A model generated the notes under the pieces. That model was given only the letters and a program-made list of their open reading frames with translations, did not search any database and was not told the origin of the DNA. From contig DUMB01000098.1 in assembly GCA_012840085.1 (NCBI GenBank), positions 62,001-126,000 of the forward strand: a stretch of DNA of 64,000 nt. The letters run 5' to 3'. Positions 1 to 64,000 of this stretch are shown here, one piece after another; position 1 is the stretch's first letter; each line of letters begins with the position of its first letter. The position numbers and the translations under genes were made by a program. The DNA comes from Clostridiaceae bacterium (GTDB lineage Bacteria > Bacillota > Clostridia > Acetivibrionales > DUMB01).

Positions 1-944
1 GCAAAGAACAGAAGGCAGATGACAAATTTACAATTGGTGTATGTATTTACAAATACGATGATACATATATGTCCTCTGTACGCCAGGCCATTGAGAAGGA
101 AGCAGCAGCTGTTCCAAATGTTGAACTTTTAATGAATGACTCCAAAGGTGATCAGGCAACTCAGAACGACCAGATTGATATCCTGATAGAAAAAGGTGTA
201 GATGCTCTTGCTATCAATATTGTTGATATCGGAGCTGTTCAGACAGTATTGGATAAAGCACAGGCTGCAAATATTCCGATCGTGTTCTTCAACAGAGAAC
301 CGGATGCAAATGTTCTTGCCAAGTATGACAAAGCACGTTTTGTCGGAACCAATCCCATAGAAGCAGGTATAATTCAAGGGGAAATGATGGCTGAGATCTG
401 GAATAACGGAGATTATGATACAAATGGTGACGGAGTAATGCAGTATGTAATGCTTATGGGTGATGCTGATAATCCGGAGGCTATAGCAAGGACACAGTAT
501 TCAATTGAAACTGTTGAGAAAAAAGGTATAAAGACTGAAGAACTTGGCATGCAAATATGCAACTGGGACGCTGATAAGGCTAATACAGCAGTATCTGCAT
601 GGTTTGCAAAAATGGGTGATAAAATTGAATTTGTAGTTGCAAATAATGACAGCATGGCTTCCGGTGCAATCGCTGCACTCCAGGCTGCAGGTTACAACTC
701 CGGCGACCCTGAAAAATTCATACCTGTAGTAGGTGTTGACGCAACAGAAGAGGCAAAGAATCTCATTAATAACGGATATATGTCAGGTACTGTTAAACAG
801 GATGCTGAGGGAATGGCTAAGGCAGTATTCCAGCTGTCATTCAATGCAGCTCAGGGTAAGGACTTCCTGGAAGGAACAAATTATAAGTATGATGATTCCA
901 ACATAGCTATACGTATACCATACCAGCCGTATTCAGGTAATTAA
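1..944 (+). CDS. mglB: Galactose/methyl-galactoside periplasmic binding protein, 5' truncated by the window edge
   Basis: The frame is open upstream of the listed ATG at 69 (KEQKADDKFTIGVCIYKYDDTYMSSVRQAIEKEA). Type-1 periplasmic binding fold (DALAINIVDIGAVQTVLDKAQAANIPIVFFNREP). Followed by an ATPase and a permease. Confidence 0.9.
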   Translation, partial: KEQKADDKFTIGVCIYKYDDTYMSSVRQAIEKEAAAVPNVELLMNDSKGDQATQNDQIDILIEKGVDALAINIVDIGAVQTVLDKAQAANIPIVFFNREPDANVLAKYDKARFVGTNPIEAGIIQGEMMAEIWNNGDYDTNGDGVMQYVMLMGDADNPEAIARTQYSIETVEKKGIKTEELGMQICNWDADKANTAVSAWFAKMGDKIEFVVANNDSMASGAIAALQAAGYNSGDPEKFIPVVGVDATEEAKNLINNGYMSGTVKQDAEGMAKAVFQLSFNAAQGKDFLEGTNYKYDDSNIAIRIPYQPYSGN

Positions 945-981
945 TGCAGCAAGCAATAAATTGCAGTATTAAATTTTGAAG

Positions 982-1023
982 TTAAATCGCACGATAACTT
1001 ATACCTGTTATCGTGCGATTTAA
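982..1023 (+). other. Perfect 17-bp stem, 8-nt loop, in the mglB-mglA intergenic region (transcript-stabilising or attenuating hairpin)
   Basis: TTAAATCGCACGATAAC (982-998) pairs with GTTATCGTGCGATTTAA (1007-1023). Confidence 0.75.
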
Positions 1024-1028
1024 AATAA

Positions 1029-2549
1029 ATGAAGATGGTGATGCATATAATGTCAGAAGCTCAATATGTTTTAGAAATGATAAATATTTGCAAGGAATTT
1101 CCAGGTGTAAAAGCGCTGGATAACGCCCAGTTAAAAGTAAGGCCGGGAACCGTTCATGCACTGTTGGGAGAAAACGGAGCCGGAAAATCAACTTTAATGA
1201 AATGCCTGTTTGGCGTTTATATTGAGGACAGCGGAGAGATATACATAAATGGAGAAAAAGTAAAGTTTTCAAGTCCGAAACATGCTCTTGATCATGGTGT
1301 TTCGATGGTACATCAGGAATTGAATCAGGTTTTGCAAAGAAGTGTAATGCAAAACATATGGCTTGGAAGATATCCTTGCAAGGGCATCATTGTTGATGAA
1401 AAAAAGATGTACAACGATACATTGAAGATATTCGAAGAACTTGGCATAAACGTAGATCCCCGCGAAAAGATAGGAAACTTGTCTGTTTCTCAACGCCAAA
1501 TGGTAGAGATAGCCAAAGCAGTGTCATATAATGCCAAGATACTGGTCCTGGATGAACCGACGTCTTCCCTTACACAAAAGGAAGTGGACCAGTTGTTTAG
1601 AATTATCAATATATTAAGAGACAAAGGTTGTGGAATAATATATATTTCTCATAAGCTTGAAGAGGTTCTTAAAATTTCGGATGAAGTTACAGTGATGCGC
1701 GATGGTAAATGGGTTGCTACATCACCGACGTCCGAACTTACTACTGACAAAATTATAAAATTAATGGTCGGACGAGAACTTACCAACCGCTTTCCTCCAA
1801 AAACAAATAAAATAGGCGGTGTACTTCTTGAAGTAAAGGGATTGACAGCAACATATCAACCATCTATACAGGATATTTCTTTTGAACTGAGAGAGGGAGA
1901 AATTCTGGGAGTTGCAGGACTTGTCGGATCAAAAAGAACAGAATTGCTTGAGACAATATTTGGAATTGCCCAACACAGCAGCGGTGAGATATATCTTCGA
2001 GGGAAAAAGGTGAATAATACAAATCCAAGGGTAGCTATAAAAAACGGCTTTTCACTGCTTACTGAAGAAAGACGGTTTAACGGCATTTTTGCAGGACTTA
2101 GTGTTAAATTTAATTCCACTATTGCGAATATAGATAATTACTGCAAATTTGGCGTAATGGATTCACGTAAGATTTCAAATGATACTGATTGGGTTATCAA
2201 CAACATAAAAGTTAAAACTCCGAGTAAAAAAACTCCTATCAGGTCACTTTCCGGCGGTAACCAACAAAAAGTTATAATAGGAAGATGGCTTTTAACAGAG
2301 CCGGAAGTATTACTGTTGGACGAACCTACAAGAGGTATTGATGTTGGAGCAAAATATGAGATATACCAGCTAATAATCAACCTTGCCAACAGGGGTAAGG
2401 GTATTATCATGGTTTCATCAGAAATGCCTGAGCTTTTCGGAATTACAGATAGAATCATGGTTATGTCTAACGGTCGGATAGCAGGTATATTTAAAACTTC
2501 TGAACTAGATCAGGAAGATATTATGAGACTGGCAACCAAGTACATATGA
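1029..2549 (+). CDS. mglA: Galactose/methyl galactoside import ATP-binding protein (two ABC domains)
   Basis: Walker [10 protein letters not shown], signature LSVSQRQ and LSGGNQQK, two ABC halves; ATG at 1050 is an alternative start. Confidence 0.92.
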
Positions 2550-2567
2550 AGACAGAGGTGTATTGCT

Positions 2568-3587
2568 ATGAAGATTGGAAAAAATAACAGAAACATTGGA
2601 GAACTTTTGTTGAATTATTCCCTATACATTGTTTTAGGGCTGATGATAATTATTGTAATTATCATTGAACCAGGATTTATTTCGCTCAAAAACCTTACCA
2701 ATATACTCAGTCAGGCATCAACACGTGCAATAATTGCATTAGGAGTTGCCGGGCTGATTGTACTACAGGGTACAGACCTGTCGGCAGGCCGCATTGTCGG
2801 ATTAACAGCTATTATTTCAGCATCTCTTTTGCAGGACCCCAACTATGCTTCCAGAATGTATAAAGATTTACCTGCTTTGCCGCTGATTTTACCTGCTATA
2901 ATAGTTATTGTGGTTGGAGTTGTTTTTGGCGCGATTAATGGATTTGGTGTTTCAAAACTGAAACTTCATGCGTTTATAATAACATTAGGTACACAGTTAA
3001 TAGCGTACGGAGCATCCTGCCTTTATATTGACAGACCTCCTTTAGGCGCCCAGCCGGTTGCAGGATTGGATGAACGCTACACCAGGTTTGTACGGGGCGC
3101 TATAAATATTGGCGGTTTTGAATTTCCGTATTTGATTTTCTATGCGGCTATAATAGCAGTAATCATGTGGTTTATCTGGAATAAAACAAAGCTTGGGAAT
3201 AATATGTTTGCGATCGGCGGAAATCCTGATGCGGCAGCAGTATCCGGCGTAAATATCGTTAAAAATATTATGATAATATATATTATTTCAGGCTTTCTTT
3301 ATGGAATTGCCGGCTTCCTGGAGGCTGCCCGTATAGGTTCTACAACAAGCAATACCGGCTTGAACTATGAGCTTGATGCGATTGCTGCGTGCGTAGTTGG
3401 CGGCGTTTCCTTTTCCGGTGGTGTTGGTACAATACCGGGAGTTCTTATAGGAGTTGTTATCTTGCAGTTTATCAATTACGGTCTGACTTTCGTAGGAGTT
3501 AACCCATATTATCAGTTGATTATAAAAGGATTGATTATTATAATGGCCGTTTCAATAGATGTAAGAAAATATATAGTCAAGAAATAG
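2568..3587 (+). CDS. mglC: Galactose/methyl galactoside ABC transporter permease
   Basis: Multi-TM, RbsC/MglC-like (GLIVLQGTDLSAGRIVGL, ACVVGGVSFSGGVGTIPGVLIG). Confidence 0.92.
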   Translation: MKIGKNNRNIGELLLNYSLYIVLGLMIIIVIIIEPGFISLKNLTNILSQASTRAIIALGVAGLIVLQGTDLSAGRIVGLTAIISASLLQDPNYASRMYKDLPALPLILPAIIVIVVGVVFGAINGFGVSKLKLHAFIITLGTQLIAYGASCLYIDRPPLGAQPVAGLDERYTRFVRGAINIGGFEFPYLIFYAAIIAVIMWFIWNKTKLGNNMFAIGGNPDAAAVSGVNIVKNIMIIYIISGFLYGIAGFLEAARIGSTTSNTGLNYELDAIAACVVGGVSFSGGVGTIPGVLIGVVILQFINYGLTFVGVNPYYQLIIKGLIIIMAVSIDVRKYIVKK

Positions 3588-3779
3588 CAGCATTACTAAT
3601 TTTAGTTAAATCCAAATAAATGCGTAAATTGGATATATACTGTGCAGGATTCCATAAAAGCACAGTATTTGCTTTGTCAATTATTAATATAACGGTTATG
3701 TAAATAATCAACTTATTATAAAAAACTCAATGCGGAGCTTATGGCATTAAATCAAAACAGTTTGATAGTAATGGAGGTG

Positions 3780-5462
3780 ATGATGTTGATATTTGTTCCG
3801 ACCTTGAAAGCCAGGATGCTTCTGTGGTTCAGTGCCATTGTAATTATTATGGGAACTGTGAGTATAACTTCGTTTTTTATAATGCGGTCTTTGGTGCTGA
3901 GTTTTGACAATATGATTCAGGTAACAGTTGCAGCCAATGAAATCAACAATTCAGCGGCAAATATAGCATTGCATCTTAATAAATTTACTTATGACCGGGA
4001 AAACAAAGAGTATAAGGACAATGCTGCTTTAGAGTTTAAAAAAATAGATAATAATCTGGTAACTTTAAAAAGTCTTATTCACGATAATGACATATCCAAA
4101 CTGACAAATGCTGTGGAAAAGTTTTATAAATCGGCAAATGATGAGATGAATGTAGTTTTTGAAAGCACGTCTACCAGTGAAGCATTGAAGCGTACCGGAA
4201 ATGTAAAATCAATACTTGATTACATGAAGAGAAATGTTGATGAGCTGATTGAAAAGGAATTAAGCAGGCAAATAGTATTAAAGGAGCAACTCAGCAATAA
4301 GGCTAATGCAACAGGAGTAGCAGTGTTCGTGATTATTATAATTGTAAGCTTGATAAGTATAATGGGTTCGGCTGTCTATTCAACTAAAATCGGAGGAACA
4401 ATTTACCGGCTTTCCCAGTCGGCCCGGAGTATTGCAGACGGGAACCTTGAAATAAGTGATATAAAGATAAATTCAAAGGATGACGTTGGGGCATTGGCTC
4501 AAGCGTTTAATCAAATGGTTTCAAATCTTAAAGCGATAATAAGCAAAATCGATAAAACAAGCAAAGACGTTGCACACTCAGCCCAGTCTCTTATAGTAAG
4601 AGCACAACAGAGCCAAATGTCCATTGAGCAGATTGCTTCTGCAATCCAGCAGGTTTCAAACGGCGCTGTAGATCAGGCGGAGAAATCCGAAGATACCGTA
4701 GAAGTAGTAAAGAGACAGATAATAAGAAATCAAAAAATGTATGATGATTTCCGTGCCGTATTATCAACGTCAGCAAGGGCAAGTGAAGCTGCAGAAACCG
4801 GTAACAGAAAAGTTGAAAAACTGATTAATCAGATAAATATAATCTGTAAAAAGATAACCGCTACACAGAGCATTAGTAAATCATTGAAAGAACAGTCCAT
4901 GGAAATAAAAAAGATTCTGAATACCATAACAAACATTGCATCGCAAACTAATCTTTTAGCGCTTAATGCGACCATAGAAGCTGCAAGGGCTGGTGAACAC
5001 GGGAAAGGTTTTGCAGTTGTTGCTGAAGAAATACGAAAACTTGCTGAGGGTTCCGCGGGTGCGGCAAAAGAAATTTCGGAAATATTGAAAGAAATCCAAA
5101 ACCAAACTGAGCTTGTAAACGACAGTATGACTGAAGGGGTTGACGAGGTTATAGAAGGCACGGAAATTGCCGGTGAAGCAAGAAAGTCCTTTCAGGAAAT
5201 AGTCAATACAAGCAGGAATGTAGATACCCAGGTTAAAAGAATAACTGAGGAAATAGAAAAAGCAGTAAAAGAAATTCAAAAAGTAGAGGAAATGAGCAAA
5301 GTTATTTACGATGTGGCAAAGCAATTCATGGCCGGGAGCCAGGAAGTGGCAGCAGCCATTGAAGAACAGACTGCAGGCCAGGAAGAGATATCATCATTCG
5401 CTGATATGCTATCTGAACTGGCTGATGAACTCAGGAATATAGTCAGTAAATTCAGGTTGTAA
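3780..5462 (+). CDS. Methyl-accepting chemotaxis protein (TM, HAMP, signalling domain)
   Basis: Signalling core [46 protein letters not shown] precedes ATG 3780/3783; the ORF track starts at 3741. Confidence 0.9.
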
Positions 5463-5897
5463 ACATAATGTATAAACTACAGATTATTTCCCAAAATGTT
5501 GACATATGTCAATTGGGGTATTATAATTTAAATAAATTGTTAAAAAATTATCTTAAGAATACATATTTAAACATATTTAAGAATAAATATTTAAGAATAC
5601 ATATTATTTATAACGGAGTAAATCATATGAATTATTATGTTGTTCTCTGTGTCTCAAAGTAATTCTGTTAAAATAAATAACTAAATTTTTCTATTTGTTG
5701 AAATATGCAATTAAATATATATGCATAAAATCGCGTCAGTAAATAAAGCAGTTTTCAGGCAATTTTCTGAAATCAAGTTCCGGATTTAAACCACACAATT
5801 GTTACATTTGTAAACATAATAAGGTAACTAATCAGCTGGGTGAACTGAATAATTACGGTTGCTAAGGTTTCTTCCTTGATAAAATACAAAGTTAAGG

Positions 5898-7541
5898 ATG
5901 ATGAATATGTATACACTTTTATTTGTTGAAGATGAATACAACGTAAGGAAAGCCATTATTAACACTATCGATTGGAGCAGCTTGGGATTTACAGTAATCG
6001 GTGAAGCTGAAAATGGACTTGAAGCAATAGATATAGTTGAAAAATGTAACCCAGATGTTATTATCACAGATATTAAAATGCCTTTTATGGATGGAATAGA
6101 ATTTGCGAAGCTGGTAAGAGAAATTAATCCTGTTACTAAGATTGTATTTTTAACAGGGTTTAATGAATTTGATTATGCTATAAGTGCTATTAAACTTAAT
6201 GTAATAGAATACCTGTCAAAGCCGGTATCTGCAGAAAAAATGAGAGATACGCTCATTTCCATTAAACAAAAATTGGATGAGGAGAGCAATAATTTAAGAA
6301 ATATTGAAATACTTAAACAAAACTATATCGAAAGTCTGCCAATAATTCGGACGGGCTTTTTGCTGTCACTAATAACAAGCTACACATCAAGTGCACAAAT
6401 CTACAATAATATTAAGAAACTTTCTTTAAATTTAAACGGTCCATGGTATCTCATATTTACTGTTAGGATTGACAGAGGATCAACCATAGATTTAAAGGGT
6501 ATTGACAGCATTGAAGATATTGATGTTATTTTCCCTTCATTGGTGAACATTGCAAAACGCGTATCTGATAAATATTTATTAAACGAAACATTTGAATATG
6601 GAGAAAATATCGTTACTATTTTATCTGACACTAAAGAAAACATAGAAAACTATGCTGAAATACTTATGCATGAGATACAGCAGAGCATTAACAAAAATTA
6701 TGGGTTACCGGTAATCATAGGCGTAAGCAATATGTTCAGAAATCTGGAGGAAGCCAAAAAGGAGTATGACAATTCTGTAACGGCACTGAGCTATTGTTCA
6801 CTTATGGGAACAAATAAAGCAATATATTTGCGCGATATTGAACCGGCAAAGGGAATTAAATTTGTTTTCGATGAGAAAAAAGAAATGGAATTCAGTTCAA
6901 TCCTTAAAACCGGAACAAAAGATAATCTATTCAGATTCATTTCTGACATATTTAATGACCTGGCTGCCAAGGGAGCAACATTCTCAGACTTTCAAATTTG
7001 CATAATTGAAATGATTACCACTCTGATAAAGACTGCACAGAATTCAATTTCAGACTTTACAGAAAAAATGGACATCAACATGAGTTTAATACTGGATATA
7101 TACAAAAGCCAGACAATAGACGAGGTACAATACAATTTTAAAAAGCTCTGCTGTAAGGTTATGGAATGTATTGACCTGGAGAGACAGGATATGACAGCAG
7201 TGCTGGTCAATAAGGGATACGAGTACATGAAATCCAATTATTCCGATCCTGAGTTGTCTTTAAGAACAGTCAGCAAATATCTTCACATAAGTTCAAATTA
7301 TTTCAGTATCATATTTAAAAGAGTAATAGGTGAACCATTCAAAAATGTTTTGATCAGAATACGTATGGAAAAGGCTTATGAGCTTCTTTCTGCAACAAAT
7401 ATGAGGATTCTGGAAGTTGCAAAAGAGGTTGGCTATAATGATCAACATTACTTCAGCTATTCATTTAAAAAGTATTTCAATATATCACCAAGTGAAATGA
7501 GAAGCAGGCGAAGCAATGGTATAGTGCTAGGAAAATTATGA
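5898..7541 (+). CDS. Response regulator, REC plus AraC-type HTH (YesN-like)
   Basis: N-terminal LFVEDEYNVRKAI..DVIITDIKMPFMDG; C-terminal AraC HTH (YLHISSNYFSIIFKRVIGEPF..YNDQHYFSYSFKKYFNISPSEMR). Confidence 0.9.
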   Translation: MMNMYTLLFVEDEYNVRKAIINTIDWSSLGFTVIGEAENGLEAIDIVEKCNPDVIITDIKMPFMDGIEFAKLVREINPVTKIVFLTGFNEFDYAISAIKLNVIEYLSKPVSAEKMRDTLISIKQKLDEESNNLRNIEILKQNYIESLPIIRTGFLLSLITSYTSSAQIYNNIKKLSLNLNGPWYLIFTVRIDRGSTIDLKGIDSIEDIDVIFPSLVNIAKRVSDKYLLNETFEYGENIVTILSDTKENIENYAEILMHEIQQSINKNYGLPVIIGVSNMFRNLEEAKKEYDNSVTALSYCSLMGTNKAIYLRDIEPAKGIKFVFDEKKEMEFSSILKTGTKDNLFRFISDIFNDLAAKGATFSDFQICIIEMITTLIKTAQNSISDFTEKMDINMSLILDIYKSQTIDEVQYNFKKLCCKVMECIDLERQDMTAVLVNKGYEYMKSNYSDPELSLRTVSKYLHISSNYFSIIFKRVIGEPFKNVLIRIRMEKAYELLSATNMRILEVAKEVGYNDQHYFSYSFKKYFNISPSEMRSRRSNGIVLGKL

Positions 7542-7595
7542 TTTAATATAGCCAGGCTATTATTGTATAACACCTTCCATATGGAGCGAGTCTAA

Positions 7596-9356
7596 ATGAT
7601 GTTTAAAAGAATGAAACCGTTATATAAAGGAAAGACAAGGAGCCTGCATTCTGTGCTGTCAATTTATATCAGCCTTTTTGCACTGGCTGCCATGATCTTT
7701 AGCGGAATGATACTGTATAACAAGTTTGTTACTGTATTAAGGGAGAATGCCATGACAAGTTCCGTGCAGTTGGTGGAGCAGGTCGCAAATACCATTAATA
7801 CTTATATAAAGGACATGACAGAAATTTCAGATTACATATTATACCACAGAAACACAAATTATACTTATAATAAGAAAGACTATATGTTAATTCTGCTTGA
7901 TACGGTATTAAAATTAAGAAATGATATTGTGTCATTTTCTGTGTATGATTCTGCAGGGGATCTTATCATGGTAGCACCGTTCAATAATAAGATAAAGCAA
8001 AATATAAAAATTGATGACCAATCATGGTATAAAAACATGAAAAAATATCATGGCTATTATAATTTTTCGCCGCCTCATGTTCAAAATCTTTTTGAAAATC
8101 AATATATTTGGGTGGTTACATTAAGTATATATGTAAACTTGCCTGAAAGCATGCTTCCGGCTCATTCAGTGCTGGCAATGGATGTCGACTTCAGCTCAAT
8201 AGACGAGTATTGCAGTAATGTTACAATAGGAAAAAGAGGTTACGTTTTCATTATGGATGAGAATAACAACATTATCTATCATCCTCAACAACAGATGCTG
8301 TATGCAGGTATCAAGCAGGAGGATATTGACTTTATAGCTGATAAAAAAGACGGTGCCTATGTTCATCCAAACGGAAACAATATTTTGGTAATATCATCGC
8401 TGAAGTACACAAATTGGAAGGTTGTCGGAATTACATACATGAGTGACATGCTTGAAGCACGGGATGATGCCATTGAATTCCTGTTAATCATGTTTGGCAT
8501 TGCATGCATACTTATTATTTGTATTTCAATGTTTGTTTCAATAAAAATATCAAAACCCCTTGCCAGCCTTAATGATGTTATGGATAATGTTGTATCGACA
8601 AACAATCTGGACATTCGCTCCAATGAGACCGGATTTTATGAAGTTGAACGCCTTTCACAATCATTTAACCATATGATTAATACGATAGAAAAACTAATGG
8701 AAAAAATAAAGAACGAAGAACAGGAATTAAGGAAGACGGAGCTTAAAGCTTTACAAGCTCAGATAAACCCGCATTTTCTTTACAATACACTTGACTCAAT
8801 ACTTTGGATGTGTGAGCAAAAAGACGGCCCTGGCGCTGTAAAAATGGTTACTGCCCTGGCAACCCTGTTTCGCATAGCTATAAGTAAAGGAAAGGAAATT
8901 ATTACTATAGGAGATGAGATTGCTCATGCAAAAAGTTACTTGACAATTCAACAAATCAGATACAGAAATCAGTTTGAATACACTTTTGATGTTGACGAAA
9001 ATTTACTATCATACAGTTGCTTGAAAATTACACTCCAACCTATTATAGAAAATGCCATTTATCATGGCATTGACAGAATGGTGGATAAAGGGCTGATAGA
9101 AATAAAAGTAAAGGATATGGGAGAAAAAATACTTATGCAGGTTATTGACAATGGGCTTGGTATGCCTGAAGAAGTGTTGGAGAGTATTCTCAGTTATGAA
9201 TCATCGGGTGGACATGGAATTGGTGTGAAGAATGTAAATGACCGGATACAGATATATTTTGGTAAAGACTACGGGTTACAAATTGAAAGCGAATTGGATA
9301 TCGGGACTTGTGTAAATATCTGGATTCCAAAAATTGAGGGTGATGTTAATATATGA
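7596..9356 (+). CDS. Sensor histidine kinase, YesM/LytS type (dCache, HAMP, HisKA_5, HATPase)
   Basis: ALQAQINPHFLYNTLDSI motif, QPIIENAIYHG, ATPase loop GLGMPEEV..GHGIGVKNVNDRI. Confidence 0.9.
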   Translation: MMFKRMKPLYKGKTRSLHSVLSIYISLFALAAMIFSGMILYNKFVTVLRENAMTSSVQLVEQVANTINTYIKDMTEISDYILYHRNTNYTYNKKDYMLILLDTVLKLRNDIVSFSVYDSAGDLIMVAPFNNKIKQNIKIDDQSWYKNMKKYHGYYNFSPPHVQNLFENQYIWVVTLSIYVNLPESMLPAHSVLAMDVDFSSIDEYCSNVTIGKRGYVFIMDENNNIIYHPQQQMLYAGIKQEDIDFIADKKDGAYVHPNGNNILVISSLKYTNWKVVGITYMSDMLEARDDAIEFLLIMFGIACILIICISMFVSIKISKPLASLNDVMDNVVSTNNLDIRSNETGFYEVERLSQSFNHMINTIEKLMEKIKNEEQELRKTELKALQAQINPHFLYNTLDSILWMCEQKDGPGAVKMVTALATLFRIAISKGKEIITIGDEIAHAKSYLTIQQIRYRNQFEYTFDVDENLLSYSCLKITLQPIIENAIYHGIDRMVDKGLIEIKVKDMGEKILMQVIDNGLGMPEEVLESILSYESSGGHGIGVKNVNDRIQIYFGKDYGLQIESELDIGTCVNIWIPKIEGDVNI

Positions 9357-10366
9357 TTAAGTTAAACAGAAATCTGCTGATTTTTGTTGTCTTGATAATT
9401 ATTGTTTATACTGTAATTATTGTTCTTGCTTCTTGCACACCGTCCGGTACTGAAGCCAACGTAAGCAGAAAACCTAAAGTTTTGGTGCTGGTAAAATCAA
9501 GTGGCTCCAAATTCTGGCAAACAGTTTTTGCCGGAGCAAAAGTTGCTGCAAATGAGTATAATATAGACCTCCAGTTATCTGCGCCTGAATCCGAGAAAGA
9601 CTATGAAACTCAAAATGAAATGATGGAAAAGGCTATCGAAGACAAGGTGGATGCAATAGTATTTTCTGCATGCGATTTTGATAATTCTGTTGAAGTAGCA
9701 GAGCGTGCTATTGATTCAGGTATTCCGATTATTATTATTGACAGCCAGATCAATACCGACAAAGTCCTGTGCACTATTGGAACTGACAATGTTGAAGCAG
9801 GCCGAATGGCCGGAAGGACACTAATTGAATATATGAACGGGAAGGCAAAGGTGGGAGTTATAAATTTTGAAAAGGGCAGTGCAAATGCTATGCAGAGGGA
9901 ACAAGGGTTTATTGAAAGTATGAAAGGCTATAATGAAATGGTAATAGCTGATATCAGATATAGTTACTCAAATGCTGAATCTCCAAAAAAAGCAACTATA
10001 GATATGCTTAGAGATCACCCTGATATTAATGCAATTGCAACGTTCAATGAATGGACGACTATAGGAGTGGCTAATGCTATTGATGAATTGGGATTGAAGG
10101 ATCAAATAACTGTAGTAGGATTCGATAACAATCCGGAATCAATAAAAATGCTGGAAGATGGAGTTATTGACGCCCTTATTGTACAAAATCCTTTTGCAAT
10201 GGGATATCTGGGAGTTCAATATGCAATTCAGGCAATTAAAAACAAAAATAATTTTGAAGACGTAGACACAGGTACTGTTGTAATCAACAGAGAGAATATG
10301 TACAATATTGAAAATCAAAAGCTGTTGTTTCCATTTTCCTATTCCAAGGATAAAAAGGAGGACTAA
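9353..10366 (+). CDS. Sugar-binding lipoprotein, type-1 periplasmic binding protein, translationally coupled to the kinase
   Basis: ATGA overlap with the kinase stop; lipobox-like VLASCTPSG; VLVKSSGSKFWQTVFAGAKVAANEYNIDL. Confidence 0.85.
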   Translation: MIKLNRNLLIFVVLIIIVYTVIIVLASCTPSGTEANVSRKPKVLVLVKSSGSKFWQTVFAGAKVAANEYNIDLQLSAPESEKDYETQNEMMEKAIEDKVDAIVFSACDFDNSVEVAERAIDSGIPIIIIDSQINTDKVLCTIGTDNVEAGRMAGRTLIEYMNGKAKVGVINFEKGSANAMQREQGFIESMKGYNEMVIADIRYSYSNAESPKKATIDMLRDHPDINAIATFNEWTTIGVANAIDELGLKDQITVVGFDNNPESIKMLEDGVIDALIVQNPFAMGYLGVQYAIQAIKNKNNFEDVDTGTVVINRENMYNIENQKLLFPFSYSKDKKED

Positions 10367-10774
10367 AAACTTAAACCAACCTATTATCATTTTTATCATT
10401 ATTATTTTTTATTTTGTGCAAAACCTTTATATCATGCTCAAAATACTTATTTTTTACTAACAATACTTATTATTACACTTATAATACATAATTTTATTAG
10501 TTTAAAAAATCTACTGTAAAACTAGAGAGTTTTTTTTAACTAACAGAGATAGAAATCGAATTCACTGTAAGTAATTTAATTGCTAATATATATTCAAAGA
10601 TGATTTTAGAAATAATATATTTTTTGTTATCCTATGTTTTTGTACTAATTATTATTTTGGATGAATTTGTGATGGAAAGTTTTACTGAATTTTTTAGTAA
10701 TTCTTAAAATTTAGTTCTCGTTCGGACTGTCTAGTGGTGCTTTAATTAATGACATTAAATGACATTATAAAAAT

Positions 10775-10834
10775 AGCACACTTAATAAATTCATGCTAAA
10801 TATTTTTAAAGCAGCTAAATTTATTAAGTATGCT
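10775..10834. repeat. Long inverted repeat upstream of the GH2 gene
   Basis: AGCACACTTAATAAATT (10775-10791) versus AATTTATTAAGTATGCT (10818-10834); 16/17 complementary. Confidence 0.75.
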
Positions 10835-10919
10835 TAATTTTATTATGCCTTTTTCTGTTGTTAACCATAAATTGTGACTGTTAACCGGTCTCAATATTAT
10901 TATATAGGAGGTATAAAGA

Positions 10920-13900
10920 ATGAAAAGAAAAGTACTAAGCATCTTGTTAGTGTTCTTATTGGCTTTCGGGCCTTTAGGAAACATACTGCATGCATTTGCA
11001 GCAGAAGGGTTTACCGGAACCGAATGGAACGGTACCCCGGGTGTTTTCAGAGTCGGGAATGAGAAAGTGAGCGTCAGAACAATCTCATATCCTAACGTAA
11101 ATGAGGCACTCACATTAAAATTTGAAGATTCGATGTATTATCAATCTTTAAATGGAATGTGGAAGTTCCATTGGGCAGACAATCCAACTAACAGACCTGT
11201 AAATTTCTACAAGGAAGATTATGATGTGTCTGAGTGGGATGAAATCCCGGTACCCAGCAACTGGCAGCTACAAGGGTATGGACAAATTGTTTATATGAAT
11301 CAGGAAGTGCCGTGGGAAGCATATAATGAATATGCAGGTGCGACAACAAGAGTAACTAATGGTTCAAAAGCGGTTCCTATAAATCATAATGAGGTAGGCT
11401 CTTACCGCCGTACTTTTACTGTTCCTGAGAGCTGGAACGGACAGGATGTATACATATCTTTTCAGGGTGTTAAATCAGCTTATTATGTATGGATAAACGG
11501 CCAGCCGGTAGGTTATAGTGAAGACAGCTTTATGGCTACTGACTTTAACATTACCCCCTATTTAAAGCCAGGTGAGAATATACTGGCTGTGGAAGTATAC
11601 CGCTGGTCGGACGGTGCCTGGCTTGAAAATCAGGATATGATTGACTTAAGCGGTATATTCCGTGATGTTTATTTGTATGCCAACCCCAAGGTTCGTATTC
11701 GTGACTATAATATCAGAACTGACCTGGATGAAAACTATGAGGATGCCGTTTTATCTTTGACAGTCAACGTGAAAGATAGTACAGGCGTTTCAGAAGATAT
11801 TTACACTGTTGAGGCACTCCTGTACGATTGGAATAACAATCCTGTATTTGAATCACCCATGCAGTATACTGTTAATTTTGAAAACGGGGAAACTGAAGTT
11901 GTGGCAAGCATGTCCAGGAACGTAGAAAATCCCCTGAAATGGTCTGCTGAAAAGCCAAATCTTTATAAAATGGTGCTCATCTTAAAAGATGAAACAGGTA
12001 AGGCGATTCAAATATTAAGCTCCAGAGTCGGTTTCCGTGAAATTGAATTAAAAGACGGACAAGTGAAGATTAATGGTAAAGCCATCCTGATCAAAGGAGT
12101 AAACCGTCATGAGGTTCATCCCGATGTAGGATATGCCATGACAAAAGAGCAGATACTGGAAGATGTTCTGATCATGAAGAGATTTAATATAAACGCTATT
12201 CGTACGGCACATTATCCACATTCACAAGCGTTATACGATATTGCCGATGAATACGGAATGTATATCATGGATGAAGCAGATAATGAAACACACAGTGCAA
12301 GACCCTTTGCAGCAGGAAGCCAATTCCCTGCATGGCACCCAGCTGTGGAGCAGCGTATTTATGATATGTATGAAAGAGATAAAAATCATCCTTCAGTTAT
12401 ATTCTGGTCCATGGGAAATGAATGCGGCTCAGGAACGCCCTTCAACAATGCCAGGAACTGGCTGAAGGCAAATGACCCGACCCGTCTGATTCATTTCCAG
12501 GCTGATAATAATATAGCAGATTTCTATAGTACAATGTACCCAGCGTTGTCGAGCCTTGAAAGTTATGGAAAGTCCGGCAACACCAAGCCTTATATTATGT
12601 GTGAATATCTCCATGCAATGGGCAACAGCGGCGGTAACGTGAAAGAATATTGGGAAATAATTGATACATACCCCAATCTTCAGGGAGGCTATATCTGGGA
12701 CTGGGCAGACGAATCGGTAAGACTCCCGGTGGATGAAGGTGTTAACGGCTTGCCAATTCCTGAGGGATATACAGGGGAGACATATTTCTCATACGGCGGA
12801 GATTGGGGAGAGGATAACACCGATGGAATTTTCTGTATGAACGGATTGGTGAACCCTGACAGAACACCCCAGCCTGAGCTTTATGACGTAAAAGCAGCAT
12901 ACCAGAATTTCAAAGTTAAATCTGTCAATCTTGATGAAAATCAGATTGAGCTTTGGAATCAGAACTTATTTACCAACCTGAATGAATATGATGCTACATG
13001 GACGCTGGCTGAAGATGATACTGTGCTGCAGGAAGGAAAACTGGATATTGATCTTCCGGGAGAAGCAACCAAAATAGTGACATTACCTATTGAAAAACCT
13101 GTGCTAAAAGCCGGTGCTGAGTATTGGCTCAATATAAGCATAAAACTGAAGGAAGATACAAACTGGGCTCCAAAGGGCCATGAAGTGGCAAGGCTCCAGT
13201 TTAAGATGCCTTATGAAGTGCCCAAGGCACCAGGTTTTGATACGAAGAATATGTCACCGCTCACAGTTAATGAATCAGATACTCAGGTAAATATAGCAGG
13301 AAAGGATTTTTCAATAGTATTTGATAAGGAAAAAGGAACGTTATCTTCCTATAAATATCAGGGTAAAGATCTGATTAAGGAAGGCCCGATGCCTAATTTC
13401 TGGAGAGCTCCTGTGGATAATGACATAATGAACGGCATGACTACCCGCGATGCCACCTGGAAGTATGCAGGCAAAAACATGCAGGTAAATAAAGTAACAG
13501 TTGAAGAGATTTATGACAAATTATTGAAAATTCAAGTGGATGCAACTATACCAACTTCCGCTGCATCCGGCTTCATAGCAGACTACTATATCTATGGCAG
13601 TGGCGAAGTGATTGTAAACTGTACCCTGCAGCCAAACCGTTCTTTGTCTGAAGTTCCTGAAGTAGGAATGGAATTGATGATTCCGGGCGAGTTTAAGAAC
13701 ATGAAGTGGTACGGAAGAGGAGAACATGATCATTATTGGGACCGTTATGACGGTGCATTTGTAGGGGTTTATACCAGTACTGTGGATGAGCAGTTCTTCC
13801 CATATCCCAATCCCCAGGACACCGGAAATAAAATGGACGCACGCTGGCTTACTTTGACCGACAATGAAGGGTTCGGACTGATGGTTGGCGGACTTCCGAC

Positions 13901-15344
13901 TTTTGATTTCAGTGCTCTATATTATACCGATATTCAGTTGGATGATGCACGCCATCCATATGAGCTGACTAAACTGGACGATATTTCACTGGAAGTGAAT
14001 TACCGCCAGATGGGTGTCTGGAACAGCTGGACCGGAACAGCACTACCGCAGTATATGCTGCCTACCAACCAATCTTATTCCTATAAATATGTGTTAAGAC
14101 CGATGACCAGTGCAATGGATCCTATGGAATTAAGCAAACGTTCTGTTGATTTTACACTACTGGAAGATATTAAAGTTGATGGAAAGTCTATCTCAGGTTT
14201 TAACACTAATATCAGAGAATATGAATTGATAATACCTGATTTGGGTGAGGGTCAGCCTCTTCCGGTTGTAGAACCCGTTTATTCAAGGGATGATCTGATA
14301 GTTGAAGTGAATAATGTAACCAAACTTCCCGGAGAAGCTACAATTCATGTAAGAACGAAAGATGATTCAATGAGCGCTGTATATGTTATTAAATTCACTC
14401 CCGTTAAGTTCAGATATGCAAGTGACATGGATTGGGTAAGTGCTACAGTCGGCTGGGGAACAATCGGTAAAGATGTTGCAATATCAGGAAACCCCATAAG
14501 ATTACGCGGTCCAAATGGAAGCATTGTTACTTATGAAAAAGGAATCGGCGTTCATGCGAATTCTGAAATAGTTTATAATCTTGAGGGGCTTGGATTCAAC
14601 AAATTTGAGTCTTATATAGGAGCAGATTTGGGAGCAAATAAGCCGGCAAATACAACCGTAAGGTTTATTGTGATTGCAGACGGAAAAGAAATTTACAGAA
14701 GCGGCGTGATGAGCGGTAATAATGAACAGGTATTTATAAGCCTGGATATTACAGGTGTAAAAGAACTGAGACTGATTGTAGACCAGGTTGATACCAATGG
14801 CCATGACCATGCAAGCTGGGCAGACGCCAAATTTGTTGTAACCGGTGGACAGAGTGGGCCTGTTTTGGACAGTGCTGAGCTGAAGGTAGAGCCCAGCCAG
14901 ATTAAGCCCGGTGAAGTTGCAAACATTACAATAACCGGTTTGATGAGCGACGGAGCAGCTGCTGATTTGACCAATGCAACAATAGAGTATCATTTGAGCA
15001 ATCCTGATATTGCATTCATTGATACACAATATGACCCGGTACAGCTGAATTTGTCATCAGAAGTAGGAGATGCAGAAACTCTTGAGGTGTGGGCTGAAGT
15101 AACATTGAAAGGGAAAACCGTCCAAACAAACAAGGTAATAATTATAATTGACAAGACTGTAACTGTTGAAGGAGATGTAAACAATGACGGTGTAGTTAAC
15201 ATAGGTGACCTTGCTATTGTCGCAAGTCATTACGCAAAGGATGCCAATAGTCCGGACTGGCCTGTTGCAAGGATTGCGGATCTGGATGGCGATGGAAAAA
15301 TAGGAATATCTGATCTGCTGATTATTGCAAGAAAGTTATTATGA
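10920..15344 (+). CDS. Secreted GH2 beta-galactosidase with NPCBM, Ig-like and C-terminal dockerin-like EF-hand pair
   Basis: Signal peptide MKRKVLSILLVFLLAFGPLGNILHAFAA; GH2 hallmarks (NRHEVHPDVGYAMTKEQ, WSMGNECGSG, GYIWDWADES); NPCBM (GIGVHANSEIVYNLEGLGFNKFESYIGAD); C-terminal GDVNNDGVVNIGDLAIVASHY..ADLDGDGKIGISDLLIIARKLL. Confidence 0.93.
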   Translation: MKRKVLSILLVFLLAFGPLGNILHAFAAEGFTGTEWNGTPGVFRVGNEKVSVRTISYPNVNEALTLKFEDSMYYQSLNGMWKFHWADNPTNRPVNFYKEDYDVSEWDEIPVPSNWQLQGYGQIVYMNQEVPWEAYNEYAGATTRVTNGSKAVPINHNEVGSYRRTFTVPESWNGQDVYISFQGVKSAYYVWINGQPVGYSEDSFMATDFNITPYLKPGENILAVEVYRWSDGAWLENQDMIDLSGIFRDVYLYANPKVRIRDYNIRTDLDENYEDAVLSLTVNVKDSTGVSEDIYTVEALLYDWNNNPVFESPMQYTVNFENGETEVVASMSRNVENPLKWSAEKPNLYKMVLILKDETGKAIQILSSRVGFREIELKDGQVKINGKAILIKGVNRHEVHPDVGYAMTKEQILEDVLIMKRFNINAIRTAHYPHSQALYDIADEYGMYIMDEADNETHSARPFAAGSQFPAWHPAVEQRIYDMYERDKNHPSVIFWSMGNECGSGTPFNNARNWLKANDPTRLIHFQADNNIADFYSTMYPALSSLESYGKSGNTKPYIMCEYLHAMGNSGGNVKEYWEIIDTYPNLQGGYIWDWADESVRLPVDEGVNGLPIPEGYTGETYFSYGGDWGEDNTDGIFCMNGLVNPDRTPQPELYDVKAAYQNFKVKSVNLDENQIELWNQNLFTNLNEYDATWTLAEDDTVLQEGKLDIDLPGEATKIVTLPIEKPVLKAGAEYWLNISIKLKEDTNWAPKGHEVARLQFKMPYEVPKAPGFDTKNMSPLTVNESDTQVNIAGKDFSIVFDKEKGTLSSYKYQGKDLIKEGPMPNFWRAPVDNDIMNGMTTRDATWKYAGKNMQVNKVTVEEIYDKLLKIQVDATIPTSAASGFIADYYIYGSGEVIVNCTLQPNRSLSEVPEVGMELMIPGEFKNMKWYGRGEHDHYWDRYDGAFVGVYTSTVDEQFFPYPNPQDTGNKMDARWLTLTDNEGFGLMVGGLPTFDFSALYYTDIQLDDARHPYELTKLDDISLEVNYRQMGVWNSWTGTALPQYMLPTNQSYSYKYVLRPMTSAMDPMELSKRSVDFTLLEDIKVDGKSISGFNTNIREYELIIPDLGEGQPLPVVEPVYSRDDLIVEVNNVTKLPGEATIHVRTKDDSMSAVYVIKFTPVKFRYASDMDWVSATVGWGTIGKDVAISGNPIRLRGPNGSIVTYEKGIGVHANSEIVYNLEGLGFNKFESYIGADLGANKPANTTVRFIVIADGKEIYRSGVMSGNNEQVFISLDITGVKELRLIVDQVDTNGHDHASWADAKFVVTGGQSGPVLDSAELKVEPSQIKPGEVANITITGLMSDGAAADLTNATIEYHLSNPDIAFIDTQYDPVQLNLSSEVGDAETLEVWAEVTLKGKTVQTNKVIIIIDKTVTVEGDVNNDGVVNIGDLAIVASHYAKDANSPDWPVARIADLDGDGKIGISDLLIIARKLL

Positions 15345-15426
15345 TTATATCAGGTGCGATAATTATTATAATTATGTCAAGAACGATAATGTGATATTGT
15401 GTTAAACTAATTACTAATTCATTGAG

Positions 15427-15489
15427 AAAGCCCCCTTTTTGGTTACTGGTTCCTGTAAGGAAATCACACCAAAGAGGGCTCTTTTTTTC
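15427..15489 (+). terminator. Probable rho-independent terminator after the GH2 gene
   Basis: AGCCCCCTTTTTGGT ... ACCAAAGAGGGCT followed by CTTTTTTTCT; imperfect pairing in the T/A part. Confidence 0.6.
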
Positions 15490-15734
15490 TCTTTCCGTCA
15501 AAATGGGCAAATTTAAGCCAGGAATAAATCAAAAGCGAACGATAACCATACTAATAATAATCATGTTAATGTATTTTATAAGGTGGTATATTATAATAAA
15601 TACCCGATGAAAAAATCTTAGATGCCGAATCTAACTGTTAATTTCCGACAATAATAAGAGGTGTCTAAATTAAGACTAAACATTTATGCTTATATAAATA
15701 ATGATTTATAAATAATTATAAGGAGAGGATATGA

Positions 15735-16124
15735 ATGAAGCGTGAAGAGCAAAAGTTTTTCATTTGTAAACACTGTGGAAACATTGTTGGGCTGATCAAC
15801 AATGCAAAAGTTCCGCTAGTATGTTGTGGGGAGAAAATGACTGAGCTTGTTCCAAACACTACTGATGCTTCGGTTGAAAAGCATCTGCCTGTTGTCAAGG
15901 TGGACGGCAATAAAGTAACCGTCGAGGTCGGCTCAGCACCACATCCTATGACAGAGGAACACTATATCAGCTGGGTATATATAGAGACTGAAAAAGGCGG
16001 CCAGCGTAAAGTGCTTGAACCTGGAGAAAAGCCCTATACCGAATTTATTTTAACAGATGATGATAAAGTGCTGAATGTTTTTGCCTATTGCAATCTTCAC
16101 GGGCTTTGGAAAACCAGTGTTTAA
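15735..16124 (+). CDS. dfx: Desulfoferrodoxin (superoxide reductase)
   Basis: N-terminal desulforedoxin-like FFICKHCGNIVGLI..CCGEKM, then HLPVV..HPMTEEHYISWVYIET..AYCNLHGLWK. Confidence 0.95.
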   Translation: MKREEQKFFICKHCGNIVGLINNAKVPLVCCGEKMTELVPNTTDASVEKHLPVVKVDGNKVTVEVGSAPHPMTEEHYISWVYIETEKGGQRKVLEPGEKPYTEFILTDDDKVLNVFAYCNLHGLWKTSV

Positions 16125-16295
16125 TACCGGTAAGTGTTCACATGTTTTGTAAGCATTGCTTGGTGATGCGATAATAATGATATAGTAAATGAGACTTGGA
16201 AACATGTATAGATATTACAGATATCCATTGCATAGTTTTGCAGATTATTAAGAACTTGCGAAAACAGATATATAAATTATAAACAGATATATAAA

Positions 16296-16324
16296 TTGAC
16301 ATAAAAATAAAATTGGTTTAATAT
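16296..16324 (+). promoter_or_regulatory. Candidate promoter for the ECF S-component transcript
   Basis: TTGACA (16296-16301), 17 nt, TAATAT (16319-16324). Confidence 0.5.
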
Positions 16325-16563
16325 AATGTTTGTAAAAGCAGTCATGAAGGCTGCACCTGATTTTTCAAGTTTTGTTCAGAAGTATTTTGTGTATATTTTG
16401 TATGTTATAAAGTACTTATTGTATAAATGCATTTGTTGTAAAAAGTATTTTTATTAAGCTTTGCACAAAAGTATTTGTATTAAAGCAATTTGTATTAAAG
16501 CATTTGTATAAAAGACAAAAGCATTTATGTATTTGGAAAATAGTATTGATGAAAATGCTTACA

Positions 16564-16600
16564 ACCATGAAGGTTTAAATCTTCATGGTATTTTTATTTT
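16564..16600 (+). terminator. Intrinsic-terminator-like hairpin in the leader immediately before the RBS (candidate attenuator)
   Basis: ACCATGAAG-gtttaaat-CTTCATGGT then ATTTTTATTTT; RBS GTGGAGG and ATG at 16615 follow directly. Confidence 0.65.
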
Positions 16601-16614
16601 GTGGAGGTAATAAC

Positions 16615-17172
16615 ATGAAAAGGTTGTCAACTAAAAAATTGGTATTATCAGGGCTTTTTCTTGCAATAGGGCTTCTATTGCCATTTCTGATAGGCCAAAT
16701 TCCAAGTGTGGGCAGAAGATTATTGCCAATGCATATTCCTGTCTTGCTTTGCGGTTTTGTCTGCGGGTGGCCATATGGCTTGATTGTTGGTTTTATTTTG
16801 CCTGTTTTCAGGAGCGTGTTATTTTCTATGCCACATATGTTTCCTGATGCCATAGCTATGGCTTTTGAACTGGCTACATATGGCTTTATGACCGGGCTTT
16901 TGCATAAATTGCTTCCCAAAAAGAAAGGATTCATATTTGTATCATTGATTTTGTCAATGATTTGTGGAAGAATTGTCTGGGGATGTGTGAGCTTGATACT
17001 ATATGGATTGGGTAATATGGCATTTACATGGGAGCTTTTTATGGCCGGGGCATTCATCAATGCAATTCCGGGCATAGTAATACAAATTATCATTATCCCT
17101 GTTATTGTAGTTGCGCTGGCAAAAGCAAGACTTATAGAAAGTGTGGGCTGGAATGAACAGAAAAGCTTCTGA
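16615..17172 (+). CDS. ECF transporter S component, substrate unknown
   Basis: Small six-TM-like protein (KKLVLSGLFLAIGLLLPF..RRLLPMHIPVLLCGFVCGWPYGLIVGFILP); GGAGG before the ATG. The ORF track starts at 16585. Confidence 0.8.
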   Translation: MKRLSTKKLVLSGLFLAIGLLLPFLIGQIPSVGRRLLPMHIPVLLCGFVCGWPYGLIVGFILPVFRSVLFSMPHMFPDAIAMAFELATYGFMTGLLHKLLPKKKGFIFVSLILSMICGRIVWGCVSLILYGLGNMAFTWELFMAGAFINAIPGIVIQIIIIPVIVVALAKARLIESVGWNEQKSF

Positions 17173-17173
17173 A

Positions 17174-18247
17174 ATGAGCATAAAAGCTTTATTGGTAAGG
17201 CATTATAATTTGTATCCCAGGATACAAATTCAGGATGCAGTCAAGCTTATATATCAGAATGAATTTGCAGGCGGGCATTTCATTGAAAATGAGGAGGAAA
17301 CTCTCCGAAAACTGCAGACTGAGTGGCGTTACCTGGAACAAATTGCGCCGGATAGGAAAACAACCGGTGATGTCTTTGAAGATATAGGCAACAATCTTTG
17401 CAGGCTTCATTTAGCTGCCTTGAAACATTATAGTATCAGCCTCAGTACAATAAACAGGCTATTCATAAACACAGCCAACTCAGTCAGAGGAAGCATTAAG
17501 GGCTTTGAAGAAAAACTGGATGAGCTAAGACAGTGCTGTAAGGAAGGACAGCTTCCCTTTTCATTGGAAGAGTTGGAAGCCTGCTTGAGTTCATATAAGG
17601 AAAAAGGTTATCCTCCAATCAGTCACAGCGAGGTATACCGCAAGGCCTATTTCCCTGCATACCGTATTGTGAGGTCAGAATATTGCGATTTTTTTGAGCT
17701 GTTCTGCAGAATAGACTCCCTGATGAAAGTAAAGGACAGAGTCAATGTAGCTATTGACGGAAATTGCGGAGCAGGGAAAACTACATTGTCCTTGCTGATA
17801 GGCAATATATACGATTGCAACATATTTCATATGGATGATTTCTTCCTGACGCCTGAAATGAAGACAGAAGAGCGTTTGAATGAGGTTGGCGGAAATGTTG
17901 ATTATGCCCGGTTCAAAAATGAAGTTATTGACGGACTGAATAGCGGCAGCGAATTTCAATACCGCAAGTACGATTGCAAACAAATGATATTTGGACCACC
18001 CATATCAGTAATCCCAAAAAAACTAAATATTATAGAGGGTTCTTACAGCATGCATCCGACTTTGGTGAACAATTATGACCTGAAAGTTTTTTTGCACATA
18101 GATGAAGAAAAACAAATTTCCCGTATTTTGAATAGAAATGGTCCTTTAATGTTAAAAAGATTTATTAATGAATGGATACCCATGGAAAACCGTTATTTTA
18201 GCGAGTTGAAGATTCAGGAACAATGCGATTTGGTTTTTGAGGCATGA
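17174..18247 (+). CDS. N-terminal uncharacterised domain fused to a uridine-kinase-like P-loop kinase
   Basis: P-loop VNVAIDGNCGAGKTTLSLLIG, then FHMDDFFLTPEMKTEERLNEVGGNVDYARF; ATG 17174 follows the TGA of the S component. Confidence 0.8.
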   Translation: MSIKALLVRHYNLYPRIQIQDAVKLIYQNEFAGGHFIENEEETLRKLQTEWRYLEQIAPDRKTTGDVFEDIGNNLCRLHLAALKHYSISLSTINRLFINTANSVRGSIKGFEEKLDELRQCCKEGQLPFSLEELEACLSSYKEKGYPPISHSEVYRKAYFPAYRIVRSEYCDFFELFCRIDSLMKVKDRVNVAIDGNCGAGKTTLSLLIGNIYDCNIFHMDDFFLTPEMKTEERLNEVGGNVDYARFKNEVIDGLNSGSEFQYRKYDCKQMIFGPPISVIPKKLNIIEGSYSMHPTLVNNYDLKVFLHIDEEKQISRILNRNGPLMLKRFINEWIPMENRYFSELKIQEQCDLVFEA

Positions 18248-18452
18248 CTCCAAAGGGAATAACAATTATTCGATATAAATTTATGCCCAATTATTTGTTA
18301 AAGATACTCAATTGCAAATCATAAAAATATGATAAAATACAAATATAGATGATGTGTAATGTATAAACTGAATAAAATAACTCTGTTATGCTGCAAATCT
18401 CTATTTCAAAGATTGAGAAGCAAAGGATTTTGGTATTATTATTGAAAGGGGA

Positions 18453-18947
18453 TTGAATGCTTTGGCGAGACCGACAAAGTGGAGAAGAGTCGAGTTTATC
18501 CCGGATGTTCAATATTTTGCTCCTTCTGATATTGAGGAAAGTTCTTTGCAGGAGAATGTCATACATATCGAGGAGCTTGAAGCTATACGGCTTAAGGACC
18601 TTGAAGGTATGGAACAGGAGGGATGTGCTGAAAAAATGAAGGTATCCAGGCAGACTTTCCAGCGCATCCTGAATTCTGCAAGGGAAAAGATTGCGGACAG
18701 CCTTGTAAATGGAAAGGCTATCAAGATAGAAGGCGGGAATTATACACGAAATATATGCTCTGTGAAGTGCCTTAACTGTGGGAAACAGTGGAAGGAAAGC
18801 TATGAAAACTATGAAAAAATTTTAAATAGTGAATTCAATTGTCCTGAATGCATGTCCAACAGGGTTGTTTGTGCAGGAATTGAGAAAGAGGAATTTTGTA
18901 CAAGCAATTGCTGGAGACATGGCGGGAAAAGGGAGGAGGATGAATAA
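18453..18947 (+). CDS. DUF134 family protein (sigma-like HTH plus Cys motif)
   Basis: ARPTKWRRVEFIPDVQYFAPSDI..LEAIRLKDLEGMEQEGCAEKMKVSRQTFQRIL; TTG start (18453 or 18462). Confidence 0.85.
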   Translation: MNALARPTKWRRVEFIPDVQYFAPSDIEESSLQENVIHIEELEAIRLKDLEGMEQEGCAEKMKVSRQTFQRILNSAREKIADSLVNGKAIKIEGGNYTRNICSVKCLNCGKQWKESYENYEKILNSEFNCPECMSNRVVCAGIEKEEFCTSNCWRHGGKREEDE

Positions 18948-18948
18948 A

Positions 18949-20082
18949 ATGAACAAAAACATACTGATTGACTATTTGAATTCATTGGAAAAGTACGGAA
19001 CACCAGGATGCGATTGTGTAATCTATCATGAGCACAAACCTGTTTTCCGCCACATAACAGGTTTTGCCGATGCCGGTAAAACAAAGCCCCTGTCTGAGAA
19101 CAACACCTATTGGATCTATTCAGCGTCCAAGGTCATCACCTGCACGGCAGTGTTGCAGTTGATAGAAAAAGGGAAAATCGGCCTTGATGATCCGGTTTAT
19201 TATTATCTCCCGGAATATAAGGATCTGTATGTAAGAACAGATTCCCATGTTGAACCTGCAAAAAATACAATGACAATAAGACATCTTTTTACCATGCAAA
19301 GCGGCTTGAATTATAATTTAGAAGCTCCGTCCATCAAAAAAGTCATAGAAGAAACAAATGGCGAGGCTACCACCCGTGAGATTATAAAAGCCCTTGCCAA
19401 TGAGCCGCTGGATTTTGAACCGGGGACGCATTTCCAATACAGCCTGAGCCATGATGTGCTTGGCGCAATAATTGAGGTAGCCTCAGGCATGAAGCTCAGT
19501 ACATATCTTGATGAAAATATTTTTAAACCACTGGGTATGAAAAATACAGGTTTCGAATTGACACCTGAACGAAAGGCCAATATGTCTGACCAGTTTGAAT
19601 TCCGCGCGGATACAATGACTTCTGTTCCCATTGCAAAGGAGAACTGCTATGTCCTGTCAAAGAATTATGAAAGCGCAGGTGCAGGCTTGATTTCAACAGC
19701 AAACGACTACATCCTGTTCCTGGACGCAATGTGCAACTACGGAACCAGTGCTGACGGTTACAAACTTCTTTCACCGGAATCTATAGACCTGATGCGCTCA
19801 AATCAGCTGCATGATGTCTCCAAAAAGGATTTTGATCTTTTTGGTAGAAAGGGCTATAGTTATGGGTTAGGTGTACGTACTTTGATTGAAAAGGAGAAAT
19901 CCGGTGTCAGAAGTCCACTGGGAGAATTCGGATGGGACGGTGCTGCCGGTGCTTATGGATTAATTGACGTAGAAAACCGCCTGGCAGTTTTCTATATACA
20001 GCATGTACTTTACCACGATTATGTCTATAATGTGATTCATCCCACAATCAGGGACCTTACTTATGAAATGATGGGACTATAG
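18949..20082 (+). CDS. Beta-lactamase-fold serine hydrolase (class C/EstB-like)
   Basis: SASK motif in NTYWIYSASKVITCTAVLQLIEKGKIGLDDPV; Y-S-L at HFQYSLSHDVLGAIIE. GGGAGGAGG RBS; the ORF track extends to 18829, inside DUF134. ATG 18940 is an alternative. Confidence 0.85.
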   Translation: MNKNILIDYLNSLEKYGTPGCDCVIYHEHKPVFRHITGFADAGKTKPLSENNTYWIYSASKVITCTAVLQLIEKGKIGLDDPVYYYLPEYKDLYVRTDSHVEPAKNTMTIRHLFTMQSGLNYNLEAPSIKKVIEETNGEATTREIIKALANEPLDFEPGTHFQYSLSHDVLGAIIEVASGMKLSTYLDENIFKPLGMKNTGFELTPERKANMSDQFEFRADTMTSVPIAKENCYVLSKNYESAGAGLISTANDYILFLDAMCNYGTSADGYKLLSPESIDLMRSNQLHDVSKKDFDLFGRKGYSYGLGVRTLIEKEKSGVRSPLGEFGWDGAAGAYGLIDVENRLAVFYIQHVLYHDYVYNVIHPTIRDLTYEMMGL

Positions 20083-20159
20083 GAGATATGAACTTAAATT
20101 GAGATGTAAACCTGAATTTAAAGTTAAAGATAGCGGTAATAACAAATGAGCAAACCAAA

Positions 20160-20195
20160 AAAGAGTCAGTCAGCAATGATTGGCTCTTTGTTCTT
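20160..20195 (+). terminator. Probable terminator hairpin
   Basis: AAAGAGTCAGTCA-gcaa-TGATTGGCTCTTT followed by a T-rich stretch. Confidence 0.55.
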
Positions 20196-20349
20196 TGTAC
20201 CGGACTGTATTTCTTTTAAATGTGAGACACGTCTTTTTAATTTCAAGTCACTTTTTGGAGACATCTTATATTTTCATTTTTTTCCTTTACATTTGATTAT
20301 TATGATATAATATTAAAATGGGTAATGCTAGTGTAGCAGGAGGACATAT

Positions 20350-22101
20350 ATGCTTAAGCATATAGTTGATTTTATAAAAAAGTTGCCGGTCTATTATAGA
20401 GTTGTACTTATGTTTTTGCTGGTTATAATGCCTATTTACATAATACTTACTATTATTAATATTGTAGGTTCCCGTATAATATACAACGAGATTGGCAACG
20501 CCATGACATATAAGGTGGATTTTTTTGCATCATCTCTCATTAAAGAAATAGATAAGATAATAAACCTGCAACACCAATATTCTTTGGACCGGGACTTTCA
20601 ATACCTTGGAGTATTGTTCCAGTCAATGGACAATGTGCAGCGCGGACAGGCTGCAATTCAGGTATCGGAAAAGCTGAACTTTCTGAATCTTTCCAGTTAT
20701 TTGATTGTCAACTGTGGAATATACAAATGTAACGATGCATGGACAATGTGCAGCAATTATAATATAGATAACCGTAATATCGGGGATATCATTGATGCCT
20801 ATTTGGAATCAGATAACTCAGGATCTGTTTTTTATTGCCAAGACAGGTTGTTTATTTTTTCACCCTATCCCAGACCTTTTAATTTAAGCGGTCAGAAACC
20901 GGCATATGTTCTTTATACGGAATTGTCAATCCCCCTTTTGACACAGGAATTGTCAGAGTTGGGCGGACGGGAGAGGACCGGTGCAATGCTGATAGATGAC
21001 GGGGGTAAATGGAGAATCGGAAACAGTTTTGATATTACCGAACAGGATTTTTTGCGGCTTTCCACCAAAGCCGACGAGACAGGCGGTACAATTTTTGATA
21101 AAATTACTCAGGACGGTATGACATATTGGGTCTCCGTGAGTTCTTTTCCATTTCTGAAGCTGACATTGATTTCATATATGCCCGAAAACGATATCATAAG
21201 GCCTCTGAAGATGTTTAATTTAATATTCCTTGTGTTCATACTGATAACAATACCTATAATATTGCTTTTTGCACTTTCCCTTAACAGTGTAATTCACCGG
21301 CCGATGAGTGAACTGGTAAAAGCCTTTAAAATGGTGGAAGAAGAAAACTATGATATACACTTTGACAAAGAAATACACGGAGAATTCGGCTACTTATTCA
21401 ATAGCTTTGAAAAGATGGCTTTACAGATAAAAACTACAATTCAGCAGGTGTACCTGTACCGTATTTCGACACAGCGGGCGGAGTTAAAGCAGCTTCAGTC
21501 CCAGATTAATCCGCACTTTTTATATAACAGCTTTTATCACATTTACCGCATGTGCCGGAGCAAAAATTATGACCGGCTTGAGGTTTTTGCCCAGAAGCTG
21601 GGAGGATATTATCAGTACATAACCCGCAGTGAAGTAGATGAAGTTCCATTTAAGAGAGAAGTTGAGATAGCACGGAATTATATTGATATACAAAGTATTC
21701 GCTTTAAGGACAGGATAGAGGTATACATGGGTGAAGTGCCGGAAGGGGCTGGAGATATAATGGTACCGAAGCTCATTTTGCAGCCGGTAATAGAAAACGT
21801 GTATGAGCACGGCATGGACAATGTGCTGTATGGCGGACTTATTAATATAAGTTTTACCTTTGACAACCATGAGCTTAATGTATATGTGGAAGATAACGGC
21901 GAAGGAATGAACGATACTGAGCTTGAAGCTTTGCAGCGGAAGCTGGAAAGCGATGAAATAGAAGTCGGGAGGGGTACTGGAATAATCAATGTGCAGCACC
22001 GCTTAAAAATACGTTTTGGTGACAGGAGCGGACTTAAAGTATCAAGAAGCAACCTTGGAGGACTGAAAGTTCATATGCGAATTGTTGTGGGGGAGGAATA
22101 G
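20350..22101 (+). CDS. Sensor histidine kinase, YesM type (copy 1)
   Basis: LKQLQSQINPHFLYNSFYHIYRM; QPVIENVYEHGMDNVL; followed 3 nt later by a response regulator. Confidence 0.92.
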   Translation: MLKHIVDFIKKLPVYYRVVLMFLLVIMPIYIILTIINIVGSRIIYNEIGNAMTYKVDFFASSLIKEIDKIINLQHQYSLDRDFQYLGVLFQSMDNVQRGQAAIQVSEKLNFLNLSSYLIVNCGIYKCNDAWTMCSNYNIDNRNIGDIIDAYLESDNSGSVFYCQDRLFIFSPYPRPFNLSGQKPAYVLYTELSIPLLTQELSELGGRERTGAMLIDDGGKWRIGNSFDITEQDFLRLSTKADETGGTIFDKITQDGMTYWVSVSSFPFLKLTLISYMPENDIIRPLKMFNLIFLVFILITIPIILLFALSLNSVIHRPMSELVKAFKMVEEENYDIHFDKEIHGEFGYLFNSFEKMALQIKTTIQQVYLYRISTQRAELKQLQSQINPHFLYNSFYHIYRMCRSKNYDRLEVFAQKLGGYYQYITRSEVDEVPFKREVEIARNYIDIQSIRFKDRIEVYMGEVPEGAGDIMVPKLILQPVIENVYEHGMDNVLYGGLINISFTFDNHELNVYVEDNGEGMNDTELEALQRKLESDEIEVGRGTGIINVQHRLKIRFGDRSGLKVSRSNLGGLKVHMRIVVGEE

Positions 22102-22104
22102 GAA

Positions 22105-23664
22105 ATGAACAGACTTTTGCTGGTTGATGATGAACCAGATATAGTAGATGGTCTTTATGAAGTATTTTGCCAGGAATCAGGACTGGAACTGGACGTATAT
22201 AAAGCTTATTCAGGAATAGAAGCAATTGAAAAAATGAAAAGTATGAGATTTGACATTGTAGTAACAGATATAAAAATGCCTGGTATTACGGGATTGCAGC
22301 TTCTGGATACAATATATAATTATTGGCCGAAGTGTAAGGTTATTATGCTGACGGGATACAGTGAGTTTGATTATGTATACGCTACCATTCACAAGCCGGG
22401 AGCAAAATACATACTGAAGACAGAAGGAGATGCAGCAATAATTGAGGCAGTAAGGGAATGTATGGAGGAAAACAGGAAAGAACATGAGCGGGAGGCTATT
22501 ATGGCCCGTGCCAGAAACCAATTTGCCAAATCATTGCCGTTTGTACGAAATAAATTATTTACCAGCCTTTTAGATGGGGACATTCCCGAGGAATGGGATA
22601 AACAGTTCAGTGAGTTGGAGACTGGCTTAAATCCTGAACAAAAGGTGCTGTTGGTAGCTGCACGGCCTTTATTCCATAGCGATGTAAGAAATTTACAGCA
22701 ATTTTCATATATACAAAACGAGGTGGAATACCAGTTAGGCAGCAAGGTGACCAGCTACTGTATTGAATATTATTCTCTCATGGTGTGGTTTATACAGCCT
22801 CAGGCAGAATCTGAGTGGGATAATCTGTTTAATTATGTGAAGGGGAGTTTTGAAGCTGCCCAGATTACTTGCCATAATGAGCTTGGCGTGGGACTGCCTC
22901 TTGCTATGGCGTCGGAACCGGCTGAATGGACAGACCTGGCTGGTTTAATCGACAGATTGAAAGCGTTGTTATTCATAAATCCATTAAACAGCATGACCAT
23001 ATTCACTGATGAGGGGGCAGTGTGCACAGCCTCTGAAGAATACTCCAACTTAGAACGCAGTTTTTACCAGCTGGAACAGCTTCTGGACAACAATGCAGAG
23101 AATTTTACAACAGAATTGCGAAAATTACTGGAAGTGGCCCGCAGTAGCGGAGGCATGCTTTATTCGGAAATTCTTTTTAGAATTATGGGAATGCTTTTTT
23201 CACGCATGAACCGTAAGGGAATTATGCCGTCCGAAATCGAAGCAGGAATAATTGAATTACTTGCCGGACTTGAAAAAATAGGCTTTGGAGCAAGCTTCAT
23301 AGAGACTATGGCAAATAAAGTACTGGCTTCAAAAGTTGATGACGATGAAGGTAAAGTTGTTCAGAAAATCAAATCTTATATTTCTGAAAATCTTGAGAAG
23401 GATTTGTCACTAACTCGCTTAGCTGAAGTGGTATATTTAAATCCATCATATTTGTCACGTCTTTATAAACAAATTACCGGTGAAAACCTTTCAGATTATA
23501 TTACCGAAAGACGTATTGCCCATGCCCGGGAACTGCTTACCAGTACCAACATGAAAATTTCAGATATATCAGCAGCAGTGGGTATAAACAATCCTGCATA
23601 TTTCTCAATCCTTTTTAAGAGGTATACGGGTATTTCTCCGCAGCAGTACAGAAATGCGCAGTAA
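22105..23664 (+). CDS. Response regulator, REC plus AraC-type HTH (YesN-like)
   Basis: LLVDDEPDIVDGL..DIVVTDIKMPGITGLQL; C-terminal AraC HTH (YLNPSYLSRLYKQITGENLSDYI..INNPAYFSILFKRYTGISPQQYR). Confidence 0.92.
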   Translation: MNRLLLVDDEPDIVDGLYEVFCQESGLELDVYKAYSGIEAIEKMKSMRFDIVVTDIKMPGITGLQLLDTIYNYWPKCKVIMLTGYSEFDYVYATIHKPGAKYILKTEGDAAIIEAVRECMEENRKEHEREAIMARARNQFAKSLPFVRNKLFTSLLDGDIPEEWDKQFSELETGLNPEQKVLLVAARPLFHSDVRNLQQFSYIQNEVEYQLGSKVTSYCIEYYSLMVWFIQPQAESEWDNLFNYVKGSFEAAQITCHNELGVGLPLAMASEPAEWTDLAGLIDRLKALLFINPLNSMTIFTDEGAVCTASEEYSNLERSFYQLEQLLDNNAENFTTELRKLLEVARSSGGMLYSEILFRIMGMLFSRMNRKGIMPSEIEAGIIELLAGLEKIGFGASFIETMANKVLASKVDDDEGKVVQKIKSYISENLEKDLSLTRLAEVVYLNPSYLSRLYKQITGENLSDYITERRIAHARELLTSTNMKISDISAAVGINNPAYFSILFKRYTGISPQQYRNAQ

Positions 23665-23742
23665 ATACTGCCAAAGCAGCTTACTGCTGCTCCCCCTGAC
23701 TAATGCCATAGGCTTTTGGTTAAGTTTTTGTAAAAGAAAGTG

Positions 23743-23773
23743 GTAAACAAAAGTAAAGGATGTAAAAAATTTG
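23743..23773. promoter_or_regulatory. Triplicate GTAAA direct repeat, helical phasing (copy 1)
   Basis: GTAAACAAAAGTAAAGGATGTAAAAAATTTG; GTAAA at 23743, 23753, 23762. Confidence 0.45.
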
Positions 23774-23828
23774 CATGTTTTTTAATAAATAATCTTAATA
23801 TATAATTTAATATGTAATTAAGATTAAA

Positions 23829-24023
23829 TTAACTTATTGTGCTAGCATTTCGATAGCAGGAGTTCCGAACTCAAGAGCTTGTAAGCTCGTTACGGGGCAA
23901 ACCAATTTGCTTGTGTTAAAGGATACTTCCTTTAACATGGGGAGTGCAGAGGGGATTCCCCTCGCTGGTTTAGAGGGGGTGCTCAGGATGCTTGCTATCT
24001 CATTACCTAGCACAACAAGTTAA
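23829..24023. repeat. Hairpin-rich palindromic-ended element, copy E1 (195 bp)
   Basis: Ends TTAACTTATTGTGCTAG / CTAGCACAACAAGTTAA (16/17); inner GATAGCA / TGCTATC; internal hairpins GAGCTTgtAAGCTC, TGTTAAAGGAtactTCCTTTAACA, GAGGGGattCCCCTC. Related to 51363-51474 reversed. Confidence 0.7.
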
Positions 24024-24157
24024 ATTAAGATTGAATATGTAATGTTGCTTCATAATAGCAAATGTCATTCTTAATCCCGGGACTGAAGATTGGAATGGCA
24101 ATTTGAAATGATGTCCGTATTCTTGTCTCAAAATTTATAAACAGTGAGAGGACTCAA

Positions 24158-25927
24158 ATGTTAAAGCGTATAACCGATTCTATCAGAAAATTGCCGGTCT
24201 ACTATAGAGTTGGCCTTATGTTTTTATTGGTTATAATACCTATTTACATAATACTCACTTTTATAAATATTATAGGTTCTCGTATTATATACAACGAGAT
24301 TGGCAACACCATGACATATAAAGTGGATTTTTTTGCATCATCTCTCATTAAAGAAATAGATAAGATAATAAACCTGCAGCGCCAATATTCTTTGGACAGG
24401 GACTTTCAATACCTTGGAGTATTGTCTCAGTCAATGGACAATGTGCAGCGCGGTCAGGCCGCAATGCAGGTATCGGAAAAGCTGAACTTTTTAAGCCTTT
24501 CCAGTTATTTAATTGTTAATTGCGGAATGTATAAATGCGACGATGCATGGACAATGTGCAGCAATTATAATATAGATAACCGTAATATCGGGGAAATTAT
24601 TAATGCCTATTTGCAATCGGATAACTCAGGATCTATTTTTTACTGCCAGGACAGGTTATTTATTTTTTCACCCTATCCCAGACCTTTTAATTTAAAAGGC
24701 CAGAAGCCGGCATATGTTCTTTATACGGAATTGTCAATTCCCCTTTTGACGCAGGAATTATCAGAGCTGGTCGGACGGGAGGGGACCGGTGCAATGCTGA
24801 TAGATGACGGGGGTAAATGGAGCATCGGAAGCAGTTTTAATATTACCGAACAGGATTTTTTGCGGCTTTCCACCAAAGCAGATGAGACAGGCGGTACAAT
24901 TTTTGATAAAATTACTCAGGACGGTATGGAATATTGGGTCTCTGTAAGTTCTTTTCCATTTCTGAAGCTGACGTTGATTTCATATATGCCCGAAGACGAT
25001 ATCATAAGGCCTCTGAAGATGTTTAATTTAATATTTTTCATATTCATATTAATAACAATACCTATAATATTGCTTTTTGCTTTATCTCTTAACCGGGTAA
25101 TCCACCAGCCGATGAGTGAACTGGTAAAAGCCTTTAAAATGGTAGAAGAAGAAAACTATGATATACACTTTGACAAAGAAATACATGGAGAATTCGGCTA
25201 CTTATTCAATAGCTTTGAAAAGATGGCTTTGCGGATAAAAACTACAATTCAGCAGGTGTACCTGTACCGTATTTCGACACAGCGGGCGGAGCTAAAGCAG
25301 CTTCAGTCCCAGATTAATCCGCACTTTTTATATAACAGCTTTTATCACATTTACCGCATGTGCCGGAGCAAAAATTATGACCGGCTTGAGATTTTTGCCC
25401 AGAAGCTGGGAGGATATTATCAGTACATAACACGCAGTGAAGTAGATGAGGTCCCCTTTAAGAGAGAAGTTGAGATAGCACGGAATTATATTGACATACA
25501 AAGTATACGCTTTAGGGACAGGATAGAGGTAGACATGGGTGAAGTGCCGGAAGGGGCTGGAGATATAATGGTACCGAAGCTTATTTTGCAGCCGGTAATA
25601 GAAAACGTGTATGAGCACGGCATGGACAATGTGCTGTATGGCGGACTTATTAACATAAGTTTTACCTTTGATAACCATGAGCTTAATGTATATGTGGAAG
25701 ATAACGGAGAAGGAATGAATGATACTGAGCTTGAAGCTTTGCAGCGGAAGCTGGAAAGCGATGAAATAGAAGTTGGAAGAGGAACGGGAATAATCAATGT
25801 GCAGCACCGTTTAAAAATGCGTTTTGGTGATGAAAGCGGACTTACAGTATCAAGAAGCAGCCTTGGAGGACTGAAAGTGCACATGCGGATTGTTATTAAG
25901 AAGGATTTTATAAATTATGATAAATAG
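24158..25927 (+). CDS. Sensor histidine kinase, YesM type (copy 2, near-identical paralogue without adjacent response regulator)
   Basis: Aligned by eye with 20350-22101 over almost its whole length; divergent only at a few positions and the last ~9 residues. Confidence 0.92.
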   Translation: MLKRITDSIRKLPVYYRVGLMFLLVIIPIYIILTFINIIGSRIIYNEIGNTMTYKVDFFASSLIKEIDKIINLQRQYSLDRDFQYLGVLSQSMDNVQRGQAAMQVSEKLNFLSLSSYLIVNCGMYKCDDAWTMCSNYNIDNRNIGEIINAYLQSDNSGSIFYCQDRLFIFSPYPRPFNLKGQKPAYVLYTELSIPLLTQELSELVGREGTGAMLIDDGGKWSIGSSFNITEQDFLRLSTKADETGGTIFDKITQDGMEYWVSVSSFPFLKLTLISYMPEDDIIRPLKMFNLIFFIFILITIPIILLFALSLNRVIHQPMSELVKAFKMVEEENYDIHFDKEIHGEFGYLFNSFEKMALRIKTTIQQVYLYRISTQRAELKQLQSQINPHFLYNSFYHIYRMCRSKNYDRLEIFAQKLGGYYQYITRSEVDEVPFKREVEIARNYIDIQSIRFRDRIEVDMGEVPEGAGDIMVPKLILQPVIENVYEHGMDNVLYGGLINISFTFDNHELNVYVEDNGEGMNDTELEALQRKLESDEIEVGRGTGIINVQHRLKMRFGDESGLTVSRSSLGGLKVHMRIVIKKDFINYDK

Positions 25928-25957
25928 TAAACAAAAGTAAAGGAATGTAAAGAATTT
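25927..25957. promoter_or_regulatory. Triplicate GTAAA direct repeat, exact 10-bp phasing (copy 2)
   Basis: GTAAACAAAAGTAAAGGAATGTAAAGAATTTG; GTAAA at 25927, 25937, 25947; very similar to 23743-23773. Confidence 0.5.
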
Positions 25958-26078
25958 GTGTATTTCCCAATGTATAAAGTTGGTATACAATATAGCATAG
26001 AAACATGTATTATACTAATAAGCACAGGCATTTGCACTATACTATTGTGTACTAGGTACGGCAAAGGAGGCTATATAG

Positions 26079-27785
26079 GTGAAATCGAAATATTCAAGCC
26101 TAATACTTGTAGCTGTAGTATTGATAATTACCTCTTTGCTGTATTTTGCCGGTATGCAGCTGCTTTCTATGAAGAGCGGCAATGCAAATGCTAACAGCTC
26201 AAAAGATATTGATGAATACAATGCAGAAAATTATGACCCTTTTGGCAAATTTGATCCACCCGTGGATATTTCAATTGTAGTGAAAGAAGCCTCAAATGCA
26301 ATTTATGAATACGCTGAAGGCGTTAACTATAGAAACAATCTTTGGACATGGTATTGCAGAGATAAACTGGGTATAAATGTTAAAGTGCTTTGGGGGGTTG
26401 AAAAGGAACAGGCAGAGCAGAGAATGAACCTCACAATAGCTTCAGGAGAAATTCCTGATATCATGTGTGTCAATGATACGCAGTTTATGCAGTTGCTGAA
26501 AGCTGACATGATAATGCCTCTTGATGATATAATCGACAAATATGCATCAGATGAAGTGAAACTTTCCTTACAGAACGAGAAAGCAAAGGTTGCAACAGAT
26601 ATTTGCAGGATAGACGGCAAGCTGATGGCAATACCTTACAGTATATGCATCTACGATTCAGCAGCGTTATGGTATATCAGAAAAGACTGGCTGGATAATC
26701 TTAATCTTCAGGTACCTCAAAGTATGGACGACTTGCTGAATGTTATAAGGGCTTTCGATACACAGGACCCGGATGGAAACGGTTTGGATGATACATATGG
26801 TATAGCACTTTCCAGGGATATTTTCGATGTGGGAACCGGAGGATGCAATGTTATCAGTTTTTTCAACGGCTATAATGCGTATCCGGGGATTTGGCTTAAG
26901 AATCCTGACGGGCAGATTGTTTACGGCAGTATCCAACCAGAAGTAAAGACTGCGCTAAAAGTACTGCAAGAGCTATATAATGAAGGAAGCATTCTTGAAG
27001 ACTTCGTTTCATATGACAAGAGCAAGGTTGCAGAGGATGTAATTGCCAATAAAGTAGGTGTTTATAACGCTAACCTCTGGGCTCCGGTCTGGCCGTTACA
27101 GGATACCATGCTCAATAACAGCCAGGCTGAATGGGTAATCGTACCTGCTGTATCTGTACATGGCGGACTGGCAATGAATCAGCTCAATAAGCTGGATTTG
27201 GTTGGCTATAATGTAGTAAGCAAGAGATGTAAAAATCCTGAGGCTTTTGTACGAATGCTGAATTTGCTTTATGATATTCTTTATTGTACTCAGGAGGGCA
27301 AATATAGTGAGATTCTTCTGAAAGATGATGAAAACTGCTGGAATCATCATTGGGTAGGATTATATTACTATGAGGCAGGGGGAGATAATTGGGAATATGA
27401 AACAATGATGAATGCTTTCAACAACGGCGACCTTAGTGAAGTACCTATATTTAATAAGGATCGTGTCAGATACGCATGGAAGTATCTTAACGAAAAAGAC
27501 AATTCAAAATGGCTTTATTACAGTATTTTTGCTGATCCAAACGGCTCCTACGGTAATATCCGTAATTTAATAAACAGTAATAAATTTATCTACAACGAGT
27601 TCTATGGAATGAAAACTCCCACTATGATAGAGAAATTAGACGCTCTTTTGAAAATGGAGGAGGAGACATTCATTAAAATCATCATGGGTGCTCCCATTGA
27701 GACTTTTGACAAGTTCGTCAGTGATTGGAAGACTATGGGGGGCAATGACATAACGAGAGAAGTCAATGAAAAATTCAATAAATAA
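26079..27785 (+). CDS. Extracellular solute-binding protein family 1-like, N-terminal TM without lipobox cysteine
   Basis: GTG start after AAAGGAGG; VEKEQAEQRMNLTIASGEIPDIMCVNDTQFMQLLKADMIMPLDDIIDKYAS; the N-terminus has a hydrophobic helix but no Cys. Confidence 0.85.
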   Translation: MKSKYSSLILVAVVLIITSLLYFAGMQLLSMKSGNANANSSKDIDEYNAENYDPFGKFDPPVDISIVVKEASNAIYEYAEGVNYRNNLWTWYCRDKLGINVKVLWGVEKEQAEQRMNLTIASGEIPDIMCVNDTQFMQLLKADMIMPLDDIIDKYASDEVKLSLQNEKAKVATDICRIDGKLMAIPYSICIYDSAALWYIRKDWLDNLNLQVPQSMDDLLNVIRAFDTQDPDGNGLDDTYGIALSRDIFDVGTGGCNVISFFNGYNAYPGIWLKNPDGQIVYGSIQPEVKTALKVLQELYNEGSILEDFVSYDKSKVAEDVIANKVGVYNANLWAPVWPLQDTMLNNSQAEWVIVPAVSVHGGLAMNQLNKLDLVGYNVVSKRCKNPEAFVRMLNLLYDILYCTQEGKYSEILLKDDENCWNHHWVGLYYYEAGGDNWEYETMMNAFNNGDLSEVPIFNKDRVRYAWKYLNEKDNSKWLYYSIFADPNGSYGNIRNLINSNKFIYNEFYGMKTPTMIEKLDALLKMEEETFIKIIMGAPIETFDKFVSDWKTMGGNDITREVNEKFNK

Positions 27786-27981
27786 AACACTTAATCAAGT
27801 ACATTAATTGTACTAAATATTTACAGTATTAGATATTCCCGGCAGATTCAACTCTTTTGTTAAATCAAGCATGTGGAACATTACAGCTATGTCTGTTTTT
27901 GTTTCAAAAGACATTAGGTAATGTGTAGTATGTTATTGTCAATTTTTAAGGTAACAAAATTATCTAAATTAACAGAAAAAA

Positions 27982-28131
27982 TACATAATTAAAATGAAGC
28001 AGCTAAACTTCTGTAGGGCTAGCACATGAATTTCATAAAAAAGGGGGGAAAAGGAATAGAAGTGAATACAGTAGCCTGGGCATGTCCAAGGAACTGCTCT
28101 GTATAAACAGCGCTTCATTTTCAATTATGTA
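27982..28131 (+). repeat. Long-range inverted repeat enclosing the leader of the lpl-type operon
   Basis: TACATAATTAAAATGAAGC (27982-28000) versus GCTTCATTTTCAATTATGTA (28112-28131), complementary with one bulged base. Confidence 0.6.
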
Positions 28132-28183
28132 AATCATGAATCAATAAATTCATCAAACAAAAAAATAAGGGGAGGATTTTTGA

Positions 28184-29857
28184 ATGAAGAGGTATTTTAC
28201 AATCATTCTATTGTTGGTATTTATCCTGACTTCAGCTCTTACGGGCTGTGGGAAATCAAAGGAAGCTGAGAATAATATCCCAACCGACAGTGAAAAAACT
28301 ACTGATTCAACAACTCAGCAGGATAATGCAGCTGAGACAAAGGTTGATGAAAACATCACCTGGGAAACTGCAGATTTGTCCTGGAAAAAGGACACTTCAC
28401 CTGTTACATTGAGTGCATTTATTGATATGTCATGGTATGTGGTGGACACATGGGGCAAGGATGACATATCGCCTATAATCACAGAAAAAACAGGTGTTAC
28501 TCTTGATATCACCAAAGCTACTACCGGTGACAGCAGTCAGTTGGAGGTTATGATAGCTTCTAACCAATTACCTGACCTTGTATATGTTGAAAATTCAATA
28601 ATGTTTGACAGGCTTTCAAACAGCCAATACAGTCTGGCATTTGACGAATTGATGAAACAATACTGTCCAGAGTTTTTACAATTACTTGATCCGGTTGAAA
28701 TTGCAAACAATACTGAAGAAGATGGCCATTTCTATTCACTTACCAACTCCTATGCAAGTGATTCGGACTGGCAGGATCCTTCAGTGCTGCCGTCGGTAGG
28801 ATCGTCATGGCTGCATGTAAGGGAGGATATACTGAAGGAGCTTGGAAATCCGCCGCTTGAAACACTGGATGATTTCATGAATATATTAAAAATGGTTAAG
28901 GAAAAATATCCAAATATGACACCCTTTATACAGTTTGCTGACTGGGAACCTGCAATAGCAAAATTCATGGGACTTCCTGATATAGATTCGGCATATGTTG
29001 ATAATGGCAAAGTAAAACTTGGTATAACTCATCCTGGATACCTGGACTTCTATAAGTATATGAATAAGTTGTACAGAGAAGGATATTTGCCTGCAGAATC
29101 CTATACATACAGCATGGATCAGTTCAACCAGATTTATCAAAGCGGAAATGTCTTTTCTGTAGCCTTTAACTGCATGGTATCCGATAATGCAAATACAGTA
29201 TTCGACCAAACTAATAAACCATATCATTTTGTTCCGGTATCAGCGCCATTAAAATACAATGGAGAAATAAAATATAAACCTATAGACAGCAGCTTGGGTT
29301 GGGCTAAAGTTTTCATAAGCAAGAACTGTTCAAATCCCAAGAGAGCAATCAACTTCCTCGAGTTCCTCAGATCACCTGAAGGCGACAAGCTTACATGCTG
29401 GGGTGTTGAGGGAGTACACTACAATCTTGATAGCGATGGCTATCCAATTCGTCCGGCCGATTTTGCGTCACGTACTTATACTGAAACCGGTATAGTACAA
29501 TGGGGTTGGATGACGACAGCAAAGATTTCAGGAATAGAATTCGTTGGCAGACAAAAAGCATTAGAGCCTTATACATTAGGTTTCCAGACTGTACAGAAGA
29601 TAAAACCCTATGTTGACAGACAGCCCGCTCTTGCATTCGTTAATCCTAAACCGGACGATCCTGAAAGCGAAGCAATGGCAAAAATCCAGGAGTACCTCCG
29701 TGCTCAAAATACAAAGATTATTATGTCAAAAACTGAAGAAGAAGCTGTTGCTGAGTTCAACAAGACATTGGATGAAATCAATAAAATGGGATATCCTGAT
29801 GTAGAAAAACTTATGAATACGAAGTACAGCAAAGTCATAACCAGATACCAAAAATAA
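28184..29857 (+). CDS. ABC transporter extracellular solute-binding lipoprotein (LplA-like)
   Basis: Lipobox LTSALTGCGKSKEA; DLVYVENSIMFDRLSN; upstream of two permeases. Confidence 0.9.
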   Translation: MKRYFTIILLLVFILTSALTGCGKSKEAENNIPTDSEKTTDSTTQQDNAAETKVDENITWETADLSWKKDTSPVTLSAFIDMSWYVVDTWGKDDISPIITEKTGVTLDITKATTGDSSQLEVMIASNQLPDLVYVENSIMFDRLSNSQYSLAFDELMKQYCPEFLQLLDPVEIANNTEEDGHFYSLTNSYASDSDWQDPSVLPSVGSSWLHVREDILKELGNPPLETLDDFMNILKMVKEKYPNMTPFIQFADWEPAIAKFMGLPDIDSAYVDNGKVKLGITHPGYLDFYKYMNKLYREGYLPAESYTYSMDQFNQIYQSGNVFSVAFNCMVSDNANTVFDQTNKPYHFVPVSAPLKYNGEIKYKPIDSSLGWAKVFISKNCSNPKRAINFLEFLRSPEGDKLTCWGVEGVHYNLDSDGYPIRPADFASRTYTETGIVQWGWMTTAKISGIEFVGRQKALEPYTLGFQTVQKIKPYVDRQPALAFVNPKPDDPESEAMAKIQEYLRAQNTKIIMSKTEEEAVAEFNKTLDEINKMGYPDVEKLMNTKYSKVITRYQK

Positions 29858-29891
29858 CAGATAAACAGATTTATATTATAGAGTAGTCCGG

Positions 29892-29937
29892 GAACTTGAA
29901 GCTGTAAAAGCAATTTGCTTTCATCAGCTTCAAGTTC
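29892..29937 (+). terminator. Strong hairpin between the binding protein and permeases (partial terminator or mRNA stabiliser)
   Basis: GAACTTGAAGCTG...CAGCTTCAAGTTC perfect 13 bp, with inner AAAGCA/TGCTTT; no T-run. Confidence 0.6.
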
Positions 29938-30031
29938 AACCTGGCAATGGGTTATATGTTTTATATTATGGATTGCATGTTTTATATAAATATAGTCTGT
30001 GTAATAAAAGGAAGGTTAAGGGGGCAGCAAC

Positions 30032-31000
30032 TTGAAAAAACTTAACTATGGCGGTTTAACCTCCAGAAATAAAATATGGAGTACGTTTAAAGAACAGAAG
30101 TACTTACAAGCGTTTACGCTGGCAGGTATTGTGTTTTTATTGATATTTGCGTACATACCTATGGTTGGAATAATAATTGCCTTCAAAGATTATAAGCTAA
30201 CCAGCGGTTTTGCCGGTTTCTTTACCAGTAAGTGGGTTGGATTTAAATACTTCAAAGAGTTCTACAATGATGTATACTTTTGGCCCATTATCAGAAATAC
30301 TATGGTGCTGAGCTTGTTAAAGCTGGTTTTTACGTTTCCTGCACCGATAATATTTGCAATTATATTAAATGAAGTAAGAAATGACAAAGTAAAAAGAGTT
30401 GTTCAGACAGTCAGTTATCTGCCGCACTTTATTTCCTGGGCGGTTGTTGCAGGACTTTTATTCTCCTTTTTAAATCAGCAAACCGGACTTATTAATCAAT
30501 TGCTTGTATCATTGGAAATAGTAGATGAACCAATATCATTTCTGGCAGATCCGAAATATTTTTGGGCAATATGTGTATTAAGTGATGTCTGGAAGGAAAT
30601 GGGATGGTGGACTATAATATTTCTGGCAGCAATTGTAGGAATAGACCAGGAGATATATCAGGCCTCAATAGTTGACGGAGCGGGAAGGCTTCAAAGGATT
30701 TGGTATATCACTATTCCGTCAATAAAGGAAACTATTATAGTAGTATTGATTCTATCTTTAGGCAGTTTGCTGGGGGGCGGCCTTGGAGGATCAAACTTTG
30801 AACAGGCATATCTTCTTGGGAATACCGTCAATTACAATGTGTCCAACATTCTTCAGACATACACAATGACTGTGGGACTAAGTAAAGGCCGATATTCATA
30901 TGCAGCGGCCATGGGGCTTATACAGTCGGTAATATCGTTGATATTGGTTTATTCCAGCAATTATATCTCAAAGAAGATTTCAGGTTCAGGACTATTCTAA
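30032..31000 (+). CDS. ABC transporter permease (LplB-like)
   Basis: Binding-protein-dependent permease, EAA-loop-like region YQASIVDGAGRLQRIWYITIPSI. Confidence 0.9.
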   Translation: MKKLNYGGLTSRNKIWSTFKEQKYLQAFTLAGIVFLLIFAYIPMVGIIIAFKDYKLTSGFAGFFTSKWVGFKYFKEFYNDVYFWPIIRNTMVLSLLKLVFTFPAPIIFAIILNEVRNDKVKRVVQTVSYLPHFISWAVVAGLLFSFLNQQTGLINQLLVSLEIVDEPISFLADPKYFWAICVLSDVWKEMGWWTIIFLAAIVGIDQEIYQASIVDGAGRLQRIWYITIPSIKETIIVVLILSLGSLLGGGLGGSNFEQAYLLGNTVNYNVSNILQTYTMTVGLSKGRYSYAAAMGLIQSVISLILVYSSNYISKKISGSGLF

Positions 31001-31019
31001 GAGGATTGGAAGGGTTGTA

Positions 31020-31931
31020 ATGAGGAGAATGAAGAGAGTTAGGAGAATTAGTAGTAGGGAAGACATTTTTGTAGATACAATTGTTTATATTGTAATAACA
31101 TTTGTATTTCTTGTAACCTTGTATCCCTTTTATTATTCATTGGTAATATCATTCAACAACGGGATTGATGCCGCAAGAGGTGGAATTTTTCTCTGGCCGA
31201 GACAGTTTACATTTGACAACTACAAAGCAGTTTTTTCCAACGACCAGCTTTTGGGAGCATTTTTCATCTCTGTGTCAAGAACTGTTATAGGAACTATAGC
31301 ATCGCTGATTGCAACCAGCGTCTTTGCATACGGGCTGTCTCACAAGAAATTATTGTTCAGAAAATTCTATTTTTCTCTTTTAATTATTTCTATGTATTTT
31401 ACAGGAGGAATTATACCGTACTTTATCCTGCTTAACAATCTTAAGCTGACAAACTCCTATCTGGTTTATATTATACCTTCACTGATAACCGCATGGTATG
31501 CCATATTGTTCGTTAACTTCTTCCAGAGCATTCCCGAAGCTTTGAAAGAATCGGCTAAAATTGACGGAGCCAATGACCTTGTGATTTTTGGCAAAATAAT
31601 TGTTCCATTGTCAACGCCAATATTTGCAACAATAGCTTTATATATGGGCGTATATCACTGGAATGACTGGTATTCAACTGCGTTTTTTACACAAAACAAA
31701 AGGCTGCGTACATTGGCATACATTTTAATTGATTTGATAAACCGTTCAGACCTTACATCCATATTAAGAGGAGGGACAACACAAAAGGACGTAGCTATAG
31801 CAATGCAGACCTTCACACCTGAGACTATAAGAATGGCAACAATGATGGTTGTAGTTATACCAATAGTATGTGTGTATCCATTCTTGCAAAAGTACTTTGT
31901 AAAGGGAATAATGGTAGGCTCTATAAAATAG
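31020..31931 (+). CDS. ABC transporter permease (LplC/YtcP-like)
   Basis: ALKESAKIDGANDLVIFGKIIVPLSTPIFATIALYMGVYHWNDWY. Confidence 0.9.
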   Translation: MRRMKRVRRISSREDIFVDTIVYIVITFVFLVTLYPFYYSLVISFNNGIDAARGGIFLWPRQFTFDNYKAVFSNDQLLGAFFISVSRTVIGTIASLIATSVFAYGLSHKKLLFRKFYFSLLIISMYFTGGIIPYFILLNNLKLTNSYLVYIIPSLITAWYAILFVNFFQSIPEALKESAKIDGANDLVIFGKIIVPLSTPIFATIALYMGVYHWNDWYSTAFFTQNKRLRTLAYILIDLINRSDLTSILRGGTTQKDVAIAMQTFTPETIRMATMMVVVIPIVCVYPFLQKYFVKGIMVGSIK

Positions 31932-31981
31932 AAAAGCTTATTTAACATAATATTCGTATAAAATAAGAGGAGACGCTTACA

Positions 31982-33205
31982 ATGAATTGGAAAGAAAGTT
32001 ATGTAAAGTCAATAGAGAAATGTCTGGAATGGATTAACAGCAAAATGCTTACATTTAATGATGGATACAACGGTATATATGAACGTATCAGGATAGATAT
32101 GAATAACCGTACCAACTGGTCCAGGCCGGATTGCAACGCTGAACTGGCAAGGGTGATTTATCTGTACAATAAAATAACCGGTGATGAAAAATATAATTAT
32201 TTATTTAACAATATAATTGAATGGCTGAAAAGGGTTCAGGACAACGACCCCCTATCAGTTTGGAAAGGTTCATTTCCTTTTTATCTTATTGACGGATATA
32301 TAAATGATCCTCCAATAGGTGATACCATTTATCAAAACGATAACGGCAAAATATTAATAGTTCTTACACAGCTCTATGATTATACAAATAACAGCGTATA
32401 CATAGACATGGCAAAAAAACTGGCTGACTATTGGATTGCCTTGCAACAGGAAGATGGTACTTTTGCCAGAATAGATTCAAAAACTTTCATATCAAAAGAC
32501 GGAAAGACCTTGTGCTATCCAAAAGGCCCCTGCTTTGTTTTATGGCTTGCTGCAGGACTGCTTTTTGCATACAAGGCCCTCGGTGATGACAGATATTTAG
32601 ATCCTGCAATAAAAGCTTTAAGGTATACCGAACAATATCAGCTTGAGAACGGGAGATTCAGGACATCATATGAACTTATGCAAGCTGAGGATTGGCGGCC
32701 TGTATCATCAGAAACATCAATTGCTCTCTTTGCTTACAGCGTAGCATACAAGATCACAGGAGATGAAAGATACCTCCATATACTGAAGAAAGCCGGAGAT
32801 TTTGTATTGTCACTTCAACATGGCTGTGGCGGGATTTTGAATTGTGATGATAGCTGCCTGGAAGCATCTCTGCAGAACAACAAAAACCTGTGCGACCTTG
32901 TATATACCCAGGGTTTTGCACTTATGGGACTGATAGAAGCGTTCAAAGCTACAGGGAATGAGCTTTATTATGAAAGTGCAAGAAAGCTTGCAGATTTTTT
33001 GGTGGAAATCCAATGCAATAACGAATCACCTTTATGGGATGGTGGCTGGAGAGGTTCCTTTAATGTAGAAACATGGAAATGGGACGGGAGAGCAAATCAG
33101 AATAACCCTATTGATGAGGGCGGAATGTATTCCGTTTATACCGGCTGGTGTGCAACTACGATAATGTATGGATTGTTAATGTTGCTCGAAATGGAAAAGC
33201 AATAG
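31982..33205 (+). CDS. Alpha/alpha six-hairpin (GH88/GH105/AGE-like) carbohydrate enzyme, family unassigned
   Basis: Repeated helical-pair pattern (ELARVIYLYNKITGDEKYNYLFNNIIEWLKRVQ; ALFAYSVAYKITGDERYLHILKKAGDFVLSLQ; ALMGLIEAFKATGNELYYESARKLADFLVEIQ). Confidence 0.6.
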   Translation: MNWKESYVKSIEKCLEWINSKMLTFNDGYNGIYERIRIDMNNRTNWSRPDCNAELARVIYLYNKITGDEKYNYLFNNIIEWLKRVQDNDPLSVWKGSFPFYLIDGYINDPPIGDTIYQNDNGKILIVLTQLYDYTNNSVYIDMAKKLADYWIALQQEDGTFARIDSKTFISKDGKTLCYPKGPCFVLWLAAGLLFAYKALGDDRYLDPAIKALRYTEQYQLENGRFRTSYELMQAEDWRPVSSETSIALFAYSVAYKITGDERYLHILKKAGDFVLSLQHGCGGILNCDDSCLEASLQNNKNLCDLVYTQGFALMGLIEAFKATGNELYYESARKLADFLVEIQCNNESPLWDGGWRGSFNVETWKWDGRANQNNPIDEGGMYSVYTGWCATTIMYGLLMLLEMEKQ

Positions 33206-33234
33206 ATCAGAAGGGTATGAGGAGGAGCATAATT

Positions 33235-35100
33235 ATGATATTATTACCCAGACCTAGAGAAATAAATGAAAAGAAAGGGCATTTTATACTGTCTCATGAG
33301 ACAAGGATCATTCTGGAGCCGAGGTGCAGCTACAATGATTTTGAAAGTGCGCGTTTGCTCCAGGAAGAAATAGAAAAGGCTGCAGCATTGCATGTCAATA
33401 TTATTAAAGCATTTGACAGATATGACAGGGATTGTATATTTCTTAAACTGGAACCGGAGAATTATGAAAAGGAATCCTATAAACTTGATATTGCTCCGGA
33501 TAATATAGAGATTACTGCAGGTGAAAGCAGCGGACTTTTTTACGGGATACAAACTCTGCGGCAGCTGATAAGGCTGAATGGAGCATGCATTCCCTGCATG
33601 ACCGTTAATGATGCACCTTATTTTGCCTATAGAGGCTACTTATTTGATATAACCAGGGGGAAAATGCCTACTCTGGATAATTTGAAAGAATTAGCAGACA
33701 GATTATCCTTCTATAAAATAAATCAATTACAGTTATATGTAGAATACACATTTGCGTATAAACATCACAGTGAGGTATGGATAAAGTCCGATCCGATTAC
33801 CGCGGAAGAAATATTGGAGCTTGATGAGTACTGCAAAAAAAGAAATGTTGAGCTCGTACCGTGTATGTCAACATTTTCTCATCTGTATGACTTGCTTGAC
33901 TCCAATTCATTTAAAGAACTTAGCGAAATGGATAGAAGTATAGGCAGGCCTTTTACCTGGTACAACAGGATGAGATACCACATACTCGACGCTTCCAACC
34001 CAAAAAGCATTGAATTGGTTAGGAACATGCTTGACGAATATATACCCCTGTTTTCTTCAAATAAGTTTAACATATGCTGTGATGAAACCTTTGATCTTGG
34101 AATGGGAAAAAGCAAAGCTCTGGCAGATAAAATAGGCGTAGGGAAACTATATGTCAACTTTGTCAATGAAATAATTAAACATGTTAAAAGTCACGGCAAA
34201 AAAGTAATGCTTTGGGGAGATATAATTCTTAAATACCCTGATTATATAAAATATCTTCCTACAGATGTGGAGTTCCTGAACTGGTATTATTATGACAAAG
34301 CTAAGGAAGAAGACATAAAGATATTCAGCGACCTTGGCTTTAAACAGTATGTATGCCCGAGCGTTTCAGGATTCAGCAGGCTTGTCAATCAATTGGATCT
34401 GAGCTTTCATAACATTGCCGAAATGACAAGTTACGGGAAAAAACACGGAGCTATTGGTGTGCTTAATACTGATTGGGGTGACTCGGGACATATCAATTTC
34501 TTTGCAAGTTCAATACCGGGAATGATATATGGGGCATCTCTGTCATGGTCTCCTGATGATAAAGAAAGCATTGATATTGTGGATAGCGGAATATCCATAC
34601 TGGAGTTCGGTGAGAAAAGCGGAAATCTGGTTTCATTGTTAAGGGAGCTTTGCCGGCAGGATAAAATTATCTGGAATAACATTGCATTTTGGAGAGATTA
34701 CAAGGTTTACGGCAAACCGATGCTTGAAGGTGTAATTAAAGAATTTACTGAAGTTAGTGAGGATGACCTGGTTAAATCCGCAAATAAAGCTATGGAAATT
34801 TCCAGGCAGATACTTGCTCTTTCAAATAATGTGCCTGAAAACCGAAAACTTGACATGCAAGAGTTTTATTTATCAGCAAGAGGTGTGGCACTTATGCAGG
34901 CCTTATCCCTTATCATAAAAAAATATGACTTCAAACAGGATATTAAAACTTTTGTGTATAGTCCATGGGAATTGGCCGAAATGCTTGAATACTGGCTGTA
35001 CGATTTTATAATCTTATGGCGCAAGCGCAATAAGGAAAGTGAATTATACAGGATAAGGGAAGCCTTTATGCAGATATGTGATATCCTGAGGAATTATTAA
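33235..35100 (+). CDS. GH20-like beta-N-acetylhexosaminidase
   Basis: GH20b-like N-terminus (YKLDIAPDNIEITAGESSGLFYGIQTLRQLI), catalytic region YRGYLFDITRGKMPTLDNLKELADRLSFYKINQLQLYVEYTF, DE pair FNICCDETFDLGMGKS, VMLWGDIILKYP. GGAGGAG before ATG 33235; the ORF track starts at 33148. Confidence 0.85.
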   Translation: MILLPRPREINEKKGHFILSHETRIILEPRCSYNDFESARLLQEEIEKAAALHVNIIKAFDRYDRDCIFLKLEPENYEKESYKLDIAPDNIEITAGESSGLFYGIQTLRQLIRLNGACIPCMTVNDAPYFAYRGYLFDITRGKMPTLDNLKELADRLSFYKINQLQLYVEYTFAYKHHSEVWIKSDPITAEEILELDEYCKKRNVELVPCMSTFSHLYDLLDSNSFKELSEMDRSIGRPFTWYNRMRYHILDASNPKSIELVRNMLDEYIPLFSSNKFNICCDETFDLGMGKSKALADKIGVGKLYVNFVNEIIKHVKSHGKKVMLWGDIILKYPDYIKYLPTDVEFLNWYYYDKAKEEDIKIFSDLGFKQYVCPSVSGFSRLVNQLDLSFHNIAEMTSYGKKHGAIGVLNTDWGDSGHINFFASSIPGMIYGASLSWSPDDKESIDIVDSGISILEFGEKSGNLVSLLRELCRQDKIIWNNIAFWRDYKVYGKPMLEGVIKEFTEVSEDDLVKSANKAMEISRQILALSNNVPENRKLDMQEFYLSARGVALMQALSLIIKKYDFKQDIKTFVYSPWELAEMLEYWLYDFIILWRKRNKESELYRIREAFMQICDILRNY

Positions 35101-35112
35101 AGGACGGAACTG

Positions 35113-35182
35113 TGACAGGGGACGGTTCCCTGTCACACACCTGACAGGGAACCGTCCCCTGTCATATCCCCGTCCCCTGTCA
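35113..35182. repeat. Perfect 23-bp palindromic hairpin of the GACAGGGGACGG type plus partial third arm
   Basis: TGACAGGGGACGGTTCCCTGTCA (35113-35135), cacacc, TGACAGGGAACCGTCCCCTGTCA (35142-35164), then CCCCGTCCCCTGTCA again. Confidence 0.85.
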
Positions 35183-35247
35183 CATCCAGGTCACACACCT
35201 AAATGGAGATAGCATTGGTATTATGAGTTTATACGCGGGAGGACTTT

Positions 35248-36306
35248 ATGTTAACACAAAGGGAGAACTATATTAGAAATGCGACTTTTAATTATCCTGA
35301 ATGGATTCCTATGGAGGTAGTAATAAGCAACGCAAGTTGGAATGAATATAAGGAGGACATGGAGGCTGTTGCTCTTCGCCATCCTGATTTCTTCCCTTAT
35401 GTTAAAAAAGGGTGGATGGATTACGATAATATAGATTTTGGACCTGCATACACGAAGAATGTGCCATTTACTGATGCATGGGGCTGTATATGGCAAACAA
35501 GCATAGATGGGATCGAAGGAGTAGTTTTGAACGCACCGCTTGAAAGCTGGGACAAACTTGACAGCTACAGGATACCTGACGCAAGAGTGGAGGCAGACAG
35601 AAGCCAGCGGGATTGGGCAGCGGAAAGAAACAAGATTGAACAAAGACGTTCAGAAGGTAAATACACCTGCGGAACCTTGCCCCATGGCTTTATATTTCAA
35701 CGCATACAGTATCTGCGAGGGTTTGAAAATGCAATGGTTGATTTTGCGGTTGAAGAGCCGAAGCTGGATATTCTCATAAATAAGCTGGTTGAACACAACC
35801 TCGTAATTATCAACAACTATCTGGATATTGGGGTGGATGTAATATTTATGGGAGATGACCTGGGAAGCCAGACTTCTTCTTTAATCAGTCCTGCACAATT
35901 CAGACGCTGGATTAAGCCTGCTTATGAGAGAATGATTGAGCCGTGCAAAAAGGCCGGTACACTTGTAAATCTGCATAGCGACGGGATGATACTGGATTTG
36001 CTCGACGACATCATTGAAGCGGGAGTGGATATTATAAATCCCCAGGATCTGTGCAATGGCATAGATAATCTGGCTAAGGCCATAAAAGGAAGGGTATCAA
36101 TTCAGCTTGACATAGACAGGCAAACAATTGTACCTTATGGCTCCCGGAAGAATATAGAAGACCTTATAAAGGAAGAAGTCATGAAATTAGGAAGTCCAAA
36201 AGGAGGGCTTGAATTCATAGCCGGTATTTATCCTCCCACTCCACCCGAAAATGTAGATGCTCTCTGTTGTGCACTCAAAAAATACAGGACTTATTGGTGG
36301 GACTGA
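35248..36306 (+). CDS. Uroporphyrinogen decarboxylase (URO-D)/methyltransferase-fold protein 1
   Basis: DVIFMGDDLGSQTSSLISPAQFRRWIKPAYERMIEPCKKAGTLVNLHSDGMILDLLDDIIEAGVDIINPQDL. Confidence 0.85.
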   Translation: MLTQRENYIRNATFNYPEWIPMEVVISNASWNEYKEDMEAVALRHPDFFPYVKKGWMDYDNIDFGPAYTKNVPFTDAWGCIWQTSIDGIEGVVLNAPLESWDKLDSYRIPDARVEADRSQRDWAAERNKIEQRRSEGKYTCGTLPHGFIFQRIQYLRGFENAMVDFAVEEPKLDILINKLVEHNLVIINNYLDIGVDVIFMGDDLGSQTSSLISPAQFRRWIKPAYERMIEPCKKAGTLVNLHSDGMILDLLDDIIEAGVDIINPQDLCNGIDNLAKAIKGRVSIQLDIDRQTIVPYGSRKNIEDLIKEEVMKLGSPKGGLEFIAGIYPPTPPENVDALCCALKKYRTYWWD

Positions 36307-36308
36307 AG

Positions 36309-36429
36309 CCTTGCTGAGTTAATTTCCGGCTGGAGTTGACTGATTCCTTGCTGGGATTGGCTAATGCCTGGTTGAGCTGATTTCTGGCTTGAGTTGATTA
36401 ATACCTGGCTGGGTTGATTCTTTGCCAGG
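36309..36429. repeat. Degenerate tandem repeat, ~17-21 bp units
   Basis: Six variants of CTGGCTGRGTTGATT(NATNC): CTTGCTGAGTTAATTTC, CGGCTGGAGTTGACTGATTC, CTTGCTGGGATTGGCTAATGC, CTGGTTGAGCTGATTTC, TGGCTTGAGTTGATTAATAC, CTGGCTGGGTTGATTC. Confidence 0.7.
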
Positions 36430-36603
36430 TGAATTTAAATAAGCACTTTATGACCTAAGTTCAAACTTAAAATAATTGAAAATGAGAGGTGATGTACAAG
36501 TACAACGAATAATTTCTTATTCTTAAAGAATTATGAGACGGAAAAGATGCTGCAAAGGGTAGACATAAAATAATTCCAATGATAGAAATAGGAGGTAGTG
36601 AGT

Positions 36604-39600
36604 ATGTCTCGTAGAGGTCGAAAAGCTATAGCACTTATATTAATGCTTGCTATAACAATAAGCATGTCAGGAATACCATTAATTGCTTCTGCAGAGGGAA
36701 CTGAACTTAATATAGAAGGAATAAAGACGACTAGCTCTGTTCTACCCGGAACCAATGTTGCATTGGCAAGCAATGGTGGTAAAGCAACGGCATCTTCAGA
36801 ATACAGCAGAGATTTCCCTGCAAGCTCAGTAATAGACGGAGACAGAAAGGGGGTATATTGGGGACAAGGCGGCGGATGGGCTGACGCTACACCTGATGTA
36901 TATTCGGACTGGGTACAGATTGATTTTAACGATACTTATACTATTGATACAATCAATGTCTTTACACTGCAGGATAACGTAACTATAGTAAATCGCGACA
37001 TAATAGAGCCTACATTGACTTTGGATTTTTCATTAAATGGAATAACAGACTTTAACGTACAGTATTGGGATGGCTCATCATGGAAAGATGTTCCCGGAGG
37101 GCATGTAACGGATAATATAAACGTATGGAGGCAATTGCGGTTTGCTGCTGTTACTACAGACAAGATAAGAGTTGTAGTTAATGCTTCTCTGAATAAATAT
37201 AGCCGAATTGTAGAAATTGAAGCTTTGACCGAGTCAGAAATGGAAGAACCCGAACCCGGCACCAACGTAGCGTTGGTTAGCAATAAGGCAATAGCCACAG
37301 CTTCCTCACAGTATAGTGATAATTATCCTGCTGAAGCAGTAATCAACGGGGAGAGGAAAGGTATTAACTATAATAATGGAGGAGTGTGGATGGATGGAAC
37401 ACCTGGCACATACCCTGACTGGGTTCAGATTGAATTCAACTCCACCTATTCCATTAATGCAATTAATGTATATACGGTTCAGGACAACCTGAACAATCCC
37501 CAGGAACCATATCTGGAATTGGGCTTTACACAAAATGGAATAACTGAATTTGAGGTACAGTACTGGAATGGTTCATCCTGGGTAACCATACCGGGAGGAA
37601 GCGTTAGTGGAAATGACAAGGTATGGAGAAGATTCAAGTTTGAACCGGTAACAACCAATAAAATCAGAGTGCTAATAACCGGTGCAAAAGGGGGATATTG
37701 CAGGTTAACGGAGATAGAAGCAATAACACCGGTACCTGACAATATGTTGTCCCATACAAGCAAGTTATTCATTCAGAGAGGAATGCAATTTCAGACCAGC
37801 ATCACAACAGATTTAAGCGGAAGAGAATTCCCAACAGCAGAAGAATGGCTGAACTCAGGGTTTAATTCTGCAGCATATTACGAAGAACCTTTCTACAATG
37901 CAACTCTTTCCGCAGCAGTACCGGGGCTTCAGTGGAACATTTGCAGATATTACGGTACCACCGGGGACGAGGATGCACTTTCGGACTTACAAAGAGCTGA
38001 TGTTGAAAATTTGGTGTCAATATCCTTCTGTGATGAGGTGGCTTATTCAAAGAGCCATGAGCAGGCATGCAGGGATTTCTATAAAAAAGTACGTGCCAGA
38101 TATCCTAATGTTATGTTGCACAATAACCAGATCGGCGGCGGACAGTGGTCAATGAGTGAAATGAGAACCTATATCAGAAATGCAAAACCTGATTTTATTA
38201 CGTTTGACCACTACTACTTTTCTGAAAATGGTTCAGATATAAATATTACAACCAATATATGCAATTGTACCGCAATGTACAGGAAACTTTCCCTGGAAGG
38301 CTGGGATGGAACAGGAGAGCAGCCGATAGGTTTCGGACAATATTTAATAGGTTTTAAGACAGGCCCCAATCCCTGGGCTACAGGTTGGTATGAGGCAACA
38401 GAATCGCAATTGTACGTGGTTCCGTTTATCACTATGACCCTTGGCGGCAAGTGGATGAGCATGTTCAGATGGGAATTCTACAATGAGAATTATCATGACG
38501 GTACAAAGTTCCTGCTCTTTGACCCGGACAGAAATCCAACACGCCATTACTACTGGTACTCTGAGATAGGAAAACAGGTAAAGAATCTTGGCACGCATCT
38601 TATAAGACTCTACAGCAGCGATGTGCAATTTATACCTGGACAGCATAAGGAGGGAAGCAGTGTAGTATCAAACGCATTTCCTAATTACATGAGTCATTTT
38701 GCTTCCAAAGAGGATTATAACCTGGTAAATGTGACCGCAGTCAATCTGGGAACGGAGAATGGCGGTTTGCCCGGCGATGTGATTATTGGTTATTTTGATA
38801 TACTGCCCGGTGTTGACAGATCATTCTTTACTTGCACAAACCCAAAATACTTTATGGTGACCAACGGTCTGAATACCGGAAATGGTAAGAGACCTGAAGA
38901 ACAGCATGGTTCATGCGAAGAAACAAAACAAAAAATAACCCTTACCTTTGATTTCAGCACCGGCGGCGATCCTACAAGGCTTAAAAAAGTTAATCGCAAT
39001 ACAGGCGAAGTAGAATCTGTAAGTTTGACTAAAATTTCAGATTCAATTTATAAACTGGATTTAATCCTTGGAGGAGGACAGGGAGAACTTCTCTTCTTTG
39101 AACATGACGGTGATGCGCCCGAACCATACTTGCCACCGGATCCGCAGCCTATTACTCCATCGGAGCCGACACCTGTTGATCCGCCTATTGTTGCGGAATT
39201 GCCGACAAATGTTGCGTTAGCGAAACCTTACACAAAATCAATAGCTCCCCATCCGGCATATCCGGATGCAAATAACAAAAAATCAACGGACGGCATTTTG
39301 CAGACCGGAGACAGCTATTCAAACTTATATGGCTACTATATTGACGAAGGCAGCAGCATAACAGTTGATCTGGTTGTCGATCTGGGTAGTGTAAAGGAAA
39401 TAAATGAAGTAAGAACTGAATGGTGTAAATTGCAGCGCAACTACGGAGCAGACAGGGTAACAGTCTATACCGGCACTGACAACGTTAATTACGAACAGAA
39501 GGGAACATCACTAATACCTCCCGGTGGAGACTGGTATGACATTCAGTTTGAGCCAACCAATGCAAGATATGTAAAACTGCGCTTTGAAAAAACCAGGTAT

Positions 39601-40590
39601 GAATATAAGGATTGGTTGTTTATCGGAGAAGTTCAGGTATTTTCTCCAACAGAAGACCAGACACCGGAAACCGTACTTTTGTCACGGGGAAAGCCTTATT
39701 CCAAATCACAGGAACCTCATTCGGCATATCCGGATACCAATAATGCCGAGTCCACTGACGGACAGCTTGGCGCTCATTATTCTGATGGTAAAGCTTATGG
39801 ATATCATATTGGTCAAGGGAGCATAGATGTTGATATAACTCTTGATCTGGAGGGGATACATAATATCAGCAAGGTAAAAGTTTGGGAATATCCAGATAGT
39901 GCAAACTACAGACCTGATAGTATTATCATATATACCAGCACGGATAATGTGAATTTTGTAAGCCAGGGCACAGTCAGCACAGCGATAGAAGGTTGGTATA
40001 CTGTCGGGTTTGAACCGATTGATGCCCGGTATGTAAAGGTAAAGTTTGTGAAGAATGGTGCTGATTATAAAGATTGGTTGTTCATTGATGAAATTGAGGT
40101 GTATGGAGAAGAAGGAACAACAGAGCCAAATCCGCCAGATACTATGCTTCTGTCCTCGGGGAAAAGCTACATAAAGTCAGCAGAACCCCATTCAGCATAT
40201 CCGGATACCAATAATACTGAGTCTACTGACGGCCAACTCGGCGTTCATTATTCTGATGGCAAATCTTATGGATATTATGTTGGCCAGGAAAGTATAGAGG
40301 TTGATATAACTCTTGACTTAGAATCTGTATACAGTATCAGCAAGGTAAAGGTGTGGGAGTACCCGGACAGAGCCGGCTACAGACCGGATAGCATTACTGT
40401 ATATACAAGCACCGATAATGTAAATTTTGTAAGCCAGGGTACAGTCAGCTCAGCGGTGGAAGGTTGGTATATTGTCGGGTTTGAACCGGTTAATGCGCGA
40501 TATGTCAAGGTGAAATTCGAGAAGAGTGGCTCTTATTATAGCGATTGGCTGTTCATTGATGAAATTGAGGTATATGGAACCAGCGCATAA
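36604..40590 (+). CDS. Secreted giant protein A: signal peptide, 2 F5/8C, uncharacterised central (TIM-barrel-like?) module, 3 F5/8C domains
   Basis: ATG 36604 (MSRRGRKAIALILMLAITISMSGIPLIASAEG); F5/8C repeats (NVALASNGGKATASSEYSRDFPASSVIDGD..; LSRGKPYSKSQEPHSAYPDTNNAESTDG..); central module 37740-39100 shared with protein B. Confidence 0.85.
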   Translation: MSRRGRKAIALILMLAITISMSGIPLIASAEGTELNIEGIKTTSSVLPGTNVALASNGGKATASSEYSRDFPASSVIDGDRKGVYWGQGGGWADATPDVYSDWVQIDFNDTYTIDTINVFTLQDNVTIVNRDIIEPTLTLDFSLNGITDFNVQYWDGSSWKDVPGGHVTDNINVWRQLRFAAVTTDKIRVVVNASLNKYSRIVEIEALTESEMEEPEPGTNVALVSNKAIATASSQYSDNYPAEAVINGERKGINYNNGGVWMDGTPGTYPDWVQIEFNSTYSINAINVYTVQDNLNNPQEPYLELGFTQNGITEFEVQYWNGSSWVTIPGGSVSGNDKVWRRFKFEPVTTNKIRVLITGAKGGYCRLTEIEAITPVPDNMLSHTSKLFIQRGMQFQTSITTDLSGREFPTAEEWLNSGFNSAAYYEEPFYNATLSAAVPGLQWNICRYYGTTGDEDALSDLQRADVENLVSISFCDEVAYSKSHEQACRDFYKKVRARYPNVMLHNNQIGGGQWSMSEMRTYIRNAKPDFITFDHYYFSENGSDINITTNICNCTAMYRKLSLEGWDGTGEQPIGFGQYLIGFKTGPNPWATGWYEATESQLYVVPFITMTLGGKWMSMFRWEFYNENYHDGTKFLLFDPDRNPTRHYYWYSEIGKQVKNLGTHLIRLYSSDVQFIPGQHKEGSSVVSNAFPNYMSHFASKEDYNLVNVTAVNLGTENGGLPGDVIIGYFDILPGVDRSFFTCTNPKYFMVTNGLNTGNGKRPEEQHGSCEETKQKITLTFDFSTGGDPTRLKKVNRNTGEVESVSLTKISDSIYKLDLILGGGQGELLFFEHDGDAPEPYLPPDPQPITPSEPTPVDPPIVAELPTNVALAKPYTKSIAPHPAYPDANNKKSTDGILQTGDSYSNLYGYYIDEGSSITVDLVVDLGSVKEINEVRTEWCKLQRNYGADRVTVYTGTDNVNYEQKGTSLIPPGGDWYDIQFEPTNARYVKLRFEKTRYEYKDWLFIGEVQVFSPTEDQTPETVLLSRGKPYSKSQEPHSAYPDTNNAESTDGQLGAHYSDGKAYGYHIGQGSIDVDITLDLEGIHNISKVKVWEYPDSANYRPDSIIIYTSTDNVNFVSQGTVSTAIEGWYTVGFEPIDARYVKVKFVKNGADYKDWLFIDEIEVYGEEGTTEPNPPDTMLLSSGKSYIKSAEPHSAYPDTNNTESTDGQLGVHYSDGKSYGYYVGQESIEVDITLDLESVYSISKVKVWEYPDRAGYRPDSITVYTSTDNVNFVSQGTVSSAVEGWYIVGFEPVNARYVKVKFEKSGSYYSDWLFIDEIEVYGTSA

Positions 40591-40606
40591 CTGTTCATTT
40601 TGGGCT

Positions 40607-40670
40607 CATCTCCATCCAATACAATGGCAGTTGGATTGGACTACAGCGGCATCAGTATCGGATGGAGATG
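40607..40670. repeat. Inverted repeat between the two giant genes
   Basis: CATCTCCATCCAATAC (40607-40622) versus GTATCGGATGGAGATG (40655-40670); 15/16 complementary. Confidence 0.65.
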
Positions 40671-40788
40671 AAGCAGCCAGAGAAATGCCAACCGGTTGAA
40701 AACATACAAAATCGTTCAAAAAACCAGTGCACTAAAGATTTTAAATAAAATCTTAAAATACAACATGGCAGGAGGGAAAGCATTGAAT

Positions 40789-43700
40789 ATGAATTTTAAA
40801 GGCTACAAAGCAATAGCAGTCATACTGGTACTTGCCATCACAGCAAGTTTGACAGGAATGCAGTTGGACACTTTTGCAGACAGTACTATCCCAGCTTACA
40901 CAGCAACTTATGATGCCAACGGCGAAACTGGCAGTATACCTGCAGAAGCTGACAAGACTGAAGGTGAAATCATAATTGCAGATGATGCCAGTGGATTGAT
41001 ATCACCGGATGGTGAGAATTCCGAGGAGGGGAATGCAGAAACCGGCGAAAGCGGAACAGATTATGTGCCCGTGGATACGGTGACAACTCCTGCAGGCGGT
41101 CTGACTTCATATGAAACAACATCATATGAAACAATGGAAGACAAGTCTGCTGAATTTGTGCTTTTATCCCGGGGAAAAAGCTATACGAAATCCATAGAAC
41201 CCAATGCTTCATATCCGGACGCAGGCAATGCCGAGTCAACAAACGGAATAATATCCACTCACCATGACGATGGCGGATCATATGGATATCGCAGGGGAAC
41301 CAGCAGTTTCGATGTTGATATAACAATTGACCTGGAGAATGTATACAATATAAGTAAAGTTAAGGTACTTAGATACACCTACGGTTATTATCCAAATAAA
41401 GTAAAAGTATATACAAGTATTAACAATAAAACTTATACATTCCAGGCTGAATCAGATACTGCCGCGGGCAGTTGGTTTGAGCTTGATTTTGAGCCGGTAG
41501 ACGCCAGATATGTAAGAGTGAATATTGAAAAGACCAGCGGAGACGACTGGGTATTTATAGACGAGATTGAGGTATACGGTATAAATGAGATAGTTGAGCC
41601 AAAGTATGAACTTGTATCTGTTGCACCGGTACGCGACATAAAGGTTGACTATGGCACCGGCGAAGCTGATGCTTTAGCTGCATTGCCGCCAACCACTACA
41701 ATAAAGGATGAAGATAACCGGATACATACTGTTAAATTAAACTGGACAATAGATGGCTATAACGGTAATGTTGCCGGCAATTACACAGCCACAGGAACAT
41801 TTGAATTACCTGCCGGAGTTGTTCAGCCTGAACAACCTATCGACCTTAAGGTAACATCTACCGTTACAGTGAGGGAAGCATCAGACATTGTTGGTGAAGG
41901 AGTGAATGTAGCTCTTGCAAGCAATGGAGGTATTGCGAGTGCATCTTCACAGTATAGCAAAAACTACCCCGTGGAAGCTGTAAATGATGGTGACAGAGCG
42001 GGTATAGAATGGGAGAACGGCGGAGTCTGGGCGGATGCCACACCGGATGAATATCCCGATTGGGTGGAAATCAGCTTTGACAGTATTTATTCCATTGATA
42101 CGATAAATGTGTTTACGCTGCAAGATGATGTAGACAACATGTGTGAACCTACATTGTATATGGACTTTACCAAAAGCGGAATAACCATGTTTGATGTGCA
42201 GTACTGGGATATTAACAGCCAGTCATGGAAAATAGTTCCCGGAGGTAAAGTAACAGACAATATAAACGTATGGAGGCAATTCAGATTTGCACCGGTTAAT
42301 ACAAACAGGATAAGAGTATTGGTAAAAGGTGCATTGCAACAATTTAGCAGAATAGCTGATATAGAGGCTTTTACTGCTGTAAAGCAGGCAGCTGAACCGG
42401 AACCTGGTACAAACGTTGCACATTTGAGCAACAGGGCGGTAGCAACCGCGTCTTCGGAATATAGTGTCGATTATCCTGCCCAGTCAGTAATAGACGGCGA
42501 CAGGACAGGTTACTATTGGGGTTATGGCGGAGGCTGGATGGATGCTACAGCAGACGAATACCCTGATTGGGTACAGATTGAATTCGACTCCGACTATGAA
42601 ATTGAAGTAATAAATGTCTATACAGTACAGGATAACACATCTGTTGAACCTACACTTGATATGAGGTTTTCAACATATGGAATAAAGGATTTTGATGTAC
42701 AGTACTGGGATAAATCCAAATCTGAATGGATTACAGTACCCGGCGGAAGTGTGAGGGGTAATAATAAGGTATGGAACAGGTTTAAATTCGAGCCTGTAAC
42801 TACAAACAAGATCAGGGTAGTTGTAAACAATGCAGCAGTTAATTTCAGCAGAATAGTTGAAATTGAAGCATTGACGCCGATACCTGAAAACATGATGTCT
42901 GATACCACCAGGAAATTCATTCACCACGGATATATGTTCCAGACCAGTGTGGCAACAGATGAAAGCGGAAGACAGTTCCCAACCGCAGAAGAATGGATTA
43001 ATTCAGGCTTTACATCAGCAACTTATTATGAACCGCCATATTACAACAAGACTCTCTCAAACTCTGTAGAAGGACTCAAGTGGTCCCTTTGCTACCTGCC
43101 CTTTGGAACACCTGCGGCAAAGAGAAGTGATGGATTTTTAAAAGGAGACCAATTGGAAGATATTGATAACCTGGTTACATTTTCAATTGGGGACGAGATT
43201 TATTACTCGAAAAGATATGAACAAGAGAGCAGGGATATGGCCAAACTTATCCGTGAGCTCTATCCCAATGTTGTAATTCACAGTAATCAAATCGGCAACT
43301 GGTATTCCACCGGAGTTCCACAGTGGACTGAGCATCAGTTAAGAAGCTATATACGAAATGCGAAGCCGGACTTCATTGCCTTTGATGATTATTATTTCTG
43401 TGAGACAGGATCAGATATAAACATAAACGACCGCATTGTCAGCCAGACAGCCATGTATAGGGCACTGTCCCTTGAAGGATGGGATGGAAGCGGAACTCAA
43501 CCGATTGCTTTTGGCCAGTATATCATTGGCTTTAAGACAGGCAGCACTGTATATGCAACCGGATGGTATGAGCCAACTCAGTCGCAACTGTACGCAGTTC
43601 CATATATAACTATGGCTCTTGGCGGCAAGTGGCTAAGCATGTTCAGATGGGAGTTCTATAACGAGCATTATACTGATGGGACAAAGTTCCTCCTCTTTGA

Positions 43701-46700
43701 CAAGGACGGAAATCCTACAAAATTCTATCATTGGTATGCGCAACTTGGAAAAGAGGTTAAAAACCTGGGATCACATCTTGTGAGACTTTATAGCAGTGAT
43801 GCACGTTTCTTGCCGGGAAAACACATGGAAAACGGCAATGTTGTTGAGAATAAGATGCCCGATTACATCAGCAGGTTTGAAGCAAAAGCTGATTATAACA
43901 TAAGCAATATCACTGTAACTAATATGGGAACTCAGAATGACGGACTTCCAGGCGACGTTATTGTTGGATATTTCGATATACTTCCGGGAGTTGACAGGAG
44001 CTTCTTTACATCCTCAAGCCCGAAGTACTTTATGGTGGTAAACGGACTTCATACAGGAAACGGGTTAAGGCCGGAACAACAGAACGGCATGTGCGGGGAT
44101 ACACAGCAGAAAATTACAATAACCTTTGATTTCAGCACAGGTGGAGATCCTGCAAAATTGAGAAAAGTAAACCGTGAAACAGGAGCAATCGAGAATGTAG
44201 ATCTCTCTCATGTAGCAGGATCTGTTTATGAGTTGGAGCTTGTACTCGGCGGAGGCGAGGGAGAACTCTTCTACTTTGAATATGAAGGAGAATACCCTGA
44301 GCCTGTACAGATGCCTGAACCGGCTCCTGCCGCAGTGCCGGCACCTCTGGAACAAAGAATGGCACAGGAAAATCTCGCGCTTGGGAAGTCGTACACCAAG
44401 TCCAAAGAACCGGCTGCTTCATATCCGGATAAAAATAACTCTGAGTCCACGGACGGCATTATTGCAGGAGATTATCAGGACGGTAAATCTTATGGATATA
44501 ATATAGGCAGCGGAAGTATATCAGTCGATATAGTTATAGATCTGGAAACAGTACAGACCATAAACAATGTAAGAGTAAGCAAATGGCAGGGACAATATAA
44601 TTATGGAGCAGATGAAATAGAGGTATATACAAGTAGCGACAATGTAAACTTTACTTTCCAAGGTAAAGGAACATTGGCACCCAGCTTGTGGTATGAAGTA
44701 TCCTTCAATGATACTGATGCACGTTATGTTAAAGTGACATTCAAAAAGAGCTCCAGTGACTGGCTGTTTATTGATGAGATACAAGTATTCAAAAAGGATA
44801 ATGCCGGAGATGCTTATGACGAGACTACAATGATGCCTGAACCTGAACCGGAACCTGTACCCGGAGCAAATCTGGCATACGGAAAGACTTACAAAAAGTC
44901 TCATGAGCCAAACAGTGCATATCCTGATACAAATAAGTCAGAGTCCACAGACGGTGTTCTTGCCGGAGATTATCTGGATGGAAAATCATACGGATATAAC
45001 CTGGGCACTAACAATGTGGATATTACAGTGGATCTTGGTGCAGAAAGACTCATTGACAATGTAAAGGTGCATAAATGGGAGGGCGCATATCTGTACGAAA
45101 TTGATAAGGTTTCGGTATATACGAGTACCGATAATGTAAACTTCACATTTGCAGGCGCAGCTACAGTACCATCCGGACCTGCTGCCAAGTGGTACGATAT
45201 AAGCTTTAGCCCGACTAATGCCCGCTATGTCAAGGTGAAGTTTGAAAAGAGAGGCAATTGGATGTTCGTAGATGAAATCCTGGTATATAATACAGCTGGT
45301 TTGCCAACAGGAATAACAATTGCTCCCATGCCAAGTCCTCCTGAAAATACGGAAAACGTTGCCCTTGGGAAAACATATACGACGAATGAAAAGACAGGCG
45401 GTAATCACAGTGATTCGGGCTACGAATTAACCAATGGAATATACGGAGCTGATACACCTAATGACAGCCAGTGGCAGGGCATATTGAACACTTATTACAC
45501 AAGAATTTTTGATCTTGGATCAAAATACAATATAAGCTATATATCAGCAAACTTCCTTAAATATGTTGAAAGCGGTATAAATCTTCCTAAAGAAGTGATT
45601 TACTCTTATTCAACAGACGGAATTAACTTTGTCAGCCTTGGAAGGGCAAACCTGTATCCTGGTGCCGGTTCTCTTTCAAGTCCGGACAAGAGTTCGTATA
45701 AGTATATAATGCTGCTTGACAGCCCGGAAGTTGCCAGATATGTGAAGATTGATGTTATAACAGGAATAGAAGGGGCCTGGACATTTGAAGATGAAGTTGA
45801 AATCTGGGGAAGAGAATATGTGCCTCCTAAGTACACCGTAACTTATGACGCTAATGGTGGTACAGGCGACGTACCGACAGAGGCTGACAAGATCGAAGGC
45901 GAGACCTTCACTGTAGCTGATTCCGGCGGGTTAACACCGCCGGAAGGCAAGAAGTTCAAGGAGTGGAACACAGCAGCAGACGGAAGCGGAACAAGCTATG
46001 CACCAGGAGATACGGTTACAATGCCGGCAAGTGATCTGACATTGTATGCAATATGGGAAGTAGTACTTTCAAGCAACAACAACCTGAGTGGATTGACAGT
46101 TAGCGAAGGCACACTTACTCCTTACTTTGACGCAGACGTAGTATCATATACAGTAAGTGTAGGCAACAAAATATCAAGCATTGAGATAACTGCTACTGCT
46201 GCAGACAGCAAAGCAACAATAAAGATAGACGGAAATGATGTAACCAGCGGAGTTGCTAAATCTATAAGCTTAAATATAGGCGATAACATTATCGAAATAC
46301 TTGTAACAGCAGAGAACGGAAGTGAAAAGATCTATACATTAACAGTGAACAGGGCAGAGCCAAGTACAGGCGGAGGCATTATTCCTATACCGGTACCGGT
46401 CGAGGATCTGGATTCAGATACAGACACAGATACCGATACAGATTCAGCCTATAATGCAGTTGTTGACGGAGATACTTCAACTGATAAGATACCGGTTGAA
46501 GTTGACAAAGAGAAAGGCAGCGGTATTGTAAGCCTGGATAACGTAACAATTGAAACACTGTTTGCCAATAGTGACATTGTAAGTATAACCGTACCTTCAG
46601 TTGCCGGAATTAATGCATATACTCTGGAAGTACCTGCTTCTGCTTTGACAGGTAGCATCAAGACAAGAGAATTATCCCTCCGTACGGATGTGGGGAACAT

Positions 46701-47622
46701 AGCAATACCGGATAATATGTTGCAGGATGCCGAAGGAACAGAAGAAAAACGTGTTTCTATCACTATAGAAAAATATGATGTGTCTATGTTACCTGATGAT
46801 ATTAAAGAAGCTATTGGTGAACGCCCGGTAGTACAGCTTACTCTCAAGATAGACGGTGAGAGGATAGAATGGAGCAATCCTAATGCATCAATAACAGTAT
46901 CAATACCATATACACCAACAGCTGCCGAGCTTGAAGACCCTGAGCACATAGTGGTATGGTACATTGACGGAGCAGGCAATGTAATATCAATTCCTTCAGG
47001 CAGATATGATGCTGAAACGGGAATGGTTACGTTTACTACCACTCACTTCAGCAAGTATGCTGTAGCGTTTGTGAAGAAGACCTTTGATGACATTGGAAAC
47101 TATGCATGGGCTAAGAAAGAAATCGAAGTAATGGCTTCCAAGGGAATAATCAATGGTACTTCTGCCACAACCTTCAATCCTTCGGCAGACATTACAAGAG
47201 CAGACTTTATAGTAATGCTGGTTAGGGCATTAGGGCTTGATGCCGAGGTAGATGACAACTTCTCAGATGTAAATCCGAATGCATACTATGCCAAGCAGGT
47301 GGGAATAGCCAGGAAGCTTGGAATAACCAACGGTGTTGGAAACAACGAGTTCAGGCCTAATGACAAGATAGTAAGGCAGGATATGATGGCACTGATAGAC
47401 CGTGCATTGAAGGTAGCAGGAAGAAGCCTTGCACAAGGAATAGATGCTGATCTTGAAGGATTTGCCGATAAGGATATGATAGCTTCATTCGCAAAGGACA
47501 GCGTAGCAGCACTTGTAAAGAGCGGAATCGTAAAGGGTGACGGAACAAACATCAATCCTCTTGGCAATACAACAAGAGCTGAAACAGCAGTTGTAATCTA
47601 TAGAATCTACAATATGCTCTAA
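40789..47622 (+). CDS. Secreted giant protein B: signal peptide, degenerate InlB-B, F5/8C, Ig-like, 2 F5/8C, central module, F5/8C repeats, InlB-B, cadherin-like, 3 SLH
   Basis: SLH repeats (TFDDIGNYAWAKKEIEVMASKGIINGTSATTFNPSADITRADFIVMLVRALGL..; FSDVNPNAYYAKQVGIARKLGITNGVGNNEFRPNDKIVRQDMMALIDRAL..; FADKDMIASFAKDSVAALVKSGIVKGDGTNINPLGNTTRAETAVVIYRI); InlB repeat YTVTYDANGGTGDVPTEADKIEGETF. TTG 40783 is an alternative start; the ORF track starts at 40696. Confidence 0.88.
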   Translation: MNFKGYKAIAVILVLAITASLTGMQLDTFADSTIPAYTATYDANGETGSIPAEADKTEGEIIIADDASGLISPDGENSEEGNAETGESGTDYVPVDTVTTPAGGLTSYETTSYETMEDKSAEFVLLSRGKSYTKSIEPNASYPDAGNAESTNGIISTHHDDGGSYGYRRGTSSFDVDITIDLENVYNISKVKVLRYTYGYYPNKVKVYTSINNKTYTFQAESDTAAGSWFELDFEPVDARYVRVNIEKTSGDDWVFIDEIEVYGINEIVEPKYELVSVAPVRDIKVDYGTGEADALAALPPTTTIKDEDNRIHTVKLNWTIDGYNGNVAGNYTATGTFELPAGVVQPEQPIDLKVTSTVTVREASDIVGEGVNVALASNGGIASASSQYSKNYPVEAVNDGDRAGIEWENGGVWADATPDEYPDWVEISFDSIYSIDTINVFTLQDDVDNMCEPTLYMDFTKSGITMFDVQYWDINSQSWKIVPGGKVTDNINVWRQFRFAPVNTNRIRVLVKGALQQFSRIADIEAFTAVKQAAEPEPGTNVAHLSNRAVATASSEYSVDYPAQSVIDGDRTGYYWGYGGGWMDATADEYPDWVQIEFDSDYEIEVINVYTVQDNTSVEPTLDMRFSTYGIKDFDVQYWDKSKSEWITVPGGSVRGNNKVWNRFKFEPVTTNKIRVVVNNAAVNFSRIVEIEALTPIPENMMSDTTRKFIHHGYMFQTSVATDESGRQFPTAEEWINSGFTSATYYEPPYYNKTLSNSVEGLKWSLCYLPFGTPAAKRSDGFLKGDQLEDIDNLVTFSIGDEIYYSKRYEQESRDMAKLIRELYPNVVIHSNQIGNWYSTGVPQWTEHQLRSYIRNAKPDFIAFDDYYFCETGSDININDRIVSQTAMYRALSLEGWDGSGTQPIAFGQYIIGFKTGSTVYATGWYEPTQSQLYAVPYITMALGGKWLSMFRWEFYNEHYTDGTKFLLFDKDGNPTKFYHWYAQLGKEVKNLGSHLVRLYSSDARFLPGKHMENGNVVENKMPDYISRFEAKADYNISNITVTNMGTQNDGLPGDVIVGYFDILPGVDRSFFTSSSPKYFMVVNGLHTGNGLRPEQQNGMCGDTQQKITITFDFSTGGDPAKLRKVNRETGAIENVDLSHVAGSVYELELVLGGGEGELFYFEYEGEYPEPVQMPEPAPAAVPAPLEQRMAQENLALGKSYTKSKEPAASYPDKNNSESTDGIIAGDYQDGKSYGYNIGSGSISVDIVIDLETVQTINNVRVSKWQGQYNYGADEIEVYTSSDNVNFTFQGKGTLAPSLWYEVSFNDTDARYVKVTFKKSSSDWLFIDEIQVFKKDNAGDAYDETTMMPEPEPEPVPGANLAYGKTYKKSHEPNSAYPDTNKSESTDGVLAGDYLDGKSYGYNLGTNNVDITVDLGAERLIDNVKVHKWEGAYLYEIDKVSVYTSTDNVNFTFAGAATVPSGPAAKWYDISFSPTNARYVKVKFEKRGNWMFVDEILVYNTAGLPTGITIAPMPSPPENTENVALGKTYTTNEKTGGNHSDSGYELTNGIYGADTPNDSQWQGILNTYYTRIFDLGSKYNISYISANFLKYVESGINLPKEVIYSYSTDGINFVSLGRANLYPGAGSLSSPDKSSYKYIMLLDSPEVARYVKIDVITGIEGAWTFEDEVEIWGREYVPPKYTVTYDANGGTGDVPTEADKIEGETFTVADSGGLTPPEGKKFKEWNTAADGSGTSYAPGDTVTMPASDLTLYAIWEVVLSSNNNLSGLTVSEGTLTPYFDADVVSYTVSVGNKISSIEITATAADSKATIKIDGNDVTSGVAKSISLNIGDNIIEILVTAENGSEKIYTLTVNRAEPSTGGGIIPIPVPVEDLDSDTDTDTDTDSAYNAVVDGDTSTDKIPVEVDKEKGSGIVSLDNVTIETLFANSDIVSITVPSVAGINAYTLEVPASALTGSIKTRELSLRTDVGNIAIPDNMLQDAEGTEEKRVSITIEKYDVSMLPDDIKEAIGERPVVQLTLKIDGERIEWSNPNASITVSIPYTPTAAELEDPEHIVVWYIDGAGNVISIPSGRYDAETGMVTFTTTHFSKYAVAFVKKTFDDIGNYAWAKKEIEVMASKGIINGTSATTFNPSADITRADFIVMLVRALGLDAEVDDNFSDVNPNAYYAKQVGIARKLGITNGVGNNEFRPNDKIVRQDMMALIDRALKVAGRSLAQGIDADLEGFADKDMIASFAKDSVAALVKSGIVKGDGTNINPLGNTTRAETAVVIYRIYNML

Positions 47623-47892
47623 AATAAATAAGAAGCTGCAATAAATACACATTGAAACACCCATTGAAAAATAGGCATTGCAGCCAAAAAAGGGGATATG
47701 GAGCCAAAAAAACGGGGATTTGACTGCTGTCATGTCCCCGGATTAAAATAAAACTCCTACAACAAAATTTACTGCAATATAATGTGTAGCAAATACTTCT
47801 GCAAATCCTGTTATAGCAAAAGCTATTGTAATATGTTGTGATTGCATAGCATATGAATATTAGCTGCTAATAATTATTGGGAAGGTGAAACA

Positions 47893-49077
47893 ATGAGACA
47901 GGAAAGAATTGAGGAGTTAAAGCAAATATATAAAGACATGCTTTTGGATAATGTAATTCCCTTCTGGATGAAATATTCTCCTGATTGGGAAAATGGCGGC
48001 TATTATCATTATCTTGACAGGGACGGATCTGTTTTAAGTACAGATAAGTCTGTATGGATACAGGGCAGAGGAACCTGGATATTCAGCAGGTTGTACAATG
48101 TACTTGAAAAACGAAGCGAATGGCTTGACATGGCTAAACTTGGATATGATTTTCTAATAAAACATTGTTTTGACACTGATGAAAGAATGTTTTTTAAAGT
48201 AACAAATGACGGCAGGCCATTGAGAAAAAGAAGATATTGGTTTTCCGAAACTTTCGCTGCAATAGGCTGTGCAGAATATGCGAAAGCTTCCGGTGATTCT
48301 AATGCCTTGGAAAAGGCAGACAGGATTTTCGATTTGATAGTAAAACTTTATAAAAATCCTGGCTTACGGGAACCAAAGGTTTACCCTCAAACCAGGCAAA
48401 CAAAATCACATTCAGAAACAATGATTCTGATTGCTACAGCTCAAGTTATGCGCGAAGTAAAAAATGACGATTCCTATAATGAAATTATTGATGAATGCAT
48501 AAGTGAGCTGTTTAATAGTTTTGTAAAATATGACGAAAAAGCATTACTGGAGAATGTCGGACCGAATGGAGAAATCCTGGACACCTTGCCTGAAGGAAGA
48601 TGCATTAATCCCGGCCATGCCATTGAGACTTCCTGGTTCTTACTGAGTGAAGGTTTATACAGAAATAATCACGATTTAATAAAGAAAGCCCTGGATATTC
48701 TCGAATGGTCGCTTGAAAGAGGCTGGGACAATGAATTTGGCGGATTGCTGTATTTTACAGATTTACATGGCAAGCCCCCTGAACAGATGGAATGGGATAT
48801 GAAACTATGGTGGCCTCATAATGAAGCCTTATATGCATTGCTTTTGGCTCACCATATTACCGGCAATGAAAAATATGAGTTGTGGTATGAAAAGGTACAT
48901 AAATGGACTTTCGAACATTTCGTCGATAAAGAATATGGAGAATGGTTCGGGTATTTGCATAGGGACGGAACCGTTTCTCTTCCAATAAAAGGCAATGTAT
49001 GGAAGGGTCCATTCCATATACCAAGATTTTTACTGTATTCCTTAAAACTCCTGGAGAGAATGGAGGGTACAAAATAA
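47893..49077 (+). CDS. AGE family epimerase/isomerase (N-acylglucosamine 2-epimerase-like)
   Basis: WIQGRGTWIFSRLYN..FFKVTNDGRPLRKRRYWFSETFAAIGCAEYAKASGD..NPGHAIETSWFLL..WWPHNEALYALLLAHHITG. Confidence 0.9.
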   Translation: MRQERIEELKQIYKDMLLDNVIPFWMKYSPDWENGGYYHYLDRDGSVLSTDKSVWIQGRGTWIFSRLYNVLEKRSEWLDMAKLGYDFLIKHCFDTDERMFFKVTNDGRPLRKRRYWFSETFAAIGCAEYAKASGDSNALEKADRIFDLIVKLYKNPGLREPKVYPQTRQTKSHSETMILIATAQVMREVKNDDSYNEIIDECISELFNSFVKYDEKALLENVGPNGEILDTLPEGRCINPGHAIETSWFLLSEGLYRNNHDLIKKALDILEWSLERGWDNEFGGLLYFTDLHGKPPEQMEWDMKLWWPHNEALYALLLAHHITGNEKYELWYEKVHKWTFEHFVDKEYGEWFGYLHRDGTVSLPIKGNVWKGPFHIPRFLLYSLKLLERMEGTK

Positions 49078-49094
49078 CTGACTTTTTCAAAATA

Positions 49095-49122
49095 ACAAGC
49101 TGCTCATTTCTGAGCAGCTTGT
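49095..49122. terminator. Strong hairpin downstream of the AGE epimerase
   Basis: ACAAGCTGCTCA-tttc-TGAGCAGCTTGT perfect 12-bp stem; weak T-run. Confidence 0.6.
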
Positions 49123-49160
49123 GTAATGGATGGTAATCTTTACATGGGTAACAATATCTG

Positions 49161-49233
49161 CCCCAAAGCCGCAATATAGTTGTATTTTTTTTATTGTTGC
49201 AGAATTCATTCCCCAAAGCCGCAATATAGTTGT
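49161..49233. repeat. Direct repeat pair, 23 bp at 50-bp spacing
   Basis: CCCCAAAGCCGCAATATAGTTGT at 49161-49183 and 49211-49233, identical. Confidence 0.85.
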
Positions 49234-49254
49234 GGCTTTTTGTTTTTACAGGAT

Positions 49255-49554
49255 TTATTCCCTGAAACTGTAGTGTGGCATAAAATATGATGTTTTGTCC
49301 ACACCGTAGCTGTGAACGTGCCGTTCTGCAACATCGGTTACTCCGTAGTACATATGATAGTGCTTCCTGCCTACATATATAGCCGGACCGGTAGCAGATC
49401 TGTATCTGTGGTCATGACCGTCATCATAAGAAGTTGTTCCAGCCATGCGATGGGTATGACCCGGAATGTCAGGATCCCTGCTTGTGATTCCCCGATAATT
49501 GTGCCAATGACCGTCATTATATGAAGTTTTTCCTGCATAGTAATGAGAATGCAT
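49255..49554 (-). CDS. YmaF-like histidine-rich small protein
   Basis: MHSHYYAGKTSYNDGHWHNYRGITSRDPDIPGHTHRMAGTTSYDDGHDHRYRSATGPAIYVGRKHYHMYYGVTD; GGAGGTG upstream on the minus strand. Confidence 0.8.
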   Translation of the reverse strand: MHSHYYAGKTSYNDGHWHNYRGITSRDPDIPGHTHRMAGTTSYDDGHDHRYRSATGPAIYVGRKHYHMYYGVTDVAERHVHSYGVDKTSYFMPHYSFRE

Positions 49555-49598
49555 AGTTTACACCTCCAATACACTATATATTATGTAAACCGAACTGA

Positions 49599-49660
49599 TT
49601 TTGTGAATAAGATTGCTTTTTCTGTGAATAGTTTTACTGTTTCTGTGAATAGCTTTACAG
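49599..49660. repeat. Three ~21-bp tandem repeats upstream of the YmaF-like gene
   Basis: TTTTGTGAATAAGATTGCTT / TTTCTGTGAATAGTTTTACTG / TTTCTGTGAATAGCTTTACAG. Confidence 0.65.
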
Positions 49661-49828
49661 CATATTCTATTTAACCTTAATAATAAAAAAAGACGGAGAA
49701 TTATGATTATACGGATTCATTTTTGATAGTTGAGAACTGTTCTCATCAAAAAAATTTTAATGAAAACCTAATACAAATAACATTTGTGATTAAATTAAAA
49801 TTACATTAATGTTTATGTTTATATAACC

Positions 49829-50935
49829 CTAAAGAGGGCGGGTGGATTTGCGAATTATAAGCCTGGTCCCTATCTTAATATGAGTATAATCTCTCTGGTC
49901 AGAATTAATATTCTCTATCAGGAGATTTGCTGCCGTGCGGCCGATGTCGCTGAAAAATTGTTTGACAGTCGTTAGAGGAATCATAGCCTGGTTAATTATA
50001 TCTGAGTCATCAAACCCAACTATGGATACATCATCAGGAACACGGATTCCTGCCTGTTTAAGGGAATTCATTACATCCAGAGCGCAGCGGTCATTGGAAG
50101 CAGCAATTGCAGTAATTTTGCCGGTCTTTATATACGAAATAAGCCGTTCTATATCAGCATTATCATTTTTGAATAAATAATCGGGATTAGCCGAAAGTCC
50201 TTTTATGCTGAAAGCATCGCAATAGCCGCTATATCTTTCAGCCTCCGAACTAAGGTTAAAATACTGTGAAACGAATGCTATACCGGTATGATTCAATTCC
50301 AGTAAATGCATTACCGACGAAAAAGCTCCGTCATGATTGTTGCTGCCTACATAATTAACGGGGAACAGTGGTGTATACCTGTCAATAAGAACAAAAGGTA
50401 TATTGTTATTATGTAGATATTCATAACTTAGTATACTTTTTTCAGGATCTTTCGAGATGATAATAAATCCTTCTACGTGTTTTTCAATTAATTCTTTAAT
50501 AACCTGAAACTCATCTCTTTTGTCGTTATCAACATTTTCGATGATAAGTGAATACCCGTGCTCAAGTAAACAGTTTTGTATACTAAGCATAAACTGCATA
50601 TAGGCATTTTCGTTTATACTGAATCCTGAACATAAAAATACAACCAGTTTACTTGTCCGGTTTTCCTTTTGTGAGGCATGAGCTGAAACATAGCTTCCTT
50701 TTCCTTTAACCCTGTAAACAACACCGGAATTCACAAGTTCCGACATGGCTTTTCTCACGGTGATGTTGCTGACGCCAAACATATCGGAAAATTCCTTTTC
50801 ACTTGGAATCCTGTCACCGCTTTTTAAAGCCTTGCTGTTAATTTTATCAATTACATATTCTATTATCATTCTGTACTTAGGATTAAATGCCATACGACCT
50901 TCCCCATCGCTTTTGATTTCTATTGTATTATACAT
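49829..50935 (-). CDS. GntR-HTH plus LacI-type sensing domain transcriptional regulator
   Basis: N-terminal IIEYVIDKINSKALKSGDRIPSEKEFSDMFGVSNITVRKAMSELVNSGVVYRVKGKGSYV; C-terminal VPDDVSIVGFDDSDIINQAMIPLTTVKQ. Confidence 0.9.
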   Translation of the reverse strand: MYNTIEIKSDGEGRMAFNPKYRMIIEYVIDKINSKALKSGDRIPSEKEFSDMFGVSNITVRKAMSELVNSGVVYRVKGKGSYVSAHASQKENRTSKLVVFLCSGFSINENAYMQFMLSIQNCLLEHGYSLIIENVDNDKRDEFQVIKELIEKHVEGFIIISKDPEKSILSYEYLHNNNIPFVLIDRYTPLFPVNYVGSNNHDGAFSSVMHLLELNHTGIAFVSQYFNLSSEAERYSGYCDAFSIKGLSANPDYLFKNDNADIERLISYIKTGKITAIAASNDRCALDVMNSLKQAGIRVPDDVSIVGFDDSDIINQAMIPLTTVKQFFSDIGRTAANLLIENINSDQRDYTHIKIGTRLIIRKSTRPL

Positions 50936-50996
50936 TTACTGACTGTGTCAAAGCAATAGACAGTAATAGGATGTGGTTTCAACAGGTTAATTTAAT

Positions 50997-51259
50997 TAAG
51001 CCAAAATCTCAATAAGAATAGATACCAATAAGTTTAAATTCTAATAATCACGAATACTAATAAGCCTAAATCTCAGCAAGAACGAATACCAATAAGCCTA
51101 AATCCCGGTAAGCACAAACACTAATGAGCCTAAATCCCGGTATGCGCAAATACTAATAAGCACAGATCTTAATAAGCACAAATCCCAATAAGCATAAATT
51201 TTTACAAGCATAAATCTCTGTAAACATAAATTTCTATAAGTATAAAGCTCTATGAGCTC
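50997..51259. repeat. Degenerate tandem repeat array (~16/32-bp words)
   Basis: Recurring AATAAGCCTAAATC.. / GGTAAGCACAAACACT.. / AATAAGCACAAATCCC words. Confidence 0.7.
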
Positions 51260-51362
51260 AATTAGAATAATATATTTTTATTAAATAAAATCGCAAATTG
51301 TTGATAAATAAGTTATACTATATTTACATACTTAGTATAAAAATATATAATATTTATATAAC

Positions 51363-51474
51363 TTAACTTGTTGTGCCAGACAATGAGATAGCATTGTGGA
51401 GAGCTTTAGAGTCAGCTTTTATTAGTTCTTAAGCACTGAACTCCTGATATCGGAATGCCCGAACAACAAGTTAA
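51363..51474. repeat. Hairpin-rich palindromic-ended element, copy E2 (112 bp, reversed relative to E1)
   Basis: Ends TTAACTTGTTGT / ACAACAAGTTAA perfect. Reverse complement shares GCATTyCGATAkCAGGAGTTC and TGCTATCTCATT..CT.GCACAACAAGTTAA with 23829-24023. Confidence 0.7.
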
Positions 51475-51500
51475 ATTAAATAAATGGAGGTTGGGGGATA

Positions 51501-54182
51501 ATGCCTGACATAAAAAAGATTTATTATTTTGCGAGTACTCATTGGGACCGTGAATGGCATAAGACATTTCAGGGTTTCAGATTTGTCCTCGTAAGCAGAA
51601 TCAATGAAATAATTGATGTACTGGAAAAAGACCCGTCTTTTACAACCTTTATAATGGATGGCCAGACAATAGTATTAGAGGACTATTGTGAGATTGAGCC
51701 GGATAAAAAAGAAAAACTGATGAAGCTTATTAGAGACGGACGTATTGTAGTGGGACCTTGGTATACTATGCCGGATGAGTTCCTGGTGTCCGGAGAAAGC
51801 CTTATTCGCAATCTGATGATAGGCCATAGCCTGGCTGAGGCCTATGGTAGCAATGCCATGAAGTATGGATACATATGTGATATTTTCGGCCATATTGCTC
51901 AAATGCCTCAGATTCTTAATGGTTTCAACATTAAAGGTGCTCTGCTTGGAAGAGGAACAAACTATCATAATTGCCCTGCATATTTCATATGGGAATCCCC
52001 GGACGGCAGCAGGTGTATTACCTTCAAGGTGCCCGAGGAAATGGGATATGCTACATTCTGGTACGATGTATATGAACCTTACCAGTTTGGAAGAGATCCG
52101 GACAAGGAAAATATCATCAAGCGGGCTTGTACTTATGTTGATAAAGAGAGAAAGCGTTCGGATGTGCCATTTGTTATTTTAATGGATGGTATGGACCATG
52201 AGAGAATTCATGCACTGGCACCATGGGTGGCTTCCAGATTGTCTGAAATTTACGGGTGTCCTGTGGTATTTGAAAATATGGAGAACCTTGTCAAGGAATT
52301 AAACGAATATACAGATCAAATGCCGGTCAAAAGAGGAGAACTGAATGAGACCGCAAAGATGCCAAGTAATCACAATATGCTGATTACAAATACAGTATCC
52401 AGCAGATATGACCTTAAAAAAGAAAACGATACTTGCCAGATTCTGCTTGAGAAGTGGATGCTGCCCATGATGGCGGTTGGAGAGCTTAATGGTTTTGGTA
52501 TCCAAAAGACTTACACTGATATTGCCTACAAATATCTTATTAAATGCCATGCCCACGACTCTATTTGCGGCTGTTCAATAGATGCAGTACATAAAGATAT
52601 GCATTATCGTTTCCGTCAGGTAAAATCTATTGGAAATGAGGTTACAAATGCAGTTATCAGTCATCTGTCCAGGAATACATCAGACGATGAAACTTCAGAT
52701 ACACGTTTGCTGACCATATTTAACCCGCTGCCATATCCAAGGCATGAGACAATTTCTGTTACCATTGATTTTAACCAGAACTTTAAAACAAAGTTTAAGG
52801 AACTGGCAGGAAATGAAATTAAAAACGGATTTAAGCTCATTAACGAGAAAGGTGAGGAAGTACCCTACAATCTTACAAGTATTTCATATAACAGTTTTAC
52901 ATCAAGGCCAGGGTATTTCTTCCGTAATGAAGCGGATCTGTATACTATATCCTTTACAGCGGACCTTTCACCGATGGGTACGACTCAATACCTCATTGTT
53001 CCCTATGATAAGCCGGTACGTTATTTGAATGAGATGGCAACTTCTGATACTTCATGCGAGAATGAGTACATCCGCCTTAATATAAATTCAGATGGGACAA
53101 TAAATATACTGGACAAGGAAACAGGAAAAGAATATAAGAAATTATTAAGTTATATAGATGACGGTGAAATTGGTGACGGCTGGCATCATGCTGGTCTGGT
53201 GAATGACAGGGCTGTCAGCAGCCTTGGCAGCAGCTGTATTATTGAAAAAATTGATGATGGCCCTGCTGCATGTACATTCCGTGTGACCAATTACATGAAG
53301 GTACCTAAAAGAGTTATACGGAGCTTGCATGGAAATAATCGCTCTGATGAAATTGTTGAACTGAAAATTTCCTCTGAAATCACTTTAGCTGCCGCAAACA
53401 GGTGGGTGGATGTAAAGACAACTGTAGACAATGTTGCTCTGGACCACAGGCTCAGGCTTAAGATGCCAACAGGAATTGATACGGACGAATATTATGCGAG
53501 TCAAGCCTTCTGTTTTGTAAAAAGGAAAACAGGCTTTGACCGTAATACAGGCGAATGGAAGGAACCTTCCCTTGCAGAAAAGTCCTTTGAGAACATTGTT
53601 ATGAAGAGAGATAATAACGGTGACGGGCTTGCATTTATATCAGAAGCAGGGCTTCATGAATGTGCTGCATTGGATGATAAGGATGGCACAATATTAATTA
53701 CGCTTCTTCGTTCTTTCTCAAAAACATTTTTGACAGATGGCGAGCCTGACGGGCAGCTTCAGCAATTGCTGGAGTATAAGTATCGTCTGGTTCCCTTGAG
53801 ACCGTCAGACAGTTTTGCAGATATTGTGCGTTGCAAGGATTGCCTGCAAGCGGGAGTGCGTGCTGTGTCGAGCCGGGTGAAGGAAAGCGGTTTACCTTTG
53901 GAAAGAACCAGTGCTTTTTCACTCACGGGAGATAATGTAGTTTTGTCGCTGATAAAGAGACCTGAAAATCAGGAAAAGAGCAGCATTATTGTCCGTGTGT
54001 CCAATTATAATGATGACTGTTCAACAGCCTTACTCCGCTGCATGTATCCCATTGAGAAAGCTTATGAAACCAATTTGCTTGAAGAGAATTTAGCAACGGC
54101 AGTTTCTGATGGCGATACATTAAAAATCGAGCTTAAACCTTGGGAGATTAAGACTTATCGCATTATATTAAAGGGTTTGTGA
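51501..54182 (+). CDS. GH38 alpha-mannosidase 1
   Basis: YYFASTHWDREWHKTFQGFR; GYICDIFGHIAQMPQILNGFNIKGALLGRG; KCHAHDSICGCSIDAVHKDM. Confidence 0.9.
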   Translation: MPDIKKIYYFASTHWDREWHKTFQGFRFVLVSRINEIIDVLEKDPSFTTFIMDGQTIVLEDYCEIEPDKKEKLMKLIRDGRIVVGPWYTMPDEFLVSGESLIRNLMIGHSLAEAYGSNAMKYGYICDIFGHIAQMPQILNGFNIKGALLGRGTNYHNCPAYFIWESPDGSRCITFKVPEEMGYATFWYDVYEPYQFGRDPDKENIIKRACTYVDKERKRSDVPFVILMDGMDHERIHALAPWVASRLSEIYGCPVVFENMENLVKELNEYTDQMPVKRGELNETAKMPSNHNMLITNTVSSRYDLKKENDTCQILLEKWMLPMMAVGELNGFGIQKTYTDIAYKYLIKCHAHDSICGCSIDAVHKDMHYRFRQVKSIGNEVTNAVISHLSRNTSDDETSDTRLLTIFNPLPYPRHETISVTIDFNQNFKTKFKELAGNEIKNGFKLINEKGEEVPYNLTSISYNSFTSRPGYFFRNEADLYTISFTADLSPMGTTQYLIVPYDKPVRYLNEMATSDTSCENEYIRLNINSDGTINILDKETGKEYKKLLSYIDDGEIGDGWHHAGLVNDRAVSSLGSSCIIEKIDDGPAACTFRVTNYMKVPKRVIRSLHGNNRSDEIVELKISSEITLAAANRWVDVKTTVDNVALDHRLRLKMPTGIDTDEYYASQAFCFVKRKTGFDRNTGEWKEPSLAEKSFENIVMKRDNNGDGLAFISEAGLHECAALDDKDGTILITLLRSFSKTFLTDGEPDGQLQQLLEYKYRLVPLRPSDSFADIVRCKDCLQAGVRAVSSRVKESGLPLERTSAFSLTGDNVVLSLIKRPENQEKSSIIVRVSNYNDDCSTALLRCMYPIEKAYETNLLEENLATAVSDGDTLKIELKPWEIKTYRIILKGL

Positions 54183-54198
54183 TGAGGGGGATTAACAG

Positions 54199-55263
54199 GT
54201 GAGAAAAGTGCATAAGTATAACATTGTCAAGGACTATATTAAATCAAAAATAAAGAATGGGGAATTTCTTCCTGATGAAAAGATACCTAATGAGAGTGAA
54301 ATATCTGACATCCTGGGAGTTAGCAGCACTACTGTAAAAAAGGCCATGACAGAACTGGTGAACGAAGGGCTTATTTACCGCAAGAAAGGGAAGGGCAGCT
54401 ATGTAAGGAACATTAAAGACGCTCAGAAACTTTCCGCAAAAAATTTGGTGGTTCTCCTTTTGTCCACCCAGAATGTAAATGATAGTTCATTCACAAGAAT
54501 TATTCTTGGCATGCAGCGTTTTCTCACTTCAAAAGGTTATTCCCTTATTGTTGAGAACCCGAAGGACCCGCAAGAGGAGCTTCAAACAATTAATAAGCAT
54601 ATTGGTGGCAATATTGCTGGATTTATTATATATTCCAGCGACCCGCAGCAGTCAATTGACAATTATATTTATTTAAGAAGCATAGATATGCCCTTTGTGC
54701 TTTTAGACCGGGCAGTTGAATATTATCCGTCGAATTTTGTTGCTTGCAACAACCATGATGGTGCCTTTTCAGCAGTACAGTATTTAATTGAATTGCAGCA
54801 TAAGAGAATTGGCTTTGTTGCAGACAGGTTTTATCTTAGTTCAGAAAAGGAGAGATTCGACGGGTATTGTGATGCGATGAGGTTTGCTTCATTAGAAATT
54901 GATGATGATCTGCTGTTTTTGGACTCACCGGTGGACTACGACCGCCTGGAAAAGCAAATTAAAAACAGGAGCATAACCGCGCTGTTTGTGGTGAATGACC
55001 TGAAGGCATTGGAACTGATAAACGTACTTACCGACAGGGGAATACAAATTCCTGGTGATGTATCGGTAATGGGTTTCGATGATTATGAAAGCTCAAAGCT
55101 TGCGCATATCCCTCTGAGCACTGTCAGGCAGCATTTTGAGGAAGAAGGCTATTATTCTGCCAAAATTCTTTTAGAAGCGGCTGCCGGGACCGGAATACAA
55201 TATAATAGGGTATTGATTGGAACTCAGTTGGTGATACGTTCCTCAACAGCAATTTTAAGTTGA
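54199..55263 (+). CDS. GntR-HTH plus LacI-type sensing domain regulator (paralogue of 49829-50935)
   Basis: GTG start; IVKDYIKSKIKNGEFLPDEKIPNESEISDILGVSSTTVKKAMTELVNEGLIYRKKGKGSYV; IPGDVSVMGFDDYESSKLAHIPLSTVRQHFE. Confidence 0.9.
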   Translation: MRKVHKYNIVKDYIKSKIKNGEFLPDEKIPNESEISDILGVSSTTVKKAMTELVNEGLIYRKKGKGSYVRNIKDAQKLSAKNLVVLLLSTQNVNDSSFTRIILGMQRFLTSKGYSLIVENPKDPQEELQTINKHIGGNIAGFIIYSSDPQQSIDNYIYLRSIDMPFVLLDRAVEYYPSNFVACNNHDGAFSAVQYLIELQHKRIGFVADRFYLSSEKERFDGYCDAMRFASLEIDDDLLFLDSPVDYDRLEKQIKNRSITALFVVNDLKALELINVLTDRGIQIPGDVSVMGFDDYESSKLAHIPLSTVRQHFEEEGYYSAKILLEAAAGTGIQYNRVLIGTQLVIRSSTAILS

Positions 55264-55326
55264 AAAGCACGAAAAATGAAAATTTTACTTTAAAAATTTT
55301 TTCAAGAAAATATTACGTTAAATATG

Positions 55327-55519
55327 TTGCTTTGAGATACCAATTGGAAATACTACATTGAAAACTGCTTTGAAAATTGCTTTGAAGCATACTTTGAGAT
55401 ATTACTTTGAAATTGCTTTGAAGCATGCTTTGAGATATTACTTTGAAAATTGCTTTGAAATTGCTTTGAAGCATGCTTAAAACATTACTTTTTAATATTA
55501 CCTTTGAAAGGAGCTTTGA
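55327..55519. repeat. Degenerate tandem repeat running into the RBS of the second GH38 gene
   Basis: Repeated (A)CTTTGAAATTGCTTTGAAGCAT / CTTTGAGATATTA words; the last unit CCTTTGAAAGGAGCTTTGAAATG contains the RBS. Confidence 0.75.
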
Positions 55520-55520
55520 A

Positions 55521-58500
55521 ATGCTGAACGATTCTCAGTTGGACAGAACGATAAAAAAATTGGAAAGGCTTGAAGAAACTCTTTCAAAGCATAAATTTTC
55601 CACCATAGGGAATTTGGAAGTAAGCCGTTTTGAAACTATGGAACAGTATCATCAGGTACCTGATGATGCAAGCTTATATGTAAGTACCAAGCATGGTGAT
55701 ACCTGGGGTGGAGAAAGGTCATACTGCTGGTTCCGCGGTACCGCGCGTATACCTGAGGAATACAGCGGTAAAGCAGTTTATGTTCACCCGGTACTGGGAG
55801 GCTTTGAAGGATTTTTATGGGTAAATGGCATTCCGAAGGGTATTTTTACTACGAAACATTCCAATCAGATTACATCCCTTCATGAATATGGCCTGATAAC
55901 GAATAATGCTGAACCCGGTAAGGAATATGACATAGCTATTGAATTTTATGCAGGACATTATATACATGGAATGCACCCATTGGAAGAGAATGAGGTGCCG
56001 GATTTTACCTTTACTTTTGAACATATTTCCTTATGTGTAAAAAATCAGGATATTATTGATTTTATCTTTGATTTGCGGACACTTATCCAGTTGGCCAAGT
56101 CAATGGATAAATTCAGCTTCAGAAGAGCAGATGTATTGAATTGCCTTATAGAGGTTCATAAAACAGTATATTATTCAATTAACGACTTGCCGGAGAGTAC
56201 ATGGCGTACTGCACTTGCAAAAGCCAGAGAAATAATGAAACCGGTTTTGAGCGCTAAAAACTCCCAGTCTGCTCCAATAGCAGGCCTTATAGGGCATTCA
56301 CATATGGATACTGCATGGTTGTGGCCGCTTGAAGTCACCCTGAAAAAGTGCGCACGCACATATTCCAATCAGATAAGCCTGATGGAGCAGTATCCGGAAT
56401 ACCGGTTCATACAGAGCTCGGCCTATCATTCCGAAATGCTCAGACGCCACTATCCCAAGCTGTTTGAGATGATTCAGAGCAAAGTGGCTGAAGGAAGATA
56501 TGAACCTAATGGTGCTGTGTGGGTAGAATGTGACTGCAATATTACTTCGGGAGAGTTCATGATCCGTCAGATGTTGTGGGGGCAGAATTTTACACGCAAG
56601 TACTTTAACTTTACTTCCAACTGCTTGTGGATGCCTGACACATTTGGATATAGCGCCGCCATTCCTCAGATAATGAAGGGATGTCATGTAGACTATTTCC
56701 TGACAACCAAGCTGTCATGGAACGATACAAACAAGTTCCCTTACGAAGCCTTCTATTGGGAAGGAATAGACGGTACAAGGGTGTTTACGCACTTTAACTC
56801 AATTCACTGCTGGCCTGATGCTGAAACATTGATAAAATCTTTGGAAGGCCGGGACAGTGACAATTACATTCAGAATAAAAGGACAGTAAATAAGAGACTA
56901 GTTTCTTATGGCTTTGGCGATGGAGGCGGTGGCCCTCAATTTGAAATGCTTGAAGCCTCACGGCGTGTCCGGGATCTGGAAGGCTGCCCGAAGGCTGAGC
57001 ATGTAGTGGTAGGCCAGTTTATGAAAGATATGGAGAGGGAAGCTGTTAATCCTCCTTTGCATCAGGGAGAACTGTATCTGGAAATGCATCGCGGCACATT
57101 GACAAATATGCATAATATAAAACGAAACAACCGCAAAGCTGAATTACTGATACATGATTTGGAACTCTTGACTGTAAAGAAGGCTATAGCTGAGGGGAAA
57201 GCTGCGACAGATGAACACTTGAGGCCACTTGTGGAGACTCTGCTTGTAAACCAGTTCCATGATATATTGCCAGGCTCCAGCATTGCTGAGGTTCATGACC
57301 GGTCCTGCCGCGACATGTTTGAGTTGCTGAGAAAAGGAAAGGACATGATTCCGGAACTGGTGACGGTAAAAGCAGAAGATAATGTTATTACTGTTATAAA
57401 TACGCTTGGGTTTGAAAGAAATGAAATAATAAGAATTCCTGATATGGAAGGCATGGCACCTGTGGATGGCAGTCTGTCGGTACAACGGTATACGGATTTG
57501 CAGGGACGAAAGATGCTTTGCATCGGTCCTGTAAAACTACCGCCCATGGGCAGTATTGCAATTAAATTTGATAAAGAGAAATCACAACAAAAAGTTGAAG
57601 ATGATATCTTCTGTTATGACGGAAAAAAACTGACTACACCATTTGCTAAAGTTTCATTTGAGGACAACGGTACAATCGGCTCCTTCATTGATACCCGTGT
57701 CAACAGGGAGTTGCGAGGTAATGGGTACCCGCTTAATACTTTCCTCATAGCTGAAGACGTACCGGCATTATGGGACAACTGGGATGTTGACGCTGACATC
57801 CAGTTGAAGTTTGAGAATGCATCCAAATTGCTTGAGCGCCGGGTAATATCAACCGGTCCTCTTGAATTCAGGATTCGCAGCCGCTATCAGATATGCGAAG
57901 GTTCGTTTATAACACAGGATATGATCTTTTATGCTCATTCACCCCGTGTTGATTTTGAGACCATAATAGACTGGAATGCAAAACACAGATTCCTCAAGAC
58001 TGCTTTTGACACAACTGTTAAGAGCAACACTGCCCGCCATGAGATTCAGTTCGGATATTGTCAGAAGCCTACAACAAGGAATAATACTCTGGAGCAGGCT
58101 ATGTTTGAGGTACTCAACCACAAATATACTGACTTGTCCGAGCCAAGATATGGTATCTCGGTATTGAATGACTGTAAATATGGCGTGTCGGTAGAGGGTT
58201 CATCTATCAGATTGTCGCTTCACAAAGGTGGATGCAATCCTGATCCTCGCGGGGACATAGGCATTCATGAGTGCGTATATTCATTCTTGCCGCATATCGG
58301 CGGCTTTAAGGCTGAAAGCGTGGTTCATCCTGCATACTGCCTGAATGTTCCGCCAATTGTGATAAACGGCCGTGATGAAACTCCGTCCCTTGCAATGACA
58401 GATGCAGACAATATTATCATTGAGACGGTCAAACCCTGTGAAGATAATCAGAAGGCCTTTATCATCAGGTTGTATGAGGCTGAAGGAAGCTTTACCCACA

Positions 58501-58643
58501 GTACATTGAAGCTTGGGCTGCAGCCGCAGAGTGTTGAACTGACTGATATGCTGGAAGAGACGATAGAAAAGTTGCCGTGCAATAATGAAATACAGCTTAC
58601 TTTCCGTCCCTTTGAAATTAAAACAATTAAAGTAGGATATTAG
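55521..58643 (+). CDS. GH38 alpha-mannosidase 2
   Basis: GLIGHSHMDTAWLWPLEVTLKKCARTYSNQISLMEQYPEYRF; CLWMPDTFGYSAAIPQIMKGCHVDYFLTTKLSWNDTNKFPYEAFYWEGIDGTRVFTHF. AAAGGAG before ATG 55521; the ORF track starts at 55473. Confidence 0.93.
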   Translation: MLNDSQLDRTIKKLERLEETLSKHKFSTIGNLEVSRFETMEQYHQVPDDASLYVSTKHGDTWGGERSYCWFRGTARIPEEYSGKAVYVHPVLGGFEGFLWVNGIPKGIFTTKHSNQITSLHEYGLITNNAEPGKEYDIAIEFYAGHYIHGMHPLEENEVPDFTFTFEHISLCVKNQDIIDFIFDLRTLIQLAKSMDKFSFRRADVLNCLIEVHKTVYYSINDLPESTWRTALAKAREIMKPVLSAKNSQSAPIAGLIGHSHMDTAWLWPLEVTLKKCARTYSNQISLMEQYPEYRFIQSSAYHSEMLRRHYPKLFEMIQSKVAEGRYEPNGAVWVECDCNITSGEFMIRQMLWGQNFTRKYFNFTSNCLWMPDTFGYSAAIPQIMKGCHVDYFLTTKLSWNDTNKFPYEAFYWEGIDGTRVFTHFNSIHCWPDAETLIKSLEGRDSDNYIQNKRTVNKRLVSYGFGDGGGGPQFEMLEASRRVRDLEGCPKAEHVVVGQFMKDMEREAVNPPLHQGELYLEMHRGTLTNMHNIKRNNRKAELLIHDLELLTVKKAIAEGKAATDEHLRPLVETLLVNQFHDILPGSSIAEVHDRSCRDMFELLRKGKDMIPELVTVKAEDNVITVINTLGFERNEIIRIPDMEGMAPVDGSLSVQRYTDLQGRKMLCIGPVKLPPMGSIAIKFDKEKSQQKVEDDIFCYDGKKLTTPFAKVSFEDNGTIGSFIDTRVNRELRGNGYPLNTFLIAEDVPALWDNWDVDADIQLKFENASKLLERRVISTGPLEFRIRSRYQICEGSFITQDMIFYAHSPRVDFETIIDWNAKHRFLKTAFDTTVKSNTARHEIQFGYCQKPTTRNNTLEQAMFEVLNHKYTDLSEPRYGISVLNDCKYGVSVEGSSIRLSLHKGGCNPDPRGDIGIHECVYSFLPHIGGFKAESVVHPAYCLNVPPIVINGRDETPSLAMTDADNIIIETVKPCEDNQKAFIIRLYEAEGSFTHSTLKLGLQPQSVELTDMLEETIEKLPCNNEIQLTFRPFEIKTIKVGY

Positions 58644-58675
58644 AAAATAAATCTCATATTACAGGAGGATTAAGG

Positions 58676-59728
58676 ATGACTAAAAAAGAAAGAGTAGCCC
58701 TGGCCATCAATCACAAAGAACCGGACAAGGTGCCAAAAGGCGAAATAGCAATAGACGGTAGTCTGACAAAAAAACTGATCGGAGCTGACCGTTATGATCA
58801 GCTTGGTCCACTGGGAAGCGAGCTGGCTGCACGCGAGTTGCTTAATATGGATATTGCTTTTGTCAACGACTTTCCAATAAAGGTTGTTGGTCAAACTGAT
58901 GAGGGATACGACATTATACAGGGGCCTTTTGGCAACCAGATGGTTGACAATGGCAAGTCCAGCCATAATTATAAGCCCTTGGTGGACGACATTGAAGACG
59001 CAGATAACTACCATGTACCGGATATGAACTGGTGTCCCACCGACAAACTTGATTTTTATAAAGAAAATTCTGATATGTATGTAGTAGCCCAGATAGGGGG
59101 ACCTGCCAGCAACGTTTACCTGTGCATGGGCATGGAAGATTACATGGTTTATTCTCTTACAAATACAAAAGAAGTTGGCATTATTGCAGAAAGAATCATG
59201 GAGTACGAAGTAAAACGGGCAAAGAAATTCCTGGACCACGGTGCCGATGCAATACTCATTGCAGATGATATTGCTTTCAATTCAGGCCCATTCCTTCCTC
59301 CTGCAATTATGGACCAGATTGTTTATCCATATTTGAAATGGGCTGTGAAGGAAATAAAAAAATATAAGGATGTTCCGGTTTTTATGCATACAGATGGCTA
59401 CGTATATGATGTAATGGACAAAATAGTTGAATGCGGCTTTGACGGATTGCAGTCACTTCAGCCGTCTTCAGGCATGGATATTGCAAAGATAAAAGCTAAT
59501 TATGGAAAGGATTTGTGCCTTATGGGCAACATCGATCTGGATTATTTGCTGACTTTCGGAAGCCCTCAGGAAGTGGAAGACGAGGTCAAAAGGGTTATTG
59601 ATATAGCAGCACCCGGCGGTGGATTTATCCTGAGCTCATGCAATATTCTTGTGGATATCGTAAAGCCCGAGAATGTACTGGCAATGTATAATTGTGCTGA
59701 AAAGTACGGTGTATATGGCAGAAGATGA
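58676..59728 (+). CDS. Uroporphyrinogen decarboxylase (URO-D)/methyltransferase-fold protein 2
   Basis: MTKKERVALAINHKEPDKVP; GADAILIADDIAFNSGPFLPPAIMDQIVYPYLKWAVKEIKKYKDVPVFMHTDGYVYDVMDKIVECGFDGLQSLQP. Confidence 0.88.
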   Translation: MTKKERVALAINHKEPDKVPKGEIAIDGSLTKKLIGADRYDQLGPLGSELAARELLNMDIAFVNDFPIKVVGQTDEGYDIIQGPFGNQMVDNGKSSHNYKPLVDDIEDADNYHVPDMNWCPTDKLDFYKENSDMYVVAQIGGPASNVYLCMGMEDYMVYSLTNTKEVGIIAERIMEYEVKRAKKFLDHGADAILIADDIAFNSGPFLPPAIMDQIVYPYLKWAVKEIKKYKDVPVFMHTDGYVYDVMDKIVECGFDGLQSLQPSSGMDIAKIKANYGKDLCLMGNIDLDYLLTFGSPQEVEDEVKRVIDIAAPGGGFILSSCNILVDIVKPENVLAMYNCAEKYGVYGRR

Positions 59729-59788
59729 AGCCAATTAAAAGCTTCAACATAATTAAAACCCTCAATGCAATATAAAGCATCATAAAAA

Positions 59789-59830
59789 TAAAGCCTCAAC
59801 ACTTACGCGTTGAGGCTTTATTTTTATCTT
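59789..59830 (+). terminator. Rho-independent terminator
   Basis: TAAAGCCTCAAC-acttacgc-GTTGAGGCTTTA followed by TTTTTAT. Confidence 0.85.
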
Positions 59831-60080
59831 AGCTTTGCTTATCTTAAACTTTTGCTTATTTTAAGCTTTTGTTTGTCTTAAGCTTTTGTTTATCTTAAGC
59901 TTTTGTTTATCTTAAGCTTTTGTTTATCTTAAGATTTTGTTTATCTTAAGCTTTTGTTTATCTTAGCTTTGTTTATCTTAGCTTTGTTTATCTTAGGCTT
60001 TGTTTATCTTAGCAATTATTTATCCTAGCAATTATTTGTCTTAGCATTTATTTATCTTAACTTCATATTTATCTTAATTA
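59822..60080. repeat. Tandem repeat array, 17-bp and 14-bp units
   Basis: (TTTTGTTTATCTTAAGC)n grading into (TTTGTTTATCTTAG)n and TTATTTATCTTAGCAA variants. Confidence 0.85.
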
Positions 60081-60188
60081 GTTTTTTGCCAACTTATTGA
60101 TGGACATTCAATTAACGCATATAGTATCGTCAGGAGGATGGTCAAAGCTTTTCTTTAATCTGCCGTGAATACTTACCGGTCTTTAAAT

Positions 60189-61016
60189 TTAGCCTTTTAC
60201 TGCTCCGGCTGTTACACCTTCAATAATTCTGTTTGAGAATATAATAAACAGTATCAGTATTGGCACAGTTGACAGAATGGATACGGCCATGGCTGAATCA
60301 ACAGTCATAAATAAGTTCTTTGTGTACTTCATAATTATCAACGGAACGGTTTTATACTTCTCGCTCGTCAGGAAGATAAGAGGCAAGAAGAATTGATTCC
60401 ATATTTGTACTGAAACTGTTATACATACGGCAAACACTACAGGACTTGCCATCGGGAACATAATTTTGTAGAAAGTCGTCCATTCGCCTGCTCCGTCTAT
60501 AATTGCCGCTTCATGGATTTCCTCGGGAAGTTTTGCAAAAAAGTTGGACAGCATAAATACAGGCATGGAAATACTGGATGCCGATACAATAATAACAGAT
60601 AACAAATTATCTACAAGGTTCAGTTTGCTCATGAGCAGAAATATAGGTACAATACCCAGCTGTGCAGGGAACATCAAACCAATAAGGAAATATACACGTA
60701 TTGCTTTTTTAAGTTTAAAACTGTAGCGTGCAATTCCGTATGAGGTTAAAGAAGATATAATAACTATCAGAAGCAAACTTGCCACAAGTATGATTACACT
60801 GTTCAGAAAAAATCTGAGAAACTTATCATCAACCAGCAGCTTTTTATAATTATCAAATGTAAATCCACTTGGTGATCCAAGGGTGTTGGTCAGAATATCT
60901 TTTTTGGGTCTGAAAGAATTATATAATATATAACCCAGGATAAAAACTGCAAACGAGCAATATACCCATAGAAAAGCTTTTACAATCCCAGCTGCAATTC
61001 CATGATGTTTATCCAT
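60189..61016 (-). CDS. Sugar ABC transporter permease (MalG/AraQ-like)
   Basis: LPEEIHEAAIIDGAGEWTTFYKIMFPMASPVVFAVCITVSVQIWNQFFLPLIFL. Confidence 0.92.
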   Translation of the reverse strand: MDKHHGIAAGIVKAFLWVYCSFAVFILGYILYNSFRPKKDILTNTLGSPSGFTFDNYKKLLVDDKFLRFFLNSVIILVASLLLIVIISSLTSYGIARYSFKLKKAIRVYFLIGLMFPAQLGIVPIFLLMSKLNLVDNLLSVIIVSASSISMPVFMLSNFFAKLPEEIHEAAIIDGAGEWTTFYKIMFPMASPVVFAVCITVSVQIWNQFFLPLIFLTSEKYKTVPLIIMKYTKNLFMTVDSAMAVSILSTVPILILFIIFSNRIIEGVTAGAVKG

Positions 61017-61019
61017 GGC

Positions 61020-61964
61020 TTATTCCTCCTCCTTTCGATACATCAATGATATCTGGAATATCGCTACAATGAACAGCATCAGGAACAGTACCACCGCAAT
61101 AGTTGTTCCCATTCCCATGGAGTTTTCATTAACTCTTCCGCCCAGCGGATTCTGGTCTCCGAAGGCCATTCTGTAAAAGAACAGGGACATTACGTCAACA
61201 TTACGGTTTATACCTCCTGATATACCACCCAGGATGTAGCTGAAATCGAAAATTGTCATACCGAAAATGTAAGCAGCCAGTACCAGATTAAGGATAGTTG
61301 TTTTTATCTGTGGCAATACAATATAATAGAGCCTTCTCCAGACTCCGGCTCCTTCCAAGTATGCACTTTCAATTTCGTCGAAAGATATCATTTTCATGGC
61401 ACCGATGAAATATACCATACCGACGCCGATACCAGCCCATGTAATCATTATCCATACAATATAAATACCGAGTTCAGGGATACCAAGCCATGACCTGGTG
61501 AGATGACCAAGGCCTATCAACTCCAGTATTCTGTTAAAAAGGCCTATGTTTCCGTCAAATAGCAGAGTGAAAATAAAAACTATAATAGGTGTTGAAATAA
61601 ACTGCGGAGAAAATATTGCTACCTGGAAAAAGTTCTTTCCTTTTGATTTTATATAAATCATGTATGCCATAATAATCTGTATTGGTATTTGCAATAATAC
61701 AGTCAGCACAAATAACGTGAAACTATGTCCCAATGCGTTGGTCATTTGCGACATCAATTCGGGGTTTGTAAACAGTTCAATATAATTGCCTAAACCTACG
61801 AAGACTTTTTCGCTTATTCCATTCCATTCAAAAAAGCTTATATTTATAGCAGCGAAAATCGGGTAAATGACAAAGATTGTGTATAATATAAAGCCCGGCA
61901 GTAAAAAGAATATATATGGCCTTTTCTTGAAAAATGCTATCAATTTCACTCCTCCTCCGTACAA
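61020..61964 (-). CDS. Sugar ABC transporter permease (MalF/AraP-like)
   Basis: FFKKRPYIFFLLPGFILYTIFVIYPIFAAINISFFEWNG; FDEIESAYLEGAGVWRRLYYIVLPQIKTTI. Confidence 0.92.
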   Translation of the reverse strand: MYGGGVKLIAFFKKRPYIFFLLPGFILYTIFVIYPIFAAINISFFEWNGISEKVFVGLGNYIELFTNPELMSQMTNALGHSFTLFVLTVLLQIPIQIIMAYMIYIKSKGKNFFQVAIFSPQFISTPIIVFIFTLLFDGNIGLFNRILELIGLGHLTRSWLGIPELGIYIVWIMITWAGIGVGMVYFIGAMKMISFDEIESAYLEGAGVWRRLYYIVLPQIKTTILNLVLAAYIFGMTIFDFSYILGGISGGINRNVDVMSLFFYRMAFGDQNPLGGRVNENSMGMGTTIAVVLFLMLFIVAIFQISLMYRKEEE

Positions 61965-61990
61965 ACTAACAGATAACCACTGACAGTTAG

Positions 61991-62029
61991 TATAAAAATG
62001 CTCCTTTTTACATAAGGAGCATCTTTATA
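61991..62029 (-). other. Intercistronic hairpin between the binding protein and permease genes
   Basis: TATAAAAATGCTCCTT versus AAGGAGCATCTTTATA, 15/16 complementary, 7-nt loop. Confidence 0.7.
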
Positions 62030-62083
62030 CAATTAATAGAAGCCGAATGTAAATTAAGTGAATTAAATATTAAAGTTTTTTAT

Positions 62084-63385
62084 TTATCTTTTTGCGATTT
62101 CATTTTTAATTGTTTCGGCAGCTTTCTCACCTGTCAATTCGCCCAGCATTACCCTAGGACCTATATCACTGACTAAAATTTCCTGAGGTTTGCTGTTTTC
62201 GTTGGCAACTGCAGATAATACGTGGTAAACATTGTAACCTATGATATCAAAGTCTGCCATTTCTTTTATTGCTTCACTTGCATAATCGATATCATCTACT
62301 ACAGGTATTCCTCCTACTTTCTCATGCATAATCTGCTGAGCATCCTTGCTGCTTAAGAACTCAATGTATTTTGCTGCTTCATCAGGATATTTTGTTTTTG
62401 AGGAAGCTGCATAAGTCAAGAAGTTACTGAATCCGCTCTGTGAATAACGTTTTCCGTTATTGTCTGGAATTGCGAAACGGCCGATATTCAAGCCGGTTGA
62501 TTCATAAATACTGTTATTCCATGTACCGTCAATTATCATTGCAGTTTTGCCGTTTGTAAATGCAAGCTGTGCACCGGCACCATCAGTTGCTGCAACGTCA
62601 GAGCCGAAATATCCTTTTTCTACAAATTCGCGGAAAACGCTGAATCCTTTTGCCATAGGAGCATAGTCAATATCAAATTTGCCTTCTGAGAGAGAACCAA
62701 GAAGATCGTTATAGAATACAGGTGCAGTCAGCTGGAGGAACCAGTAGCGATCCCAGTCACCTTTTCCGCCTAATGCTATTGGTATTTCACCGTTCTGTTT
62801 AAGGGTTTCACAAACTTTAACGAAGTCATCCCATGTTTCTGGTTTTGCCAGACCATACTTGTCAAAAATATCTTTATTATAGTACATTGTAACATAGTCA
62901 GTAAATGCAGGGAAAGAGCAGTAAATAGAACCGTCTACAGTTGCATAATCGATAGATCCCTGAGGATATCTGCTGGTGTCTAAATTATACTTGTCAAGGT
63001 TGAGCAGATAACCGTTTCTTGCCATTTCAGCCATTTTAGTTGATTTATTTCCCTGAACCCAGAACAAATCGGGAAGCGAATTGGATTGAACAGCAACGTT
63101 TAATGCGTCGAAGCTACCTGAAAACTGATAATCAAGTTTGATGTTAGGATATTTTTTCTCAAAAGCTTGGTTGATCAGTTTGAATGCCTCTTCCAACACT
63201 GCCTGATTGTCAGGGTCTCCCCAAACTTTCAATGTAACGTTTTCAGAACTGGTTTTATCTCCGTTTGAAGTGTCATTACTGCCTGAAGTGTCGTTTTTTT
63301 GGCCGGATGTTTTTCCGCAAGCTACCATGGATACTAACAGTGATAAAGTTAAAACTAATACTAGGATTTTTGCAATTTTTTTCAT
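62084..63385 (-). CDS. Extracellular sugar-binding lipoprotein, family 1
   Basis: Lipobox LLVSMVACGKTSG; VTLKVWGDPDNQAVLEEAFKLINQAFEKKYPNIKLDYQFSGS. Confidence 0.93.
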   Translation of the reverse strand: MKKIAKILVLVLTLSLLVSMVACGKTSGQKNDTSGSNDTSNGDKTSSENVTLKVWGDPDNQAVLEEAFKLINQAFEKKYPNIKLDYQFSGSFDALNVAVQSNSLPDLFWVQGNKSTKMAEMARNGYLLNLDKYNLDTSRYPQGSIDYATVDGSIYCSFPAFTDYVTMYYNKDIFDKYGLAKPETWDDFVKVCETLKQNGEIPIALGGKGDWDRYWFLQLTAPVFYNDLLGSLSEGKFDIDYAPMAKGFSVFREFVEKGYFGSDVAATDGAGAQLAFTNGKTAMIIDGTWNNSIYESTGLNIGRFAIPDNNGKRYSQSGFSNFLTYAASSKTKYPDEAAKYIEFLSSKDAQQIMHEKVGGIPVVDDIDYASEAIKEMADFDIIGYNVYHVLSAVANENSKPQEILVSDIGPRVMLGELTGEKAAETIKNEIAKR

Positions 63386-63540
63386 TTTACTTCTCTCCTT
63401 TTCAAAGAAATTTCAAAGCATTTCTAAAAGAATACTTTAACTTTGCAGCAAATAACTTTATTGCTAAATTAATAGCTCTTTTCTCACATCCTCTCATATT
63501 TGTTTTAGTCAAGATATTAAATTCCTGCTTCAAACAGGAT

Positions 63541-64000
63541 TTAAGGCATTGGTTCAAGACTATTTTCCATAACTAATGCTGCTGTTCCGATAAATGAGGC
63601 GCTGCTTGTAAAAGATGAGGGTTTTATAGTTATTTCATTCTGCTGGTCCCATATTGTGTGCTGGCTTTTTAATTTGCTTCTTATGCTTTCAACTACCATA
63701 TCTTTGCACATATGCAAATCCCCGCCTATTACAAAGGACTCAATGTCAAACGCAGCCTGAAAGTTTATTATTGCAGTTACAATGTACTGAGTCATCCGGT
63801 CAATAGCCTGCATGTATAATTTATTTCCGTTTACTGCACCATCAGTCAGGTCCCACCAGTTTATATTTTCCGGGGCACCGTTTTCTTTTGCCCACTGAAC
63901 TGTTGCCCTGGTACTGCTGTACTTCTCAAGACAGCCTCTTCGCCCGCATTCACACTGAATACCATCTGGAACAACAATGCTGTGGCCTATTATACCTGCA
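63541..64000 (-). CDS. ROK family protein (sugar kinase/regulator), 5' end beyond the window
   Basis: Minus-strand frame is open to the window edge: AGIIGHSIVVPDGIQCECGRRGCLEKYSSTRATVQWAK.. (ROK CxCGxxGCxE motif). The ORF track lists only 63541-63813. Confidence 0.88.
   Translation of the reverse strand, partial: AGIIGHSIVVPDGIQCECGRRGCLEKYSSTRATVQWAKENGAPENINWWDLTDGAVNGNKLYMQAIDRMTQYIVTAIINFQAAFDIESFVIGGDLHMCKDMVVESIRSKLKSQHTIWDQQNEITIKPSSFTSSASFIGTAALVMENSLEPMP

Follow-up and report, generated by a model that had tools for sequence, protein, structure and literature searches.

Two predicted barrel modules flanked by F5/8 type C domains in a clostridial locus as candidates for a GH42-related glycoside hydrolase branch

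Organisation of the locus

The window analysed here, a stretch of 64,000 nucleotides on contig DUMB01000098.1 of a Clostridiaceae bacterium, contains the genes of two large secreted multidomain proteins, referred to as A and B, each of which carries one copy of an orphan module; these are the only two copies in the source genome. An overview of the features is given in Table 1. In protein A, the F5/8 type C (F5/8C) domains on either side of the module are recognised by PF00754 (E 2.9e-47, six stretches) and PF22633 (five stretches), which agrees with the original prediction of a module of about 450 residues between galactose-binding-like domains. The predicted coordinates, 37740-39105, marked the right region but were a few bases off and out of frame, as the stretch MLSHTSKLF...LLFFEHDG corresponds to residues 383-838 of protein A and to 37744-39111 of the window. 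The motifs quoted for module A were all located in the sequence, namely VSISFCDE starting at 38014, FITFDHYYF at 38194, GWDGTGE at 38299 and MFRWEFYNE at 38461. A beta-sandwich-like tail had been expected after the barrel motifs, and a beta-rich tail is supported by the AlphaFold2 model of module A, in which, the model being of low confidence overall, the tail is the best-predicted part, with blocks up to pLDDT 88 that consist entirely of strands.

Protein B comprises F5/8C domains, module B, further F5/8C domains, a List_Bact repeat, a cadherin-like domain and, at its end, three SLH domains as an S-layer anchor. The predicted recurrence of the module in protein B with its acidic residues kept was borne out, since D97, E98 and D155 are retained, together with Y157 and FRWEFYNE (module A numbering is used throughout). 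An inverted repeat, GGCTCATCTCCATCC ... GGATGGAGATGAAGC, was noticed by eye between the genes for A and B (40603-40672), and a degenerate 37-bp tandem repeat with 2.5 copies and 72% matches lies at 36335-36425, between a URO-D-family gene and the gene for protein A.

Table 1. Features of the locus, with positions in the window.
Feature	Position	Strand	Basis or remark
Two solute-binding proteins and two ABC permeases, sugar-uptake type	26079..31931	+	Domain scan
GH20-type beta-N-acetylhexosaminidase homologue, CDET motif	33148..35100	+	PF00728 E 3.9e-15, PF02838 E 1.5e-21
Protein A, ORF of 1330 aa, GTG start	36598..40590	+	ORF reading
Domain order of protein A: signal-peptide-like N-terminus, two F5/8C, module A, three F5/8C-type	36598..40590	+	PF00754, PF22633
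Two N-terminal F5/8C domains of protein A, approximate borders	36748..37740	+	PF00754, best stretch residues 233-372
Module A, orphan barrel (predicted) and beta-rich tail, 456 aa, residues 383-838	37744..39111	+	Homologous to core family
D97-E98, strand 4; E98 predicted acid/base, D97 predicted 2-acetamido (C2 substituent) contact	38032..38037	+	Invariant, 25/25
D155-x-Y157, strand 6, equivalent to GH42 D285/Y287	38206..38214	+	Invariant
Strand 7, PIGFGQYLIGF, site at which the GH42 nucleophile is missing	38323..38355	+	No acidic residue in A or B
Strand 8, FRWEFYNENYHDG; F241, W243, and E248 in ExYxxG as in GH42	38464..38502	+	Alignment with GH42
C-terminal beta-rich tail of module A, approximate start	38611..39111	+	Low-confidence model
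Three C-terminal F5/8C-type (NedA-like) domains of protein A, approximate	39208..40587	+	PF00754/PF22633 scan
Protein B, ORF of 2308 aa, likely true start ATG at 40789	40696..47622	+	ORF and domain scan
Module B, 466 aa	42892..44289	+	63% identical to module A over full length
D-E pair of module B	43192..43197	+	Alignment with module A
N-acylglucosamine 2-epimerase homologue, directly downstream of B	47893..49077	+	PF07221 E 5e-57; NF052547 E 3.1e-124 over full length, below strict cutoff
Two GH38-type alpha-mannosidases flanking a GntR/LacI regulator	51501..58643	+	Domain scan

The GH20 homologue lies one gene upstream of protein A, beyond the URO-D-family gene, and a protein with partial GH88/C5-epimerase/GH127-like similarity is also encoded upstream of A; the downstream genes include GntR/LacI regulators. 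Together, the neighbours fit the breakdown of a glycan containing mannose and N-acetylglucosamine, such as an N-glycan, without proving it; since they also include a LacZ-type GH2 enzyme and the GH38 enzymes, the surroundings do not point to an amino sugar in particular. The LacZ-type GH2 beta-galactosidase (10920-15344) is followed by an NPCBM domain and a type I dockerin, which hints at a cellulosome-like assembly in this organism. At least three sensors of the His_kinase type and two AraC-type response regulators (5898-9356 and 20350-25927) are a sign of several sugar-sensing systems. In addition, the glycan locus contains two proteins of the URO-D/MtaA-CmuA family (35248-36306 and 58676-59728), both of which score far below the methyltransferase cutoffs.

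Database searches and relatives of the modules

Neither module A nor module B gave a match in Pfam at E<=10 or in NCBIfam at E<=1, in line with the earlier statement that the module is not assignable to a GH family; the term "unnamed" is used here for sequences absent from Pfam and NCBIfam. Searches of PHROGs, and of the PDB sequences with a single module, returned nothing useful, and a PDB match to an Ahr homologue (E 0.46) was dismissed as chance. Pattern scans of genome contigs and viral contigs revealed no relatives of the modules, nor were any found in plasmids or phages.

A profile built from the two copies and searched against about 390 genomes of the class identified three true remote relatives (L005, L006 and L007), while a match to L003/L004 in the first A/B profile search was false, these being radical-SAM methylthiotransferase-like by sequence. 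The alignment of A and B with the three relatives shares D97, E98, N128, D155, Y157, F159, F241 and W243. When this five-sequence alignment was used for a second search, matches were obtained in 49 of the 391 genomes of the class, about 40 of them strong, and the latter are referred to as the "core" family. The same search returned a more distant "mid" set, mostly proteins of 400-470 aa, as well as proteins of 600-716 aa at E ~1e-7, of which the one scanned (L032) is a GH42 beta-galactosidase (PF02449 E 3.6e-111). At E<=0.001, roughly one sampled genome of the class in eight thus contains a relative of the modules, the remote GH42 matches being counted in. A/B-like modules themselves were looked for in the phylum (399 genomes) and the order (58 genomes) and are confined to the source genome.

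With a profile of 23 core members from which A and B were left out, module B scored 35.8 bits and module A 24.2 bits, whereas none of 202 decoys, made by shuffling or reversal, exceeded 1.6 bits, so that the link between A/B and the core family is more than chance. Judged by their profiles, the modules belong to a clostridial superfamily with a predicted barrel and a C-terminal beta-rich tail, often accompanied by F5/8C domains and remotely homologous to GH42. The core family, also called "DEP" (e.g., L006, L007, L037 and L043), has in common with A and B the barrel and tail, the invariant Asp-Glu pair, D155, Y157, F159 and often F5/8C domains, but its sequence identity to module A is only 14-20%. 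Extra loops, FRWE in strand 8 and GQY in strand 7, where the core family has YxQ, are carried by A and B, which form a separate long branch of 2.3-2.6 changes per site in the trees. A tree including GH42 joins A/B to GH42, which calls for a long-branch warning, whereas in a tree without GH42 their branch, just as long, attaches close to the core family; their exact place therefore depends on the taxon set.

Relation to GH42

The relation to GH42 was established by profile-profile comparison with hhalign, in which A/B matched the core family with 96.8% (E 2.9e-10, 317 columns), the core family matched GH42 with 97.6% (E 3e-12) and A/B matched GH42 directly with 91.1% (E 1e-6) over the barrel. 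Among PDB structures, the profile of the whole family also picks out GH42 beta-galactosidases (4uoq, E 5.4e-6). This relation backs the earlier description of the module as a TIM-barrel-type glycosidase candidate, and a barrel geometry is probable on the grounds of homology to GH42. The AlphaFold2 models of the two modules, computed from two-sequence alignments, reached pLDDT values of 37.8 and 40.0 and are both of low confidence, so the strand positions and the mechanism given below are deduced from the alignments.

Membership in GH42 itself was rejected on active-site tests, as Asp-Glu stands in place of Asn-Glu and the strand-7 nucleophile is absent. The modules and GH42 (PF02449) have in common the barrel homology, the acid/base Glu of strand 4, the DxY of strand 6, and the Phe and ExYxxG of strand 8. 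They differ, beyond the two active-site changes, in that the trimerisation domain of GH42 (PF08532) was not found in protein A or B, in the flanking F5/8C domains, and in the missing Pfam match above threshold, PF02449 giving none for A or B at E<=10.

The active site

Across the 25 aligned family members, D97, E98 and D155 are the only invariant acidic residues, which confirms the Asp-Glu pair of the CDE motif and the Asp of FDHYYF as the conserved acids they had been taken for. Asp-Glu occurs on strand 4 in every one of these members, while the GH42 relatives carry NE where it was found. For GH42 the role of the surrounding residues is known from BiBga42A, in which Asp285 binds both O2, together with Asn159, and the alpha-anomeric O1, together with Tyr287, while O4 is bound by Glu366 and Phe356 provides stacking (PMC10688820). 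By motif and spacing, the equivalents of subsite -1 are kept in the modules as D155, Y157, F241 and E248. As far as the alignments tell, subsite -1 of the modules resembles that of GH42 except that Asp replaces the Asn and that the nucleophile is lost.

Of the Glu pair that clan GH-A carries on strands 4 and 7, the strand-4 residue is present and the strand-7 residue is absent. GH42 has ME(Q/T/N) at the strand-7 site, with the Glu as nucleophile; the core family has TAxYxQS there and no acid in nearly all of its members (in L051, a Glu replaces the Gln). The register of strand 7 shifts by a few residues between methods, and every register in A and B is without a carboxylate. Two motifs of the original prediction did not survive this comparison: GWDGTGEQPIGFGQYLIGF, listed among the barrel motifs, is not an acidic active-site motif and covers the strand-7 region, in which the GH42 nucleophile Glu is missing here, and the "WEF" glutamate (E244), regarded as catalytic, is shared by A and B alone, without conservation among the relatives. 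What holds of the proposed new or poorly described GH family is that the modules represent a branch at family level within a superfamily related to GH42, the catalytic site being putatively rewired.

Proposed mechanism and alternatives

Substrate-assisted hexosaminidases, e.g., those of GH123 and GH20, are characterised by an Asp-Glu pair and the lack of an enzyme nucleophile. In GH123 and related beta-N-acetylgalactosaminidases, the consecutive Asp and Glu act as acetamido stabiliser and acid/base, respectively, in substrate-assisted catalysis (PMC11087588). The modules resemble these enzymes in their predicted barrel, the consecutive Asp-Glu pair that ends strand 4 and the lack of a separate nucleophile, and by sequence Y157, Y200 and W243 are candidates for the active-site Tyr and Trp residues of GH123. 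However, the N-terminal sandwich and the DUF4091 features of GH123 were not seen, the domain order differs, and no profile similarity to GH123 (PF13320) was detectable (hhalign 0.3-4.6%), on which basis GH123 membership was rejected. PF00728 (GH20) gave no match for module A or B.

A second point of comparison is the exo-beta-D-glucosaminidase GlmA, a GH35 enzyme related to GH42, which shares with the modules a GH42-like barrel and Asp-Glu in place of Asn-Glu on strand 4 but, unlike the module family, retains its strand-7 nucleophile, Glu347 (PMC6566704). The change from Asn to Asp before the acid/base switches recognition in GlmA to a 2-amino sugar, and this Asp is described as clashing with an acetamido group (PMC6566704), so that Asp-Glu alone need not mean GlcNAc. 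In the module family, this Asp-Glu step is combined with the loss of the nucleophile, a combination that points to substrate-assisted catalysis on N-acetylhexosamines. We therefore lean, with somewhat less than even confidence, towards the modules being the catalytic domain of a new family-level GH branch, descended from GH42 or from a common ancestor, with a mechanism that is most likely substrate-assisted.

In such a mechanism, C1 of a beta-linked GlcNAc or GalNAc bound in subsite -1 would be attacked by the sugar's own 2-acetamido group, D97 would orient and stabilise the oxazolinium-like intermediate, and E98 would protonate the leaving group and then activate water, giving a product that retains the anomeric configuration. 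The F5/8C domains might keep the enzyme bound to glycans that contain galactose or hexosamine, with protein B kept on the S-layer by its SLH domains and protein A released, and the products could be imported and then processed by the GH20, epimerase and GH38 enzymes.

The invariance of D155, the sole invariant acidic residue besides D97 and E98, could also be read as that of an inverting glycosidase, with E98 as general acid and D155 on strand 6 as general base activating a water on the alpha-face, for which the acetamido group is not needed; the inverting water would be placed at the alpha-anomeric O1, which in GH42 is contacted by the counterpart of D155, D285, and by Y287 (PMC10688820). This reading, which we consider unlikely, leaves the invariant change from Asn to Asp at D97 without a special role. 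We also know of no GH42-like family described as inverting, which counts against it further. The loss of the nucleophile, the position of the module among many binding domains and SLH domains, and the long branch of A/B would likewise suit a GH42-like barrel that has become a non-catalytic glycan-binding or scaffold module, a lectin within a large F5/8C protein that is partly anchored to the S-layer. That is similarly improbable to our minds, as the acid/base is retained and D97, E98, D155 and Y157 stay unchanged even between highly divergent members, a constraint for which a lectin has no obvious use. A conventional retaining glycosidase with its nucleophile moved to D155, or to E217, E244 or E248, the last three common to A and B, is more doubtful still, given that E217 and E244 are not conserved in the relatives and E248 only partly, matching the sugar-binding Glu of GH42 and not its nucleophile, even if, as the case of GlmA teaches, the sequence can mislead about which residues are catalytic in this superfamily (PMC6566704).

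Returning to substrate assistance, a wider and more tentative proposal is that the superfamily of GH42 (clan GH-A) ancestry has dropped double displacement, with Asn-Glu turned into Asp-Glu and the strand-7 nucleophile lost, and might cleave beta-N-acetylhexosaminides by a substrate-assisted route that arose independently of GH20 and GH123, A and B being a separate new family within it that is so far confined to one genome. If so, a glycosidase lineage would have gone over from a nucleophile of the enzyme to one of the substrate, a change of chemical mechanism inside a single fold whose steps could be traced in the many extant sequences, and unnamed enzymes for amino-sugar glycans missed by current family libraries would be added.

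Gene context of the relatives

In other genomes, the core relatives mostly have housekeeping genes as neighbours, which offer no clue to a substrate. Two core members (L142 and L145), from genomes of the same genus, lie directly upstream of mutL, so the core family is not always found in sugar loci. Among the "mid" relatives, for which one protein each from L022 and L065 was scanned and gave no Pfam assignment above cutoff, tandem runs of at least two adjacent genes occur in L022, L059, L065, L068 and L070, encoding putative DE-containing barrels of about 390-640 aa.
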